Assembly: GCF_017901135.1 (NCBI RefSeq)
Contig: NZ_CP072801.1
Span: 2,108,001 to 2,172,000 of the forward strand
Reading direction: 5' to 3'
DNA length: 64,000 nucleotides
DNA from: Thiothrix litoralis
GTDB taxonomy: Bacteria > Pseudomonadota > Gammaproteobacteria > Thiotrichales > Thiotrichaceae
Below, one piece after another: positions 1 through 64,000 of this stretch. Each line of letters starts with the position of its first letter. Position 1 is the first letter of the stretch. A program made the translations under genes and the position numbers. The notes beneath the pieces are model-generated. The model saw only the letters and a list, made by a program, of their open reading frames with translations. It was not told where the DNA came from and made no database searches.

Positions 1-3000
1 CCTTCGGTGGTGTTCACAATCAGGTCGATTTCTTCGTTTTTGATCATATCCACGATATTGGGGCGGCCTTCACGCATCTTGTTGACGATTTCACACGCCA
101 CACCGACGTTTTGCAATTCGCGTGCCGTGCCACGGGTAGCCACAATCTTGAAGCCCTGCCCGGCCAACATGCTGCCCACTTCCTGCAAATGGCGACGGTC
201 AGCTTCGCGCACGCTGATGAAGGCCACGCCAGAAGTTGGGTAATGTTCGCCAGCCGCGTATTGTGCCTTACCGAAAGCTTCGGCAAAGGTTCTGCCCACG
301 CCCATGACTTCGCCGGTGGATTTCATTTCCGGGCTAAGAATCGGGTCAACACCGGGGAATTTGATGAACGGGAATACCGCTTCTTTCACCGCGTAGTAGG
401 ACGGAATGATTTCGTTCAAGGCATTCTGGCTAGCCAAACTCTGGCCTGCCATGCAACGTGCCGCGACTTTCGCCAGCGGACGACCAATGGCTTTGGACAC
501 GAACGGCACGGTACGTGAAGCACGCGGGTTCACTTCCAACACATACACATCATCGCCTTTGATCGCAAATTGCGCGTTCATCAGGCCGATAACGTTGAGA
601 GCTTTGCCCATCAGCACCATTTGCTCACGCAATTGATCCTGAATGTCGGCACGCAAGGAATACGGCGGCAAGGAACACGCTGAGTCACCGGAGTGGATAC
701 CCGCTTGTTCGATATGCTGCATAATGCCGCCGATCAGCACGTTTTCGCCGTCGCAAATCGCGTCCACGTCGACTTCAATCGCGTCATCCAGATAACGGTC
801 GAGCAATACCGGGGAATCGTTGGAAACGGATACAGCCGTGGTCATGTAGCGGCGCAATTCGTTTTCGTGGTAAACGATTTCCATCGCACGACCACCCAAT
901 ACGTAAGACGGGCGCACCACCAACGGGTAGCCAATTTCGTCTGCCAAACGTACTGCTTCGTCAATACTTCTCGCGGTACGGTTAGGCGGCTGCTTGAGGC
1001 CGAGTTTATTGATCAATTGCTGGAAGCGTTCACGGTCTTCCGCCAAGTCGATCGAATCGGGCGATGTACCAATGATCGGCGCACCCAAGGCTTCAAGGTC
1101 ACGCGCCAGTTTCAGCGGGGTTTGCCCACCGTATTGCACGATCACGCCGTAAGGCTTTTCCAGATCAACGATTTCCATCACATCTTCAAGCGTCAGCGGC
1201 TCGAAATACAGACGGTCGGAGGTATCATAGTCGGTGGAAACCGTTTCCGGGTTACAGTTAACCATGATGGTTTCAAAGCCATCGTCACGCAAGGCCAACG
1301 CCGCATGGACGCAGCAGTAGTCGAATTCAATACCCTGACCGATCCGGTTCGGACCACCACCCAAGACCATGATCTTTTTATTGTTGGTCGGGTTGGATTC
1401 GCACTCTTCCTCGTAAGTGGAATACATGTACGCGGTATTGGTGGAAAATTCCGCCGCACAAGTGTCCACGCGTTTGTAGACCGGGCGTACATTCAACTTA
1501 TGACGCGCCGCACGCACCGACTTTTCGGTTTCGTGTGTCAGGGTCGCCAAACGACGGTCAGAGAAGCCTTTGCGCTTCAATGCCCGCATTTCATCGGCGC
1601 TGAGATCGTTGAGAATACGTTCTTTCAAATCGTTTTCGAGATCGACCAGTTCCTTGAGTTGCACCAGGAACCACATGTCGATGCTGGTCAGATTAAACAC
1701 TTCTTCGAGTGTCATGCCAAAACGGAAAGCATCTGCCACGTACAAAATACGTTCGGCGCTGGCTTCGGTCATTTGGCGACGCAGGATGTCTTTTGCATCA
1801 GGGTCTTGCGGGTCAACACGCTCACTCAGGCCGTCAATGCCGGTTTCCAGACCGCGCAAAGCTTTCTGGAACGATTCTTGGAAGGTGCGCCCCATCGCCA
1901 TGACTTCGCCGACCGACTTCATTTGCGTGGTCAAACGCGCATCCGCCTGCGGGAATTTCTCGAAAGTAAAGCGTGGAATTTTGGTGACGACGTAGTCGAT
2001 GGATGGCTCGAACGATGCTGGGGTTGCGCCGCCGGTAATTTCGTTACGCAATTCATCCAGCGTGTAGCCGACCGCCAGTTTCGCTGCAACTTTGGCAATC
2101 GGGAAGCCAGTCGCTTTGGAAGCCAGCGCGGAAGAGCGCGACACACGCGGGTTCATTTCGATAACGATAATGCGCCCGTTGTCCGGGTTGACCGAGAACT
2201 GTACGTTGGAACCGCCCGTGTCCACGCCGATTTTGCGCAGCACCGCCAGTGATGCATTCCGCAGCAACTGGTATTCCTTGTCGGTCAAGGTTTGCGCAGG
2301 TGCGACGGTAATCGAGTCGCCGGTATGGATACCCATCGGGTCAAGGTTTTCGATGGAACAGATAATGATGCAGTTGTCATTGCGGTCACGCACGACTTCC
2401 ATTTCATACTCTTTCCAACCGAGCAGGGATTCTTCCAGCAACACTTCAGTGGTCGGGGATAAATCCAGCCCGCGAGCCACGATGGTTTCAAATTCCTGCT
2501 TGTTATAAGCGATACCGCCGCCACTGCCCCCCATCGTGAAGGACGGACGGATAACCACCGGGAAACCCAGTTCGGCTTGCACTGCGCGGGCTTCGTCCAT
2601 CGAATGCGCTACGCCGGAACGCGCAGATTCAAGGCCGATTTCATCCATCGCCACTTTGAATTTCTGGCGGTCTTCGGCCATGTCGATGGACACTTCGTTG
2701 GCACCGATCATGTCTACACCGAACTTTTCCAGCACGCCGTGGCGGGAAAGATCGAGGGCGCAGTTAAGCGCGGTTTGCCCACCCATGGTTGGCAATAGCG
2801 CATCAGGGCGTTCTTTTTCAATGATTCTGGCAACCGTTTCCCAGCGGATCGGTTCGATGTAAATCGCATCCGCCATTTCAGGATCGGTCATAATGGTCGC
2901 GGGGTTAGAATTGACCAAAATGACGCGGTAGCCTTCCTCACGTAGCGCCTTACACGCTTGCGCACCGGAATAGTCGAATTCGCACGCCTGACCGATAATG

Positions 3001-3053
3001 ATCGGGCCTGCACCAATAATTAGGATACTTTTAATGTCTGTGCGTTTAGGCAT
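1..3053 (-). CDS. carB: Carbamoyl-phosphate synthase large subunit (3' end outside window)
   Basis: Makes carbamoyl phosphate from bicarbonate, ATP and ammonia delivered by CarA, for pyrimidine and arginine synthesis in the cytoplasm. The reading frame starts at the ATG at 3051-3053 ([18 protein letters not shown]), the usual CarB N-terminus, and stays open to base 1. That gives about 1017 of the roughly 1070 residues usual for the family. Both ATP-grasp halves are present. The C-terminal MGS-like allosteric domain is cut at a stretch reading [13 protein letters not shown]. The start overlaps the carA stop by 8 bases, so the two are cotranscribed and probably translationally coupled. Only the last ~55 residues are missing, because of the window edge. 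Confidence 0.97.
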
Positions 3054-4185
3054 GTGCGGCTCTCATCATCTCAATGAAACGGTCGAATACAGGGGCTACG
3101 TCGTGTGGGCCGGGGCTGGCTTCGGGGTGTCCCTGAAAACTCAGTGCCGGGCAGTCAGTACGTTCAATGCCTTGTAGGGATCCATCAAACAGCGAGCGGT
3201 GAGTCGCACGCACATTCGCAGGCAAACTGGCTTCATCCACCGCAAAACCGTGGTTCTGGCTGCTGATCATCACGCGTTTGCTGTCTACATCTTGCACCGG
3301 ATGGTTCGCGCCATGATGCCCGAATTTCATCTTGATGGTTTTCGCACCGCTGGCAAGGCCGAGCAGTTGATGCCCAAGGCAGATGCCGAAAGTGGGGACT
3401 TTGTTCTCCAATACGGTACGGATGGCGCTAATCGCGTAATCGCACGGCTCTGGGTCGCCGGGGCCGTTGGAGAGGAATACACCATCCGGGTTCAGCGCCA
3501 ACACATCCGCTGCCGGGGTTTGTGCAGGCACAACCGTCACGCGGCACCCGCGATCCACCAGCATCCGCAGGATATTGGTTTTGATACCGTAATCGTAAGC
3601 CACAATGTTGAATTCCGCCGTTTCGGCGGTGGAAGGGCGCGGTGTTGCTGGGTTCAACTGCCAACTGCCTTCTGTCCACAGGTAGCTGGCTTTAGCCGTC
3701 ACTTCTTTCGCCAAATCCATGCCTTTGAGGCCGGGGAAAGAACGTGCTGCATCCAACGCTTGCTCGACGCTGAGGTTTGTACCCGCCACAATGCAACCGC
3801 GTTGTGCACCCTTTTCGCGCAGAATACGGGTTAAACGACGTGTATCAATGTCGGCAATCGCCACCACCTTGTTGCGTTCAAGGTAGGCTGGCAGCGATTC
3901 TTCCGCCCGCCAGCTACTGTACACAGCAGGTACATCGCGCACGATCAGACCCGCCGCGTGGACTTGTGTGGATTCGCAATCTTCCTGATTGACACCCACG
4001 TTACCAATATGGGGGTAGGTTAACGTTACCATTTGACGTGAATAAGACGGGTCGGTCAGGATTTCCTGATAGCCTGTCAGCGCGGTATTAAACACCACTT
4101 CACCCGTGGTTTGGCCATCACAGCCGATAGAACGCCCGTGGAAAACACTCCCGTCTTCCAGCACCAGCAGTGCTTGCTTGTTCAA
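3046..4185 (-). CDS. carA: Carbamoyl-phosphate synthase small subunit, glutamine amidotransferase
   Basis: Hydrolyses glutamine and channels ammonia to CarB. The 379 residues match the family length. The N-terminal CarA domain begins [15 protein letters not shown] and contains [17 protein letters not shown]. The C-terminal class I amidotransferase domain has nucleophile Cys269 in FGICLGHQ and the catalytic His353/Glu355 pair in [10 protein letters not shown]. The stop overlaps the carB start by 8 bases. The upstream region contains a perfect hairpin (4212-4237), which may be a leader control element. Ordinary housekeeping gene; high certainty. Confidence 0.98.
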
Positions 4186-4211
4186 AAGAACCTCCGAAGT
4201 CTACATACGAA

Positions 4212-4237
4212 ACGGGATGAGGCATGGCTCATCCCGT
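4212..4237 (-). promoter_or_regulatory. Perfect 10-bp hairpin in the carA leader
   Basis: ACGGGATGAG and CTCATCCCGT form a perfect 10-bp stem around a 6-base loop. It ends 26 bases upstream of the carA start, so it would be transcribed in the carAB leader. Only three T residues follow it in the carA direction, so it is not a classical terminator. In some gammaproteobacteria the carA leader carries pyrimidine-responsive control; a similar role here is inference only. Confidence 0.5.
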
Positions 4238-4393
4238 GAAATCAGTAGGGGTGCATTTTACTCCCTGCCTGACAGAGTGTCCATGCACGGTTTCATTGAA
4301 ACTTAATGCTGACCGACTGATCTATTGTATAGAAAGGGAGGGATTATGTTTATCCGAATCCTTTTATGACCATGCAAATTATATTTTTTTATG

Positions 4394-4399
4394 TATAAT
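4394..4399 (+). promoter_or_regulatory. Possible -10 box for the tyrosine-kinase-like gene
   Basis: A perfect TATAAT lies 37 bases upstream of the ATG at 4437. I see no convincing -35 hexamer 16-18 bases before it. The run GGGGGA at 4420-4425 is a plausible ribosome binding site with an 11-base spacing. Confidence 0.35.
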
Positions 4400-4436
4400 T
4401 CACTGACTCAGGGCTAAATGGGGGAATCGGTCGATC

Positions 4437-5453
4437 ATGAGTACGCACAAACTGCTGTCCGAACAGCAGACAACGCTGTCATCCGAAAAAGGCTTTATCC
4501 ACGTGCCAACCTTTGAAACAGATGGCACCTCTTTCCGTGAAGAACTGCAAAAATTCCGCATGATCACCAAACGGCGGGAGAAAACCCTGCTGGGCGTTTA
4601 TCTGGGCGTTTTTCTGTTTGTGCTGTTTACGATGGAAGGGCTACAACCCAATCTGCCTCGTAACTTTGTGCTGAGCTTCATTCTGGGCTTATGCGCGGGC
4701 ATCCTTGCGGCCTTCGTCCGCGAAGGTACTGATGCCGCCATCAAAAACCGGGAAATGCTAGCACGGGTGTTGCCGTTGCCCTTGCTGGGAGTTGCACCGG
4801 TCATCAGCAAAAAAGCCGGTAGCTATGCCTTCCAAAGCGCCAAAAACCCGGACTCAACGGTCGCCGCAGCCTTTCGCGCCTTGCATAGCAATCTGTTGAT
4901 CGTGACCCAGCAAAGCCAGCCCAAGGTCATCAATATTACCAGCACCGATGCCAGTGAAGGCAAAAGCAGCACTAGCATCAACCTAGCCACACAGTATGCA
5001 CAAGCAGGCAGTAAGGTGTTGCTGATCGACGCTGACTTGCGCCGCCCTACCCTGCACAAACATTTCGAGATGGATAATACCAAAGGGCTGGGAAATTATC
5101 TGGCGGGTATGGATCCGCTCGACAACCTGATCCGTCCAACCTTCATTTCTGGCTTACACGTGATGACCTCCGGGCCGATTACGCCCCACGCGGTCGAATT
5201 GCTCTCTAGCGAACCATTAACTCAATTGATTAGCAATGCAGAACAAGGTCATAGCGACTTTGACCTGATCATCATTGACTCGCCCCCGGTCATGGGCATG
5301 GCGGATGCCTTGCTGATCGGCAACCGCGTCCATGCGACCTTGCTGGTGGTGGCGTGCAATGAAACCCGGCGTCGCCCGCTCCACGCCGCGTTTGAACGCT
5401 TGAAACAATCGCGTACCAATATCATCGGGGTGGTGATGACCAAGGTGCGTTAA
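4437..5453 (+). CDS. Short BY-kinase-like polysaccharide tyrosine autokinase (CpsD/Wzc C-domain type)
   Basis: A 338-residue P-loop protein of the bacterial tyrosine kinase family that regulates exopolysaccharide export. Two membrane helices (about 51-65 and 77-94) are joined by a loop of only about a dozen residues, so the periplasmic Wzz domain typical of Wzc is absent. Walker A is DASEGKSS (171-178), Walker A' is LLIDADLRRP (195-204) and Walker B is LIIIDSPP (277-284). The C-terminus ends TKVR and has no tyrosine cluster, so classical autophosphorylation is doubtful. No polysaccharide genes adjoin it; it is divergent from carA and convergent with dnaE, 9 bases away. It could be a remnant of a larger chain-length regulator or a compact adaptor kinase. 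Confidence 0.8.
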   Translation: MSTHKLLSEQQTTLSSEKGFIHVPTFETDGTSFREELQKFRMITKRREKTLLGVYLGVFLFVLFTMEGLQPNLPRNFVLSFILGLCAGILAAFVREGTDAAIKNREMLARVLPLPLLGVAPVISKKAGSYAFQSAKNPDSTVAAAFRALHSNLLIVTQQSQPKVINITSTDASEGKSSTSINLATQYAQAGSKVLLIDADLRRPTLHKHFEMDNTKGLGNYLAGMDPLDNLIRPTFISGLHVMTSGPITPHAVELLSSEPLTQLISNAEQGHSDFDLIIIDSPPVMGMADALLIGNRVHATLLVVACNETRRRPLHAAFERLKQSRTNIIGVVMTKVR

Positions 5454-5462
5454 GCGGATAGG

Positions 5463-8400
5463 CTAAAATACCAGACTGACATTTTCCTTGCCCAGCATCT
5501 GCCGTAAATCACGCAAACCGGCATCATCCAGCGACAATGTCCAACTGCCTGCGAGGCGCAATTCCGATTGTGCCTCGGCATTGCGGTATTCCACGGCAAT
5601 CGGGAACGCGCCCGCAGCAGTTGCAGGTTGTAGGCATTGACGCAACTTCTCCAGCACCCCTTGCGGTACTTGCGAGACATCCACTTTCAGTAGCAACTTA
5701 CGCAAGAAATTTTCCCGTACCGACTGCATATTGTGGACTTTTTCTACCTTCAAACGGGTCTTACCGGTACGCTGATCGGTATCGAGCGTACCTTCCAACA
5801 CCACACAGGCTTCTTTTTCCAACAAATGACCGAACTGGGTAAAAGTGTCGGTAAAAATCATGACTTCGTAATAAGCCGTGTTGTCATCAAGCTGCACGAA
5901 GGCGCGTTTGCCCTTATCCGTGTGCTGAGTACGCACACTGCTCACCAATCCCGCAAGCGTGACGGCTTCGCGGCGGTATTTCGTGCCCTCATCTTCCGCA
6001 ATATCCGCCAACTTTTTGCGACTACCTAAGCCAGCAATTTCTTCCTTATACTCATCCAATGGATGCCCGGTCAGATACAACCCCAACGTTTCCTTTTCTA
6101 AACGTAAACGTTCCTTTTCTGGGAATTCCTCGCGGACGGGCATCGCGGTTTCCGGCGTCGATTCCGCCACACCGTTACCGAACAGCCCACCAAACAGATC
6201 GGTTTGCCCCGTGCCTTGATTGCGGTTGTACTGTTCCGCCATGCGCATCGCTTCGGGCAGGAATTCGAGCATGGCGCGGCGAGTTCCGCCCAAGCTGTCG
6301 AAAGCGCCGGACTTGATCAACGTTTCCAGCACACGCCGGTTCACCTTTTGCGTACCGGAACGCTTGCACAGATCAGCCAGCGACTGGAAGGCACCATTCT
6401 TGTTACGCTCTTCCACCAGCACACTGAGTGCTGCCTCCCCTGCGCCTTTAACGGCACCAAGGCCGTAGATAATGCGGTTCTTGTCATCCACCGTGAACTG
6501 GTATTCGGAACGGTTAATATCGGGCGGCAACACCTGCAAATTTAATTGGCGGCAATCATCCAGCAGGGTCACGACTTTTTCGGTGTTATCCATATCCGCC
6601 GACATAACGGCTGCCATGAACGCCGCCGGATGGTGCGCTTTTAGCCATGCGGTCTGGAAGGCAACGAGGGCGTAAGCGGCTGAATGCGAGTTTGAGCAGC
6701 ATAAACCTGACGCTAACAAAAAATTATGTTCAGGATGGGCTACTTCAAGATCATAACCTTGACTCCATCCCATGAACGTTGCTCGTATAGGCTTCCGTAA
6801 CACCGTATTCCATCCCAATCGCCATTGTCGATGGTCGCTATTAACTGGCTCAGACCGGGAGAGATAAGTTCGCCAGAGTTGCTTTTGAAGCATTCCATCG
6901 AAAGCCGGATTAAGCGCCAAGATCGCCTCATGATTTCTTGGTTCAGCATCCGATCCCGTGCCTGCACCGTTTGCAAATGTTGTTCTGATCGAATCGGAAA
7001 AAAATGCCACGGGCCATCGACTTCGATCACCATTTTTTTCTGACGGTGTACAAAGTCGATTTGCTTGTGTCCCTTCTGGCAACGAAATTGTGTGTTGCGC
7101 ACAAACCCCAACGCCGTTAAATGGGGTTCCAACCATATTTCCATTTTGGACAATTTGGGAGAGGCATGTGCTTTGGCTTGGATATTCTGAAATTCTATTG
7201 GATGCTCGTCCCTCCAAACCTTTAAACGCTGCGCCCTTTCCTGCTGAATATCGGCTCGTGCTGATGTTTTCTTCGCCGTTTCTGAATATTTGCGCCGCAT
7301 TTCTGGCGTATGTTGGAGTTCTTTGCAAGTACGCACCTGGACTTCCTTGCGTATGGTTTGGCAAGCCTCGCAACGCTGAAAATGGGCGCTGGCCTCCTTG
7401 CGCGTTTTGATGACCATGCCGCAGTGCATGACTCTTTCCTTGCCTGACGATGGCCCCGTATGAATCATGCTCATGCAAATAGGGCATTGTTTCTGATGTG
7501 CATGAATGTCGCGCTTGATACGCTGGACTGCCCCACACTTGGCCACCCATTCGTATAATTTTCCAGAGCGGCTGCTGCCCGTTTTCTGTGAGCCATTTGT
7601 GGTCGAGGGTACAGCGTTCAATAGTTCCGTCATCGAATTGAATCTCCCAAAGCGGTACTTCCCCATGATCGTGCAAAGCAATCACGTCCGTACAGACATG
7701 GCTTCCATCCACAGTCACGCTGACGACCTGATCACCCACCTTGCAATCTTTTATTTTTTTAATGCCTGTTAGTGTATGGATTTCTGTATCCTTGTCCACT
7801 GTTTTATTAAATCCATATTCTGCGAACTTTTCCATCAGATCGAAAATATAACCCGCCTGGCTCTCGTCGACATTATTGTTACGCGAGCCTTCCATGAAAA
7901 TGGAACGCTGCTTGGCCATTTCCTCCGGTTTCTTTTTACCCATTGCCCGGCGCAACATGTCCGCACCGCCCAAGGTGTACTGGGCGAGGACTTGCGCAAT
8001 CTGCATGACCTGTTCTTGGTAAACAATTACCCCGTAGGTCGGCTTGAGGATTTGCTCCAGACTAGGATGCGGGTATTCGACCTTGGCAATGCCTTTTTTA
8101 CGGTTGATGAAATCATCCACCATCCCCGACTGCAATGGGCCTGGGCGGAACAGCGCGACCAGTGCCACCACGTCCTCGAACACGTCCGGTTGCAGGCGGC
8201 GAATCAGGTCTTTCATGCCGCGTGATTCAAGCTGGAAAACCGCCGTGGTTTTTTGCGCCTTGAGCAGGTCAAACGAAGCCTTATCATCCAACGGAATGCG
8301 GTTGATGTCGACTGGCGGCAAACCCTTGGCGGCCTGCTTGCGGTTGATGGTTTGCAATGCCCAATCAATGATGGTGAGGTTACGCAAGCCCAAAAAGTCG

Positions 8401-10106
8401 AATTTAACCAGCCCGATGTCTTCCACATCGTTCTTGTCAAACTGCGACACCACGCCTTCGCCGTTTTCTTCGCAGCAAATCGCGGTGAAATCGGTCAGAT
8501 CGGTGGGTGAAATCAACACCCCGCCCGCGTGTTTGCCGGTATTGCGCGACAAACCTTCCAGCGAGATTGCCAAGTCCAGCAGGGATTTCACCTCTTCATC
8601 GCTGTTGTACAACTCGATCAGGTCGGGGGACACCAGTTCGGAATCCTTTTCGGACTTGGGGGTACGCCCCAGCGCGTCTGACAAGGTAATGCCAATGGTG
8701 AATGGGATCAGCTTGGCAATGCGGTCAACAAAACCATACGGATGCCCCAGCACCCGCCCCACGTCACGCACCACCGCTTTCGCCGCCATCGAACCGTAGG
8801 TGATGATCTGTGAAACCTGATTACGCCCGTAAGTTCTGGCCACGTAATCAATCACTTTGTCACGCCCATCCATGCAGAAGTCGATATCGAAGTCAGGCAT
8901 GGACACCCGTTCAGGGTTGAGGAAACGTTCAAACAGTAAATCGTAAGCCAACGGGTCAAGGTCGGTGATTTTCAACGCATACGCCACCAGTGAACCCGCA
9001 CCGGAACCCCGCCCTGGGCCTACCGGAATACCGTTGTCTTTCGCCCACTGGATGAAGTCGGCAACGATCAGGAAGTAACCGGGAAACCCCATTTCGTTGA
9101 TAACATCGAGTTCGATTTTCAGGCGTTCATCGTAAGGCTTGCGCTTTTCTGCAAATCCCGGCGTGCCGCGCGGAAATTTTTCACCGTAGAGAAAATCGAG
9201 GCGCTCTTCCAAACCCTTTTCGCTGACTTGGCAGAAATATTCGGCTTCGGTAAGACCCGGCGGGATCGGGAATTGTGGCAGGTAGTTTTTACCCAGTGTC
9301 AGTGAAACATTGCAGCGTTTGGCGATTTCAACGGTATTGCTGATGGCGCTGGGAATGTCGGCGAACAGTTCCACCATTTCACCCGGGGTACGCAAGTATT
9401 GCTGCGGGCTGTAACGTTTGGGGCGTTTGGGGTCAGCCAGCACATAGCCGTCGCGGATACAGACGCGGGCTTCGTGGGACGGAAAGTCGGATTCGGCGGT
9501 AAAGCGCACATCGTTGGTGGCGACCACCGGAATGTCGTGAAGCAGCGCCAGATCAATCGCCGCGTGGATGTAATCTTCCTCGCCATCGCGCCCGGTACGT
9601 TGCAGCTCCAGATAATAGCGATCAGGGAACATTGCCAGCCATTCTTGCAGGCGTTTTTCAGCCAAATCCTGGTTGCCAGATAGCAGCGCTTGGCCTACGT
9701 CGCCTTCGCGCCCGCCGGAAAGCATGATCACGCCTTCACTGAATTCCTTGATCCACTCACGGGAGACGCGGGGCACACCCAGCACTTGCCCTTGCTGATA
9801 AGCACGGGAAATCAACTTGGTAATATTGCTGTAGCCAGTATTGTTCTGGCATAGCAGGATGGTATGGAACAAGGTGTCAGTGCCTTGCTCATCCGTCAGC
9901 AATACGTCAACGCCGAAGATGGGCTTGATACCCGTGCCCATCGCGGCTTTGTAAAATTTGACCAGCCCAAAGAAATTATTGAGGTCAGTGATGGCAATCG
10001 CGGGCATTCCAATCTTTTCGACCGCTTTCATCAGCGGCTTGATGCGGATGGTGCTGTCGACCAAGGAATATTCGGTATGGAGACGGAGGTGGACGAATGG
10101 GGTCAT
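5463..10106 (-). CDS. dnaE: DNA polymerase III alpha subunit, intein-containing precursor
   Basis: Replicative polymerase catalytic subunit. The precursor is 1547 residues; removing a 371-residue intein (769-1139) leaves 1176, close to the usual ~1160. The N-terminal PHP domain begins MTPFVHLRLHTEYSLVDS. The polymerase core shows PDFDIDF (404-410) with two of the catalytic aspartates, and OB-fold and C-terminal domains follow. The intein splits the very conserved FAEYGFNK / SHSAAYALV segment. The start codon shares ATGA with the stop of the upstream HNH gene, and no clear Shine-Dalgarno precedes it, so translation may depend on coupling to the defence genes. It converges with the kinase-like gene. 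Confidence 0.97.
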   Translation of the reverse strand: MTPFVHLRLHTEYSLVDSTIRIKPLMKAVEKIGMPAIAITDLNNFFGLVKFYKAAMGTGIKPIFGVDVLLTDEQGTDTLFHTILLCQNNTGYSNITKLISRAYQQGQVLGVPRVSREWIKEFSEGVIMLSGGREGDVGQALLSGNQDLAEKRLQEWLAMFPDRYYLELQRTGRDGEEDYIHAAIDLALLHDIPVVATNDVRFTAESDFPSHEARVCIRDGYVLADPKRPKRYSPQQYLRTPGEMVELFADIPSAISNTVEIAKRCNVSLTLGKNYLPQFPIPPGLTEAEYFCQVSEKGLEERLDFLYGEKFPRGTPGFAEKRKPYDERLKIELDVINEMGFPGYFLIVADFIQWAKDNGIPVGPGRGSGAGSLVAYALKITDLDPLAYDLLFERFLNPERVSMPDFDIDFCMDGRDKVIDYVARTYGRNQVSQIITYGSMAAKAVVRDVGRVLGHPYGFVDRIAKLIPFTIGITLSDALGRTPKSEKDSELVSPDLIELYNSDEEVKSLLDLAISLEGLSRNTGKHAGGVLISPTDLTDFTAICCEENGEGVVSQFDKNDVEDIGLVKFDFLGLRNLTIIDWALQTINRKQAAKGLPPVDINRIPLDDKASFDLLKAQKTTAVFQLESRGMKDLIRRLQPDVFEDVVALVALFRPGPLQSGMVDDFINRKKGIAKVEYPHPSLEQILKPTYGVIVYQEQVMQIAQVLAQYTLGGADMLRRAMGKKKPEEMAKQRSIFMEGSRNNNVDESQAGYIFDLMEKFAEYGFNKTVDKDTEIHTLTGIKKIKDCKVGDQVVSVTVDGSHVCTDVIALHDHGEVPLWEIQFDDGTIERCTLDHKWLTENGQQPLWKIIRMGGQVWGSPAYQARHSCTSETMPYLHEHDSYGAIVRQGKSHALRHGHQNAQGGQRPFSALRGLPNHTQGSPGAYLQRTPTYARNAAQIFRNGEENISTSRYSAGKGAAFKGLEGRASNRISEYPSQSTCLSQIVQNGNMVGTPFNGVGVCAQHTISLPEGTQANRLCTPSEKNGDRSRWPVAFFSDSIRTTFANGAGTGSDAEPRNHEAILALNPAFDGMLQKQLWRTYLSRSEPVNSDHRQWRLGWNTVLRKPIRATFMGWSQGYDLEVAHPEHNFLLASGLCCSNSHSAAYALVAFQTAWLKAHHPAAFMAAVMSADMDNTEKVVTLLDDCRQLNLQVLPPDINRSEYQFTVDDKNRIIYGLGAVKGAGEAALSVLVEERNKNGAFQSLADLCKRSGTQKVNRRVLETLIKSGAFDSLGGTRRAMLEFLPEAMRMAEQYNRNQGTGQTDLFGGLFGNGVAESTPETAMPVREEFPEKERLRLEKETLGLYLTGHPLDEYKEEIAGLGSRKKLADIAEDEGTKYRREAVTLAGLVSSVRTQHTDKGKRAFVQLDDNTAYYEVMIFTDTFTQFGHLLEKEACVVLEGTLDTDQRTGKTRLKVEKVHNMQSVRENFLRKLLLKVDVSQVPQGVLEKLRQCLQPATAAGAFPIAVEYRNAEAQSELRLAGSWTLSLDDAGLRDLRQMLGKENVSLVF
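6740..7633 (-). CDS. Vsr-like homing endonuclease nested out of frame inside the intein
   Basis: This frame is shifted +1 relative to dnaE. From the ATG at 7633 it encodes 297 residues; with the TTG at 7681 it is 313 (numbering below). It carries a zinc-finger-like region (C66-x2-C69, H86/C87, C104-x2-C107) and a Lys/Arg-rich linker. The nuclease core has E181 in KMEIWLE, D209 in KQIDFV, IEVDGPWHF (D222, H226) and RDRMLNQEIMRRSW (D243), matching the Vsr/EDxHD homing endonuclease layout of the I-Bth0305I type. Reading the dnaE frame with +1 at AAAA (7559-7562) and -1 at GTTAT (near 6755) would join it seamlessly to the splicing blocks. It may be translated from its own start, by frameshifting, or not at all. 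Confidence 0.8.
   Translation of the reverse strand: MTELLNAVPSTTNGSQKTGSSRSGKLYEWVAKCGAVQRIKRDIHAHQKQCPICMSMIHTGPSSGKERVMHCGMVIKTRKEASAHFQRCEACQTIRKEVQVRTCKELQHTPEMRRKYSETAKKTSARADIQQERAQRLKVWRDEHPIEFQNIQAKAHASPKLSKMEIWLEPHLTALGFVRNTQFRCQKGHKQIDFVHRQKKMVIEVDGPWHFFPIRSEQHLQTVQARDRMLNQEIMRRSWRLIRLSMECFKSNSGELISPGLSQLIATIDNGDWDGIRCYGSLYEQRSWDGVKVMILK
7644..7648 (-). promoter_or_regulatory. Possible Shine-Dalgarno for the nested endonuclease
   Basis: GGGAG on the minus strand lies 10 bases before the ATG at 7631-7633 in the endonuclease frame. In the dnaE frame the same bases encode part of PLWEIQFDDG. It would allow independent internal initiation, but such a motif can also arise by chance. 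Confidence 0.4.
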
Positions 10107-10804
10107 GGTGTACTCGCTTGAGGGGCAGCAAAGTAAAAACGTAGAAATGAGATAAACGGAAAAGGAGGATTACGCTTCAATAAGATGCGAACCATTTCTT
10201 GTTTACTCAATTGCCGGAACATAGGATTATTAGTTTTAAGCATCACATCAAAAACAGCTTGTACAGCGTTAATACGATCATTCTGTAAACGGATGCAATT
10301 GAGATTTAGCAAGTTTATGGTGTACTCAGCTCTCGCATCTTCATTAGCAGCAGACATCCCCCCAGTATCTTTATTGTACTTAAAGAACTCGCCAATACTT
10401 TCATCCAGAACAGGATTTAGGAACTGTTTCACATTGAAATCATTGGATTTTTTATGACCACAGGAATGTACATCTTCTGGCTTATAGACCTTTTTAGTGT
10501 CGGTGTCACATAGTTCTCCGTTACACGAAGCAACCAAGTTTTTATAAGCAAAAGTAAGATGGGCAAACTCACCGCTCACATCTTTTGGGTGAATATGCTC
10601 AACGTGAGAAATATCTTTGCATATCTTTCGCTCACAATAAATACATAACTCTGACTGCTCAGCAATCAGATGATGATGCAAGGCTTTTTTACATTCACTA
10701 AGCTCTTGGTTTTCATAAAATTCATGCCACTCCGCATTCTCTGGCAGATTGGTCTTACAGGCTTCAAAAAAATCAGGGCTGTTACCTTTTTTTACATGAC
10801 GCAT
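10103..10804 (-). CDS. HNH endonuclease, PtuB-like (Septu) / TIGR02646 type
   Basis: A 233-residue putative nuclease subunit. The HNH core shows C54-x2-C57 (LCIYCERK), the metal-binding HVEHIHPK around residues 67-74, then Asn89 in YKNLVASC and further Cys/His residues (C94, C99, H117). This is the layout of HNH proteins paired with an AAA ATPase in Septu and related retron-effector modules. It starts in the TAATG overlap with the ATPase gene and its TGA lies in ATGA with the dnaE start, so it is tightly coupled on both sides. Family knowledge says the pair degrades nucleic acid when phage infection is sensed. The subtype is not resolved. Confidence 0.8.
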   Translation of the reverse strand: MRHVKKGNSPDFFEACKTNLPENAEWHEFYENQELSECKKALHHHLIAEQSELCIYCERKICKDISHVEHIHPKDVSGEFAHLTFAYKNLVASCNGELCDTDTKKVYKPEDVHSCGHKKSNDFNVKQFLNPVLDESIGEFFKYNKDTGGMSAANEDARAEYTINLLNLNCIRLQNDRINAVQAVFDVMLKTNNPMFRQLSKQEMVRILLKRNPPFPFISFLRFYFAAPQASTP

Positions 10805-11955
10805 TAGACGGCATCCCGTAGCTCAATAAGAAAAGCCATTTCTTGCATGAAACGGGAATGATCACTCTCTTCGGATAACTGAGCTTTCACTGCTAATGCT
10901 TCTTGCGTGCTTTCCTTCCTGTCTTCAACAAACTTGCGGTATTGTGCATATAGCTTCAATAATTCTGGCGGACGTGGATCAGCTCCCATGATTTCAGAAA
11001 GAATAGAGTTTACATCTACACCAGAGGGTGGTTGATTCATATGAACAGGTTGTATTTTTCCATTTTCCTTACGTAACAAAATACGGTTTTTGTAGGGAAC
11101 GGTGGCGATGATCTGCGGCGAATGTGTTGCCACAATGAACTGGTTATTTCCCCCAATCCTGCTGTAGATTTGCATGATTTTTTGTTGCCATGCAGGATGG
11201 AGAGCGATTTCAGGCTCATCAATCAATATAATTGAATTATTTGGATTCAATATCATTAATGAAATGACGCGACCATAAAGTTGCTTTTCGCCATCACTTA
11301 ATAAATCAATCGTTACTTCTTGATTAGATGCATTGCTAAAAACGGGGCGATTAAATAATCTTTTGGAAAGCCCTGTAAGTTTTGTCAACAAATTTGCATC
11401 CAAGAAATTATCATTGAAGGAGTCAACTGATTCCTTCATCCGCTGTTCAGAACTTGCAACATTGCTTTCAATAATTTTATTAAGAATGTATTCTTTTATA
11501 TAAAACTCAGCCTTTCCCAATATACTATTAATATCTATCTTTTGCGCATAAGAATATTTGTTTTCTAGTTGTGAAATAGCCGCATATTGAAAGCTTTGCT
11601 GCGAAGGTAAAAATATCAATCTCGGCACATCATGAAACAATATGCCATCATGATTTTCTTTGTTTAATCTTTCAACTTCCCTGTATAGCGGCAGCCAATT
11701 ATCTGCTGTAACAGAGGGAAAATCAGAAATTGATACAGTGCCATGCTTACCAGTATGTATAAAAACTGAAGGGTTCGATATAGCCTGAAAAACAGCTTCG
11801 AGCAAGCTGGTTTTACCCGTGCCATTTATACCCGCGATAACATTAACCACATTCCCCGTTTCTGGATCAGCAGTTGCGCCACCCGGTGGTTGAAAGTGAA
11901 TATCGATGTCTTCCAACACGCGGAATTTGTCGATTTTGATTTTTTCAATGTACAT
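10804..11955 (-). CDS. ABC/SMC-type ATPase, PtuA-like (Septu)
   Basis: A 383-residue ATPase presumed to control the HNH partner downstream. Walker A is GINGTGKT (42-49), the ABC signature is LLSDGEKQ (218-225), Walker B is SIILIDEP (241-248) with ALHPAWQQ after it, and the switch histidine is H278 in ATHSPQI. This is the AAA_21 / OLD-like nucleotide-binding fold without a TOPRIM domain. It lies 12 bases after the PIN gene and overlaps the HNH start by one base (TAATG). The pairing with an HNH protein is what supports a Septu-like call. Confidence 0.82.
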   Translation of the reverse strand: MYIEKIKIDKFRVLEDIDIHFQPPGGATADPETGNVVNVIAGINGTGKTSLLEAVFQAISNPSVFIHTGKHGTVSISDFPSVTADNWLPLYREVERLNKENHDGILFHDVPRLIFLPSQQSFQYAAISQLENKYSYAQKIDINSILGKAEFYIKEYILNKIIESNVASSEQRMKESVDSFNDNFLDANLLTKLTGLSKRLFNRPVFSNASNQEVTIDLLSDGEKQLYGRVISLMILNPNNSIILIDEPEIALHPAWQQKIMQIYSRIGGNNQFIVATHSPQIIATVPYKNRILLRKENGKIQPVHMNQPPSGVDVNSILSEIMGADPRPPELLKLYAQYRKFVEDRKESTQEALAVKAQLSEESDHSRFMQEMAFLIELRDAV

Positions 11956-11967
11956 ACAATTCAGCCT

Positions 11968-12486
11968 TCACGGTTTAGGGTGGCGGCGGCGCGGAATCAT
12001 CGCAGGTCGAGCAGGCTCATAGGCTTTCAAGCCGTGATCGCCAGTCAGGATTTCCACAGTATAGCCTGCCTTATGGTAATACTCGGCAACGTCTTTGATG
12101 GTGGCATCGCCTATCGACAGCTTTTGGGCGGCTTGCGCAGGCCAATTTTCGGATAAAGTACGCAAGTTGTCAGCCTGCCACAAGTCGGCTTGTTCGGTGA
12201 ATGCAGCCCACGGTGAACAGGCATCCGCAGCCAAACGCAAGTAATCTGCCAGTTTGGTAGCAAGGCTGAAACGATCACCCGCGACTTGCGCGATATGGTT
12301 GCCTGTTTCAATCAGTGTGGCAACGGGCAACACAAAAGTGCTGTGTTTCAACTGCTCTGCCTGCAACAAGGTGTCGATACGGGCATGAGTCCAACGGTCT
12401 TCGTGTGTTCCCGCCTCTTTTTTACCCGGCACTTGCAACCAGCAACACAATACGGAGGTATCCAGAATCAGTACACGCCTACCCAT
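11968..12486 (-). CDS. PIN-like domain protein paired with an AAA ATPase
   Basis: About 172 residues from the ATG at 12486, which overlaps the stop of the preceding ATPase by 8 bases; a longer form could start at 12510. The N-terminus VLILDTSVLCCWLQV has the first acidic residue of PIN nucleases. Further acidic positions sit in the middle (ATLIETGNHI) and near the end (SIGDATIKDVAEYY, ILTGDHGLKAYEP). The PIN fold usually makes metal-dependent RNases, often toxins or defence effectors. The fixed coupling to the ATPase suggests a two-gene effector module. I cannot match it to a named system. Confidence 0.7.
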   Translation of the reverse strand: MGRRVLILDTSVLCCWLQVPGKKEAGTHEDRWTHARIDTLLQAEQLKHSTFVLPVATLIETGNHIAQVAGDRFSLATKLADYLRLAADACSPWAAFTEQADLWQADNLRTLSENWPAQAAQKLSIGDATIKDVAEYYHKAGYTVEILTGDHGLKAYEPARPAMIPRRRHPKP

Positions 12487-13600
12487 GTACCGACTCCAAC
12501 GACTTTTCAATCAAACCTTGGGTGGAAAGTTTGCCAACAGTGCCTTGTGCCAACAGTTTCGGGAGTTGTTCGATGTCTTCCAATAACGTCAACTTGCTCT
12601 CGCCTGTGAGGCTATCGCGGTGGGCAACGGTAACGAATGGCACAAACTCCGTTCCCAATGCGTCCAATAATGCGGGATTATGCGTTGTGACTAATACATC
12701 AATATTACGTTGTTTACCGATGGTTTGCAGGGCTTCCAGTAATAAGTGTGCGCGGGAAGGGTGAAAACCATTATCCACTTCGTCGATTGCTAACAAACTG
12801 CCTTCCGGCAAAGTCAGTAAAGCGGTAAGAATGGCGAGAAAACGTAATGTGCCATCAGACATAGCGCGAGCATCGACAGTAAATACCTCCCCCGACTCTC
12901 CCCATTTCTCATCGCAATAAAGCATCGCATCTTTACCCAGTTTCCCGACTTTTTCGGCATAAACACGATGAATATCACGCTCCGGCAAACGACTAGCGTA
13001 TTGAGTGAGCGTATCTTCAATTTCTTTTTGACGTTCGGCAGAAAGTGATGCTAATACTCCAGCAACATTGCCAGCATCTTCTTTTAAACGAGTATAAACC
13101 GGAGAAAACCCACGCATAAGCTGGGGCATTGGATTTAATAGACATATATTCGTCAATGTCGAATACATAAATTCTAAAGCACCAAAAAGTTCCAAATCAT
13201 GATCATCATTATATGCCTCTAGTATTGCAGACTGTTGATTAAGCCTCGATTTATATTTTATATTACCATTAATTTTTATCGTTTGATCTTTTATTAAAAA
13301 ATCACCACCTAACATGCCAAGAACAATGGTATATTCATAAATCATATTATAAGTCGTACCAATGGCAATACTTAACTTCGCATAGTCGCTAGATTTATTT
13401 ATGAGCCAATCATTACTACCGCGTACAGCATCAAGTGAATCTTTAATATTTCCACGTACAATACCATGCAAAAACTGGAGTGCATCGAGTACGTTGGATT
13501 TGCCGCTGGCGTTCGTGCCGATCAGGATGGAGAGCGGGTCAATGTACAGCGTCGCTTCGCCGAAGCTCTTCCAGTTTTCCAAACGCAATTCGGTGATCAT
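12479..13600 (-). CDS. AAA_21-type ATPase paired with PIN protein
   Basis: 373 residues. Walker A is GTNASGKS (28-35); an ABC-like signature ARAMSDGTLRFLAIL is followed by Walker B LLAIDEVDNGFHP and switch histidine VTTHNPALL. This is the recombination-type SMC/ABC ATPase found with many defence effectors (COG4637/COG1106-like). The middle (codons around 60-150) is visibly more AT-rich than the ends, which suggests mosaic origin. It starts within an ATGA overlap with a deleted mazG copy and runs into the PIN gene, making a coupled string of genes. Its exact role is unknown. Confidence 0.78.
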   Translation of the reverse strand: MITELRLENWKSFGEATLYIDPLSILIGTNASGKSNVLDALQFLHGIVRGNIKDSLDAVRGSNDWLINKSSDYAKLSIAIGTTYNMIYEYTIVLGMLGGDFLIKDQTIKINGNIKYKSRLNQQSAILEAYNDDHDLELFGALEFMYSTLTNICLLNPMPQLMRGFSPVYTRLKEDAGNVAGVLASLSAERQKEIEDTLTQYASRLPERDIHRVYAEKVGKLGKDAMLYCDEKWGESGEVFTVDARAMSDGTLRFLAILTALLTLPEGSLLAIDEVDNGFHPSRAHLLLEALQTIGKQRNIDVLVTTHNPALLDALGTEFVPFVTVAHRDSLTGESKLTLLEDIEQLPKLLAQGTVGKLSTQGLIEKSLESVHG

Positions 13601-13755
13601 GCATCGCCCTCCGCTTGCAATTCAGTGTATTTCTTCACAGCCCCTTTCGCCCTCAAGGAAAGCGAAATAGCGAGATTGCGCGGGGTGTGGAACTGCGCCC
13701 AACTGCGTTCGGCACGGAAGTGCATGAGTTCGCCCACAAGGTCTTTCGGTAACAT
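13597..13755 (-). pseudogene. Internally deleted mazG-like pyrophosphohydrolase copy
   Basis: A 52-codon open frame from the ATG at 13755. Its first ~34 residues (MLPKDLVGELMHFRAERSW...) match the intact mazG-like protein at 50543-50881. It then jumps in frame to that protein's C-terminal KKYTEL and adds a short tail. About 60 residues with the acidic metal-binding helices are gone, so it cannot be an active pyrophosphohydrolase. Its TGA overlaps the ATPase start (ATGA). It keeps a TATAAT and an AGGA-type ribosome site similar to the intact copy, so it may now serve as promoter and leader for the defence operon. Confidence 0.8.
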
Positions 13756-13786
13756 GGCGTGGCTGTCCTGTTGAAACTGACACAGG

Positions 13787-13792
13787 ATTATA
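13787..13792 (-). promoter_or_regulatory. Probable -10 box of the defence operon (inherited from mazG copy)
   Basis: TATAAT on the minus strand, 32 bases before the deleted mazG start. The intact mazG copy has TATAAT at 50910-50915 in the equivalent place, followed in both by a CTTCAA/TTTCAA and AGGA stretch. No convincing -35 is visible here. Confidence 0.45.
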
Positions 13793-13844
13793 GCTCAGAC
13801 ACGCCATTAAGGTACTTGGATTGAACGGCAGCAACAGCCGACCA

Positions 13845-14456
13845 TTACACTTCCATCGCCGCGCTGTATTCGCCGCGCCGCGCCGCCAGATTGCAGCGGG
13901 CACGTTGCAGCAATGCCTGTTGTGCCGCTTTCACGTTGGCATCCTGACCCGCCCATGCTTCCATAGCAGGTTGCTGAAGGGCACGGCCATACGAAAATGA
14001 CAACGCCCAAGGTGCACGAGACTTGAAGCCCACATTCATGGCATTCAAACGGGACGAAGCCAGTTCAGCAGATTGGCCGCCCGACAGAAACATGATCCCC
14101 GGAACGGCAGCAGGCACGGCTCGCAGGAAACACCTTACCGTAGCGTCGGCTACCACCTTTGCGGTTTTGATGCCGGGAATAATGCCCGCATCCATGACAG
14201 CTTGTACGAAGGGAATGCCCGCACTCGTGGTCTGGCGGATGGTTTCGTCGTAAAGGATTGCGCCGCTGATGCATTCGCCCAGACCCGCTGTCGTCACGAT
14301 CATTTCGCGGTAAGCGCGGTGGGCTTCCTCAGTCTGCGGAATGTCCAGCTTGGCGAAACGTTTGTTGCAGGTTGGATTGCTTTCATCCATCGCCAAGATG
14401 CCTTTGTTGTCGGCAACCAGCGCCTGCGCGGTATTGATGAGTGCTTGTGTATTCAT
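13845..14456 (-). pseudogene. Class I fructose-bisphosphate aldolase with large internal deletion
   Basis: The first ~100 residues ([46 protein letters not shown]) and the last ~100 (ATVRCFLRAVPAAVPGIMF, LSGGQSAELASSRLNAMN) are typical class I aldolase. The normal protein is about 340 residues; here the open frame is 203. The missing ~130 residues include the Schiff-base lysine region (ILKPNMV in relatives), so the product cannot be catalytic. The deletion is in frame. It is last in the DUF302-PPK2-phosphoketolase operon, with ATGA overlap to the phosphoketolase stop. Confidence 0.85.
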
Positions 14457-16822
14457 GCGGGATTACTCCATTTCCAGTTGCGAATTTCGGGCATGTCTTG
14501 ACCGTGCTTGTCGATGTACTGCTTGTGCTCGACAAGTTTGTCTTTGAGCTGTTGCTTCAGGTAATCACCCTGCTCTCCGGTCTGAGGCAAGCGGTCAATG
14601 GCGTCCATCACCAGATGAAAACGGTCCAGATCATTCATGACCCGCATGTCGAAGGGCGTGGTAATCGTGCCCTCCTCCTTGTAACCACGCACATGGAAGT
14701 TCTCGTGGTTGGTGCGGCGGTAGGTCAGGCGGTGTATCAGCCACGGGTAGCCGTGGAAGGCGAAAATCACCGGTTTATCTGTGGTGAAAATCGTGTCGAA
14801 ATCCGCGTCACTCAAGCCATGCGGATGTTCGCTGGGCGTTTCCAGTTTCATCAGGTCGACCACGTTAACCACGCGGATTTTCAGGTCGGGCAGGTGCTCA
14901 CGCAGGATGGAAACAGCCGCGAGGGTTTCCAACGTCGGCACATCGCCACAGCAGGCCATCACCACATCGGTTTCATCCGTTTGATCGTTACTCGCCCACT
15001 GCCAGATACCGACACCTTCGGCACAGTGCTTCACAGCAGCATCCATCGTCAGCCATTGCGGAGCCTGATATTTGCCCGCGATTACCACGTTGACGTAGTG
15101 ACGACTGCGCAAACAGTGATCCCAGACCGAGAGCTGGCAGTTGGCATCGGGCGGCAGGTAGACGCGCACCACGGAGGCTTTCTTGTTCACAACCAGATCA
15201 ATAAAACCGGGGTCTTGATGCGTCAAACCGTTGTGCATCTGTTGCCAGACATGGGAGGCCAGCAGGTAGTTAAGCGAGGCGATCTTGCGCCGCCACGGCA
15301 ATTCCGCCGAGACCTTCAACCATTTGGCGTGCTGGTTGAACATCGAATCCACGATGTGAATAAATGCTTCGTAGCTGGTGAACAGCCCGTGCCGCCCGGT
15401 GAGCAAATAGCCTTCCAGCCAGCCTTCGCACTGGTGTTCGCTCAACATTTCCATGACACGACCGTCCTTAGCAAGGAACTCATCGTTGTCTTGGATGCGG
15501 GCATCCCATTGCCGGTTCGTGACCTCGAATACAGCACCTAAGCGGTCGGAGAGTGTGACATCGGCACCGAAAATGCGGAAATTGCGCTGCGCCTGATTGC
15601 GTTTGGCGACATCGCGTAGAAACACGCCCAGTTCATGCGCGTCTGATGCCATCACTGCACCCGGCGACGGCACATTCACCCCGTATTCGCGGAAGTCCGG
15701 CATGATCAGGTTACGCAGCAGCAAACCGCCATTGGCGTGGGGATTCGCACCCATGCGACGCTCGCCCTTGGGGGCGAGTTCCGCCAGTTCCGGTTTGAGA
15801 CGACCCGATTCGTCGAACAGTTCTTCGGGACGGTAGCTTTTCAGCCAGTCTTCCAGCAACTTGAGATGCTTGGGATGCTCGGCATCAACGGCAATCGGCA
15901 CCTGATGCGCACGGAAGGTGCCTTCGATTTGCAGACCATCAACCCATTCGGGACCCGTCCAGCCTTTGGGGGATTTGAGCACAATCATCGGCCAGCGCGG
16001 ACGCACGGTATTGCCGTTGACGCGAGCCTCGTGCTGAATGTCCTTGATCTGCGCCATCGCCGTATCGAGGGTTGTGGCCATCGCTTCGTGCATCAGCGCG
16101 GGATCGTCACCCTCGACGTAATAAGGTGTCCAGCCACAGCCTTTGAAAAACTGATCCAGTTCCTCCGGCTCAATGCGGGCGAACACTGTCGGATTAGCAA
16201 TCTTGTAACCGTTCAAATGCAGGATGGGCAATACCGCGCCATCGCTGGCGGGATTGAGAAACTTGTTGGAATGCCACGAGGTTGCCAATGACCCGGTTTC
16301 CGCCTCGCCATCACCGATAACACAGGCCACGACAAGATCGGGATTGTCGAATACCGCACCGAAGGAATGGCTCAGCGAATAGCCCAACTCACCGCCTTCG
16401 TGAATTGAACCGGGGCATTCGGGCGAGACATGGCTGGGAATGCCGCCGGGAAACGAAAACTGCTTGAAGAGTTTCTGTAGACCGGCCTCATCCTGACTGA
16501 TGTTGGGGTAAATCTCACTGTAAGTGCCTTCCAGGTAGGTGTTACCAACCAGCGCTGGACCGCCGTGTCCGGGGCCGGAGACGTAGATCATGTTGAGATC
16601 GTATTGCTTGATGATCCGGTTCAGATGCACGTAAATGAAATTTTGCCCCGGCGTTGTGCCCCAATGCCCCAGCAGCATGTGTTTCACATCCGCGAGCGCC
16701 AGCGGGCGTTTCAACAGCGGGTTGTCGAACAGGTAAATTTGCGCGACTGACAGGTAGTTGGCGGCTCGCCAATAGGCATTCATTTTGTTGAGCAGTTCGG
16801 GGGTGAGGGTGTTGCTTGTCAT
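14453..16822 (-). CDS. xfp: Xylulose-5-phosphate/fructose-6-phosphate phosphoketolase
   Basis: Cleaves xylulose 5-phosphate or fructose 6-phosphate with phosphate to acetyl phosphate plus a smaller sugar phosphate, using thiamine diphosphate. The 789 residues match the family. Visible marks are [20 protein letters not shown] near the N-terminus, the ThDP/Mg motif GDGEAETG, and the C-terminal [15 protein letters not shown]. It lies 17 bases after the PPK2 gene and overlaps the deleted aldolase by 4 bases. With the aldolase broken it could still feed a phosphoketolase bypass, with acetyl phosphate as an energy source under stress. A fragment of a second phosphoketolase tail lies at 24409-24490. 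Confidence 0.97.
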
Positions 16823-16839
16823 GGTTTTGTCCTTAGTGT

Positions 16840-17727
16840 TCAGTCGTCATCCGGCGCTTCCGTCATCAGTTGTTGGCGGATCGACAGCAATTCCTGTTGG
16901 CGTTTGGCATCGGTTTCGGGGTAGTGCATGTCAAGCGCCTTGAAGGTCTCCAGAAGGATGCGGGACACAATCAGCCGGGCGTTTTTCTTGTCATCCGCTG
17001 GAACCACATACCACGGTGCATTTTTTGTACTGGTTGCACTCAGGCATGAAGCATAGGCTTGCTGATACTGTTTCCAGAATTTCCGCTCCACAATGTCGGC
17101 AAGGCTGAATTTCCAGTTTTTGTCGGGTTCGTCGATACGCGCAAGGAAGCGCTGGCGCTGCTCTTCCTTGGACAGATGCAGGAAAAACTTGATGATGCGA
17201 GTACCGTTGCGGTGCAGATGGTGCTCCAGATCCGTGATGGAACGGTAGCGCTCTTGCCAGATCGTTTCCTCGTTGAGCACCTCATCGGGCAGCCCTTCGC
17301 CGAGCAGAATTTCTGGATGCACCCGCACGATCAGCACTTCTTCATAGTAAGAGCGGTTAAAGATGCCGATGCGCCCGCGTTCTGGCAGTGCTTGCGTGGT
17401 ACGCCACAAAAAGTCGTGATCCAGTTCTTCGGCGCTGGGGTGCTTGAAGCTAAACACCTGACAACCTTGCGGATTGATGCCAGACATCACATGCCGGATC
17501 GCGCCATCCTTACCTGCCGCGTCCATCGCCTGAAAGATCAGCAATACGGAGTAACGGTTGGAAGCGTAGAGCAGGCGTTGCAGGTCGCTGAGTTCACTCA
17601 CCTGCTCGTCGAGGAGTTCGTGGTACTGCTCCTTCGACTTGTAGGCTGGCTTTACCAACGTTGGCCACTTTTTGAGGTCGACTGATTCGCCTTCCTTTAC
17701 CCGAAAATCCTTTGGGTCAATTTTCAT
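16840..17727 (-). CDS. Polyphosphate kinase 2 family protein
   Basis: Transfers phosphate between polyphosphate and nucleotides. The 295 residues match a single-domain PPK2. Walker A is in [11 protein letters not shown] (about 65-75); the lid and arginine-rich segment follows; the Walker B-like motif is [11 protein letters not shown], where many relatives have FDRS. This form resembles class II/III (AMP- or ADP-using) enzymes; the substrate cannot be fixed from sequence alone. It lies between DUF302 and phosphoketolase on the minus strand, consistent with a stress energy operon started by the promoter-like site at 18206-18236. Confidence 0.92.
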
Positions 17728-17738
17728 GTTTCCCTCGC

Positions 17739-18122
17739 TTATTTTGCCTCGTCAATCATCTGGATGGTCTTTTCCTCAACCTCTCGGGCAACTTGCACGA
17801 GCGCAGCATCCTGGGATAGCGATTCCAGCATTGGCGCGGGCTTGATCATGCCGATTTTGGTTGCGCCATGCTCCGTAAACACGGAAATACGACAAGGCAA
17901 GGCCATGTTCAGGCGCATGTCGATGGCTAATACTTTGGCGGCCTGACCGGGATTGCAGACTTCAAACACCTTGCATTCGTCTTCAAAAGCCATGCCTTTG
18001 CTGCGCAGTGTGTTTCCCAAATCGTGTACATGTAGCACCCCAAAGCCATGCCGGATGACGGCTGCTTCAAGGTCTGTCGATGCTTGACTGAAGGATTTTG
18101 GGGTTTCAACGATATAATACAT
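17739..18122 (-). CDS. DUF302 family protein
   Basis: 127 residues with the DUF302 pattern: an N-terminal [26 protein letters not shown], a central [19 protein letters not shown] and [20 protein letters not shown] near the end. There is no signal peptide. DUF302 proteins are small alpha/beta dimers of unknown biochemical role, often beside redox, stress or sulfur genes. It is the first gene of the PPK2-phosphoketolase operon. The recurrent promoter-like element sits about 85 bases upstream. Confidence 0.88.
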
Positions 18123-18205
18123 AAAGCACCTGAATTATTATGAGTCGGATTAATAAAAACGTATCCACTGCCACAGTGGTTATTTAACAAGGTTACGCAG
18201 CTTCT

Positions 18206-18236
18206 ATTATGGCGCTCTATTTACTCGTGTAGCAAC
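18206..18236 (-). promoter_or_regulatory. Recurrent stress promoter-like element, copy D
   Basis: On the minus strand TTGCTA (18230-18235), a 17-base spacer ending in AGAGCG, then CCATAA (18207-18212). The AGCGCC core is shared with three other sites at 19127, 39592 and 50468. It points at the DUF302-PPK2-phosphoketolase operon. This copy deviates most at the -10-like end. Confidence 0.55.
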
Positions 18237-18413
18237 ACCTGGATTGACGAGAGAAACTGTGAGTTTATTCCAACACCTGTTGCAATAACGCAATACATTA
18301 AATTTAGTTAACCATGCTTAAATAGCAGTGTCACATGTGTTATATATCATGCCGTCTCCGCCTTAAGAAATGACTAGTAAAAATATTATCAAACCACTTG
18401 AGAGGAACTTAAC

Positions 18414-18683
18414 ATGGCAATCGGAAATGCAGTACAGCACGGAACGCTGGTTTATGTTTATGATGAAAATCTCAAACAAACCACGTCACTCTCATCCACA
18501 GGATGCTCCCCCAATGACGGGCTGGTGGGGCATACTTCTGCTGTCGTCCATGTACGGAGAGGAGCGATGATTTACACCTACGATGAACGGGGTCACATTC
18601 TCAGCAAGGTACCTGTCCAGAGACAGTGCTTATCAGAAAGCCGTGCCAATGCCTTTGTCGACATCCATTTGCAGTTGGGATAA
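18414..18683 (+). CDS. Small protein with two YxYDE repeats, unknown function
   Basis: 89 residues. Two repeats are visible, GTLVYVYDENLKQ (about 10-22) and GAMIYTYDERGHI (about 50-62), each followed by a variable stretch. It looks like a small beta-strand repeat protein; I recall similar short hypothetical proteins in gammaproteobacteria but know no function. GAGAGG lies 8 bases before the ATG. The tail (QCLSESRANAFVDIHLQLG) runs 51 bases into the convergent DsrC-like gene and may be an extension after loss of a stop following VPVQR. Confidence 0.6.
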   Translation: MAIGNAVQHGTLVYVYDENLKQTTSLSSTGCSPNDGLVGHTSAVVHVRRGAMIYTYDERGHILSKVPVQRQCLSESRANAFVDIHLQLG

Positions 18684-18998
18684 ACCCGCCAAAGCATGAA
18701 TGGTGTGAATGACGCCCTGCCCTGTTGGAAACAGCTCTTCCAGATACTTGCTGCCACCTTTATGGGCAAACGCCTGATCAAGGAAACGCGCATCAGCGTG
18801 GACATCCTCACACTGGTCATTGTCAGTATTTGCCTGATAATGCTTGAACAGGGTCTCCACTACCTCAAGCACTTCTGCGCTGGGGATAACATTCAGGGAT
18901 GCAGCATTCTGCTTCACCCGCTGGTGAATTTCTGTCAGCGATACGCCTTCAACCGAGTGGTACAACAGTCTTTCATTTTTTGGTCCAAGATTCGACAT
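18633..18998 (-). CDS. DsrC/TusE-family protein lacking the redox cysteines (RspA-like)
   Basis: 121 residues from the ATG at 18998, chosen because AAGGTG precedes it by 7 bases; a longer frame begins at 19031. The C-terminal half, GGSKYLEELFPTGQGVIHTI followed by HALAGLSQLQMDVDKGIG, follows the DsrC/TusE pattern (GNSKYLYELFP...AGLPKP..CV). The two conserved C-terminal sulfur-carrying cysteines are missing: the aligned positions hold no Cys and the only Cys is mid-protein in DNDQCED. DsrC-family members without cysteines have been called RspA and are thought regulatory. It sits alone on the minus strand, about 130 bases after promoter-like site A. Confidence 0.7.
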   Translation of the reverse strand: MSNLGPKNERLLYHSVEGVSLTEIHQRVKQNAASLNVIPSAEVLEVVETLFKHYQANTDNDQCEDVHADARFLDQAFAHKGGSKYLEELFPTGQGVIHTIHALAGLSQLQMDVDKGIGTAF

Positions 18999-19126
18999 AA
19001 CAACACCTTTTTGAACGGTATTTTTGAGCATAATGATGCTCTATGAGTCATGATAAAAACACATAGATTTTTACATTAAAATGCCAGAGGATTTTTTAGA
19101 TAACCATAAAAACTAAATCTATTTTC

Positions 19127-19156
19127 ATTAGGCGCTAAATTTGCTTATGTTGCAAG
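19127..19156 (-). promoter_or_regulatory. Recurrent stress promoter-like element, copy A
   Basis: On the minus strand TTGCAA (19150-19155), 17-base spacer ending TTTAGCG, then CCTAAT (19127-19132). It points at the DsrC-like gene. It is also about 90 bases upstream of the divergent plus-strand operon starting at 19243, so it could affect both. Confidence 0.6.
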
Positions 19157-19242
19157 CTTCTGTCATTCTTATATACAGAAGTTGTCTATTTTAATAAAAT
19201 TAACCTATTTCGCACTATAATAACCATTAAATGGAGAAAGTG

Positions 19243-19812
19243 ATGGACACTGCTATTCCTGAGCCTCCTGCTAATTTGCCGGTGGTAGAACCGAGCACTA
19301 CGTTTAAACAAGTTTTGAAAGTGGATACTGTGCTGTTTATCGGCATCGTTTTTCTTGCCCTGTTAGGCGTGGGCATTACCAATTACCGCGCAGACAGTGC
19401 CTACAGCTACTGGAGCTACATGCTGGTATTTCTGGCACTGATGACCACCGCGTGGGGTATGTGGCGCTCAAAAAAACTAGGATTATTGGAAACTAGCAAA
19501 TTCTTGTACCAGCAAGCTGTTTTGTGGGGTGCGGCATTGGTCGCTGTGGTGGTAATTTATTGGCTGCGGGATGCAGGACGCATCAACGTTAGCACGACGG
19601 GTTTGCTGGTGTTACTCATGTTGACCTTCGCTACGTTTGTCGACGGGATGCTGGTGTCGTGGAAACTGCATGTGGTGGGTGCGCTGTTGCTGTTGACACT
19701 GCTCATGGCTGCTTATGTCTGGCAGTTTCTGTGGATCATCGTGTTAGTGGCTGTTGTATTAATCGTATTAGTGCTGGTTTTTGTAGCATGGAAAATACGT
19801 TCTTACCCGTAA
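19243..19812 (+). CDS. Multi-pass inner membrane protein, unknown function
   Basis: 189 residues from the ATG at 19243, chosen because GGAG at 19233-19236 lies just before it; an in-frame ATG at 19231 also exists. Five or more hydrophobic segments are visible, for example VDTVLFIGIVFLALLGVGI, YMLVFLALMTTAWGMW, AVLWGAALVAVVVIYWL and a long C-terminal run IIVLVAVVLIVLVLVFVAW. No recognisable domain. It is first in a plus-strand operon with the host-attachment-family protein, cbpA, cbpM and a ferritin-like protein, which suggests a stress-linked role. Confidence 0.75.
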   Translation: MDTAIPEPPANLPVVEPSTTFKQVLKVDTVLFIGIVFLALLGVGITNYRADSAYSYWSYMLVFLALMTTAWGMWRSKKLGLLETSKFLYQQAVLWGAALVAVVVIYWLRDAGRINVSTTGLLVLLMLTFATFVDGMLVSWKLHVVGALLLLTLLMAAYVWQFLWIIVLVAVVLIVLVLVFVAWKIRSYP

Positions 19813-19859
19813 ATGAAAGAGTTAAGTGCGCTATTTTAGTAATATTAGGAGTTAACATC

Positions 19860-20300
19860 ATGATTGTATGGATTATTGTTGCCAATGCAGCACGGGCGCG
19901 TTTTTTTAGCGTCGCACCCTTAAACGCCAATGCTCCGCTTATTGAGCTGGAAGACAGGGTTCACCCCAGCTCACGTTTACATGGGCGCGATCTGGAAACC
20001 GATTCACCTTCGAGTGTATTTGATTCGCAGGGGCAAGGTCGTCATGCGGTGGAACCACCCACCGATATAAAAGAGCAACAAGCCGAAGCATTTGCGCTTG
20101 AATTGAGCAACTATCTAGAAGAAATGCGCAATGCCAACCGTTATGGCAAGTTGTATATCATCGCTTCGCCGCATTTCCTTGGCTTGTTGCGCGGGCATTT
20201 CAGCAACGGTGTGACGCAGTTGATTGCGGATACGCTGGATAAAGACCTTACCCAACATGCGGTGGAAGACATCCGCACCCATCTGCCTGATTTTATGTAA
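19860..20300 (+). CDS. Host-attachment protein family (PF10116-like)
   Basis: 146 residues from the ATG at 19860, preceded by AGGAG about 10 bases upstream. The protein begins MIVWIIVANAARARFFSV and later has ELEDRVHPSSRLHGRDLETD, SDSQGQGRHAVEPPTD-like spacing and a C-terminal YGKLYIIASPHFLGLLRG and LTQHAVEDIRTHLP. This is the pattern of the family named after an Agrobacterium attachment gene; it resembles eRF1-like nucleotide-binding folds and its real function is unsettled. It lies 47 bases after the membrane protein and 21 before cbpA. Confidence 0.85.
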   Translation: MIVWIIVANAARARFFSVAPLNANAPLIELEDRVHPSSRLHGRDLETDSPSSVFDSQGQGRHAVEPPTDIKEQQAEAFALELSNYLEEMRNANRYGKLYIIASPHFLGLLRGHFSNGVTQLIADTLDKDLTQHAVEDIRTHLPDFM

Positions 20301-20321
20301 TGAAATGCCAGGGGGAGCATG

Positions 20322-21230
20322 ATGGAATACAAGGATTACTACAAAGTTCTCGGGCTGACCAAAGAAGCCACGCAGGATGACATCAAGCGTGTTTACCGCA
20401 AGCTGGCGCGCAAATACCACCCTGACATCAGCAAGGAAAGCAACGCCGAGGAACAGTTCAAGGAAGTGGGCGAAGCCTACGAAGTGCTGAAAGACCCGGA
20501 AAAACGTGCTGCCTATGACCAATTGGGCGAAGACCTGAAAGCCCAGCGCCATTCCCGCCCGCCGCCGGGTGGCAATGCGGGTGCGGGGCGCTCCGCCGAC
20601 TTTGATGATTTCCTTGCCGACCTGTTTGCGCAAAGAGCGCGTGCAGGTAGTCGGGCGTATCAAGCCAACGGTGAAGACAGTTACGCCAAGGTGTCGATTG
20701 ATCTGGAAGATGCTTATCACGGCGCTACCCGCAGCTTGACTATGCGAACCACCGAACGCGGTGCGGATGGTCGCCCCTTCTTGCAAGAGCGTACCCTGAA
20801 TATCAAAATTCCCAAAGGGGTTAAGCAAGGCCAGCATATCCGTCTGCAAGGGCAAGGCAATCCCGGCGTCGGGGGTGGCAGCGCGGGTGATTTGTATCTG
20901 GAAATTGCCTTTAACCCGCATTCACTGTACCGCGTTGAGGAACTCGATGTGTATCTGGAATTGCCCATTACCCCGTGGGAAGCCGCGCTGGGCGGCAGTG
21001 TCAAAATCCCCACCCCGGATGGGTCGGTAGACATGAAGATTCCGGCGAGTTCATCCAGCGGGCGCAAGTTACGCCTGAAAGGGCGCGGTATTCCAGCGCA
21101 GTCACCGGGCAATTTTTACGTCACGCTGAAAGTCGTGCTACCGGATACCCTCAGCGACAAGGCCAAGGCTTTGTACAGTGAATTGGCACAGGAACGAACC
21201 TTCAATCCACGCGCCGGAATGGGAGTGTAA
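20322..21230 (+). CDS. cbpA: Curved DNA-binding protein, DnaJ-class co-chaperone
   Basis: About 302 residues. The J domain has the HPD motif in KYHPDISKE (about 33-41) and YEVLKDPEKRAAYDQLG. A Gly/Pro-rich linker follows, then the two beta-sandwich substrate domains (for example IKIPKGVKQGQHIRLQGQG and LRLKGRGIP) and no zinc-finger region, which separates CbpA from DnaJ. Two adjacent ATG codons (20319 and 20322) follow AGGGGGAG; the second has better spacing. cbpM, its usual inhibitor, follows directly. Confidence 0.95.
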   Translation: MEYKDYYKVLGLTKEATQDDIKRVYRKLARKYHPDISKESNAEEQFKEVGEAYEVLKDPEKRAAYDQLGEDLKAQRHSRPPPGGNAGAGRSADFDDFLADLFAQRARAGSRAYQANGEDSYAKVSIDLEDAYHGATRSLTMRTTERGADGRPFLQERTLNIKIPKGVKQGQHIRLQGQGNPGVGGGSAGDLYLEIAFNPHSLYRVEELDVYLELPITPWEAALGGSVKIPTPDGSVDMKIPASSSSGRKLRLKGRGIPAQSPGNFYVTLKVVLPDTLSDKAKALYSELAQERTFNPRAGMGV

Positions 21231-21233
21231 GTG

Positions 21234-21575
21234 ATGAAAACAAGCAAACTGGAAGCACTGGCAGGCATTATTCTCGAAGAAGACGCGCTGTTTTCGCTGG
21301 AAGATCTGTGCCGTACCTGCGCATTGCCTGCGGAAGAACTGCTGCAAATGGTGGACGAGGGCATTATTGAACCCCTCGACTACCAGCAAACCACCACCCA
21401 ATGGCAATTTGCCGGGGAAAGTGTGGTACGGGTGCGTACCGTGATCCACCTTCAGCAAGATTTGGGCGTGAATCTGGCGGGCGCAGCATTAGCGGTGGAA
21501 TTACTGGATGAAATCAAGGTATTGCGTCACAATCTCAAGCCTATTCAGCAAATTTTAATGGATGTTAAGGAGTAG
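21234..21575 (+). CDS. cbpM: CbpA modulator
   Basis: 113 residues from the ATG at 21234, directly after the cbpA stop (a GTG at 21231 also exists). It has the MerR-like helix-turn-helix pattern of CbpM: FSLEDLCRTCALPAEELLQMVDEG, then DYQQTTTQWQFAGESVVRV and a helical tail with LAVELLDEIKVLRHNL. CbpM binds the CbpA J domain and blocks its co-chaperone and DNA-binding activity. Gene order and family are standard. Confidence 0.92.
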   Translation: MKTSKLEALAGIILEEDALFSLEDLCRTCALPAEELLQMVDEGIIEPLDYQQTTTQWQFAGESVVRVRTVIHLQQDLGVNLAGAALAVELLDEIKVLRHNLKPIQQILMDVKE

Positions 21576-21578
21576 AAA

Positions 21579-21866
21579 ATGTCGAGTGTCGGTTATCACG
21601 AACCCATCGAAGAACTGTCGGATGCAACCCGCGATATGCACCGCGCCATTGTTTCGCTAATGGAAGAGCTGGAAGCGGTCGACTGGTATAACCAGCGGGC
21701 GGATGCCTGCAAAGATCCAGAACTCAAAGCCATTCTGGAACACAATCGTGACGAGGAAAAGGAACACGCCTCGATGGTGCTGGAATGGATTCGGCGCAAA
21801 GACCCGAGGTTTTCCAAGGAACTCAAGGATTACCTGTTCACCGACAAACCCATCGCGCACCCGTAA
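21579..21866 (+). CDS. Encapsulated-ferritin-like (EncFtn family) protein
   Basis: 95 residues, all helical. It has YHEPIEELSDATRDMHRAIV, EELEAVDWYNQRADA and HNRDEEKEHASMVLEWIRR, the EncFtn pattern with the iron-binding Glu and ExxH residues in two helices. EncFtn proteins form ring-like ferroxidases usually packed in encapsulin shells through a C-terminal tag. Here the end (LFTDKPIAHP) shows no obvious tag and no encapsulin gene lies nearby. It is the last gene of the cbpA operon, three bases after cbpM. It may act unpackaged or with a shell encoded elsewhere. Confidence 0.85.
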   Translation: MSSVGYHEPIEELSDATRDMHRAIVSLMEELEAVDWYNQRADACKDPELKAILEHNRDEEKEHASMVLEWIRRKDPRFSKELKDYLFTDKPIAHP

Positions 21867-21874
21867 ACGCCTGA

Positions 21875-21900
21875 ATGTCAGGGGTTGTAGCCCCTGACAT
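21875..21900. repeat. Perfect 10-bp inverted repeat between convergent genes
   Basis: ATGTCAGGGG and CCCCTGACAT surround a 6-base loop. It includes the stop codon of the P-type ATPase gene (21878-21880) and lies 8 bases after the ferritin-like gene. No T run follows on either strand. It may still act as a bidirectional transcription end or mRNA 3' protector. Confidence 0.5.
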
Positions 21901-24412
21901 GGCCACTGACCCAGCGCAAGATTTCCAGCCATACGCCAATCCCCAACAGCAAGGCAAAACCAGCCAGCAACTGGGGTGCACCCATCGCGGTAAACCCCAT
22001 AATGTCGCGCAGGAAAGGCACGGTAAATACCACGCTTAGCAACACCACGACTGCCCCAAATATCCCCGCAATCCACGGATTCCCACCCGTGATGCCATGC
22101 AGTACCGATTTCGATACATTGCGGTTGGCAAGGATGAGCAAGCATAAACCCAGCACCAGACCGATGAAGATAACACCGCGCATTTCCGCCGCATTGAAAC
22201 CTTGACCATCCAGCAGCCAATGCCCAAACAGCAACACTTCCGCCACACCGATGCCTTGCAGCAGCGGATAAAGCAGCGTGCTAAAAGCAAACGGCGAATC
22301 CGTTAGTTGGCGCGGTGGGCGGGTCATGATGCCGCTGGCTTCCGGTTCGGCCTCAAATACAATCGAACAGGCAGGGTCAATCAGCAATTCCAGCAACACA
22401 ATGTGCATGGGCAACAACAACAACGGCCAATGCAACAAGGCCGGAATCAGTGCCAGCACAATAATCGGCATGTGTACCGCAAAGGTGAACGCGGTTGCCT
22501 TGGTGATATTGTCGTAAATGCGCCGCCCTTGGCGGATTGCCGCGACAATGCTCGCAAAACTGTCATCCAGCAACACCAGCGCGGCGGCTTCGCGAGCAAC
22601 ATCCGTACCGCGTTCGCCCATTGCAATACCGATATTGGCGGCCTTGAGCGCAGGCGCATCGTTGACGCCATCGCCGGTCATGGCGACCACTTCGCCACCT
22701 TGTTGCAGTACCTGCACCAGCCGCAGTTTTTGTTCTGGCTGCAAGCGGGTGAATATATCCACCTGCTGCAACTGCTCATGCAATTCCGCATCGCTAAGTG
22801 CGGCGACTTCCGCGCCTGTCATGACTGCCGAACGCGTGCTCAGGCTGACCTGTTGTGCAATCGCCCGAGCTGTTGCGGGGTGGTCGCCGGTCATCATGAT
22901 AATGCGCACCCCAGCGGCGCGGCATTCGGCAATCGCGGCAGGCACTTCCGGGCGCGGCGGATCAACAAAGCCCACCAGCCCCAGAAACGTAAAGGTGAAA
23001 TCATGCTGGCTTTGCGGCAACTCAGTGCCTTGCCATTGGCCTTTGGCGACGCCCAAGACACGCAAGCCACGCTCTGCCATTTGGGTTACTTGCTGCTGGA
23101 TCGTGTCGCGCTCAGCGGCAGGCAGATGGCACAAATCCGCCACCGCTTCAGGCGCACCTTTGCACGCCAGTAAGTGTTTGCTGGGTTCAGTGCTGGAGAA
23201 CACCTGCGTCATCGCCAGTATTTCCGCCGACAAATCGTACTGAAATTCCGGCGCTTGCGAATGCCAATGTTCCGTGTCCCTCAACCATTGCTGCGCGAAC
23301 ACTTGAATGGCTTTTTCCATCGGGTCGAAAGGGTCAAGCGGCGTGGCTAACAGGGTGAATTCGGCGAGTTCGTGGAAGGCTTCGGGCAAAGCGTTTGCGC
23401 CGTCGTCGCGGAAGGTTTCACCAGCTACCAGCAATTCCGCCATCTTCATGCGGTTTTGGGTGAGCGTGCCGGTTTTATCCACCGCCAATACGGTGATTGC
23501 GCCCAAAGCTTCAACGGCTGTCACCCGTCGCGTTAATACTTTTTGCCGAGAAATACGCCATGCACCCAAAGCCAGAAACACGGTGAGGATTACTGGAATT
23601 TCTTCCGGCAAAATCGCCATGGCCAGCGCAATGCCGGACAACAAACTATCCAGAAACGCCCGCCCATCCCACAACCAGCCGAGCAACACCAGCAATGTGG
23701 CAAGCGCCAAACCCACGATGGTCAGGGTGAGAATCAGTTTACGTGAAGCTTGTTGCAAGCCGGACGGCGCTTCCTGTGTGGAGGACAACGCTTGCCCGAT
23801 ACGCCCGACGGCGGTATTGATGCCGGTCATGTATACTTCCGCCATCCCCACGCCTTTGGTCACGACGGTGCTGGCATACAGGGAGGCGGTGCTTTCGCCA
23901 TCGGGTTGGGCAAAGCGGGTTCCTGCCGCTGCGGACGACTTGTTGACGGGCACGGCTTCGCCCGTGAGCAGGGATTCGTCCACGCTCAACTGCCCGTCCA
24001 GCAGCAAGGCATCGGCGGGAATGCGGTCGCCTTCGTGCAGCACCAGCACATCGCCGCGCACCACTTCGCGCCCCGGAATGCGAATTTCCTGCCCATCACG
24101 TATCACCAAGGCACGCGGCGCGGACAGGTCACGCAAGGATTCCAGCGCCCGTTGCGTCTTGCGCTCTTGTGCCAAGGTAATGCCGATGATGATGAACACG
24201 AAACCGAGCAGGAACAAAGCTTCGGCACGACTCCCCAGCGCGAGGTAAATACCGCCCGCCACCAAGAGCATCAGGAACATAGGTTCGGTGAATACGTTCA
24301 AGGCGATGCTGAACAAGGATTTGGGGGTACTGCCGGGAAGCAGGTTGCCGCCTTCAGATGCCAAACGGCGGGCGGCTTCAGCTTGGCTAAGCCCCGTTAT
24401 ATTTTTTTTCAT
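21878..24412 (-). CDS. P-type cation-transporting ATPase (P2-like)
   Basis: 844 residues. Actuator motif is SVDESLLTGEAVPV (about 143-156). The membrane-helix 4 motif is PEEIP (269-273). The phosphorylated aspartate is D312 in VDKTGTLTQN, and the hinge is MTGDGVNDAPALK. About ten membrane segments fit a P2-type pump; no N-terminal heavy-metal domain. The ion (calcium, manganese, magnesium or other) cannot be told. The start ATG overlaps the TGA of a phosphoketolase tail remnant (ATGA), so the gene was probably once coupled to a phosphoketolase. Confidence 0.93.
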   Translation of the reverse strand: MKKNITGLSQAEAARRLASEGGNLLPGSTPKSLFSIALNVFTEPMFLMLLVAGGIYLALGSRAEALFLLGFVFIIIGITLAQERKTQRALESLRDLSAPRALVIRDGQEIRIPGREVVRGDVLVLHEGDRIPADALLLDGQLSVDESLLTGEAVPVNKSSAAAGTRFAQPDGESTASLYASTVVTKGVGMAEVYMTGINTAVGRIGQALSSTQEAPSGLQQASRKLILTLTIVGLALATLLVLLGWLWDGRAFLDSLLSGIALAMAILPEEIPVILTVFLALGAWRISRQKVLTRRVTAVEALGAITVLAVDKTGTLTQNRMKMAELLVAGETFRDDGANALPEAFHELAEFTLLATPLDPFDPMEKAIQVFAQQWLRDTEHWHSQAPEFQYDLSAEILAMTQVFSSTEPSKHLLACKGAPEAVADLCHLPAAERDTIQQQVTQMAERGLRVLGVAKGQWQGTELPQSQHDFTFTFLGLVGFVDPPRPEVPAAIAECRAAGVRIIMMTGDHPATARAIAQQVSLSTRSAVMTGAEVAALSDAELHEQLQQVDIFTRLQPEQKLRLVQVLQQGGEVVAMTGDGVNDAPALKAANIGIAMGERGTDVAREAAALVLLDDSFASIVAAIRQGRRIYDNITKATAFTFAVHMPIIVLALIPALLHWPLLLLPMHIVLLELLIDPACSIVFEAEPEASGIMTRPPRQLTDSPFAFSTLLYPLLQGIGVAEVLLFGHWLLDGQGFNAAEMRGVIFIGLVLGLCLLILANRNVSKSVLHGITGGNPWIAGIFGAVVVLLSVVFTVPFLRDIMGFTAMGAPQLLAGFALLLGIGVWLEILRWVSGHVRGYNP

Positions 24413-24490
24413 ACCTCATCCCGAATTTCCGGCATATTCTGCCCGTTAACATCTCTTATCCTCTGTTAGCGGCAAGCGGTCAAGGTCATG
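24409..24490 (-). pseudogene. Phosphoketolase C-terminal remnant
   Basis: Minus-strand translation gives DLDRLPLTEDKRC then a stop, and shortly after NGQNMPEIRDEV then TGA. The intact phosphoketolase in this window ends [16 protein letters not shown] ... [17 protein letters not shown]. Both pieces match in order, with about 25-30 residues lost between them. The final TGA overlaps the P-type ATPase start. The other edge meets the first base of the long direct repeat at 24489, so the repeat insertion may have truncated a second phosphoketolase gene. Confidence 0.6.
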
Positions 24491-26313
24491 CTAAACTATC
24501 TGCATACTTCAACCAAAATGTTGCCACGCTATGATCCAATTTCCTTACGGTATCAGTGATTTCCAGCGAATTCGCTCCCAAGGTATGTTGTACCTTGACC
24601 GCACTGCCCACATCCCGGCGATAGAAGCCGCTGGGGATCAGTTGGTCTTTCTGCGCCCCCGCCGTTTCGGGAAATCTTTGCTGCTGTCAACGCTGGCGAA
24701 TTACTACGACTGCCACACCGCAGATGAATTTCCTGCGCTGTTTGGCGGTCTTGCCATTGGCAAAAATCCTACTGCCGAACGTAACCAATACCTGATCCTG
24801 CGTTGGGATTTTTCCAAAGTGTCGGGGCAAGGTGATGTTGAACAAATTAAGCGCAATCTGTTTGAGCATATTAACGCTGCGGTAGAGGAGTTTGTGGAAA
24901 AGTACCGCAACACCCTGACCTCTGCCGTCACGATCTTGCCACATAATGCGATTGCTTCCTTTGAATCCTTGGCAGGCGCAGTCAAAAACAGCGGGCATAC
25001 TCTCTACCTGTTGATCGACGAATACGACAATTTCGCCAATGAAATCCTCACCAGCGACCCGCGTGATCGAGTGCGCTACCACGACCTGCTGGAAGGCGAA
25101 GGCGTGTTGAAAACCTTGTTCAAAGTGATCAAGGCCAGTGCTTCCGAGAGCAAAATTTCACGCGTATTCATCACGGGCGTTTCCCCCGTGGTCTTGAGCG
25201 ACATGACCAGCGGTTACAATGTCGCCACCAGTATTTATCTGGATGAAGACTTCAACGCACTTTGTGGCATCCCCGAAGTGGAATTACAGGGGCTTGTGCA
25301 ACAGATTATACACGGGCATGGTTTAGCCGAGACGCACGTCGCCGAGGTGATGGAAACCTTGCGCCGCTTTTACAATGGCTACCGCTTCTGTAAAGATTTG
25401 ACGCAAGCCACGGTGTATAACCCGACCTTGTGTTTTTACGCTTTACGCCATTACCAGAAAAAAGCCCAACTGCCCGACCAAATGCTCGACGGTAATTTGG
25501 CCATGGATGCGGGGCGTATCCGTTACATTGCCAACCTGCCTGTGGGTGCAGCCGTGATTGACCAGATTCTGGATGAAACCCGCACCACGCCCCTGCGACA
25601 ACTGGAAACCCGGTTCGGGGTAGAGCAATTGCAGCGGGTGCAACACGATCCGAGCTATATGCTTTCGCTGCTGTACTTTTTCGGGGTGCTCACGATAACG
25701 GATGTAGATGGCATGGGGCGGCTGGTGCTAGCCATTCCCAATCTGGTGATCCGTGGCTTGTACGTGGAGCAACTCAAAGAACAAACCCTGCCGCGCTTTG
25801 AAGATCAGCAAACCGCGCAACATTTGGCGGAAGACTTCTACCAAACGGCTGACTTACAACCCGTGGTCGAATTCGTCGAGAACAAATATTTCGCCGTGTT
25901 CAGCAACCGTGATTACCGCTGGAGTAACGAACTCACGGTAAAAACGGCTTTCATGACACTGCTGTTCAACGATCTGTATTACATCATGGATTCGGAAGCG
26001 GTGGTGCAGCGACGTTATTCCGACTTGCTGATGATTATCCGCCCCAATATGCGGCGTTTCCCGTTGCTAAAAGACATTGTGCTGGAATTCAAATACGTGT
26101 CGCTGGCAGATGCCAAACTCACCGCAGAACAAGTGCGCAATCAATCCCGTGAAACCTTGGCAGCCTTGCCCGTGGTGCAAACCGCGATGCAGGCAGCGTT
26201 GACCCAGTTGCGGGATTACCGGCAGGCATTGGAAACCAAATACCAGCAGCCAGAACGTCTGCATTGTCTGGCAGTGGTGGCACTGGGGTTTGAGCGCGTG
26301 CTGTGGGAAGCGT
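24489..26313 (+). repeat. Long direct repeat, left copy
   Basis: About 1825 bases, nearly identical to 30713-32537 in the same orientation. It starts at TGCTAAACT before the ATPase/nuclease gene and ends at GAAGCGT just before its stop. The only strongly divergent part is the stretch encoding residues 99-150. Homologous recombination between copies would remove the DUF262 pair. Confidence 0.9.
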
Positions 26314-26318
26314 CATGA
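24531..26318 (+). CDS. AAA-ATPase-like / PD-(D/E)XK nuclease fusion, copy 1
   Basis: 595 residues of the family with an N-terminal AAA-ATPase-like domain (PF09820 type) and a C-terminal PD-(D/E)XK nuclease-like domain (PF08011 type). A Walker A-like motif is [11 protein letters not shown] (42-52); Walker B is [10 protein letters not shown] (158-167). The nuclease signature is [11 protein letters not shown] then [20 protein letters not shown] near the C-terminus. Function is unknown; such genes occur in many dispersed copies in some genomes. Copy 2 at 30755 differs at about ten residues outside positions 99-150 but at over half of the residues inside it. Confidence 0.9.
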   Translation: MIQFPYGISDFQRIRSQGMLYLDRTAHIPAIEAAGDQLVFLRPRRFGKSLLLSTLANYYDCHTADEFPALFGGLAIGKNPTAERNQYLILRWDFSKVSGQGDVEQIKRNLFEHINAAVEEFVEKYRNTLTSAVTILPHNAIASFESLAGAVKNSGHTLYLLIDEYDNFANEILTSDPRDRVRYHDLLEGEGVLKTLFKVIKASASESKISRVFITGVSPVVLSDMTSGYNVATSIYLDEDFNALCGIPEVELQGLVQQIIHGHGLAETHVAEVMETLRRFYNGYRFCKDLTQATVYNPTLCFYALRHYQKKAQLPDQMLDGNLAMDAGRIRYIANLPVGAAVIDQILDETRTTPLRQLETRFGVEQLQRVQHDPSYMLSLLYFFGVLTITDVDGMGRLVLAIPNLVIRGLYVEQLKEQTLPRFEDQQTAQHLAEDFYQTADLQPVVEFVENKYFAVFSNRDYRWSNELTVKTAFMTLLFNDLYYIMDSEAVVQRRYSDLLMIIRPNMRRFPLLKDIVLEFKYVSLADAKLTAEQVRNQSRETLAALPVVQTAMQAALTQLRDYRQALETKYQQPERLHCLAVVALGFERVLWEAS

Positions 26319-26425
26319 TGTGAAAGGGTTACCAGCATCCCGATAACTAATTCTAATGATTGAGCGTACTCACTAATTGATGATAAAGTGTTCAGGCTAA
26401 ATTCATTTTGACGGGAAATAGGGCT

Positions 26426-28279
26426 ATGTCTGAACAAATTGAAAACAATAAACTTGTACCAGTTAAAGATTTATTGAATAAAAAATTCTTAATTCCATCC
26501 TACCAACGTGGCTACCGCTGGACGTGTCGTCAGGTCAACGATTTACTCGATGATATTTTAGAATTCTCCCAAAATAATGTAGACAGTTACTATTGTCTAC
26601 AACCTTTAATTGTTAAAGAAACAGAAAATGGTGACTATCAAGGCTTTTGGGAGGTTATAGATGGTCAACAACGTCTGACAACTATATACATTATTTTTAG
26701 TTATTTATTATCCAAAGAAAGACTCCCCATTTGCATTGACCTTGAAGAGTTTGAAATTCGTTATGAAACTAGAGAGCAACAAGGGTGCAATAGTGCTGAT
26801 TTTCTAAAAAATATCAATAGAAAGTCAGATTTTGAAGCGAAAAATAACGTTGATTTTCTACATATGTCTAACGCTTACAAAACCATAGAAAAATGGTGTG
26901 GAAAATATGAGTTTAATGTCGATGTTTTATTGAGTAATGTTAGATTTATTTGGTACGATGTCAACAGAAAAGATCATAAAGAAGAAGATTCTCATTATGT
27001 CTTTGCCCGCTTAAATATGGGAAAAATCCAACTGACTAATGCAGAACTTATTAAAGCATTGTTCTTGCAACGAAAGAACTTTGGTGATCATGCGGAAACG
27101 ATTAGACGTAAGCAACTTGAAATAGCTATGGAGTGGGATACGATTGAACTTGCTCTACAAGATGATGATTTTTGGTATTTCTTGAATACAGAAAAGTGCG
27201 AAACACCAACTAGAATCGAATTCATCTTTGATTTGATTAGAGATTCTGATGAAGATGAAGCAAAAAATCAAAAGAAAAATAAGTATATTAATTCCGATAA
27301 GTTTTACACGTTTTTCTATTTTCAGGAGAGATTTAAAAAAGATCCAATTGAGGTTATGTGGAGTTGTATTAAAAATAAATATATGATATTTAAAGAATGG
27401 TTTGAAGATGATAAACTTTATCAATTGATTGGTTTTATGATTGCTGCAAAAACACATAAAACTCATGATTTGATTAAATTGAACAGTAATAACAAGTCAA
27501 AAGTTCTCTTTGAAGAAAATCTAAAAGAAGAGATAAAAAAGACTTTGTGGAATAGTCATTCGGATTTGAGCTTTATTGATAAGTTAAAATATTATGATAA
27601 GGATAATAAAAAATTAATTGGAAATATTCTGCTATGGTTTAATGTGACATATACATCTCTTCAATATAAAGACAATAAAATATACCGCTTCCCCTTCGGA
27701 TATTACAATCGTGTTTGTGAAAGCACGCCTTGGAGTTTAGAGCATATACATGCACAGAAGTCCGAACATCTCAAAAAATTAGAGCAGTGGCGAATTTGGT
27801 TTTCAGATCATTTACTCTTTTTGGAAAAAGATACCACAAACTCTAACGAAGTAATTATTGCCGAAATTAAAAATGAAATTAAAAATATTGATGATGCACG
27901 TAAAGATAAAAATATTCAAGAGGAAATAGATTATCAAAGTGAAACCATGAAAAGGTTTTTAGGCATTTATGCTCAAGTTTTCTCATTGTTTGGTATTGAA
28001 TCAGATGGCATCGAAAATCTTGCATTGTTAGATGGTCGTTCAAATACAGCACTGAGTAATTCGATTTTTGCAGTAAAACGTCAAAAAATTATTGAAATGG
28101 ATTTGAATAAGAATAATGTTTTTATTCCTCCCTGTACTCGTCATGTGTTTCTTAAGTACTTTACTAACTATCCTTCTCAATTTTATTTTTGGAGTAAATC
28201 TGATGCAGATTCTTATTTAAAAGCTATTAAGAAAAATTTAGAAGAGTCTTTGCTGATTGAAGAAGGTGAAAATAAATGA
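26426..28279 (+). CDS. DUF262/DUF1524 protein (GmrSD-like), first of a pair
   Basis: 617 residues from the ATG at 26426; a TTG at 26408 is also in frame. The DUF262 motifs are IPSYQRGYRW (about 30-39 of the longer form) and VIDGQQRLTTIYIIF. A DUF1524-like HNH signature WSLEHIHAQ lies in the C-terminal third. GmrSD-type proteins are type IV restriction nucleases using NTP and cutting modified phage DNA. The gene is strikingly AT-rich with many AAA, GAT and TTT codons, unlike its neighbours, indicating recent transfer. It overlaps the second DUF262 gene by 4 bases. Confidence 0.87.
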   Translation: MSEQIENNKLVPVKDLLNKKFLIPSYQRGYRWTCRQVNDLLDDILEFSQNNVDSYYCLQPLIVKETENGDYQGFWEVIDGQQRLTTIYIIFSYLLSKERLPICIDLEEFEIRYETREQQGCNSADFLKNINRKSDFEAKNNVDFLHMSNAYKTIEKWCGKYEFNVDVLLSNVRFIWYDVNRKDHKEEDSHYVFARLNMGKIQLTNAELIKALFLQRKNFGDHAETIRRKQLEIAMEWDTIELALQDDDFWYFLNTEKCETPTRIEFIFDLIRDSDEDEAKNQKKNKYINSDKFYTFFYFQERFKKDPIEVMWSCIKNKYMIFKEWFEDDKLYQLIGFMIAAKTHKTHDLIKLNSNNKSKVLFEENLKEEIKKTLWNSHSDLSFIDKLKYYDKDNKKLIGNILLWFNVTYTSLQYKDNKIYRFPFGYYNRVCESTPWSLEHIHAQKSEHLKKLEQWRIWFSDHLLFLEKDTTNSNEVIIAEIKNEIKNIDDARKDKNIQEEIDYQSETMKRFLGIYAQVFSLFGIESDGIENLALLDGRSNTALSNSIFAVKRQKIIEMDLNKNNVFIPPCTRHVFLKYFTNYPSQFYFWSKSDADSYLKAIKKNLEESLLIEEGENK

Positions 28280-30687
28280 ATTTTTGTGAGCTTATTGAAA
28301 AATATACCATTACGATTCCTATGATTCAGCGTGATTATGCTCAAGGGAGGAAATCAGCAGCAGAAGGAAACATCAGGAGGGAACTATTGTCTGATGTAGA
28401 TAAAAATATTAACACTGGTCTACATCTTGATTTTATATACGGTTCTGTTGACGAGAAACTGCTCATATTTACTCCCTTAGATGGCCAACAACGTTTAACA
28501 ACGTTATTCTTGTTACATTGGTATGTGGCAGCGAGAAATAACTATTTGAATGATAATGAAAAGAATAGGCTAACAAAATTTCGATACGAAACAAGAATAA
28601 GTTCCACAGATTTCATAGCAGCACTGGTTGATAGTATTGGAAGTATAACAGTAGAAAATACATCTAAGAAAAACCTTAGTGAAAAAATCAAAGATTGCAC
28701 ATGGTTTTTTTCATCTTGGGAACATGACCCAACAGTATCGGCGATGTTAGTAATACTGGATGCAATCCATGAGAAATTCTGTGGAAAAATTGATTCTTTA
28801 GTAAATATTAACAAGCTAACATTCGATTTTATAAATCTTGATGATTTCAAGTTAACCGATGATTTATATATAAAAATGAATGCGAGAGGTGTTCCATTAA
28901 CACCGTTTGAAAATTTTAAGTCAAAATTTGAAAAGCTACTTTTATCTGATAAATTAAAAAAAGAAACATTTGAAGAAAATCCAAAGAAGTATTTTCTAAA
29001 AGACTATTTTTCAAATAAGATTGAAACTGATTGGGTTGAAAATCTTTGGGAATATGTTGAAGAAAAAGAAATTTGTGATCTTAAATACTTGACGATTGAT
29101 AAGTCATTCATGCGTTTCTTTTGGTATATCACTGAAATGCTTTATTTTAAAAGTGGCAATTTTTTAAAAAGCAATAGTGGGAAATTAAAGATACATAATT
29201 TCAAATATGATCATGATGGTGATCCAGATATTGATTATGCTGTTGTTGACGAAGTGTATGATGGTAATCTAGGAAATATTCACTATCTTTTCAAGATTTT
29301 AAATAAAATAAAAATAATAAAGTCTTTAATTGATGGTGTTTTATCCTATGAACATCAAGAAGGAAAAGTTTCTTTATTTACAAAGAACTTTGATCTTCTT
29401 GCTAAAGTCATGAAAACAGAAAAGGGGACAGAAAGAATTGATCATCAAAGCAAGTTAATTTTGTTTGCAATAATAAATTATGTATATCATGACTTTGATG
29501 AAAAAAAGCTAGGTGATGATCACTTACATGATTTAGTTCGTGTTGTCAGGAATTTACTAGTTAGAGTAAGAAAACAATCTGGCATTTCGTTTTTCTCAGA
29601 TTTAAATGATGAAAAAATGTATAATTGCATTAATGTCATGCGTAGCCTAACTTGTGATGGAAATGTTTACAGAATACTAGAAAATGAACCTCATGAAAAT
29701 TTCTTGATTAATAATGAGCAGTTGTATTCTATTCATTCTGAAATTAAGAAAGCTAAATTGATAACACAATATCCAGAATTGAGGGAGGCTATCTTTAAGC
29801 TTGAAGATCATCTTGAAGTTAAGGGAGCTATTCATAACTTCATGCCAGAAATAGAAGAAAGCTTCAGTAGTGAATTCATTGTAACTTTTCAAAAACGTGT
29901 AAAAGCATTTAATGAGATATGGAGTCAAAACTGTTCGCGAATTGTAAGAGGATTTTTGGTAGTTAGCAATTATAGCACCTGGGCAGGTGGATCTTCTAAT
30001 TTAGGCGGTTTGTGGTTTTTTGGGATTAAAAATAATTGGAATGTTATTCTTGCAAAGAACACCAATAACGAAAATAAAGATTTCTTGGTAAAGTATTTGA
30101 GTGAATGCTGCAAAAATAATTTATCGCTTGATGATTTAATAAATAATTATATTAATTCATGTGATCGTGAAGGAGAGCTAGAGTGGAAATATTACTTTAT
30201 AAAATATAGTTGGATGACTTGTGCGGGAGGGCGTTATAAAAATATATTTGCTTGGAAAAATAAATATGGATTTAGAGTGCAAGATTTCTCAGGAATTAGA
30301 TCAAGTGCAGAACATGTGAATCCGTATGCTAGAACGGTTAAATCTATAGTTAATAAGCATATTGATGAGAGCAAAACATTTTCTTCAGGCAATGAAGAGA
30401 ATCCATTATGCTTGAAAGAAGATGATATAAAATTATTCTGTGAAGAAAATGGCTGGAGGGTAGAGATTACTGACATTCCTACTCATAACAATACATGTTT
30501 CATCGACTGTTGGTTGATTACCAATCTTCCTAATATTCAAATAGAAGCTGGAAAGGCATGGCTCAAACCAACAGAAAAAATGGACATGATCGAAGTTGCC
30601 GTTGCTTTTATTTGCGAATTATATCAGCTAGACAATCCATTGGATAAAAATAAAGTGGTTGATGGTTGTGCGGAGGGTGTTGCATGA
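28276..30687 (+). CDS. DUF262-family protein, second of a pair
   Basis: 803 residues. The N-terminal DUF262 motifs are ITIPMIQRDYAQGR (about 12-25) and TPLDGQQRLTTLFLLHWY (about 67-84). A C-terminal domain with SWMTCAGGRYKNIFAWKNKY and SSAEHVNPYARTV may carry a nuclease or HNH-like site, but I do not recognise it for certain. It starts in ATGA with the first DUF262 gene. Pairs of different DUF262 proteins occur in defence islands; the division of labour is not known to me. Composition is as AT-rich as its partner. Confidence 0.83.
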   Translation: MNFCELIEKYTITIPMIQRDYAQGRKSAAEGNIRRELLSDVDKNINTGLHLDFIYGSVDEKLLIFTPLDGQQRLTTLFLLHWYVAARNNYLNDNEKNRLTKFRYETRISSTDFIAALVDSIGSITVENTSKKNLSEKIKDCTWFFSSWEHDPTVSAMLVILDAIHEKFCGKIDSLVNINKLTFDFINLDDFKLTDDLYIKMNARGVPLTPFENFKSKFEKLLLSDKLKKETFEENPKKYFLKDYFSNKIETDWVENLWEYVEEKEICDLKYLTIDKSFMRFFWYITEMLYFKSGNFLKSNSGKLKIHNFKYDHDGDPDIDYAVVDEVYDGNLGNIHYLFKILNKIKIIKSLIDGVLSYEHQEGKVSLFTKNFDLLAKVMKTEKGTERIDHQSKLILFAIINYVYHDFDEKKLGDDHLHDLVRVVRNLLVRVRKQSGISFFSDLNDEKMYNCINVMRSLTCDGNVYRILENEPHENFLINNEQLYSIHSEIKKAKLITQYPELREAIFKLEDHLEVKGAIHNFMPEIEESFSSEFIVTFQKRVKAFNEIWSQNCSRIVRGFLVVSNYSTWAGGSSNLGGLWFFGIKNNWNVILAKNTNNENKDFLVKYLSECCKNNLSLDDLINNYINSCDREGELEWKYYFIKYSWMTCAGGRYKNIFAWKNKYGFRVQDFSGIRSSAEHVNPYARTVKSIVNKHIDESKTFSSGNEENPLCLKEDDIKLFCEENGWRVEITDIPTHNNTCFIDCWLITNLPNIQIEAGKAWLKPTEKMDMIEVAVAFICELYQLDNPLDKNKVVDGCAEGVA

Positions 30688-30758
30688 ATGACCTAAGCCT
30701 TGTGGCAGCCCGTGCTAAACTCTCTGCATACCCCAACCAAAATGTTGCCACGCTATGA
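30684..30758 (+). other. Possible 24-codon coupling ORF between DUF262 and ATPase genes
   Basis: MNDLSLVAARAKLSAYPNQN then VATL and TGA. Its ATG overlaps the DUF262 stop by 4 bases and its TGA overlaps the next gene's ATG by 4 bases. The part AKLSAY.NQNVATL is also conserved in front of copy 1 at 24489. It may only couple translation, or be the tail of a lost upstream gene. Confidence 0.3.
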
Positions 30759-32537
30759 TCCAATTTCCTTACGGTATCAGTGATTTCCAGCGAATTCGCT
30801 CCCAAGGTATGTTGTACCTTGACCGCACTGCCCACATCCCGGCGATAGAAGCCGCTGGGGATCAGTTGGTATTCCTACGCCCGCGTCGTTTCGGGAAATC
30901 CCTGCTGTTGTCAACGCTGGCGAATTACTACGACCGCCACACCGCCGATGAATTTCCAGCACTGTTTGGCGACCTTGCCATTGGCAAAAATCCTACCGCC
31001 GAACATAACCAGTACCTGATCCTGCGTTGGGATTTTTCCAAAGTGTCGGCTCAGGGTGATCTTGCCGCCATTACTGGCAACCTATTCCGCCATCTGAACG
31101 AGTGCATCAAGGGTTTTGCGCAAAAGTATCAGGCAATCCTCCAGTTTCCGATCACGGTTTATCCAGAAGATGCGTTGGCGAGTTTTGATTCTTTAACCAA
31201 CAGTGTGAAAAACAGCGGGCATACTCTCTACCTGTTGATCGACGAATACGACAATTTCGCCAATGAAATCCTCACCAGTGACCCGCATGATCGGGTACGT
31301 TATCACGACCTGCTGGAAGGCGAAGGCGTGTTGAAAACCTTGTTCAAAGTGATCAAGGCCAGTGCTTCCGAGAGCAAAATTTCACGGGTATTCATCACCG
31401 GCGTTTCCCCCGTGGTCTTGAGCGACATGACCAGCGGTTATAACGTCGCCACCAGTATTTATCTGGATGAAGACTTCAACGCACTTTGTGGCATCCCCGA
31501 AGTGGAATTACAGGGGCTTGTGCAACAGATTATGCACGGGCATGGTTTAGCCGAAACACACGTCACCGAGGTGATGGAAACCTTGCGCCGCTTTTACAAT
31601 GGCTACCGCTTCTGTAAAGATTTGACGCAAGCCACGGTGTATAACCCGACCTTGTGTTTTTACGCTTTACGCCATTACCAGAAAAAAGCCCAACTGCCCG
31701 ACCAAATGCTCGACGGTAATTTGGCCATGGATGCGGGGCGTATCCGTTACATTGCTAACCTGCCGGTGGGTGCAGCCGTGATTGACCAAATTCTGGATGA
31801 AACCCGCACCACGCCCCTGCGACAACTGGAAACCCGTTTCGGAGTTGAGCAATTGCAGCGGGTGCAACACGATCCGAGCTACATGCTTTCGCTATTGTAC
31901 TTTTTCGGGGTGTTGACGATAGCGGATGTGGATGGCATGGGGCGGCTGGTACTGGCCATTCCCAATCTGGTGATCCGTGGTTTATACGTGGAGCAACTCA
32001 AAGAGCAAACCCTACCACGCTTTGAAGACCAGCAAACCGCGCAACATCTGGCAGAAGACTTCTACCAAACGGCTGACTTACAACCCGTCGTCGAATTCGT
32101 CGAGAACAAATATTTCGCCGTGTTCAGCAACCGTGATTACCGCTGGAGTAACGAACTCACGGTGAAAACCGCCTTCATGACACTGTTGTTCAACGATCTG
32201 TATTACATCATGGATTCGGAAGCGGTGATCCAGCGGCGTTATTCCGATCTGCTGATGATTATTCGCCCCAATATGCGGCGTTTTCCGCTGCTGAAAGACA
32301 TTGTGCTGGAATTCAAATACGTGTCGCTGGCAGATGCCAAACTCACCGCAGAACAAGTGCGCAATCAATCCCGTGAAACCTTGGCAGCATTGCCCGTGGT
32401 ACAGGCAGCGATGCAGGCAGCGTTGACCCAGTTGCGGGATTACCGGCAGGCATTGGAAACCAAATACCAGCAGCCAGAACGTCTGCATTGTCTGGCAGTA
32501 GTCGCACTGGGTTTTGAGCGGGTGCTATGGGAAGCGT
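30713..32537 (+). repeat. Long direct repeat, right copy
   Basis: Partner of 24489-26313: same orientation, same length (1825 bases), shared from TGCTAAACT to GAAGCGT. It follows the AT-rich DUF262 pair immediately. Confidence 0.9.
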
Positions 32538-32542
32538 GCTAA
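30755..32542 (+). CDS. AAA-ATPase-like / PD-(D/E)XK nuclease fusion, copy 2
   Basis: 595 residues, near-duplicate of the gene at 24531 with the same [16 protein letters not shown] and nuclease-domain [11 protein letters not shown]...LEFKY motifs. Residues 99-150 read quite differently ([20 protein letters not shown] here against GQGDVEQIKRNLFEHINAAV in copy 1), while both sides are almost identical. This suggests gene conversion around a retained variable block or import of that block from a third paralog. The stop overlaps the convergent ABC ATPase gene by 4 bases. Function unknown. Confidence 0.9.
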
Positions 32543-33255
32543 CGTTCGACGCTATTGGCTTTATCCGAATCAATGCGCCCGTCCACCAACTCAATAATGC
32601 GGTCGCAACGCTGCGCCAAACGCGGGTCGTGGGTGACGATTAAAAAGCTGGTATCGCTGGCTGCATTCACGCGGCGCAGCAAATCAAACACGTTATCGGC
32701 AGATTGGGTGTCGAGGTTGCCAGTGGGTTCGTCGGCGAGCACCAGCGCAGGTTGCATCACCAACGCACGGGCAATGGCAACGCGCTGTTGTTGCCCACCC
32801 GACAAATCATTGCTCATGTGCCTGCCCACTTTACTCAGCCCTACTTGCTCAATCAGCTCCGCAGCGCGTAAGCGCATCGCCTCATCGGGACGACCACGAG
32901 CGGCGAGCATGGGCAACATCACGTTTTCCAGCGCGGTGAATTCAGACAGTAAATTGTGGAACTGGAACACAAAGCCGATGGCTTTGGCACGCAGCAACGT
33001 GAGTTCACGATCCTGCAAGTGGCTAGTCGCCTGCCCGGTGATGAACAGCTCCCCCGCAGTGGGTTTGTCGAGCAAACCAATCAAGTTTAGCAGCGTGCTT
33101 TTGCCCGACCCCGAAGGGCCAATCAGCGCAACAAATTCGCCACGTTCAATGGTCAAATCCAGCCCGTGCAGCACTTCGGTTTCAGCAGGCAAACCGATAT
33201 TGTAGGCTTTACGGATACCCTTAAGTTGCAGGGTAATGGCGTTAAGGTCAGCCAC
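32539..33255 (-). CDS. ABC transporter ATP-binding protein (LolD/MacB type)
   Basis: 238 residues from the GTG at 33255, which overlaps the permease stop by 8 bases; a longer in-frame extension upstream reads through the permease gene and is not family-like. Walker A is GPSGSGKST, signature [15 protein letters not shown], Walker [14 protein letters not shown]-loop VTHDPRLA. These with [20 protein letters not shown] are typical of the three-gene exporters made of adaptor, FtsX-like permease and ATPase. It powers the neighbouring permease. Confidence 0.93.
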
Positions 33256-34474
33256 GAATCGCCACCGCCGGGTCAAGCCGCGCCGCCTGCAATGCCGGGA
33301 ACAGCGCGGCCAGTGTTCCCACCAATGTTGCGCCCACGGCTGCGTACACAAACAGCATCGGGTCAAACGTAATCGGGAACAATTGGGTACCATCGGCGTT
33401 AACCGCAATCTTGCGCCACGCATTTAAAAACAGCCAACCGACCCCCGCACCTAACAGCGAACCCATCAAGCCCGTCAACGCGCCTTGCAGTAAAAACAGC
33501 CGCAAAATTTGCTGCCGCGACGTGCCCGTTGCCCGCAAGATGCCAATCGCTTTAGATTTCTGCACCACTGACACCACCAGTACACTAGCGATACCCAAGG
33601 CGGCAGTCAGCCCCACGAAAAAGCGAATCACGGTGTTAGACATGGACTGTGCCTCCAATGCGCTAAAGAATTGCGCGTTGGTGGCAATCCAACTGTCGAC
33701 CTTCAAGCCGGTTTGCGCCTGAATGGTTTGCGCCACGGTTTCCGCTGTAAACGGCGCTTCCAGATTAACTTCGACACTGGTGACACCGCCCGCCAAATCG
33801 AGCAGGCTTTGCGCAGTACGCAACGCGATGTACACCGAACGTGAATTCATCCCGCTATTGCCGAAATCGAAAATGCCGCGAATGCTCAAGGTTGCCGTGC
33901 CGCCGGAAGCGGTTTGCAAATTGAGTTTATCGCCTGTCCACACGCCCAAGTCTTTCGCCAAATCCATACCGACCAAGATGTCCGTGCCAGTGATATTGGC
34001 TGTGCCTGCGATGATTTTGCTATTGAGGGCAATAAGTTGCAGGTAGGTTTCGGGTTCAATACCGGTCAAGCCGACGGCTTTGTTAGCTTCGCCGCGCACG
34101 ATAAAACCCGCCCCCGCTACCACCGGAGCGACCACGCTAACCCCGTCCATTTTAGCTACTTGGGCGAGTACGGTTTGCCATTGGTCGACCGACTGCAAGC
34201 GTTGCGCCCGTGGTTGTACCAGCGTGGCGAGCATCCCTTCCCCCGCTTTGTGCAAGGGGCGGGACACTTCTTTGGGGGGCAGAATCACGATTTGCGCCTG
34301 AAAATCCAGCGTGCGGCGAAACAGATTGGTTTGCAGGCCGCTAATCAGGGCAGAGATAAACACAATCACCGATACACCGAGCGCCACACCGGACATGATC
34401 AGCAAGGTTTGCATCCGGGCTTCACGCATGAAGCGAATCGCCAGAATCCATTCAAACGGGAAGACAGTATTCAT
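33248..34474 (-). CDS. ABC transporter permease (FtsX/LolC-MacB type)
   Basis: 408 residues. N-terminal membrane helix ([19 protein letters not shown]) after [16 protein letters not shown], a large periplasmic domain, then three C-terminal helices ([60 protein letters not shown]) with [19 protein letters not shown] between them. It ends [15 protein letters not shown], a common family ending. With the adaptor it probably exports a lipid, peptide or small molecule across the envelope; substrate unknown. Overlaps both neighbours (8 and 4 bases). Confidence 0.92.
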
Positions 34475-35769
34475 GGCGGCAATGTCACCCGCACGTGCTG
34501 GTCAGCTTTGATCAGAGGGGTGCTTGCCAGAATCACGGGTTCGCCTGCGGCTAGACCGCTTAACACTTCCACGTTTTCGTCGCCGCGCAAGCCCAGTGTG
34601 ACGGTTTGGTGGACAGTGCGGTTATTGCGCACCACCAGCACCCACGGCGCATCACTGCTGGCCTCCCGTAATGCCCCGGTGGGAATCACCAGTGCGTCAG
34701 GCTTTTGGGCAGTTTCTATGTCGACTGAAACGGTCATGTCTTGGCGCAAATAATCCGGCGGGTCTTTGACGCGCAGCTTTACTTCTACTGCGCCGCGTGT
34801 GGCATCTACGCCGGGGTTGATGTAGGCGACTTCGGCATTAAAACGTTGTTGGGGGAAGGCATCGGCGGAGCTCAACGCGGCTTGCCCGAGGGCGAGTTTG
34901 GCGAGGTTCTTTTCGTCGATTTGCACTTCGATCTGGGTTTCGCCTTGCGCCGCCAACACCATCAAGGCTTTGCCTGCGCTGGCAATATCGCCCGGTTCGA
35001 TGCTGCGGCTGATCAGCGTGCCGTCAGCGGGCGCGAGGATAGTATCTTGCGCCAACTTGACCTGTGCGAGTTGCAAGGAAGCGCGGGCTTGTGCCAAGGC
35101 GGTTGTGGCAAGCAGAGCATCACTGCCGGTGGGTTGGTTGCTTTGTACTTGTAATTGGGCTGCCGCCAGTTTGCTGTTGGCGACATCGAGGTTGCGCTGG
35201 GCGGTATCCAGTTCGGTTTTGCTGATGTATTTTTGGTTGTTGAGCGTGCGGATGCGGGTGAGTTGCAAGCGGGTTTGGTCGACATCGGCTTGTGCTTGGC
35301 GCAGTGTTTCTTGCGCGGTGGGCAGACTGACTTCACGTTGCTGGCGCAGCTTGGCTTCGGCCAATGCCACAGCGGTGGTTGCTTGCGCGAGGCTGGCGCG
35401 GTCGGTGCTGTCTTCGAGCTGGATGAGTAATTGCCCGCGTTTGACTTGCTGGCCTTCTTGCACCGGAATGTGACTAACACGCCCGGTGACTTCCGCCGCC
35501 ACGGAGACGCGCTGCGGCCAAGTGACGCGCCCGCTGGCAACGACGGTTTGGCGCAATTCGCCCTTCATGACGGCATGGGCTTCAACGGGTGTGCCGAAGA
35601 TCAGATTGCGGGCGACATAGCCGCTGAGGAGTAGCACAATCAAAACGGCAATGGCGATTTTCAGCCAATAAAGTGGAACTCTGGTGACGGCGGGAATCGG
35701 AGCAATGGTGGGAACGGCGATTTTTGCCGAAACGTTACTTAGCGCTTTTGTCACTTTTATCGTCATCAT
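34471..35769 (-). CDS. Periplasmic adaptor subunit (HlyD/MacA-like) of the ABC exporter
   Basis: About 432 residues from the ATG at 35769 (or 35766). A membrane anchor (YWLKIAIAVLIVLLLSGYVA) is followed by the barrel/lipoyl part (ASGRVTWPQRVSVAAEVTGR, PVQEGQQVKRGQLLIQLED), a long coiled-coil hairpin rich in Ala/Gln/Leu, and the second lipoyl half DGTLISRSIEPGDIA. This is the membrane fusion protein pattern. The start lies inside the 3' end of the CcoQ-like gene (35-base overlap); no strong ribosome site is visible, so coupling is likely. Confidence 0.9.
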   Translation of the reverse strand: MMTIKVTKALSNVSAKIAVPTIAPIPAVTRVPLYWLKIAIAVLIVLLLSGYVARNLIFGTPVEAHAVMKGELRQTVVASGRVTWPQRVSVAAEVTGRVSHIPVQEGQQVKRGQLLIQLEDSTDRASLAQATTAVALAEAKLRQQREVSLPTAQETLRQAQADVDQTRLQLTRIRTLNNQKYISKTELDTAQRNLDVANSKLAAAQLQVQSNQPTGSDALLATTALAQARASLQLAQVKLAQDTILAPADGTLISRSIEPGDIASAGKALMVLAAQGETQIEVQIDEKNLAKLALGQAALSSADAFPQQRFNAEVAYINPGVDATRGAVEVKLRVKDPPDYLRQDMTVSVDIETAQKPDALVIPTGALREASSDAPWVLVVRNNRTVHQTVTLGLRGDENVEVLSGLAAGEPVILASTPLIKADQHVRVTLPP

Positions 35770-35884
35770 CTGCAAACGGGATTTTGGCGTCTTTTTGATA
35801 GCCTTTTTTTGCCCCTGGGCGATACACGTAAACCACAACGGCGATGAAAGCTAGTGGTATCAGGTAATATATCCAGTTGTCCAT
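35735..35884 (-). CDS. CcoQ/FixQ-like small membrane protein
   Basis: 49 residues. One membrane helix (WIYYLIPLAFIAVVVYVY) is followed by RPGAKKGYQKDAKIPFADDD and a charged tail. This is the pattern of the cbb3 oxidase small subunit CcoQ, yet no ccoN/O/P genes lie nearby. A very good ribosome site, AAGGAG, lies 8 bases before the ATG at 35884. It sits between a lipoprotein gene and the exporter adaptor gene, overlapping both. It may be an orphan CcoQ or a look-alike with another role. Confidence 0.6.
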   Translation of the reverse strand: MDNWIYYLIPLAFIAVVVYVYRPGAKKGYQKDAKIPFADDDDKSDKSAK

Positions 35885-36078
35885 TGTTGTTGCTCCTTGA
35901 TTAAACATTCGCTATCTGGTTGATTCCACAGAAAACCAGAGTTGAGCGGACACGCTGAAGCAGGCTTCCAACGCTGGTCTGCTGCTTCGCGGACAGGCGT
36001 CTCGGAACACGCTGTTATACCGACTACTATAGCCATAATAATGACTGCCCGCACAGCAGATGCATATGACGTTTTCAT
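35860..36078 (-). CDS. Small lipoprotein, unknown function
   Basis: 72 residues. The N-terminal signal has a hydrophobic stretch VIIMAIVVGITAC, giving a lipobox at ITAC (Cys24). The mature part has two further cysteines (SACPLNSGF, SECLIKEQ) that could form a disulfide. The stop lies 25 bases inside the CcoQ-like gene. AGTAGG lies about 9 bases before the ATG. No family recognised. Confidence 0.6.
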   Translation of the reverse strand: MKTSYASAVRAVIIMAIVVGITACSETPVREAADQRWKPASACPLNSGFLWNQPDSECLIKEQQQWTTGYIT

Positions 36079-36087
36079 GTGAAAAAC

Positions 36088-36879
36088 CTACTTTTCTTTG
36101 AGGCGCTGCACGCAAACTTTCTGAGAGGTGGCGTGTACCGCAGGACCAAACTGATTATAGACTGCCACATCCGCCGCATCCCGACCGTAGCCAAGCACCA
36201 CATAGCCGCCTTTTAGCTCAGCTTGCGTCGCATCAAATGTATACCAGCGCCCGCCCACATAGGCTTCAAACCAAGCGTGTAAATCCATTGGCTCCAGCTC
36301 GTAGAGATACCCCACTACCATGCGTGCGGGGATGCTCAAGCTGCGGCACAGCGCAATACCAAGGTGCGCAAAGTCGCGGCAAACACCCGATTGCTTAATG
36401 TTAACTTCCACCGCCGACACTGGAACATTGCTGCTGCCCGGTGCAAAGAGGATATTGGCACGCAACCACGCCACAATCGCGGCGACCTGATCGTAACCCA
36501 CCAATTGGTCTGCGGTAATTTCGGTTGCCATTTCCCCAAAGCGGTCTGATTCACAGTAACGGCTGGGCAACAAGTAACTGAGTTCCGCATCGGGCAAATC
36601 TTGAACGGCAACAAACGGCGCTCCCGGTGCTTGATCCACCTCATCAGCGGTCACTACTTCGGCCGAGGTGTACACCGTGAAAATGCCCGGCGGTGCAACC
36701 AACCGCTGGCAAAGGTTGCCGTAGTTATCAGTAAATTCAAACACCGGTACACTGGGCACGAGGCGATATTCTTCACGGGTAATCCATTGCTGCATACCAC
36801 TGCGGGGTCGCAACATCAGCACAAACGGCGTCGGTGTAGGAATCTCGAACGCCAAATCACAACTTGTATATAAGCGCAT
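36088..36879 (-). CDS. Transglutaminase-like cysteine protease family protein
   Basis: 263 residues from the ATG at 36879, where the family-like N-terminus [20 protein letters not shown] begins; an in-frame ATG at 36951 would overlap the upstream small gene. The catalytic triad is visible: Cys in [11 protein letters not shown], His in [12 protein letters not shown] and Asp in YTFDATQ. Bacterial members may be proteases or crosslinking enzymes; they often sit beside peptide-ligase genes, absent here. No signal peptide, so probably cytoplasmic. Confidence 0.88.
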
Positions 36880-36887
36880 AGTGTTAC

Positions 36888-36992
36888 TCAGGTGCATCCA
36901 CGTAGGAAATACAGCGCTAGCAAGATCGGAACCGGAATTCCTACGAGCCAAAGCAATATCCAGCCTATTTTGCCTTTTTCTTTGCTACGCAT
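36888..36992 (-). CDS. 34-residue single-helix membrane peptide
   Basis: Reads [20 protein letters not shown] then [15 protein letters not shown] basic N-terminus, one helix and a short RGCT end; I recall very similar peptides annotated as hypothetical in many bacteria. GGAG lies 9 bases before the ATG at 36992. It stops 8 bases before the transglutaminase start, so the two are probably cotranslated. Function unknown. Confidence 0.65.
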
Positions 36993-37025
36993 AGCGCATG
37001 TCTCCTTGCTTAAATCGTAGCGACC

Positions 37026-37238
37026 TTAGCGGACGCTATTGCCGATGACCCCACCGACGGCTGCACCGCCGACAGTACCGACGGTTGATCCACCTGTCAC
37101 CGCACTACCGGCAACCGCGCCGACACCCGCACCAATCGCGGTATTTTTCTCGCGAGTTGTCATATCGGCGCAAGCCGCGATACTCAGTAAGACTGTAAGA
37201 GTCACTGCACTAGCAGTTAATTTACGTAACGTTTTCAT
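37026..37238 (-). CDS. Glycine-zipper lipoprotein (OsmB-like)
   Basis: 70 residues. Lipoprotein signal ending SIAAC (Cys23), then TTREKNTAIGAGVGAVAGSA and VGTVGGAAVGGVIGNSVR, a two-helix glycine zipper as in OsmB and related osmotically induced envelope proteins. It probably sits in the outer membrane. It lies beside other small envelope-stress genes. Confidence 0.85.
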   Translation of the reverse strand: MKTLRKLTASAVTLTVLLSIAACADMTTREKNTAIGAGVGAVAGSAVTGGSTVGTVGGAAVGGVIGNSVR

Positions 37239-37302
37239 TTCAAATACCTCATACCCATTAATAGGGAAAACGATAAAACAAATTATTCAGGCAGCATCAC
37301 TA

Positions 37303-38502
37303 TCACTTCAGACGATAGGTAACGCCCATGAATAATGACTTGTCGATTTCGTCATTACCGTTGCCAGCAATGTCGTCACTGACTTTGGATAAAGCAGCTA
37401 CCGTATCAAATGCCAGTTTATTACTAATGTAATAACGGTAGGTAGAACTCACCGCATTGGTGGTCGTATCCAGATCCGTTATATCGTTATGGTCATAATC
37501 CAGTGCCCAGCTATTCAACCAATCCACGCGATCCGATAATTCGTGTGTCAGGCTCATGGCATTTTTGGCGGTATAGCTTTTATCACTGTCTTGCAAAATA
37601 GCCGAGGCGGACGCTTCATTGGAAAACTGCGTCAAATTACTCAGCGGTCGGTGATATTCCGCACCCACATCCAAAGCGGGTTTGGTATCACTGCCATCAT
37701 AATCCTTGAGGACTTCACTCACGCCCACTTTCGCTAACCAGCCGTATTTACGGGTGGAAATACGTTCGTTCACCAATACGTCACGCGCTTTGAGAATGCC
37801 AATAGCACCCAGTTCACCTGCCGTTTTACCTGTCGCTTGCAGGACTTTCTCAATATCGGCCATCCAGTATTGCTGGTAATCCACTGCACCATATTGGGTA
37901 CGGTATTCGGCCTCTTTGGCAATAATATTGGCGACTTGGTTATATTCCGCCTTGGTTAAGCTGCCAGTCAGGCGTTTTTTATCCGTCAATGCCTCTACCA
38001 TGCGAATCGCTTGTGCCATCGGGGTAACATTGACGACACGACCATAACCAATACCGACACCCGCTTTCACACGCGGGTCGTCCGCACCCTTTTTAACACC
38101 GACTTCGCCCGCACCATACCAGAAAGCACCTTTACTATTGGGCTGGAAATATTTGTTCATACTTCCCCCGCCCGTGCCAATATAATTTTCCTGAGTGGCA
38201 TCCCCGGCATTAGAGCCACGCTTGGAAGAGCCTTGCAGATCGCCGTTGATTTTAATATCACGGTCAGGCGAGCTGAAAACCCGTTCATAGTTCATGTCCA
38301 GATTCAAATCATGACTGGTTTGATCCTGATTGCCGCTATTCACATTCAAACGGCCTGACACATAAGCATCTTCATAGGCGCTAGTGGGTTGTTCATAATC
38401 GAATAGCGTCACCTCTTCTGCCATAACAGGCGCAGTTGCACCCAACAGCGCAGAGGCAACACCGAGAGCTAGCATTGATTTTTTCATTTTATTCATATCC
38501 AT
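37303..38502 (-). CDS. Outer-membrane-type beta-rich protein, unknown function
   Basis: 399 residues with a clear signal peptide (KKSMLALGVASALLGATAPV then MAEE). The mature part has alternating strands typical of beta-barrels (for example YEDAYVSGRLNVNSGN, GDLQGSSKRGSNAG, ASAILQDSDKSYTAKNAMSL) and ends KSLFMGVTYRLK. A central helical stretch (YNQVANIIAKEAEYRTQYG) is unusual for a simple barrel. No family recognised. The start may be the ATG at 38502 or a Met five codons later. Confidence 0.7.
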   Translation of the reverse strand: MDMNKMKKSMLALGVASALLGATAPVMAEEVTLFDYEQPTSAYEDAYVSGRLNVNSGNQDQTSHDLNLDMNYERVFSSPDRDIKINGDLQGSSKRGSNAGDATQENYIGTGGGSMNKYFQPNSKGAFWYGAGEVGVKKGADDPRVKAGVGIGYGRVVNVTPMAQAIRMVEALTDKKRLTGSLTKAEYNQVANIIAKEAEYRTQYGAVDYQQYWMADIEKVLQATGKTAGELGAIGILKARDVLVNERISTRKYGWLAKVGVSEVLKDYDGSDTKPALDVGAEYHRPLSNLTQFSNEASASAILQDSDKSYTAKNAMSLTHELSDRVDWLNSWALDYDHNDITDLDTTTNAVSSTYRYYISNKLAFDTVAALSKVSDDIAGNGNDEIDKSLFMGVTYRLK

Positions 38503-38543
38503 AAGTCACTACCAAAACTCATCACGGGAAGTTCCGTAGAGCT

Positions 38544-38864
38544 TTATTTTTTCAAGGCAGCTTCTGCTTCCTGTTTTTCTCGTGCCGCTTTTTCAGCAAT
38601 ACTTTCAGCGGTATTCCCGACAGCATCCGAAGTGGCGGCTTTAGCTTTATTGGCTTCCTCCCGCATCGCATCGGCGGCTTCACCTGCTTTCTGCTTAACC
38701 TCATCGGCCGCATCTTGCATGTTTTCTTTGGCCTCATGTGCGGCATCTTTCACGCTTTCATTCGCGTTGTGAGCAGCATCCATTGCCTTCTTTTCAGTAT
38801 CATTGTCACAGCCAAGCAAAGTTGCTGCAATTAACAGGGGAAATAAAACAAGATTAATTTTCAT
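38544..38864 (-). CDS. Alanine-rich lipoprotein with LEA-like helical repeats
   Basis: 106 residues. Lipobox at TLLGC (Cys19). The rest is an amphipathic Ala/Lys/Glu helix of about 11-residue repeats (for example DAAHNANESVKDAAHEAKEN), similar to late-embryogenesis-abundant or YtxH-like proteins linked to desiccation and envelope stress. It lies 10 bases after csbD and 41 before the outer-membrane gene. Confidence 0.75.
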   Translation of the reverse strand: MKINLVLFPLLIAATLLGCDNDTEKKAMDAAHNANESVKDAAHEAKENMQDAADEVKQKAGEAADAMREEANKAKAATSDAVGNTAESIAEKAAREKQEAEAALKK

Positions 38865-38874
38865 AAAAACTCCA

Positions 38875-39099
38875 TTAAAGATTCGTTTCGAGCTTCATGC
38901 CTTCGGCATCAATTTTTAAGCCAGTGATGGCGGCTTCAGCTTCTTCAAGGCTAAAGTTATAACGTTCTTGTAATTTACCGACAAGCACTTCAACCTTGCC
39001 GCCGATTTCCAGTAAATCATCATCAGTCAATTTACCGAATTTCTCGCGCACTTTGCCTTTCACTTGATGCCAGTTTGCTGACATATAGTTCGTATTCAT
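38875..39099 (-). CDS. CsbD family stress protein
   Basis: 74 residues. The start ANWHQVKGKVREKFGKLTDD is the CsbD signature, followed by DLLEIGGKVEVLVGKLQERY. CsbD-like proteins are small helical stress proteins whose role is not known. A long mRNA hairpin lies just upstream (39151-39200). Confidence 0.92.
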   Translation of the reverse strand: MNTNYMSANWHQVKGKVREKFGKLTDDDLLEIGGKVEVLVGKLQERYNFSLEEAEAAITGLKIDAEGMKLETNL

Positions 39100-39150
39100 G
39101 GTGTTGATCCTTTAAAGCGCTTGTTAGCTTTTTTGATAGAAATTAAAGAG

Positions 39151-39200
39151 TAAGGCAACCCACTTTTTTCTTTGAGGGGAGAAATAAGTGAGTTACCTTA
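39151..39200 (-). repeat. Long imperfect inverted repeat upstream of csbD
   Basis: Arms TAAGGCAACCCACTT (39151-39165) and AAGTGAGTTACCTTA (39186-39200) pair with two mismatches, and TTTCT/AGAAA inside can extend the stem around a CCCCTCAA loop. No T run follows. It could be an mRNA-stabilising or processing hairpin between the coiled-coil gene and csbD. Confidence 0.5.
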
Positions 39201-39244
39201 AATATGCCAGACTGTCAGTAAAACTTATCAGAAGAGGAGTAGAA

Positions 39245-39535
39245 TCAGGCTTTGAACTTGGCGGCAGCATGTTGAACGGAAGTACTCCACGCATTCCACG
39301 CTGTTTCCACACCCTCTTTAAGATCCTCCCATGCGCCATCACTGGCTTCGCCCAGCTCTTTCAATCTGGCTTTGGTGTCATCAAACCGTTGTTCAAGTTC
39401 ACTCATCTGCTTGTTATAGCTGATGCGGGTATCGGCTGACACTACTTTGGCATGGGCTTGGAACTCGGCTAATTTAGCTTGAGCCAAGGCTAACTCGGCT
39501 TCGACTTTTTGTTGATAGTCTTCTTTAGTATTCAT
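39245..39535 (-). CDS. Coiled-coil protein, unknown function
   Basis: 96 residues, almost all helical: an N-terminal heptad-rich stretch (DYQQKVEAELALAQAKLAEF), DTRISYNKQMSELEQRFDD and a C-terminal WEDLKEGVETAWNAWSTSV. Similar short proteins occur beside csbD and other stress genes. It is the first gene after promoter-like site B (57 bases upstream). No enzymatic motif. Confidence 0.7.
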   Translation of the reverse strand: MNTKEDYQQKVEAELALAQAKLAEFQAHAKVVSADTRISYNKQMSELEQRFDDTKARLKELGEASDGAWEDLKEGVETAWNAWSTSVQHAAAKFKA

Positions 39536-39591
39536 AATGCATTTCCCTTATCGGAGGTGATATTAATTTTTTCTAAAAACCTTATACCTAT

Positions 39592-39621
39592 ATTAGGCGC
39601 TATATTTTTTACTATAGCAAG
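39592..39621 (-). promoter_or_regulatory. Recurrent stress promoter-like element, copy B
   Basis: On the minus strand TTGCTA (39615-39620), 17-base spacer ending TATAGCG, then CCTAAT (39592-39597). It contains the dyad GCTATA-N8-TATAGC (39599-39618). It points at the coiled-coil/csbD/lipoprotein cluster. Confidence 0.65.
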
Positions 39622-39700
39622 GCAAATCATAAAGAGAAAATCAAATAATCAAGTTCATTAAAAATAAAAATAATCCTAGCTATCCAAGCCCATTAGGTAC

Positions 39701-42700
39701 TCAATAAATAGAGGTTATTTTAACCTCAACGTAATGCTCAATATGGTCATCCAGCAAGGGAATAATACCGTCAGGCTGATTCACACCATCCAATGTCACC
39801 CTACTGTCATTATCTTCAGCGTTTAATAGCGAAATCACAATGTGGTAAAGCGTTTCCCGATAACGATACAGCATTTTGAATCCCGCCCAGTCTGGCGGTA
39901 AACACGGCTCAAAGCGTAAGCTATCGCCTTCGCGCCGCAATCCCAGCAACGATTCGGTGATCAGCCGGTACATCCAGCTTGCCGAACCGGTGTACCACGT
40001 CCAACCACCACGCCCGGTATGCGGTGCAATGCCATACACATCCGCCGCTACCACGTATGGCTCGACCTTGTAGGTGGCGATGCCATCTGCGGATGTCCCA
40101 TGGTTCACAGGATTGATCATGCCCAGCAATTCCCACGCACGTTCGCTGTCGCCTAAACGGGCAAACGCCATCGCAGCCCAAATCGCGGCATGGGTGTATT
40201 GCCCACCGTTTTCGCGCACCCCCGGCACATAGCCCCGAATATAACCGGGGTTCAAGTCAGACGTATTGAACGGCGGGTCTAACAATTGCACCAGCGCATG
40301 ATCGCGGCGCACCAGATGGGTATTCAGCGATTGCATGGCCTGTAAGCTGCGTTCCGGCGAACCGATCCCGGAGAGTACCGACCAACTTTGTGCAATCGAA
40401 TCAATCTGGCATTCCGGGTTAGTGCTGGAACCCAACGGCGTGCCGTCATCGAAGTAAGCGCGGCGATACCATTCGCCATCCCAGCCGTGACGCTCAAGAT
40501 TCTGGTGCAATTGGTAACGTTCCTGCTGGCAACGTTCAGCGAAAGGAATGTCATTGTGCAGCCGTGCCAGTTCGGCAAATTGCCCCAGCACTTCGCACAG
40601 GAAAAAGCCCAGCCAGATGCTTTCGCCCTTGCCCTCGATGCCGACCAGATTCATGCCATCGTTCCAGTCGCCCGACCCCATCAGCGGCAAACCGTGTTCA
40701 CCCAAGCGCAAGCCGTGCAAAATGGCGCGGACACAGTGCTGGTACAGGCTGGCAACTTCAGCAGAATGCCCCGGCAAGTCGTAGTACGAATCTTCCCCGG
40801 CATTCACCGCCCGCCCGCTGAGGAAACCGCGTGGCTCATCCAGCACTGCCCTGTCGCCCGTAGTCAGGATGTAACGGCACGTCACCAGCGGCAACCACAA
40901 ATAATCATCGGAACACTGGGTGCGCACGCCCCGGTCGGATGGCGGATGCCACCAATGCTGCACATCGCCTTCCGCAAACTGATGCCCCGCACACAGCAGC
41001 AAATGCTCACGAACTTTATCCGGTTCGGCATGAACCAGCGCCATCACATCCTGCAACTGATCGCGGAAACCGAATGCGCCACCGGATTGGTAATAACCGC
41101 TGCGCCCCCACAAACGGCAACCCAGCGTCTGGTACAACAGCCAGCCGTTGGCCAGCATGTTCACCGCCGCATCGGGCGTTTCCACCTGCACCGTGCTCAA
41201 GGTTTTTACCCAATAATCCTGCACCTGTTTGAGGGCATTGCGGGTGGCCTCTACCCCACGGAAACGTTGCACCAAGGCTTGAGCATCGTGCATATCACGC
41301 CCCGCGCCGAGCTTGAAGACAATTTCCCGCTCGTGTCCCGCTGCCAGTTCAAACGACACCTGAATAGCCGCGCAAGGGTCAAGTGCTGCGCCGACTTTGC
41401 CGGACAGGTAAGCCCGTTGCAGTGCCGCCGGGTGACGCAGCGTGCCATTGCGCCCGATGAATTCGGCACGGTCGCCCGTGAAGGTGTGATTCCTATCATC
41501 CACGGCGAAAAACGCTACCCGTTCCGCAAATTCCATGCTGTAAGGGTTGCGGGCGAATAATGCGCCGATAGGGGCGGTACATTCGGTAATGATATGCGGG
41601 GCTGATTTCGGGGTTAAATCGCCCAGCACCCATTCCACGTAACCCGTCGCCGAAAGCTGGCGGGTGCGGCCTGAGGCGTTGCGCACCTTCAATACCGAGA
41701 ATTTGACCGAGGCATCCAGCGCTACAAACACCGTGAGTTCCGAATAAATGCCGTTTTCGTTGTGTTCAAACACGCTGTAGCCAAAACCGTGGCGGCTGAT
41801 ATACGCCCCCGCTCCCGGACACGGTAACGCGGTGGGCGACCAGAACTCGCCGCTGTCTTCATCACGCAAATACAGGGCTTCGCCGCTTAAATCGCTCACC
41901 GGGTCGTTATGCCACGGGGTCAGGCGGTATTCGTGGGCATTTTCGCGCCATGTATACGCCTGTCCGCTCTCGGAAATCACCGTGCCAAAGTGAGGATTAG
42001 CCAGCACATTCACCCACGGCGCGGGTGTCGTCTGGTCGGCGGCGGGGGTCATCACGTATTCGCGCCCATCAGCGGTGAAGCCGCCCAAGCCGTTGAACAG
42101 GATCAGGTCGTCACGCGGCAACAAACTGCCCACAGCTTGCGGGTCATGGAAAGGATAACGGCTGGGTTTGAAAGGCGGCACGCGCACCTCCGTCAAGCTC
42201 CAGCGATTCACTTGATCCGTCAGCGAACCTTTGCTGTCACTGAGAATGGCGCGGGCAACGGATTGGATCAGGATGCGGTCTTCGCTGGAAATCTGGTCAG
42301 CATGGCGTACAAAAATACCACCGGGGCGGTCGATCACGTGCGCTTCCACACCCCACGCAATCAGCCCCATGATTTGTTCTTGCAGCACCTGACGGTAGCC
42401 TTCGCGGTCTTCGTTCCAGATCACCAGATCGACCGTTAAGCCTTTCAAGCGCCAGTACGCATGGGCTTTGACCAACTGGCGTACCAGCTCGATATTGTCC
42501 AGATCCTTGATTTGCAACAGCACAATCGGCAAGTCGCCGGAAATGGCGTGCGCCCACAGGCCGGATTGCCCCCGGTGATTGCTGATCAAGGTGCTGGCAT
42601 CCGCCCGCAGCAAGGCGTGAGAATAAATCACTAAATTGGCCAAGCGTGCATAGAGTTGCGCTTCCGCTTCGCTGGCATTGAGCTGGCGTAATACCACTTG

Positions 42701-45700
42701 GCTGTGCGTCCACGCCAGATCGAATACGCGGTTAGCGAGGCGGCGGTCACGGTATTTTTCCACCAGTTGCAAGCTAGCTTCACGGGTAGCGGCAATGCCG
42801 ATGACCATATCGAGCGTGACCGAGGCTTCGGGTTCGAGGGTAATGCGGTGGCGGATGGCGACGATGGGGTCAAGCACTGCGCCCACGCTGCCGGACAGAT
42901 GATCGACGGCGGTCATGGCGTGCGGGGCAACGAGGGTTTTGCCCCGCCCAATGAATTGCGCCCGGTCGGTTTCATAGGAAATGCCGCTGGAATCGCCTTC
43001 ATGTACCGCCATTAAATGGAATAGCCACGGGCTGTGTTCATCGAGGGCGCGCGGGCGACGGGTACACAGAATGGCTTGCAACGGGTCAACGATTTCGGTT
43101 TGCACAAACAGCTTGCTGAACGCCGGGTGCAAGGTGTCAGAAGCCGCTGAAGCCAACACAACTTCGGCGTAACTGGTGACTTCAATGGTACGGCGTAGCG
43201 GTGAGTCATTGGTGATACGCACCCGGCGCAATTCAATGTCGTCTTCCGGCGACACCACAATGTCGAGGTGCGTATCGAAATCGTGGTCACGGCGACGGAA
43301 TTCCGCACGACCTTCCGAGAAAATCGCTTCGTAATGCTCTGCCGGAACCAGTGTGGGTTGATGTGCGGTTGACCAGAATGCGCCACTCGCTACGTCACGG
43401 ATGTAACAGAACGTGCCCCAATGATCGCGGGTAGTGTCTTCGTGCCAGCGCGTGACAGCCAAATCTTTGCAACGGCTGTAACCGCCACCGGCATTGGTCA
43501 CCATGACGTGATAATGCCCGTTGGAAAGCAACTGCACTTCCGGGAGCAACGTATTCGGGTTATTGAGGACGCGGATAGGGATTTGCGGTTCGCTGGAAGC
43601 CAGCAGAATTTCGGAAACTTCCGCCGCTTGCGTATAGAAGGCGGTGGCTTTGGGAATGCGTTCTTGCAGCAACAACAGCGTCGCCTGAAACGGCGGATTC
43701 GCCGCAAAACGGCGTTGCATCGGCCGATCCAGCAGCAAATAAGCCAGTGCCAACAAACTCATGCCTTGATGGTGCGCCATGAACGACTGGATCACGACCC
43801 GCTCTTCCCCGCGCCGTTGCCGGGAGGGGGTGTAATCGACCGCCTCGTAAAAGCCAAATTTGCCCACCATGCCATCAGCCGCGAGGCGTTGCAGGTTTTG
43901 GCAGGCCGCTTCGGGGTCAACCATCAGCGCCATCGCCGAGGCATACGGAGCAATCACCAAATCTTCCGCCAGCCCGCGTTTCAACCCCAAACCGGGTACA
44001 CCGAACGCTCGGTATTGGTAATTGAGATGCACATCGACGATGTTATAGCCGGATTCCGACGTACCCCACGGCACGCCGCGCTGCTTGCCATACGCAATCT
44101 GGCGTTGCACCACTGCATGGTAGGTCTGGTCAATCAGGGTATTGGCATAGGTTGGCATCACCAGCAAGGGCATCAGGTATTCAAACATCGAGCCGCTCCA
44201 CGACAGCAGCGTTGGCTCGCCATCGGTGGTAATCAGCAGCCGCCCTAAGGCAAACCAGCTTTCTTGCGGCACTTGTTGCTGTGCAATCGTCACGAAACTG
44301 CACAGCCGCGCTTCCGAGGCCAGCAAGTCGTAATAACTCGCGTCGCGGTGGCGTTCCGTCACGTTGTAGCCAATAGCAAACAAGCGGCGCGGCTTGTCGT
44401 AAAGGAAATCGTATTGCATACACGCCAGAGCACTGGCCTGTAACGCCAATTGTTCCAGCGCCGCGATGCGCTCCTGCGCCTGCTGACGGCTGGCCGGAAT
44501 CAGCAACAATTCCCGCAAGGTCGGAATGCCCGCAAAGTCATCACCCACCCCATCCGGCACCAGCAGGCGCAAATCATCCAGATGCGCCCGACACTGCCAA
44601 GCCAAAGCAAGCGCCCATTCGCTGGTATCGCCTACCGCAAGGTCGCTGAGGTGTTCCAAGCAGCGCTTGACCGCTGTGAGTGTGGTTGGGCGCGTGCTAG
44701 CCGCCGCTTCCAACGCCGTGCGCAGCGGAATCAAGGGTGGTGGCGTCAGATCAGACGTATTATCCAGCAAAACCCCGACCGTATCTTGCAAGCCTTCCAG
44801 CCAACGCACCGCCAGAATCGGTTGATCCGGCAAAGCCAGCAACCCCGGTTGCAAGGTCAGCAAATGACCACCCAGATTGCCGCTATCCACCGTGGACACG
44901 TACATCGGCAACAAGGGTTGCAGCGATTGCGTGTCATACCAGTTGTAAAAATGCCCGTGGTAACGCTCCAGACGCTCCATTGTGCGTAACGTATTCGCAG
45001 TGCGCTCAATCAGCCCACCCAGCGGCAAGTAACCAAAATCGTAAGCCGCCAAATTCGCCAACAACGCCATGCCCATATTGGTCGGCGAAGTACGGTGCGC
45101 CACGCCCACCTCACGGTACACCTGATAGTTATCCGGCGGCAGCCAGTTATCTTGCACCCCGACCAAATGCTCAAAGTAAGCCCACGTCTTGCGGGCAGTC
45201 TTCCGCAAAAACACGGTCTGGTCTGGTGTAAGCTTGCTGGTACGCCGAGCCAGTGGTTCACTCACCCACCAAAGGATGGCAGGCGCTAACCACCACGCCA
45301 GCAGGATAGGCGCTGCCACCAGCAAGGCTTCCGGGCGGGTCAGTACCAAATACAAGCCAGCGGTCACGGCAATGAATGGCGCAATCCACATGGTGCGGTA
45401 AGTATCCACCAGCTTGGTGCTGTCGCGGTTGGCTTCGCTCGACGGGTTCCATTCCAGCAGCCGTTGCTTGGAAACTCCCATCCGCCACAGCGTGCGTAGA
45501 ATCGCATCCAGACTGAAATAGGCTTCGTATGGCAAGCAAATCAGCGTCAGTGCTGCTTGGGAAAAATGCCCTTCCGCCGCCCGCATTTCAGCCGCAAGGT
45601 GTTGGCTCAGTAGCAGATCCGTCGGTTTGCGCACCAGACTCAACAAGGACGCACTCACCGAGGGAATCAGCAAAATCGCCAGCACTGCCAGCGTCCAGAA

Positions 45701-48262
45701 ACCCGCGTCTGGCAACACTGTCCAGCCCAGCAGCAACAACAGCGTCAAGGCCGCCGCCGTAAGACTGCGCCGCAGGTTGTCGAATACTTTCCAGCGTGAC
45801 AGCCACGACAACGGGTTTTTGTGGCGCTTTTGCCCCAAGCCCGACACGGTGGGTAATAACCAGCCCAGTAACTGCCAGTCACCGCGAATCCAGCGATGCC
45901 GACGGTTCACATCGGCACTGTAACGGTTGGGATATTCTTCATACAACAACACATCACTGAGCAGCCCTGATCGCGCATAACAGCCTTCCAGTAGGTCGTG
46001 GCTGAGAATGCGGTTTTCCGGCAGCCGTTCGCCCAAGGCTTGCTCGAACGCATCCACGTCGTAGATGCCTTTACCGATGAACGAGCCTTCGTTAAACACA
46101 TCCTGATACACATCAGAAACGGCGCGGGTGTAAGGGTCGATGCCAGAATCGCCGCCATACAAACGGGCATAATGCGACAGGTTCGGAGCGGAAAGGCTCA
46201 CGCTGACGCAGGGTTGCAAGATGCCGTAACCTTGCGTCACCCGTTGTTTGGCAGGGTCGTAAACCGCGTGGTTGAGCGGATGCGCCAGCGTGCCGACGAA
46301 TTGGCGAGCAGCGTCACGCGGAAGCTGGGTATCGGTGTCGAGGGTAATCACGTACTTGACCCCAGCGAGCGGCGTGATGTCCCCCACGATCAGCGCGAAA
46401 GCGTCTTTTGCACCGCCGCGTAGCAGCGCATTCAAATCCGCCAGTTTGCCGCGTTTACGTTCGTAGCCCATCCACACTTGAGCGTGTGGATTCCAGCGGC
46501 GCGGGCGGTGAAACAGGAAGAAAGTGTCACCCGATTCGCCCGGATATTTGGCATTCAGATGGTCGATGCCCGTTTGGGCTAGCTGCAACAGCGCCGCATC
46601 GCCTGCCAGCACTTCTTCCGGCGCGTCCAGAAAATCGGTCAACAGCCCAAAATGCAGGTGGGCATCCCGATTGGCGAGGAAGCGGACTTCCAACGTCTCC
46701 ATCATGCTTTCAATGCTGGCAGCGTTACTCAGCATAGTGGGCACAACCACCAAGGTGCGCGACGGCAGCGGAATACCCTCGGAAAAGTCCATGCGCGGTA
46801 AGGCATACGGGGTAGTCAGCAAGGTTGCCAGCCAGTTCACCAGCGCCACCGACAGGTAGCTTGTAGCTAGCGCCGACAAGATACCCAGCAGCACGAGATG
46901 CCAACCCTGTACACCCTCGGCATGGGCTTGCAGCAATAAACCGCCGGTAAACAGCAGCGTCAGCAGCGCAATACCGCCCACAAAGGAGAGCAGAGGTAAG
47001 CAGCAAACCACCCGTTGCAGTTTCGCGAGTAAGGGTAGCCGTGTTTGTGCGGCTTGTTCGAGCTGGGGTAAGCCCGCGTCGATCAGGTAAAAGCCAACGT
47101 GTGCGGTACGATCAGTTTCGCCATGACTTGCTGCGGCGGCGTGCGCCAATTGCACGGCTAATTGCGCGACTTCGCCTTCGGAATAATCGGTGTATTTGGC
47201 AATTTTTTCCACTACGTGGCGGTAGCGGTCGCGGGTGGCAAAATCCATGGCGCGGTAAGCACTGCCGGGGTCGTTGCACAGGGTTTGCTCGACCACGCTC
47301 ATGGTTTCGACGAATGCCTGCCAATCCATCGAGCCAAGAAAGCGCAGGCTGCCGATGCTGTTGCCGATCGACACTTGATCAGCGGCTTGTTGCTGGCTTT
47401 CGATCTGCACCAGTTGCTCAATGGTCAGGTGTGATTCTGCCAGCAATTGCTCGATCCAGCTCAATGGCAAGCCCAACGCGGCACTCTGCCATTGCAGGCG
47501 GCGCACCAATTCCGCCACAAACGGGGTGGTCATCGGCGGGTTGGAACGCGCCATATCCGCAATGACAATAATCAGGCTTTTGGGGTCTTGTTCCGCTGCC
47601 TCAACCATGCGATTTGCCCACGTATCGGCCAGATCCTGGTCAATTTTGTCAGCCGTAATCCGTGCGGCAATGCGCCGCAGGTTTTCGATCAGTGCCAAGC
47701 GTAACATGATGGGGATTGCCCACAACTCCCCCAGCTTGAGGGGTGTGACGCTCTGGTAAGCCGTGACGAAACGGCTGAGGCTGTCAGGGTCAACGCGCCC
47801 ATCGCCGTGTGCAATGTTTTCCAGCGCAATGTCATACACACGCGGCAATCCGCTGGATACGCCGTCCGACAAACGCGGCAGTTCGCGGCTGTAACCTTGC
47901 GGCAAATGGCGTTTGGCGGTGCGGATTTGCTCATCTATCAAATAGAAATTGTCCAGCAACCATTCACCCGCCGGGGTGAGCCTGCGGTTGGCACTGACCG
48001 TGGCGGTTAACACGCGGGAACATTCCACCAGCACGGCTTCGTTGTCAGAGAGGCGGTCAAGAAGTTGATCCTGCACCGATTGTTGGGTGAGGTGGTGCGT
48101 GTCTGCCAAGGTTCTGCCGTGGCGTTCCATCTGGTCGGCGCTGAAGAGTTCGGCACGTAACGGTTGGGTTTCTTTGGTGTGATCCCGCACTGCATTGACA
48201 CGGAAAGATTGCGCCCCCCAGACACGGATACTGCTTAACAGGGTTTTAGGCTTGGCTTTCAT
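39701..48262 (-). CDS. ndvB: Cyclic beta-glucan synthase (NdvB/ChvB type)
   Basis: 2853 residues, the size of NdvB/ChvB. The N-terminal part is helical and cytosolic. A first membrane group (LLSFVGGIALLTLLFTGGLL) precedes a glycosyltransferase domain with LVVVPTMLSNAASIE, KYVITLDTDTQLPRDAA and RHRWIRGDWQLLGWL. A second membrane group follows. The C-terminal part shows repeated carbohydrate-binding modules and a GH94-like phosphorylase domain (GSGDWNDGMNLVG, WTWYTGSASWMYR). These enzymes make periplasmic cyclic beta-1,2-glucans that buffer osmotic pressure. It starts in ATGA with the AI-2E-type transporter gene, last in an envelope-stress operon. Confidence 0.93.
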   Translation of the reverse strand: MKAKPKTLLSSIRVWGAQSFRVNAVRDHTKETQPLRAELFSADQMERHGRTLADTHHLTQQSVQDQLLDRLSDNEAVLVECSRVLTATVSANRRLTPAGEWLLDNFYLIDEQIRTAKRHLPQGYSRELPRLSDGVSSGLPRVYDIALENIAHGDGRVDPDSLSRFVTAYQSVTPLKLGELWAIPIMLRLALIENLRRIAARITADKIDQDLADTWANRMVEAAEQDPKSLIIVIADMARSNPPMTTPFVAELVRRLQWQSAALGLPLSWIEQLLAESHLTIEQLVQIESQQQAADQVSIGNSIGSLRFLGSMDWQAFVETMSVVEQTLCNDPGSAYRAMDFATRDRYRHVVEKIAKYTDYSEGEVAQLAVQLAHAAAASHGETDRTAHVGFYLIDAGLPQLEQAAQTRLPLLAKLQRVVCCLPLLSFVGGIALLTLLFTGGLLLQAHAEGVQGWHLVLLGILSALATSYLSVALVNWLATLLTTPYALPRMDFSEGIPLPSRTLVVVPTMLSNAASIESMMETLEVRFLANRDAHLHFGLLTDFLDAPEEVLAGDAALLQLAQTGIDHLNAKYPGESGDTFFLFHRPRRWNPHAQVWMGYERKRGKLADLNALLRGGAKDAFALIVGDITPLAGVKYVITLDTDTQLPRDAARQFVGTLAHPLNHAVYDPAKQRVTQGYGILQPCVSVSLSAPNLSHYARLYGGDSGIDPYTRAVSDVYQDVFNEGSFIGKGIYDVDAFEQALGERLPENRILSHDLLEGCYARSGLLSDVLLYEEYPNRYSADVNRRHRWIRGDWQLLGWLLPTVSGLGQKRHKNPLSWLSRWKVFDNLRRSLTAAALTLLLLLGWTVLPDAGFWTLAVLAILLIPSVSASLLSLVRKPTDLLLSQHLAAEMRAAEGHFSQAALTLICLPYEAYFSLDAILRTLWRMGVSKQRLLEWNPSSEANRDSTKLVDTYRTMWIAPFIAVTAGLYLVLTRPEALLVAAPILLAWWLAPAILWWVSEPLARRTSKLTPDQTVFLRKTARKTWAYFEHLVGVQDNWLPPDNYQVYREVGVAHRTSPTNMGMALLANLAAYDFGYLPLGGLIERTANTLRTMERLERYHGHFYNWYDTQSLQPLLPMYVSTVDSGNLGGHLLTLQPGLLALPDQPILAVRWLEGLQDTVGVLLDNTSDLTPPPLIPLRTALEAAASTRPTTLTAVKRCLEHLSDLAVGDTSEWALALAWQCRAHLDDLRLLVPDGVGDDFAGIPTLRELLLIPASRQQAQERIAALEQLALQASALACMQYDFLYDKPRRLFAIGYNVTERHRDASYYDLLASEARLCSFVTIAQQQVPQESWFALGRLLITTDGEPTLLSWSGSMFEYLMPLLVMPTYANTLIDQTYHAVVQRQIAYGKQRGVPWGTSESGYNIVDVHLNYQYRAFGVPGLGLKRGLAEDLVIAPYASAMALMVDPEAACQNLQRLAADGMVGKFGFYEAVDYTPSRQRRGEERVVIQSFMAHHQGMSLLALAYLLLDRPMQRRFAANPPFQATLLLLQERIPKATAFYTQAAEVSEILLASSEPQIPIRVLNNPNTLLPEVQLLSNGHYHVMVTNAGGGYSRCKDLAVTRWHEDTTRDHWGTFCYIRDVASGAFWSTAHQPTLVPAEHYEAIFSEGRAEFRRRDHDFDTHLDIVVSPEDDIELRRVRITNDSPLRRTIEVTSYAEVVLASAASDTLHPAFSKLFVQTEIVDPLQAILCTRRPRALDEHSPWLFHLMAVHEGDSSGISYETDRAQFIGRGKTLVAPHAMTAVDHLSGSVGAVLDPIVAIRHRITLEPEASVTLDMVIGIAATREASLQLVEKYRDRRLANRVFDLAWTHSQVVLRQLNASEAEAQLYARLANLVIYSHALLRADASTLISNHRGQSGLWAHAISGDLPIVLLQIKDLDNIELVRQLVKAHAYWRLKGLTVDLVIWNEDREGYRQVLQEQIMGLIAWGVEAHVIDRPGGIFVRHADQISSEDRILIQSVARAILSDSKGSLTDQVNRWSLTEVRVPPFKPSRYPFHDPQAVGSLLPRDDLILFNGLGGFTADGREYVMTPAADQTTPAPWVNVLANPHFGTVISESGQAYTWRENAHEYRLTPWHNDPVSDLSGEALYLRDEDSGEFWSPTALPCPGAGAYISRHGFGYSVFEHNENGIYSELTVFVALDASVKFSVLKVRNASGRTRQLSATGYVEWVLGDLTPKSAPHIITECTAPIGALFARNPYSMEFAERVAFFAVDDRNHTFTGDRAEFIGRNGTLRHPAALQRAYLSGKVGAALDPCAAIQVSFELAAGHEREIVFKLGAGRDMHDAQALVQRFRGVEATRNALKQVQDYWVKTLSTVQVETPDAAVNMLANGWLLYQTLGCRLWGRSGYYQSGGAFGFRDQLQDVMALVHAEPDKVREHLLLCAGHQFAEGDVQHWWHPPSDRGVRTQCSDDYLWLPLVTCRYILTTGDRAVLDEPRGFLSGRAVNAGEDSYYDLPGHSAEVASLYQHCVRAILHGLRLGEHGLPLMGSGDWNDGMNLVGIEGKGESIWLGFFLCEVLGQFAELARLHNDIPFAERCQQERYQLHQNLERHGWDGEWYRRAYFDDGTPLGSSTNPECQIDSIAQSWSVLSGIGSPERSLQAMQSLNTHLVRRDHALVQLLDPPFNTSDLNPGYIRGYVPGVRENGGQYTHAAIWAAMAFARLGDSERAWELLGMINPVNHGTSADGIATYKVEPYVVAADVYGIAPHTGRGGWTWYTGSASWMYRLITESLLGLRREGDSLRFEPCLPPDWAGFKMLYRYRETLYHIVISLLNAEDNDSRVTLDGVNQPDGIIPLLDDHIEHYVEVKITSIY

Positions 48263-49317
48263 GCGGGATCTCTTGCTTGGTGGGTTTGGTCAAAGACGAT
48301 TTTCATGATCATCAATAGCGGTACAGCCATGAAAATACCGGCCATGCCCCATAACCATCCCAAGAACAGGATAAACAGAAAAATCAGGATGGGGTCGATG
48401 GTAAACAGCTTGCCCACGAACAAGGGCAATACAAACTCTTCCAGCAGGTTCAGCAGCACCAAGGCTAGGGGTGGCAGTAATATCTGGCCAAAATGATTGA
48501 ATGTCAGCAAGGAAACCAGCGTGATGATCACGAGGTTAATGGCCGCTCCAACATAGGGGATGTAATTGAGGACGGTGGCGGAGGCTCCCCAAACAATCGG
48601 GTTAGGCATACCCAATGCCCACATGGCAAGGGCTACCAGTACGCCAAGGCCGATATTGATGGCAGTAATCAGCAACAGGTAGTGACCAACCTGCTGTTGG
48701 GCTGCCTGAACAATGCGGATGACCGTTGCACTGGATTCCTTGCTGCCCCAATACTGGTTGGCGCTGTTGATGGTTGAATCACCAAAGGCCAACAGGAAGT
48801 ACAGCAACATCACAAAAGAGACGACCGACACCAAAAAGGATTGGGTATTGTCCAGCAGCATGAACAACATATTTGGCCCACGTATCACGACTTCACGTAC
48901 CGGGGCATTATTCCCGGCAGCCGCTATTTCCCCGAATTTATCCGTCGTCTCGCGCATATTGGCAATAGAGCTTTTGAATATGAGCAATTTATCTTCAATA
49001 TGTGTCAGTTCAGCAGGTAAACGCTCTACCCAAACACCAACAGGGTCGACAAGATAATTGGATGCCGTGACCATCAAGGTGGAGAACAATAGCAATATCA
49101 GAAAACTGCCAATCGTGCTGGGAATACGCATTTTTCTCAGGTAATTGACCGCAGGAGCCAATAAGAATGAGACAATGATTGCCAGTACAATCGGAATAAA
49201 AATGGATTTGGCAAGGTAGAGAACCACCCCCATGCTGATGATGAAAATACCCCATACGGGAACTTTCAATGTATTGGCCGAATTGCCTTCCATAGTATTT
49301 ATCCAATGTTCAAACAT
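48259..49317 (-). CDS. AI-2E/PerM family transporter
   Basis: 352 residues with about eight membrane helices. Typical family features are the early paired helices (VWGIFIISMGVVLYLAKSIF, ILAIIVSFLLAP), a soluble middle stretch and the conserved C-terminal FTIDPILIFLFILFLGWLWG and AGIFMAVPLLMIMKIVFDQ. Family members are described as AI-2 exporters or Na+/H+ antiporters; substrate unknown. The start overlaps the YqjK-like stop by 8 bases and its stop overlaps the glucan synthase start by 4, so it is firmly inside the operon. Confidence 0.9.
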   Translation of the reverse strand: MFEHWINTMEGNSANTLKVPVWGIFIISMGVVLYLAKSIFIPIVLAIIVSFLLAPAVNYLRKMRIPSTIGSFLILLLFSTLMVTASNYLVDPVGVWVERLPAELTHIEDKLLIFKSSIANMRETTDKFGEIAAAGNNAPVREVVIRGPNMLFMLLDNTQSFLVSVVSFVMLLYFLLAFGDSTINSANQYWGSKESSATVIRIVQAAQQQVGHYLLLITAINIGLGVLVALAMWALGMPNPIVWGASATVLNYIPYVGAAINLVIITLVSLLTFNHFGQILLPPLALVLLNLLEEFVLPLFVGKLFTIDPILIFLFILFLGWLWGMAGIFMAVPLLMIMKIVFDQTHQARDPA

Positions 49318-49528
49318 GCTTTAATAACTGCACCCCCAACCCCAACAAACTGGGGGATAATTGACCTTTATTAAGCTTTCCGAATAAAACGCCCACCAGA
49401 AGTGATACCCCGAGTGATTCAAGGGGATGCTTTTTGATAAAATCAAAATAGTCAGTATTGGCAGATGCGGTGCGTAATTGTTGTTTGGCTTCTGCTACTG
49501 TTGGCGATTTATATACCTCGTGAACCAT
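49310..49528 (-). CDS. Small membrane-associated protein (YqjK-like position), unknown
   Basis: 72 residues from the ATG at 49528, preceded by AGGAG 7 bases upstream. A soluble N-terminus (PTVAEAKQQLRTASANTDYF) is followed by HPLESLGVSLLVGVLFGKLN, a membrane segment like that of ElaB/YqjD-type tail regions. It overlaps the YqjE-like gene by 34 bases and the transporter gene by 8. By position it takes the place of yqjK in the elaB/yqjD-yqjE-yqjK order. Confidence 0.65.
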   Translation of the reverse strand: MVHEVYKSPTVAEAKQQLRTASANTDYFDFIKKHPLESLGVSLLVGVLFGKLNKGQLSPSLLGLGVQLLKHV

Positions 49529-49776
49529 ATCATTACTCCTGCTACTAGCAAGCAAACCGTTCCCATGATAAATAAAGCGCCTGCTGGCGATAAATAAAGG
49601 CTTAGCACTTGATAGCTGGCAGTCATAAAAAGCCCTGCTGCCACGATGATAAATAAGGTGGCAATCATCAGGTATAAAATCTGGCTGGTGGTCTGCAATA
49701 CTTTGCTTTGTAGCAAACGTCCTTCAGCTTCAGCCAAATCAAATAGACTAATAACAACGTCAGTCAGGGCTTTCAC
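49495..49776 (-). CDS. YqjE / phage-holin-superfamily membrane protein
   Basis: 93 residues: an amphipathic N-terminus (VVISLFDLAEAEGRLLQSKV) and two membrane helices (YLMIATLFIIVAAGLFM, LSPAGALFIMGTVCLLVAGV). This is the pattern of YqjE and Holin-X-type proteins usually found next to DUF883 proteins, as here. Probably an inner-membrane stress protein. Four bases separate it from the DUF883 gene. Confidence 0.8.
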   Translation of the reverse strand: MKALTDVVISLFDLAEAEGRLLQSKVLQTTSQILYLMIATLFIIVAAGLFMTASYQVLSLYLSPAGALFIMGTVCLLVAGVMIWFTRYINRQQ

Positions 49777-49780
49777 GGTT

Positions 49781-50098
49781 TTATTTGCCTTGCCCTAAAA
49801 CCTTAAAAAGGGCATAACCAACGCCGAAGGCAATCAACATACTGGCAACCGGGTTTTTACGGACATGCTCACTTACATCATGCAAGCCAGCATTACCAGC
49901 TTCGTACACGTCATGCAGCTTTTGTTCGGCTTGATCCTGATAATGCTCGGCTTTGCTTTCGATATTTTCAACCAAGGTGTCGGCGGTTTTTTCGGACTTG
50001 CTTTTCAGGGACTGTAACAGGTCATTTACTTGGGTGCGTAGTGCGTCAAATTCCTCTCGGAAGTCAATTTCCGTCGCTGTTATTTTGTGGTGTGGCAT
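49781..50098 (-). CDS. DUF883 family (ElaB/YqjD-like) membrane-anchored protein
   Basis: 105 residues. A long helical soluble part (FREEFDALRTQVNDLLQSLK, VENIESKAEHYQDQAEQKLH) is followed by VRKNPVASMLIAFGVGYALF, the DUF883 C-terminal membrane anchor with its VRxNP motif. E. coli ElaB and YqjD bind ribosomes and are stationary-phase induced; a similar role is likely. Confidence 0.88.
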   Translation of the reverse strand: MPHHKITATEIDFREEFDALRTQVNDLLQSLKSKSEKTADTLVENIESKAEHYQDQAEQKLHDVYEAGNAGLHDVSEHVRKNPVASMLIAFGVGYALFKVLGQGK

Positions 50099-50145
50099 GG
50101 TTTATTCTCCTTATAGAAAATTATCAGAATCCTGATTGCCAGGGG

Positions 50146-50292
50146 TTATAAGCGTCTGCCTTGAATAACACGCACCAGAATAACCACGATGGCGATAACC
50201 AATAGAATATGAATGAGTCCACCCATGGTGTATGAGGTCACAAACCCCAACAGCCAAAGGACAATTAAAATGATTGCAATCGTTTCGAGCAT
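50146..50292 (-). CDS. Lmo0937-type small membrane protein
   Basis: 48 residues: MLETIAIILIVLWLLGFVTS then YTMGGLIHILLVIAIVVILV and RVIQGRRL. Two helices with GG at the turn and a basic end are the pattern of the Lmo0937 family. It starts at the ATG at 50292. It is the first gene of the ElaB-YqjE-transporter-glucan synthase string, 176 bases after promoter-like site C. Confidence 0.8.
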   Translation of the reverse strand: MLETIAIILIVLWLLGFVTSYTMGGLIHILLVIAIVVILVRVIQGRRL

Positions 50293-50467
50293 ACGAATTC
50301 TCACTTCGCCAGACATTTGGCAAATACCGAATTAAGATATAATGTCGCTTAACATAAAATAATTTACGCGCCAATACTCAATAATCTAAAGCTTTCAATG
50401 GCTTAATAGGGTTTGTATTAAGCGGCACTACGTGTACTAAATTAACATATTAAGAAGGGCTATCTCC

Positions 50468-50497
50468 ATTAAGCGCTATATTTTCTGTTATAGCAAG
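50468..50497 (-). promoter_or_regulatory. Recurrent stress promoter-like element, copy C
   Basis: On the minus strand TTGCTA (50491-50496), 17-base spacer ending TATAGCG, then CTTAAT (50468-50473). It has the dyad GCTATA-N8-TATAGC (50475-50494). It points at the Lmo0937/ElaB/YqjE/transporter/glucan synthase operon. Confidence 0.65.
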
Positions 50498-50542
50498 TTA
50501 TATCACTGGAAATACCTCATGCATGACAGGGGTAATGTCGAT

Positions 50543-50881
50543 TCACAATTCAGTGTATTTCTTCGCTGATCCTTTGGACAAAGCTACTGGATACTTCGCC
50601 CGGTTTTTCAGCATTTTCTCGCGGATGGCGGCTTCCAGATCAATACCAAGGTCAGTACACAGATAGGTGAGGTATACCGCCACATCGGCCACTTCATCGC
50701 GCAGACGCGGCATGACGCTTTCCAGCGCTTCGCCTTGCCGGTCTTCCCACTGGAACAGCTCCAGCACTTCGCCCGCCTCCAAGGAAAGCGAAATGGCAAG
50801 GTTGCGTGGGGTGTGAAATTGCTGCCAGTCGCGTTCGGCGCGGAACTGCATGAGTTCGTCCACAAGGTCTTTCGGTAACAT
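50543..50881 (-). CDS. MazG-like nucleotide pyrophosphohydrolase (intact copy)
   Basis: 112 residues. The metal-binding helices are visible: SLSLEAGEVLELFQWED (E..E) and RLRDEVADVAVYLTYLCTDL (E..D), the single-domain MazG/RS21-C6 pattern. Such enzymes hydrolyse (d)NTPs to monophosphates, cleaning damaged or alarm nucleotides. A probable -10 TATAAT lies at 50910-50915. A second copy at 13597-13755 has lost the catalytic middle and heads the defence operon. Confidence 0.9.
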   Translation of the reverse strand: MLPKDLVDELMQFRAERDWQQFHTPRNLAISLSLEAGEVLELFQWEDRQGEALESVMPRLRDEVADVAVYLTYLCTDLGIDLEAAIREKMLKNRAKYPVALSKGSAKKYTEL

Positions 50882-50958
50882 GGTGATATCCTATTGAAGC
50901 ACAATCCGTATTATAATCCGCGAATGTGAACCTGACAGAATAAAAAAGGATAGTCATT

Positions 50959-51501
50959 GTGTTGAAATTTCTTCCCGGCATCCTGCTGTTACAGGCAGTG
51001 ACCGTTGCACTGGTGCTGATGGCTCCCACCGACCTAGAAAATTGGGGCTGGTTGCGGCTGCTGATTCCGGTCGTGATCGTGGGCGTGCTCACCGCCTTCT
51101 GGCTGGGCGCAGCCGTGGCGCACAAGCATAAGGATGACATCAGCCGTTTACAGGAATGCCACGCTAAAGAGCGTGAATCCCTGCGGGTGAATGCTGAACG
51201 TGCCAAAACCAGAGTGATGAAACAGGCGCATCAGGAAACCATGCAGGAGGTACGCCGTACCTCCACGGAAGCCAATATCAAGGTGGGCATGGCATTTGCG
51301 GGCGCGGCGGGCATTGGTGGTTTACTGTTGCTGACCCAGTTCATCACACTGGGTTTATTGATGCTGACCACCGCAGGCGGCGCATTGGGTGGTTACGTTA
51401 TGCGCATTCGTCAGGAAAAGGCCAAAGCCAACAACCTGCCCACGCCATCCGCACCATCCAGCAAGCCACGCCTGATTAATGCTTCACCGCCCGCTAAATA
51501 G
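50959..51501 (+). CDS. Membrane protein with central coiled coil, unknown function
   Basis: 180 residues from a GTG preceded by AAGGA. Two N-terminal helices (FLPGILLLQAVTVALVLM, LRLLIPVVIVGVLTAFWLG), a charged coiled coil (SRLQECHAKERESLRVNAER), then a glycine-rich hydrophobic pair (VGMAFAGAAGIGGLLLLTQF, LGLLMLTTAGGALGGYVM) and a Pro/Ser tail. No family recognised. Its last 18 bases overlap the end of the convergent glycosidase-like gene. Confidence 0.7.
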   Translation: MLKFLPGILLLQAVTVALVLMAPTDLENWGWLRLLIPVVIVGVLTAFWLGAAVAHKHKDDISRLQECHAKERESLRVNAERAKTRVMKQAHQETMQEVRRTSTEANIKVGMAFAGAAGIGGLLLLTQFITLGLLMLTTAGGALGGYVMRIRQEKAKANNLPTPSAPSSKPRLINASPPAK

Positions 51502-53847
51502 CACCACCCCCCATTGTTTGGGGTCGGTCAGTGCCTGTTTATCTTGCGCCATCCACGCGATCTTGCCGTCGCGTGTACCGCCATCGTCGTCGTCGTTGAC
51601 TTCGACATTGACGCTTACCCGATCTTTGATAGCGGGTTTCATGCCCAACGCCTGCCAAGGAATCCACGCTTCCAGCACATAGCCATCGTACAGCTCACGC
51701 GTATCAAAGCGGATGCTGCGCAAGGCAGCAGCGGACAAGGGTGCGGAGTCTTTCGCCAACACCACCTGATCACGGTCACAGGCAAAAATCAGGTGGAAAT
51801 CCTTGCGTCCATCCAGTTTGGCATCGCGACTGTTGTCGGTATCAATCAGGAATCCCACGGAATCATCCTCCTCAGGATCTTCCGAATCCCACACCCGCTT
51901 GCTGTCGTAGACCCGCACCGTCAGGAACAGGGAATCATCATCCCAGCGGCCTTGCCATTTACCAAACAGGTTACGCTTGTCCCACGCGTTGCCTTCCAGC
52001 AGCAAATCCAGCGTAATGGGATTTTCGATGAAGAATACCCGCTCTGGATCAAAGGCCGGACGCCACACAATGACCGGATCATCTGGGTTACGCGGTGCTG
52101 TTGCTAGCGGATTTTGTGCTGGTTTTGGCGGGGTTGACGTTGGCGCAGACGCAGGATGTTGAGCGATAAAATCCAGCACAGCGGCATACTTGGGTGCTTG
52201 CTCACGCGGCTGGCGAATGTATTCCTTCAAACCCCAGCAACCGTACCACTGGCAGATTCGCGGGGCAGAAAATAACATCATCAGCTTACCACCCGCTTTG
52301 CCCCAACCATTCAGGAATTCGGTGTACAGCTCGCCCATGCGTGGGTCACGATTGGCAGCGAAAAACAACGGGTTGGGGTGCTGATCAGGTTTGCGGGTTG
52401 CCCAGTCCACTAGCCCCTGCCCGCCTTCGTAGCCGAGCAAATCCACCCCAAACTTGGCGGCCAGTTCGGCGTGTTTCTGCACTTTTTCCAACACTTCTGG
52501 TAAGGAGCGGTAGGAATCTTCTGCCGTAGTCAGCTCAAAAACATCATCCACCGTGGTGGTTTCGCGGTAGCCTTTGATATTGCCACCAAAATACGGCGCA
52601 ATCGCCAGCGCATCCACTTGCTTATAGGTATCGTCGTAACTCAGTATTTTTTCGGCAAAATCTGGGCGCGTATCCCAGCCGCCCAGCACCCGCACGAAGC
52701 GTTCCCGCCCGCCGAACACCTGTTCCCATGCGGCGAAAATTTCACGGGCGCGGATGGTGTAATACTCGTAACCAACATCAGCAGCATTCAAGCCCAGCGC
52801 CATTTCGATGCCTTTTTTCTGGGTGTATTCACCGTGGTTGAAATTGGTGTTCCAAATTTCGTTGGAATATTCGAGGTAGATTTTCAGTTCCGGGTCGAGG
52901 TGGTCACGCACGTAGGCTGCGTATTCGCGCACGTAATCGTCATCAGCAGCGTGGGGAATGTTGAACCACGCATCCTTATGCAAGCGGTTGGCGAGATCAA
53001 CCATGACTTCCAGTGGAGTGCCGCGTGCACCATACGTGCCGCCCCAAGTGGCTTCGTCTAGACTCGGGCGATCTTGCCAGTGCGCTTCCGGGTTACGGGT
53101 AATCCCCGACATCGGCATGAAACGAATAGCGCCGAAGTCTTTCATGAAATCCAGATAGTCCGGGTTGAAAACAATGCTGCTGTAATGGTCTACGAACGAT
53201 AAATACATGCCTGTTTTACCAGAACACGCGCTGGCATCGGCGACGCGCTGGAACGGGTTATTCTGGCAAATGCCGCCGGGCGGCAGGATGCGGATATTGC
53301 GCAGGTAATCATCCGGGTTGCTGCGGGCAATAATCAGGCTGGCATCCAACCGTTCATTGGTTCCGGCATCCAGCGTGATGGTGTCGCGCCCCGGTTGGTG
53401 GTTAACCAGCACTGCATCGTTGCCGTAGCGAATCTCGCCATCACCGTCGTACAGCACGGTGTATTCACCAGCGGGGATGGTATCCGGCGGCAATTCGCCG
53501 AGGAAACGGGTTCCCACTTCGCCGCCATTGAGGTTGTTCGGCCAACCGTTGGCGTCGTAGGTGACGTTTTCAGCCTTCAAGCGCAGGATGTTTTCCTGAA
53601 ACGGGTTGGCAGAACGGAACAGGTCAATGAAGGGAATACTGGCATCGTTATAGCTGATTTCATTGGTATTGATGCCGAGGAGGGGCTCCTGCTTGATCAC
53701 AGGAGACTCCACCTTCCCGATGGGCGGCGAGGGAGTCGGCGCAACAGGCTCAGGTTTGCGCCATTCGTGGTAGAGATACAGGCCGAGTTGCAGCAGGAAC
53801 AGCAACAGGGCGAGGATGAGTAGGATCTTAAGGGGTTTTCTTAGCAT
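51484..53847 (-). CDS. Membrane-anchored glycosidase-like protein with CBM9-like domain
   Basis: 787 residues. N-terminal signal anchor (LKILLILALLLFLLQLGLYL) and a Pro-rich stretch. The central region has a beta/alpha barrel look with ELKIYLEYSNEIWNTNFNHG (Glu/Asn-Glu pair typical of glycosidases), LAIAPYFGGN and LLGYEGGQGL. The C-terminal ~200 residues (NAWDKRNLFGKWQGRWDDDS, DSVGFLIDTDNSRDAKLDGR, GYVLEAWIPWQALGM) match the CBM9-like carbohydrate-binding fold. It probably acts on periplasmic or surface polysaccharide. It lies 14 bases downstream of rnhB, so it is the tail of the lipid A operon. Confidence 0.8.
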   Translation of the reverse strand: MLRKPLKILLILALLLFLLQLGLYLYHEWRKPEPVAPTPSPPIGKVESPVIKQEPLLGINTNEISYNDASIPFIDLFRSANPFQENILRLKAENVTYDANGWPNNLNGGEVGTRFLGELPPDTIPAGEYTVLYDGDGEIRYGNDAVLVNHQPGRDTITLDAGTNERLDASLIIARSNPDDYLRNIRILPPGGICQNNPFQRVADASACSGKTGMYLSFVDHYSSIVFNPDYLDFMKDFGAIRFMPMSGITRNPEAHWQDRPSLDEATWGGTYGARGTPLEVMVDLANRLHKDAWFNIPHAADDDYVREYAAYVRDHLDPELKIYLEYSNEIWNTNFNHGEYTQKKGIEMALGLNAADVGYEYYTIRAREIFAAWEQVFGGRERFVRVLGGWDTRPDFAEKILSYDDTYKQVDALAIAPYFGGNIKGYRETTTVDDVFELTTAEDSYRSLPEVLEKVQKHAELAAKFGVDLLGYEGGQGLVDWATRKPDQHPNPLFFAANRDPRMGELYTEFLNGWGKAGGKLMMLFSAPRICQWYGCWGLKEYIRQPREQAPKYAAVLDFIAQHPASAPTSTPPKPAQNPLATAPRNPDDPVIVWRPAFDPERVFFIENPITLDLLLEGNAWDKRNLFGKWQGRWDDDSLFLTVRVYDSKRVWDSEDPEEDDSVGFLIDTDNSRDAKLDGRKDFHLIFACDRDQVVLAKDSAPLSAAALRSIRFDTRELYDGYVLEAWIPWQALGMKPAIKDRVSVNVEVNDDDDGGTRDGKIAWMAQDKQALTDPKQWGVVLFSGR

Positions 53848-53861
53848 CCGGGGAGTTTAGG

Positions 53862-54434
53862 TTATTTTTCGGTATTGGCTAGGGCTTTCCGAACCGGTGC
53901 AAAACTTCGCCGATGGATGGGTGTTGCGCCAAACGCCCGCAACGCTGCCAAATGCACCGCCGTCCCATACCCTTTATGCTTGGCAAACCCATATTCCGGG
54001 TACACCGCATCCAGCGCCACCAGTTCCGCATCCCGCGCTACTTTGGCGATGATCGACGCAGCACTGATTTCCGCAACCGTCGCATCGCCGCCAATAATCG
54101 CTTCCATGTTATAAGCCAGCTTCGGACAATGGTTGCCGTCAATCTTCACCAGATCGGGTTGGATATGCAGCCCTTCCAATGCGCGTTGCATTGCCAGAAA
54201 GGTGGCTTGCAGGATGTTGATGCTGTCGATTTCTTCCACTTCCGCTCGCCCCAAACTCCATGCCAGTGCTTTCTCACGGATTTCCACCGCCAGTTTCTCG
54301 CGGCGTTTTTCGGTCAGCTTTTTGGAATCGTTCAAACCCGCAATCGGGCGAGCCGGATCAAGAATCACCGCCGCCGCCACCACCGCGCCCGCCAATGGCC
54401 CGCGCCCGACTTCATCAACACCTGCAATCAGCAT
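53862..54434 (-). CDS. rnhB: Ribonuclease HII
   Basis: 190 residues. Removes ribonucleotides and RNA primers from DNA. The catalytic acids are in [20 protein letters not shown] (Asp/Glu), KIDGNHCP and [17 protein letters not shown]. The start overlaps the upstream methyltransferase stop by one base (TAATG). Gene order lpxB-x-rnhB is usual apart from the inserted methyltransferase gene. Confidence 0.97.
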
Positions 54435-54973
54435 TACGCTTTCCTCAGCACAAACACCGAGGCAGGCGGAATATTGAAAAACACCGTGCTCACCCGCTGC
54501 ACTTTAAAGCCCTCGCGCTGCAAGCGGTCAAACAAACGAATTTGCTTAATAAACGGCGTATAGCTCATTTGCACAATGGTTGAGCCACTATTGAGGGCAT
54601 CACGAAATTGCTCCACCAGCTTTTCGGAATAGAACATACCCGTCACTGGCATACAGGACACCATCACGCAATTGGCTAAACCTTCCCCGCTTTCATCAAT
54701 CGGCAAGGTGAAAAAGTCCTTCGCCAACAAGGGGGTATCTGCCCCGAAACGTTCGTGGAACTGGCGCACAAACGCCGGGTGTTTTTCCACAAAGGCAAAC
54801 GGTACAGGGGCTTGCATGAAATATTGCGCCACCACCCCGCTGCCTGTGCCAATAAAAATACCACGGGCATACTGGGAAAAATAACGCGCCGCGACGTCAA
54901 ACATTTTCGCCCCGAACTTATCGCTGGAACTGATAACGGAGCCGGTGTGTTTGAGTTTGGTTAGGTAGACCAT
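54434..54973 (-). CDS. Phospholipid N-methyltransferase / rRNA-dimethylase-like SAM methyltransferase
   Basis: 179 residues. A SAM-binding start is visible in [17 protein letters not shown] with [11 protein letters not shown] after it; the GTGSGxxxxxF motif and size resemble the PmtA/phospholipid N-methyltransferase group. An N-terminal [16 protein letters not shown] fits this family. It may methylate phosphatidylethanolamine, but the substrate cannot be told. It sits between lpxB (12 bases) and rnhB (1-base overlap), an unusual insertion in this conserved cluster. Confidence 0.75.
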
Positions 54974-54985
54974 GTGTTGCTGTCT

Positions 54986-56140
54986 CTAGAATTTCGTGGT
55001 CGAAAAATGAGTAAGAATAGCATTAGCGGCGCTGTCACTAGCCGTTTTTCGCAATTGTTGGTGCAAAGCCTGAAAACGTTGCAGGGTATACTGCTGACGT
55101 TCGGCTGAAAGGGTAAACAGGTTTTCCAATGCTACCACCAAATGGGCGGGGGTCACCTGTTCTTGAAGCAGTTCCGGCACGAGTTCCTCGCCCGCTAGAT
55201 TATTGGGTAAAGTCACAAAGCGCACTTTCAACAATTTGAAGGTGCGGATCAGCCAAGCAGTCAACGGCGCAACCCGATAGGCGGCCACCATCAAACGACC
55301 TGCCAGCATTCCCTCCAACACTGCTGTGCCAGAAGCCAGCAGGATGTAATCGGCTGCTTGCATCAAGGTGCGTGATTGGCCATCCAGCACCGTCAGGCGT
55401 AAACCGGGCGCTGTCTGTTGGCGGATAGCTTCCAATTCCTGCCGCAAACGCGGGCTGGCAGCGGGGGTTACGCACTGTAGATCAGGGTATTTTTGTTGCA
55501 ATTGCAAGGCAGCCTGCCAGAAATCAGCCGCAAGCCGCCGCACTTCACCGCTACGACTACCGGGCAAAATGGCAAGGATGCGTTTATCCAACGGCAGGCC
55601 AAGCTGTTGCCGCGCAGTTCCACGACTGGCATCGAAGTCCACCTCATCCGCCAGTGGATGCCCGACAAACTCGGCGGTAATACCATGTTCGTGGTAAAAA
55701 TCCACTTCAAACGGAAACAGCGTCAGCATCAGGTCGATATTAACGCGCATTTTGCGCACCCGTTTCGCTCGCCATGCCCATACCGAAGGGCTGACGTAAT
55801 GCACAGTAGGAATGCCGATGGCGTGTAATTTGGCAGCAAGGGGGAGGTTAAAATCGGGCGCATCCACACCAATGAACAGGTCGGGTGGGTTATCCCGCCA
55901 ACGCTCAAACAACTGCTTGCGGATGGAGAGCAACTCAGGCAAATGCACCAGCACTTCGACCAGCCCCATGACCGAGAGCTTTTCCAGCGGGAACAGGCTA
56001 TGGCAACCGGCGGCTTGCATTTCAACCCCGGCGATGCCTTCAAACTGAAGTGCCGGGCAACGCTGACGTAACGCCAAGATCAGACGTGCTGCCAGCAGAT
56101 CTCCCGATGCTTCCCCGGCGATGATAGCAATACGCTTCAT
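54986..56140 (-). CDS. lpxB: Lipid-A-disaccharide synthase
   Basis: 384 residues. Joins UDP-diacylglucosamine and lipid X in lipid A synthesis at the inner membrane. Marks are IAIIAGEASGDLLAARLILA, FEGIAGVEMQAAG, FIGVDAPDFNLPLAAKLHA, YVSPSVWAWRAKRVRKM and LLASGTAVLEGML. Three bases separate it from lpxA upstream. Confidence 0.97.
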   Translation of the reverse strand: MKRIAIIAGEASGDLLAARLILALRQRCPALQFEGIAGVEMQAAGCHSLFPLEKLSVMGLVEVLVHLPELLSIRKQLFERWRDNPPDLFIGVDAPDFNLPLAAKLHAIGIPTVHYVSPSVWAWRAKRVRKMRVNIDLMLTLFPFEVDFYHEHGITAEFVGHPLADEVDFDASRGTARQQLGLPLDKRILAILPGSRSGEVRRLAADFWQAALQLQQKYPDLQCVTPAASPRLRQELEAIRQQTAPGLRLTVLDGQSRTLMQAADYILLASGTAVLEGMLAGRLMVAAYRVAPLTAWLIRTFKLLKVRFVTLPNNLAGEELVPELLQEQVTPAHLVVALENLFTLSAERQQYTLQRFQALHQQLRKTASDSAANAILTHFSTTKF

Positions 56141-56143
56141 GCC

Positions 56144-56923
56144 TTAACGAATCAGCCCCCGCTGACTATTATGGCAAAAATCCAGTAGCAGGCGGATTTC
56201 GGCAAACTCGCCATAATCCACGTCGATTTTGGCCAAGGCTTCCTGTGTGGTCAGGTTGTGGCGGTAGAGGATGCGGTGTGCTTCTTTAATGCGGTGAATT
56301 GCTTCGGTACTAAAACCACGTCGTTTCAAACCTTCCAGATTAATGCTGCGCGGTTCGGCGGGCGCACCCGTTGCCATCGTATACGGCGGCACATCTTTGG
56401 AAATCGCTGAACCCATGCCGGTAAAGGCGTGGTCGCCAAGCGTGCAAAACTGGTGCACCAAGGTGAAACCACCCAGAATCACCCAGTCGCGAATTTCAAC
56501 ATGCCCCGCCAAGGTGGCATTGTTGGCAAAAATGGTGTTGTTACCGATGATGCAGTCGTGTGCGATGTGGACGTAGGCCATGATCCAGTTATCATTACCA
56601 AGCACGGTTTTACCCTTGTCCTGCACTGTGCCCCGATTCAGGGTGCAGCATTCGCGGATAACATTGCGGTCGCCGATGATCAGCTCGGTGGGTTCACCGT
56701 TGAATTTTTTATCCTGCGGGGCGGCACCGACGGAAGCAAACGGGTAAATCTGGTTTTCTACGCCAATGCGGGTTGGCCCATCCACCACCACGTGCGAGCC
56801 GATACGGGTATCACGCCCGATGCTGACATCCGCACCGATGATGCTGTATGCGCCCACTTCCACCCCATCCGCCAGTTGCGCGGATGGATGCACGATCGCC
56901 GTGGGGTGGATCAGACCACTCAA
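56144..56923 (-). CDS. lpxA: UDP-N-acetylglucosamine acyltransferase
   Basis: Acylates UDP-GlcNAc, the first step of lipid A synthesis. From a TTG at 56923 it is 259 residues, begins LSGLIHPTAIVHPSAQLADG and overlaps the fabZ stop by four bases (TTGA), with AAGAGA before it. An ATG at 56950 would add nine residues (MCREKRDAS) but overlaps fabZ by 31 bases and has no ribosome site. Hexapeptide repeats form the left-handed helix; the catalytic His is in the VHIAHDCIIGNN segment. The C-terminal helical part has RRGFSTEAIHRIKEAHRILY. Confidence 0.93.
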   Translation of the reverse strand: MSGLIHPTAIVHPSAQLADGVEVGAYSIIGADVSIGRDTRIGSHVVVDGPTRIGVENQIYPFASVGAAPQDKKFNGEPTELIIGDRNVIRECCTLNRGTVQDKGKTVLGNDNWIMAYVHIAHDCIIGNNTIFANNATLAGHVEIRDWVILGGFTLVHQFCTLGDHAFTGMGSAISKDVPPYTMATGAPAEPRSINLEGLKRRGFSTEAIHRIKEAHRILYRHNLTTQEALAKIDVDYGEFAEIRLLLDFCHNSQRGLIR

Positions 56924-57372
56924 GCTGGCGTCTCTTTTTTCGCGGCACACATGAGTTCAGCCGATACAGCCAGCTTGCCATCAACCCGTGCTTCGGCGCT
57001 GAAAACCCACATAATGCCTTTGCGCTTGATCAATTCTACTTTCATCACCAACTGGTCACCCGGTACAACGGCTTGCTTGAAACGCGCCTTATCGACTGCC
57101 ACCAAGAGGTACAGCGTATCGGTTTGCGGCTCTTCACCCATGGTGCGGAAGCCCAATAAGCCCGTGGCTTGTGCCAAGGCTTCAATGATCAACACGCCCG
57201 GCATGATAGGCTGATGCGGGAAATGCCCGTTGACCCACGGCTCGTTCACCGTGACATTTTTAATCGCTGTCAGTGACTTGCCCACTTCGTATTCCAACAC
57301 TCGGTCTACCAACAAAAACGGGTAACGGTGTGGCAGGTAATTTCTAATTTGTTCAACGTTCATCGTGCCCAT
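56920..57372 (-). CDS. fabZ: 3-hydroxyacyl-[acyl-carrier-protein] dehydratase
   Basis: 150 residues. Dehydrates 3-hydroxyacyl-ACP in fatty acid elongation. The hot-dog fold signature is LPHRYPFLLVDRVLEYE with the catalytic His in NGHFPHQPIMPGVLIIEALA and the Glu in the same helix. The start is the ATG at 57372 or the Met three codons later. It lies between lpxD (6 bases) and lpxA (4-base overlap). Confidence 0.96.
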   Translation of the reverse strand: MGTMNVEQIRNYLPHRYPFLLVDRVLEYEVGKSLTAIKNVTVNEPWVNGHFPHQPIMPGVLIIEALAQATGLLGFRTMGEEPQTDTLYLLVAVDKARFKQAVVPGDQLVMKVELIKRKGIMWVFSAEARVDGKLAVSAELMCAAKKETPA

Positions 57373-57378
57373 AGCGGT

Positions 57379-58368
57379 TCAATCACTCCCTTTATTGTGT
57401 AAAGCCGCAAGCTGTTTTTCCAACTCCTGCAAGCGGCGGGCTAACTTGTCCAACTGGTTAAAACGCACAGCGTTCTTACGCCAGAGCGCATTTTCCTCTA
57501 TTGTCGTACCAGAAGAATATACCCCTGGTTTGGTAATAGAGTGCGAAACCATGCTCGTCCCCGTCACCACGACATTATCGGTGATACTCAGATGCCCGGC
57601 AATTGCACACATGCCTGCAATCTGGCAGTGCTTGCCAATTTGCACACTGCCTGCCACCGCCGTACAGGCTGCTATCGCCGTATGGTCACCAATCTGGGTG
57701 TTATGCCCGATCTGGATCAGGTTATCCAGTTTCACGCCATGACCAATCAGGGTTGAACCCATCGCGGCACGGTCAATGGTGGTATTCGCGCCAATTTCAA
57801 CGTCATCACCCACCACCACGTTACCGACTTGCGGAATCTTGAACCAGGTTTTCTGATCCGGGGCAAACCCGAAACCATCAGCGCCCAGCACCGCACCGGA
57901 GTGGATGATACAGCGCTTACCGATTTCAGTATCCGCGTACAAGGTCACATTGGCGTGCAACCAGCTATTTTCCCCGATGCGGCAACCCCGCCCAATCACA
58001 CAACCCGCCTCAATCACCACGCCATCCGCCAGACTGACGTTTTCCTCTATCACGGCTGAGGGGTGAATCGCCACCGCAGGGCGCGGCACAGGGTGCAACA
58101 AGGTCACAGCCTTGGCATAAACGAGGTAAGGGTTAGGGTGCACCAGACAATCACCCGCATAAGTTTGCGCCATATCAGGTGGCAGAATCAGGGCGCTAGC
58201 GGTGGAAGATTGCAGGTAATGGCGGTACTTGGCGTCACGGATATAGCTAATATCACCCGTCCCCGCCTTTTCGATGGAAGCAACGGCTCGTAAGCGTAGT
58301 GCAGCATTGCCTTGCAGACGAGAACCCGTGTAATCCGCCAGTTCCTGTAGCGTACAACCTGAGGGCAT
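57379..58368 (-). CDS. lpxD: UDP-3-O-acylglucosamine N-acyltransferase
   Basis: 329 residues. Adds the second acyl chain in lipid A synthesis. An N-terminal uridine-binding domain ([31 protein letters not shown]) precedes a long hexapeptide-repeat helix with the catalytic His in [15 protein letters not shown]. It ends in a helix [18 protein letters not shown]. Three bases separate it from the skp stop. Confidence 0.96.
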
Positions 58369-58371
58369 CGC

Positions 58372-58962
58372 TTACTCCTGTTTGCCAGGAACGGGGGCTG
58401 GAACGGGAGCAGCGAGCGTCGCTTGCGCCTGAAACTTTTGCTCCAGATGTTGCATAACCTTGCTGGTAATGTCGATCCGGTCACTGGCAACAATGTAATT
58501 GCTTTCACGTAACACCAGGTCGATCTTTTCCTGCTCACGCACATCCCCAATGGCTTGAATAATACTGGCTTGCAGCGCATCAATCGCGGCATCGCGGGCA
58601 ACCCGTACTTCCTCACGGAAATCTTCCATTTGCCGGGCATAATTGCGCTGAAGGTCACGTAACTCACGTTGGCGTTGCACCTTCTCTTCCTGCGGCAAAG
58701 AACCGGCATCATTGCGTAAGGTCAGTTCGTCTTCCAGTTGCTGAATGGCTTTTTGATCCGTTTCCAACTTTTGTTCACGCGGTACAAAATCCAGTTTCAG
58801 TTTGGCATCCGCAGCTTTCGCCTGCGGGGCGTTATCCAGCAAAGTTCCCACGTTGACAATGGCAATACGTACCGACTGCCTCGCCGCCTCATCCGCCGAC
58901 GCGGCGGGTTGACCCCACAAGGCCAACACCAACCACAGCCATAATGCAGCCCGCTTGTTCAT
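58372..58962 (-). CDS. skp: Periplasmic chaperone OmpH/Skp
   Basis: 196 residues. Signal peptide (AALWLWLVLALWGQPAASA), then VRIAIVNVGTLLDNAPQAKA and a long coiled coil (QQLEDELTLRNDAGSLPQEE, LRDLQRNYARQMEDFREEVR) that forms the prongs holding unfolded outer-membrane proteins. It lies between bamA and lpxD, the classical position. Confidence 0.94.
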   Translation of the reverse strand: MNKRAALWLWLVLALWGQPAASADEAARQSVRIAIVNVGTLLDNAPQAKAADAKLKLDFVPREQKLETDQKAIQQLEDELTLRNDAGSLPQEEKVQRQRELRDLQRNYARQMEDFREEVRVARDAAIDALQASIIQAIGDVREQEKIDLVLRESNYIVASDRIDITSKVMQHLEQKFQAQATLAAPVPAPVPGKQE

Positions 58963-58965
58963 ACT

Positions 58966-61257
58966 TTAGAAGGATGCTCCGATACTGAACTGGATTTTTT
59001 GTTCCTTGTCACCCTCTTTGGCATTCAAAGGCTTCGCATAGCTGACCTCGAACGGCCCAATCGGGGAAAGCCATACCGCACCAACACCCGCAGAGTAACG
59101 CAGCTCATCACTTTTGAAGTCACCAGAGCTTTTGAAAACATTACCGCCATCGACGAAAGTGCTCATTTTCAAGCCTTTCACATCCGCTGCCAGCGGCATG
59201 GGGAATTGCACTTCAGCCGTACCCGTAACCATTAAGTCACCACCGATCGGGTCATCTTTCTCGTCGTGTGTACCTAGGCTATTGTCATCAAAACCCCGTA
59301 CACTGCCGATGCCACCCGCGTAATACTTGTCGAAGAATGGCGTTTCATCCAGTTGACCTGATGCATTACTGGCTCCCACTTTACCCTTGATGGCAAACGT
59401 CACGTTGTCCGTAATCGGTTTATAAGCAGCACCGTCATAACTCAGCTTTTGGTATTGCAGATCACTACCCGGCGCATTGGCTTGCAAGGAGACCCGATGA
59501 CGTTGCCCCTCAGTCGGGAAAATCGTGCGGTTGCGGGTGTCATGTACGTAACTGACGGTCACGGGAAGCTGGGTATATTCTGCGCCATTTTTATCAACGA
59601 AATCGGTAATACGCTGCGCTGGCTCCGTGCCCAGTACAATTTTACGCTTTTCTGCGCCCACACTGGCATACACAGAATCATGCTCACTCAAGGGTACGGT
59701 GTAGTTGACACTACCACCGTAACGGTTGGATGCATAACTGGCAATGTCTTCCTCTTCTGCATCGTATTCCTTGTAATAGCCACTAAAGCCACGACTGATG
59801 CCATCCGGTGTGTAATAAGGGTTGGTATAGCCGACGCTGTAATTCTGGTTAACCTTACTGTTATCGACATTCACATCAAGCTGTTTACCCGTCCCCATGA
59901 AGTTATCCTGATTCAGGTTGACGTTGAACAACACACCCTGTGATTGCGAGTAACCTGCACCCACCCGGAACTGGTTGGAAGAACGTTCCTTGACCGTGAC
60001 AATCAAGTCGATCTGGTCATTGGTACCGGCGACAGGTTCAGCTTCGATCGTTGCCTCTTCGACATACGGCAAACGTTCCAGACGGGTTTTAGAACGCTCC
60101 ACCTGCTCTTTCGAGAACCATGAGCTTTCCACCTGACGCAATTCACGACGGTAAACTTCATCCTTGGTGCGGTTGTTGCCACGGATATCAATGCGACGCA
60201 CGTAAGTCCGCTTGCCTTGGTCAACCGACAACAAAATGCCGACCTGCTTCTTGGCCTCATCAAAGTCCGGGGTTGCTGCCACTTTGGTGAAAGCATAACC
60301 CTGCGCACCCAGCTTACTGGATAAATTCTTGCGGGTTTCCTCCAGCGCTTTCTGGGAAAACACTTCACCCTTGCGTAACTTGATCGCCTGCCCCAATTGC
60401 TCTTTGGAAAGGCCGGGGTTCCCAGACACACTGACATCGCCAATCCGGTATTGCGCACCCTCGTTGACACCAACATTCAGGAAAATATTCTTCTTGTCCG
60501 GTGACATCGACACATCGGCCGAGGTAATTTGAAAATTGATGTAACCACGGTCGCGGTAAAAACTGTTCAACGCATCCAGATCACCCATCAGCTTTTCTTT
60601 GGAATATTTATCGCTGTCACTGAGGAAAGGGATGGAAAATGCCCCGCGTGGACCTGATTCCAGTTGCTTCAACAGTACCGCGTCCGAAAATGCCTTGTTA
60701 CCAGTGATATTGACTTTCTGGATACGGGCAACATTGCCTTCATTGATAGTGATATTGACCGCCACGCGGTTACGTTCAAGTGGCGTAACGGTAGTTTTGA
60801 TGTCGACACCGTAGTGCCCCATGCCCTGATACTGCTCTTCCAACTCACGCTGGATCGTCGCTAGAGCCGCTTTGTCAAGGGTGTCGCCTTTGCTGATATT
60901 ACGCAGTTTCAAAACCTGCGTCAGTTTATCAGTGGGAATCTGGCGGTTGCCCTTGATATTCAATTCACCAATGGCAGGGCGTTCTACCACCGTTACCACC
61001 AGCACATCGCCCCGGCGACCGAGTTGCACATCCTCAAACAAGCCAGTCTGAAATAGCGCACGAATGGCATCGGCTGATTTGGCATCGTTAAATTGTTCAC
61101 CCACACGGGCAGGCAAGTAATTCAGCACCGTGCCTGCGGCAACCCGTTCCAGACCATTAACTTCAATATCGCGAACTACAAATGCAGCAGCCCACGCAGC
61201 CTGAGAAACTGCCAGCAAGCAGCTCACAGCCGAAATGACGAGTGTATGTTTTTTCAT
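58966..61257 (-). CDS. bamA: Outer membrane protein assembly factor BamA
   Basis: 763 residues. Signal peptide (LVISAVSCLLAVSQAAWAAA), five POTRA domains (the first starting FVVRDIEVNGLERVAAGTVL) and a C-terminal 16-strand barrel ending QFSIGASF. The conserved loop VRGF is seen in GGIGSVRGFDDNSLG. BamA folds outer-membrane proteins. It lies two bases after rseP. Normal in all respects. Confidence 0.97.
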   Translation of the reverse strand: MKKHTLVISAVSCLLAVSQAAWAAAFVVRDIEVNGLERVAAGTVLNYLPARVGEQFNDAKSADAIRALFQTGLFEDVQLGRRGDVLVVTVVERPAIGELNIKGNRQIPTDKLTQVLKLRNISKGDTLDKAALATIQRELEEQYQGMGHYGVDIKTTVTPLERNRVAVNITINEGNVARIQKVNITGNKAFSDAVLLKQLESGPRGAFSIPFLSDSDKYSKEKLMGDLDALNSFYRDRGYINFQITSADVSMSPDKKNIFLNVGVNEGAQYRIGDVSVSGNPGLSKEQLGQAIKLRKGEVFSQKALEETRKNLSSKLGAQGYAFTKVAATPDFDEAKKQVGILLSVDQGKRTYVRRIDIRGNNRTKDEVYRRELRQVESSWFSKEQVERSKTRLERLPYVEEATIEAEPVAGTNDQIDLIVTVKERSSNQFRVGAGYSQSQGVLFNVNLNQDNFMGTGKQLDVNVDNSKVNQNYSVGYTNPYYTPDGISRGFSGYYKEYDAEEEDIASYASNRYGGSVNYTVPLSEHDSVYASVGAEKRKIVLGTEPAQRITDFVDKNGAEYTQLPVTVSYVHDTRNRTIFPTEGQRHRVSLQANAPGSDLQYQKLSYDGAAYKPITDNVTFAIKGKVGASNASGQLDETPFFDKYYAGGIGSVRGFDDNSLGTHDEKDDPIGGDLMVTGTAEVQFPMPLAADVKGLKMSTFVDGGNVFKSSGDFKSDELRYSAGVGAVWLSPIGPFEVSYAKPLNAKEGDKEQKIQFSIGASF

Positions 61258-61259
61258 AA

Positions 61260-62642
61260 TTAATTTAATAACCGCGTAAAGTCATTATACAAGGCAAGCA
61301 CCATGAGTCCGCCAATGATTACCATTCCTAACCGAAAACCAACGGCTTCCGTTTCTGCTGAAACCGGGCTACCTTTTACCCATTCAACCAGGTAATAGAG
61401 CAAATGCCCGCCGTCCAGCATCGGAACAGGCAGCAAGTTCAACACCCCGAGGCTTACACTCACAACCGCGAGGAACCCCAGGTAATACGTCAGGCCATAC
61501 GCCGCCGATACGCCTGCAAACTGGGCGATGGTCACCGGGCCACTAACATTCTTCAACGACACCTCACCCGTCAACATCCGCCCCATCAATTTTAAGGTCA
61601 GTGCCGACATTTGCCATGTCTTGGCAGCACCGCGCCACAGAGAATCCACTAGCCCGTAAGACTCAGTGAAATAAACCTTATCACGCAAATCGGGCGGCGG
61701 CGGTGCCAATGCTGCGCCAATCGTCGCCACACTTTGACCAGCACTGATTTGCGGGGTAACAGAAATGGATTGCATTGCCCCGGCACGATCAACCGTCAAC
61801 ACAACGGGCTGATCGGGGTGAGCTCGGATGTACTCAACAAAACCACGCGCTCCGGTAGGTTTCAATGCATCAATCGACAAGACTTTATCTTGTGCCTGCA
61901 AGCCTGCTCCAGCCGCCGGAGAGTTAGGCACAACAGTCTCAACCACCACGTCATAGGGCGGCAACCACGACTTCAGCCCGATTTTATCCAGCGCACCCGC
62001 CTCATCATCGAACATGGCAACGCTTTGCAAATCCAGCGTGCGCTGCTGGGACACACCATCCTGGGTGGTGACATTGATAGCCAATTGCGGGGATTTCAGG
62101 TACTCCTCCACCAGCAACATGCGCATATCTTCCCATGAAGTGGTTTCCACCCCATTAATGGCAGTCACTTGATCGCCAGACTGCAATCCAGCCAGTGCGG
62201 CGGGGGAATCTTGCGTCACATCGACATAAGGGCGCATCGCATTCTGACCAATCATGAATACCAGCGCGTAAATGACCATCGCCAGCAGGAAATTGGCAAC
62301 CGGCCCAGCCACGACAATGGCAGCACGCTTCCAAAGCTTCTGCCGATTGAAAGCGCGGTGGACTTCGTGGGCAGCGACCTCGCAACCCTCCTCACATTCA
62401 CGTTCGTCCAGCATTTTGACGTAGCCACCGAAAGGCAGTGCTGCTACCACGTATTCAACCTTATCCGCATCCTTGGACACGCGCCGCCACAGCGGTTTAC
62501 CAAAACCGATAGAAAAACGCAGCACTTTGACGCCCAGCTTACGGGCAACCCAGAAGTGTCCAAATTCGTGTACCGTTACCAGTACACCAATGGCGACGAG
62601 AAACGCAGGAATTATCAGCAATAAATTAGTCGACAAGTTCAT
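61260..62642 (-). CDS. rseP: Site-2 protease RseP
   Basis: 460 residues. Intramembrane zinc protease that cuts RseA to release sigma-E. The zinc site is HEFGH in VTVHEFGHFWVARKLGVKVL; two PDZ domains follow (GLQSGDQVTAINGVET, GLQAQDKVLSIDALKPT); the third ligand is in NLLPVPMLDGGHLLYYL. Three bases separate it from dxr. Confidence 0.97.
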   Translation of the reverse strand: MNLSTNLLLIIPAFLVAIGVLVTVHEFGHFWVARKLGVKVLRFSIGFGKPLWRRVSKDADKVEYVVAALPFGGYVKMLDERECEEGCEVAAHEVHRAFNRQKLWKRAAIVVAGPVANFLLAMVIYALVFMIGQNAMRPYVDVTQDSPAALAGLQSGDQVTAINGVETTSWEDMRMLLVEEYLKSPQLAINVTTQDGVSQQRTLDLQSVAMFDDEAGALDKIGLKSWLPPYDVVVETVVPNSPAAGAGLQAQDKVLSIDALKPTGARGFVEYIRAHPDQPVVLTVDRAGAMQSISVTPQISAGQSVATIGAALAPPPPDLRDKVYFTESYGLVDSLWRGAAKTWQMSALTLKLMGRMLTGEVSLKNVSGPVTIAQFAGVSAAYGLTYYLGFLAVVSVSLGVLNLLPVPMLDGGHLLYYLVEWVKGSPVSAETEAVGFRLGMVIIGGLMVLALYNDFTRLLN

Positions 62643-62645
62643 GAT

Positions 62646-63842
62646 TTAGTGTATTTTCTTGCTTTTTATCCATGATAGTGAACGCACACGGCTTTCCTCA
62701 TCCTGAATAAGTATATCGTCAAGGTTCATCGGAGTACCCGCCGACGCCTGATGCATCACATCTCTCACCAGCAGCGGAATATCGGCAAAACCGATTTCAC
62801 GCCCCAGAAAGGCTTTTACCGCCACTTCATTCGCAGCATTCAAAGCAATCGTGGCATAACCACCACGTGCGTGTGCATCATAGGCCAAGGGTAGGCACGG
62901 AAAACGTTCCCTGTCCGGCTGTTCAAAATCCAATCGCGCGGTAGCAAACAAATCCAGTGGTGCTACCCCCGAAACCAAACGTTCAGGCCACCCCAACGCA
63001 TAAGCAATCGGGGTACGCATATCCGGGTTGCCCAGTTGAGCCAACACCGAACCATCATTATAGGACACCATCGAATGAATGGTACTTTGTGGGTGAACGA
63101 CCACCTCCACCCGCTCGGCAGGCAGGCCAAACAACCAGCACGCCTCAATCACTTCCAGCCCCTTGTTCATCAGGGTAGCGGAATCCACGGAAATCTTTTG
63201 CCCCATCGACCAATTCGGGTGCGCCACCGCCTGTTCGGGGGTTACGCCTTGTAAATCATCCACCGACCAGGTGCGGAATGGGCCACCGGAAGCTGTCAGC
63301 AAAATCTTTTCAACGCCGCCATGTTCGCTTCGACTACGCTCAGTGAACGCATTCGGTAGACACTGGAATACTGCATTGTGTTCACTGTCGATTGGCAATA
63401 ATTCTGCACCGTGCTCGCGCACTGCATCAATGAACAATTGCCCTGACATCACCAGCGCTTCCTTGTTGGCCAGCATGACACGCTTGCCCGCACGCGCGGC
63501 GGCCAGCGTCGGCACCAAACCCGCAGCCCCCACAATCGCGGCCATCACGTAATCGGTTTCCGAGTGGCTGGCCACGGCATCCAGCGCTTCCGCGCCCGCC
63601 AGCACCACGACCTCGCTGCCTGCTGCCTGCAAACGCTTTTCCAGCACAGCGGCAGCGGCGGTATCCACCATCACCGCATAACGCGGCTGAAAGCGTTGGC
63701 ATTGCTCAAATAACTTGTCGACATTGCTGTTTGCTGTCAAGGCAAACACATGGAAACGCTCGGGGTGACGTGCCAACACATCCAGCGTACTGACACCAAT
63801 GCTGCCACTCGCTCCTAAAATCGTAATGCCTTTAGACGCCAC
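62646..63842 (-). CDS. dxr: 1-deoxy-D-xylulose 5-phosphate reductoisomerase
   Basis: 398 residues from a GTG at 63842. Second step of the MEP isoprenoid pathway. The NADPH site is [18 protein letters not shown]; metal and substrate residues lie in [26 protein letters not shown] and [18 protein letters not shown]. Between FQCLP and VEKILLT the loop reads [13 protein letters not shown] and is encoded by a dispersed palindromic-type repeat (63323-63350). The start overlaps the cdsA stop by 11 bases. Confidence 0.96.
63323..63350 (-). repeat. Palindromic repeat element inside dxr
   Basis: Arms GTTCGCT and AGTGAAC around TCGACTACGCTC. The core CTTCGACTACGCTCAGTGAA is one I recognise as a widely dispersed intergenic repeat. 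Here it lies in the coding frame and encodes FTERSRSE in a surface loop of Dxr. I see no second copy in the window. Confidence 0.6.
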
Positions 63843-64000
63843 TGTAGATCCCCAGCCATAACAAACCCAGCGTAAACAACGGCGCTGCGGCTAACAGACT
63901 GTCGATACGGTCGAGGATGCCACCATGCCCCGGCAGAATGCTCCCGCTATCCTTCACCCCGGCTTCGCGTTTCAGCAAGCTCTCAAACAAATCACCCGCT
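63832..64000 (-). CDS. cdsA: Phosphatidate cytidylyltransferase (5' part outside window)
   Basis: The C-terminal 55 codons are present. [20 protein letters not shown] then [20 protein letters not shown] is the CdsA signature, followed by a last hydrophobic stretch [14 protein letters not shown] and TAA at 63832. CdsA makes CDP-diacylglycerol for phospholipids. The stop overlaps the dxr start by 11 bases, so the two are coupled. Confidence 0.95.

Follow-up and report, generated by a model that had tools for sequence, protein, structure and literature searches.

A conserved element in one gene cluster of Thiothrix

We find that a signal of 30 letters, with the core CTTGC[T/A]A, 13 bases and AG[C/A]GC[C/T]TAATG, recurs in a fixed orientation in front of neighbouring groups of stress and envelope genes in Thiothrix, and that this element is real, genus-specific and confined to one gene cluster. 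Most likely it belongs to the promoters of the operons that it precedes and is read by one dedicated factor, as the same signal at neighbouring stress-gene groups suggests that one protein would control them all together. Taking the comparisons below as a whole, we lean, with some reserve, towards a promoter-embedded element whose single shared reader co-regulates three or four clustered stress and envelope operons in this genus.

The window, by which we mean the whole 64-kb stretch of DNA that was analysed, holds three exact copies of the core, all on the minus strand, at 50468–50497 (copy A), 39592–39621 (copy B) and 19127–19156 (copy C). Read on that strand they give TTGCTA-N17-CTTAAT, TTGCTA-N17-CCTAAT and TTGCAA-N17-CCTAAT, respectively, each with a C before the left box and AGCG running into the right box. 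A variant, copy D, lies at 18206–18235 on the same strand (TTGCTA...AGAGCGCCATAAT) and carries one extra base inside its right box (GCGCCATAAT). The preliminary description had read TTGCWA, exactly 17 bases and a CCTAAT-like hexamer at all four sites; this is correct for copies A to C, and 'exactly 17' fails at 18206 because the hexamer found at 17 bases is CCATAA and CATAAT follows only at 18. With up to two mismatches allowed, the strict pattern CTTGCWA-N13-AGMGCYTAAT matches nothing in the window but copies A, B and C, as against a mean of 0.10 matches and a maximum of 1 in 100 shuffles.

For a genome-wide view we used a gap-tolerant, sequence-only model of 42 columns built from 20 copies. 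Among the matches listed for the own genome, the three exact copies were followed by the variant (18.8 bits, E 0.005) and then by weak matches from E 0.06 onwards, with no other strong copy. As the own copies had trained this model, they were scored again with a matrix from the nine other genomes against an independent-base background, which gave genome-wide E values of 9.6e-9 for A, 2.5e-6 for B and 2.8e-10 for C. Copy D scored 4.4 as it stands and 4.3e-5 with one A skipped, so that it would count as a convincing copy only if one base is skipped. A matrix built from locus B alone in the nine other genomes recovered the own copies A (E 3.1e-7) and C (E 1.5e-5).

Of 16 genomes of the genus, 10 carry strong copies by this model (E <= 4.4e-7), 30 in total, nine at locus A, ten at B, eight at C and three at D, with nothing between E 4.4e-7 and 0.005 among the matches listed. 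All 30 lie in one gene cluster at orthologous places: counterparts of copy A are seen in 8 more genomes and those of copy C in 7 more, and copy B precedes the orthologous gene in each of the ten carriers. Such retention at operon heads in related species (30 copies, 10 of 16 genomes) is as expected of a regulon element with one shared trans-factor. Ten of the 30 places were outside the training set; one of these is letter-identical to a training row, and each of the remaining nine agrees with the closest row at 32 to 41 of 42 positions. Per genome the searches scored 150 or 102 candidates out of first-look totals of some 300 to 3,800, and weaker copies may therefore have been overlooked.

Protein searches led to the same places. 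The sll1863-type coiled-coil gene behind copy B has orthologs in 10 genomes of the genus, the own one included, all ten with the element upstream; its relatives occur in 16 of 40 genomes, six of them weaker and outside the genus. Further copies were reached through the DsrC-like and ElaB-like proteins, the latter having one close relative among named genomes (75% identity, on a Thiothrix contig), and the search with the DUF302 protein gave distant relatives only.

Beyond the genus, an order-wide set of 63 genomes, all of one family and 47 of them from outside the genus, held no strong extra-genus copy among the matches listed. Only one extra-genus match below 0.001 was listed, in G044 (E 3.6e-4); like the matches in G022 and G019 it is a half-match, and all three were rejected as element copies. 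The cluster stretches of G009, G014 and G021 gave chance fragments only (best E 0.72). Viral contigs yielded 9 exact matches, about the chance level by an uncontrolled estimate, and plasmids one match covering 54% of an 81-base query (E 0.2). No RNA family scored above its gathering score in the window between 14000 and 51000.

Looser patterns were also run on the own genome. A stricter form with 18 matches includes the three known copies, and its reversed control gave 23; a loose form gave 302 matches where its reversed control gave 161, an excess for which coding sequence and a repeated 29-mer, and not the element, are the presumed source. Of the 302, 100 were listed, and the three exact copies are absent from these though the pattern should match them. 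A genome-wide motif search that placed the element at random positions had been named as a refutation of the idea. This was not borne out: the strong copies keep to one cluster, and of the 43 looser matches fetched (from the 18-match set and the 100 listed) 39 are spanned by a stop-free frame of 130 codons or more. The 29-mer itself is a dispersed repeat with at least nine identical copies in the genome (for example G000:C1:6711, 8548 and 258136).

Genes behind the element

Gene maps of the 10 carriers were drawn from mechanical ORFs of at least 55 aa, with families assigned from Pfam and NCBIfam. The first gene behind copy A encodes an lmo0937-family membrane protein of 48 aa (50146–50292, minus strand; NF033488 at 69.6 bits, cut-off 30; DUF5670). 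ElaB-like, YqjE-like and AI-2E genes follow, and then a cyclic beta-glucan synthase-type protein of 2853 aa with GH94 domains (39701–48262, minus strand), the whole forming, to judge from its layout, a putative operon from 50292 down to 39701. Copy B likewise appears to head an operon, with genes for an sll1863-family coiled-coil protein (39245–39535), CsbD (38875–39099), both on the minus strand within 38875–39535, a YtxH-like protein and DUF481, continuing to HlyD/MacB. A terminator-like hairpin on the minus strand at 39711–39727, where the glucan synthase frame has its final codons, is consistent with a separate transcript starting at copy B.

Copy C stands between a minus-strand DsrC-like gene (18633–19031) and a divergent plus-strand block at 19231–21866, comprising a membrane protein without a family match (19231–19812), Host_attach (19866–20300), CbpA/DnaJ (20319–21230), CbpM/MerR_2 (21231–21575) and an EncFtn-like gene (21579–21866). 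Variant D heads the Pfam-assigned minus-strand genes for DUF302 (17739–18122), PPK2 (16840–17727) and phosphoketolase (14453–16822), together 14453–18122. Among the gene labels of these groups, those of the DUF302, PPK2, phosphoketolase, CsbD, GH94 glucan synthase, sll1863 and lmo0937 families were confirmed. The ElaB-like and DsrC labels fall below their cut-offs (DUF883, 25.2 bits against 25.4; DsrC, 17.1 against 24.9), as does the YtxH-like one (20.2 against 37.5), and for YqjE we found no curated-family match above cut-off.

The carriers repeat this arrangement. The element stands before ElaB-like and/or glucan synthase genes at locus A (9 genomes), ahead of the sll1863 gene and those following it as far as the HlyD/MacB exporter at locus B (10 genomes) and beside the divergent membrane protein/CbpA/CbpM block at locus C (8 genomes). 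At locus D there are strict copies in 3 genomes, besides the own variant, directly before a phosphoketolase operon (transaldolase-phosphoketolase, the transaldolase being our reading of the sequence). Behind copy C, DsrC-like or transaldolase-phosphoketolase genes follow in 6 of 8 genomes: DsrC-like in G001 and G006, and in G011 after one ORF, and transaldolase in G010 and G007; in G002 a 92-aa ORF without relatives is found there. In G008 two related ORFs of 506 and 525 aa (L118, G008:C6:1625734-1628883) part copy C from the transaldolase operon. Altogether, 28 of the 30 strong copies lie at most 242 bases before a same-strand ORF, one of them 2 bases inside it, and the two outliers are copy A of G007 (524 bases) and copy C of G008 (3409 bases).

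Copy A was not seen in G010. The cluster parts of G007 lie on two contigs and were taken as one cluster split by assembly. In favour of a shared control element, two non-carriers, G004 and G013, hold decaying remnants of the cluster without strong copies, and the latter shows the scar of a lost cluster, with a weakened copy C next to pieces of the membrane-protein and phosphoketolase genes and a near-whole CbpA gene (L226, G013:C22, around 35160). On the other side, G014 and G009 have kept ElaB-like operons without the element, and ElaB-like genes thus do not depend on it everywhere.

If the element is read as we propose, one DNA-reading protein would recognise it at every site and so co-regulate the operons of the cluster, joining glucan synthase with ElaB-like genes, sll1863/CsbD with the MacB exporter, and phosphoketolase with transaldolase or PPK2. 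This probable single regulon would bring together the sll1863, CsbD, lmo0937, ElaB-like and DUF302 proteins, phosphoketolase and the large glucan synthase, and would thereby link poorly understood stress proteins of filamentous sulfur bacteria, stress being the presumed signal. The element is short, and could serve as a testable DNA bait for the regulator of these genes. Searches of the literature on Thiothrix promoters and sigma factors, RpoS, stress response and phosphoketolase, which took in few subscription journals, brought up no description of such an element among the papers listed; a match on RpoS concerned Beggiatoa and not an element of this kind.

Anatomy of the element

Over the 30 copies information peaks at CTTGC-A, at an AAT just 5′ of the right box and at AG-GC-TAATG, and it drops outside the boxes, where smaller peaks (for instance an A two bases past the right box and a T-run beyond) may be explained by kinship between copies. 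The conserved spacer end first noticed in the window is real, AAT and AG being conserved over the 30 copies. The distance between the boxes is the same in all 30, though the script that collected them required this; in the gap-tolerant model the own variant is the only indel-bearing match among those listed. We suggest that the two boxes, at their rigid distance, would occupy the -35 and -10 positions of the operons that they head.

At its second position the right hexamer has C in 22 and T in 8 of the 30 strict copies; the copy scan favoured C or T at this position, and the model without that rule found the same 30. A sigma-70 -10 hexamer requires A here, and the pyrimidine therefore speaks against an ordinary sigma-70 -10. 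The element does resemble the sigma-70 promoter (TTGACA-N17-TATAAT) in the TTG of its -35, the 17-base distance and the TAAT at the end of its -10, but differs from it in this pyrimidine in 30 of 30 copies and in the conserved spacer end. A sigma-70 scan demanding A at -10 position 2 and T at position 6 gave no match at 19127, 39592 or 50468, and matched only the variant at 18206 (TTGCTA-18-CATAAT, 9 of 12).

A dyad, GCTATA-N8-TATAGC, had been noted at 39592 and 50468 and taken to fit a regulator overlapping the promoter. The dyad is exact at both sites; the regulator model drawn from it found no support, since in 20 copies there is no pair in which both partners have changed, and pairing was equally good in 240 of 500 shuffles. 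The register of the dyad does pair better (80.8%) than registers slid by 1–3 bases (12–66%), as is expected when the structure was taken from these same 20 copies.

Could an ordinary intergenic segment simply have been duplicated or homogenised in recent times, with no dedicated reader at all? The copies lie close together in one cluster, and a flank of six bases, TTTACC, is common to 7 of 10 B copies and 4 of 9 A copies. Beyond TTTACC, however, the flanks vary between loci while the boxes are near-invariant across ten genomes, and locus C has retained its own left box and flank in 8 of 8 copies. We consider this origin very improbable, and continue to favor a shared reader.

A concerted base change

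One column of the right box points to such a reader. The change from AGCGC to AGAGC is found in 7 of 30 copies, namely in all four copies of G011, in two of three in G003 and in one of the 23 elsewhere (in G007). Permuting the labels among copies gives p 5.8e-4, or 1.5e-3 when the B and D copies shared by G003 and G011 are counted once and 6.8e-4 when G003 is left out; the permutation is blind to kinship, and the concerted change is thus support, not proof. The same base change in all four copies of G011 suggests one shared reader and, as a natural experiment, may show how regulator and sites change in step. A bolder and clearly more tentative proposal is that a sigma factor or a regulator bound at the promoter, undescribed so far and with this one stress and envelope island as its entire regulon, shifted its specificity together with its sites in the lineage of G003 and G011. 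Together with conservation across species, confinement to one cluster and fixed orientation, the concerted change lends good support to the original idea of a shared stress and envelope control element.

Candidate readers

The preliminary description left the choice between a stress regulator and an alternative sigma factor. A sigma factor of the ECF or another type might read the two boxes as -35 and -10, as could be expected from an asymmetric two-box layout in one orientation with a rigid 17-base distance and TTG at -35, and the own genome has candidates, with 11 sigma-factor region-2 matches that comprise RpoD, RpoS and RpoH by NCBIfam and eight others. ECF sigmas usually control themselves, and among the model matches listed no element lies near any of the 11; GAACTT, the -35 of the sigma-E type, is absent from the element. 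A survey of the genus for ECF-type (PF08281) sigmas covered 141 loci, among which one gene appears twice, with matches listed to about E 4e-7, and 17 of these loci gave no ORF matching the seed profile. Among the sigmas recovered, none is present in 10 of 10 carriers and in 0 of 6 other genomes: three types occur in 16 of 16 genomes, the nearest approach (L136) occurs in all ten carriers but also in 4 of 6 others, and carrier-limited types are found in only one or two genomes (for example L130, in 2 of 10). Four ECF types compared for G003 and G011 offered no convincing culprit, L136 having no residue specific to these two. We regard an alternative sigma factor as rather unlikely. Given how small and local the regulon is, and that none of the sigmas recovered tracks the element, we favour a dedicated regulator working with RNA polymerase over a new sigma factor.

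The gene content of the cluster also calls to mind RpoS, whose regulon in E. coli includes elaB, yqjD, yjbJ, talA and cbpA, and which is present in Thiothrix, so that the element might be a sigma-S or gearbox-like variant of a stationary-phase promoter. For comparison, the gearbox consensus (bolA P1 type) was taken from PMC5650638, and PMC3089606 was also consulted. The K-12 bolA promoter, CTGCAA-N15-CGGCTAGTA, agrees with copy C, TTGCAA-N15-CGCCTAATG, at 16 of 34 positions (p 4.8e-4 with the 30-copy matrix in a fixed register), the two sharing a left box [C/T]TGCAA, a 15-base distance, CG-C-TA-T and an association with stress or stationary-phase genes. The bolA site is also the second-best place in its own 1.1-kb stretch. 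When 52 E. coli upstream regions were ranked by best score, however, bolA came 9th and cbpA, elaB, yqjD, yjbJ and talA each 16th or lower; ymdF, which is RpoS-dependent, came 1st. The resemblance to gearbox or RpoS promoters is thus no better than that of several other E. coli upstream regions, and the E. coli likeness is unconvincing. Gearbox promoters are, moreover, scattered, unlike the Thiothrix element with its confinement to one cluster, and an element read by RpoS would not be expected in a single cluster either. RpoS is found in 16 of 16 genomes of the genus, and its DNA-contacting regions 2.4 and 4.2 are unchanged in G003 and G011 despite the concerted base change, for which reason RpoS was rejected as the cause of that change. 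We therefore hold an RpoS or gearbox reading to be improbable.

No convincing regulator was seen among the genes of the cluster. One candidate is its MerR-like protein, CbpM, which might read the element by analogy with HspR, a protein that reads the HAIR inverted repeat. The element begins with CTTG, a CbpA-MerR gene pair belongs to the cluster, and CbpM is encoded near copy C in a gene with a MerR_2 domain and a weak HspR match that is present in 10 of 10 carriers. On the other hand, the pairing test gave no support for a maintained inverted repeat in the element, and the protein is of the CbpM type, its closest solved relative being the chaperone modulator CbpM. A DNA-reading helix normally has basic residues, and the putative helix region of CbpM is acidic and without them. 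CbpM also occurs in 4 of 6 non-carriers, with close versions in G004 and G013, though these keep remnants of the cluster. CbpM is accordingly disfavoured as the reader, and we give the idea scarcely any credence.

Other features of the cluster

Two features of the window deserve mention apart from the element. Behind the phosphoketolase gene, a match to class I fructose-bisphosphate aldolase (13845–14456) occupies a frame of only 203 aa, which looks truncated or internally deleted. Farther along in the stress cluster, two 595-aa AAA-ATPase-like/PDDEXK_9 proteins of one sequence cluster (24531–26318 and 30755–32542) flank a GmrSD_N-type gene pair (26408–30687); at this place other carriers have one copy with the pair (G001), one copy without it (G003, G006 and G010) or none.
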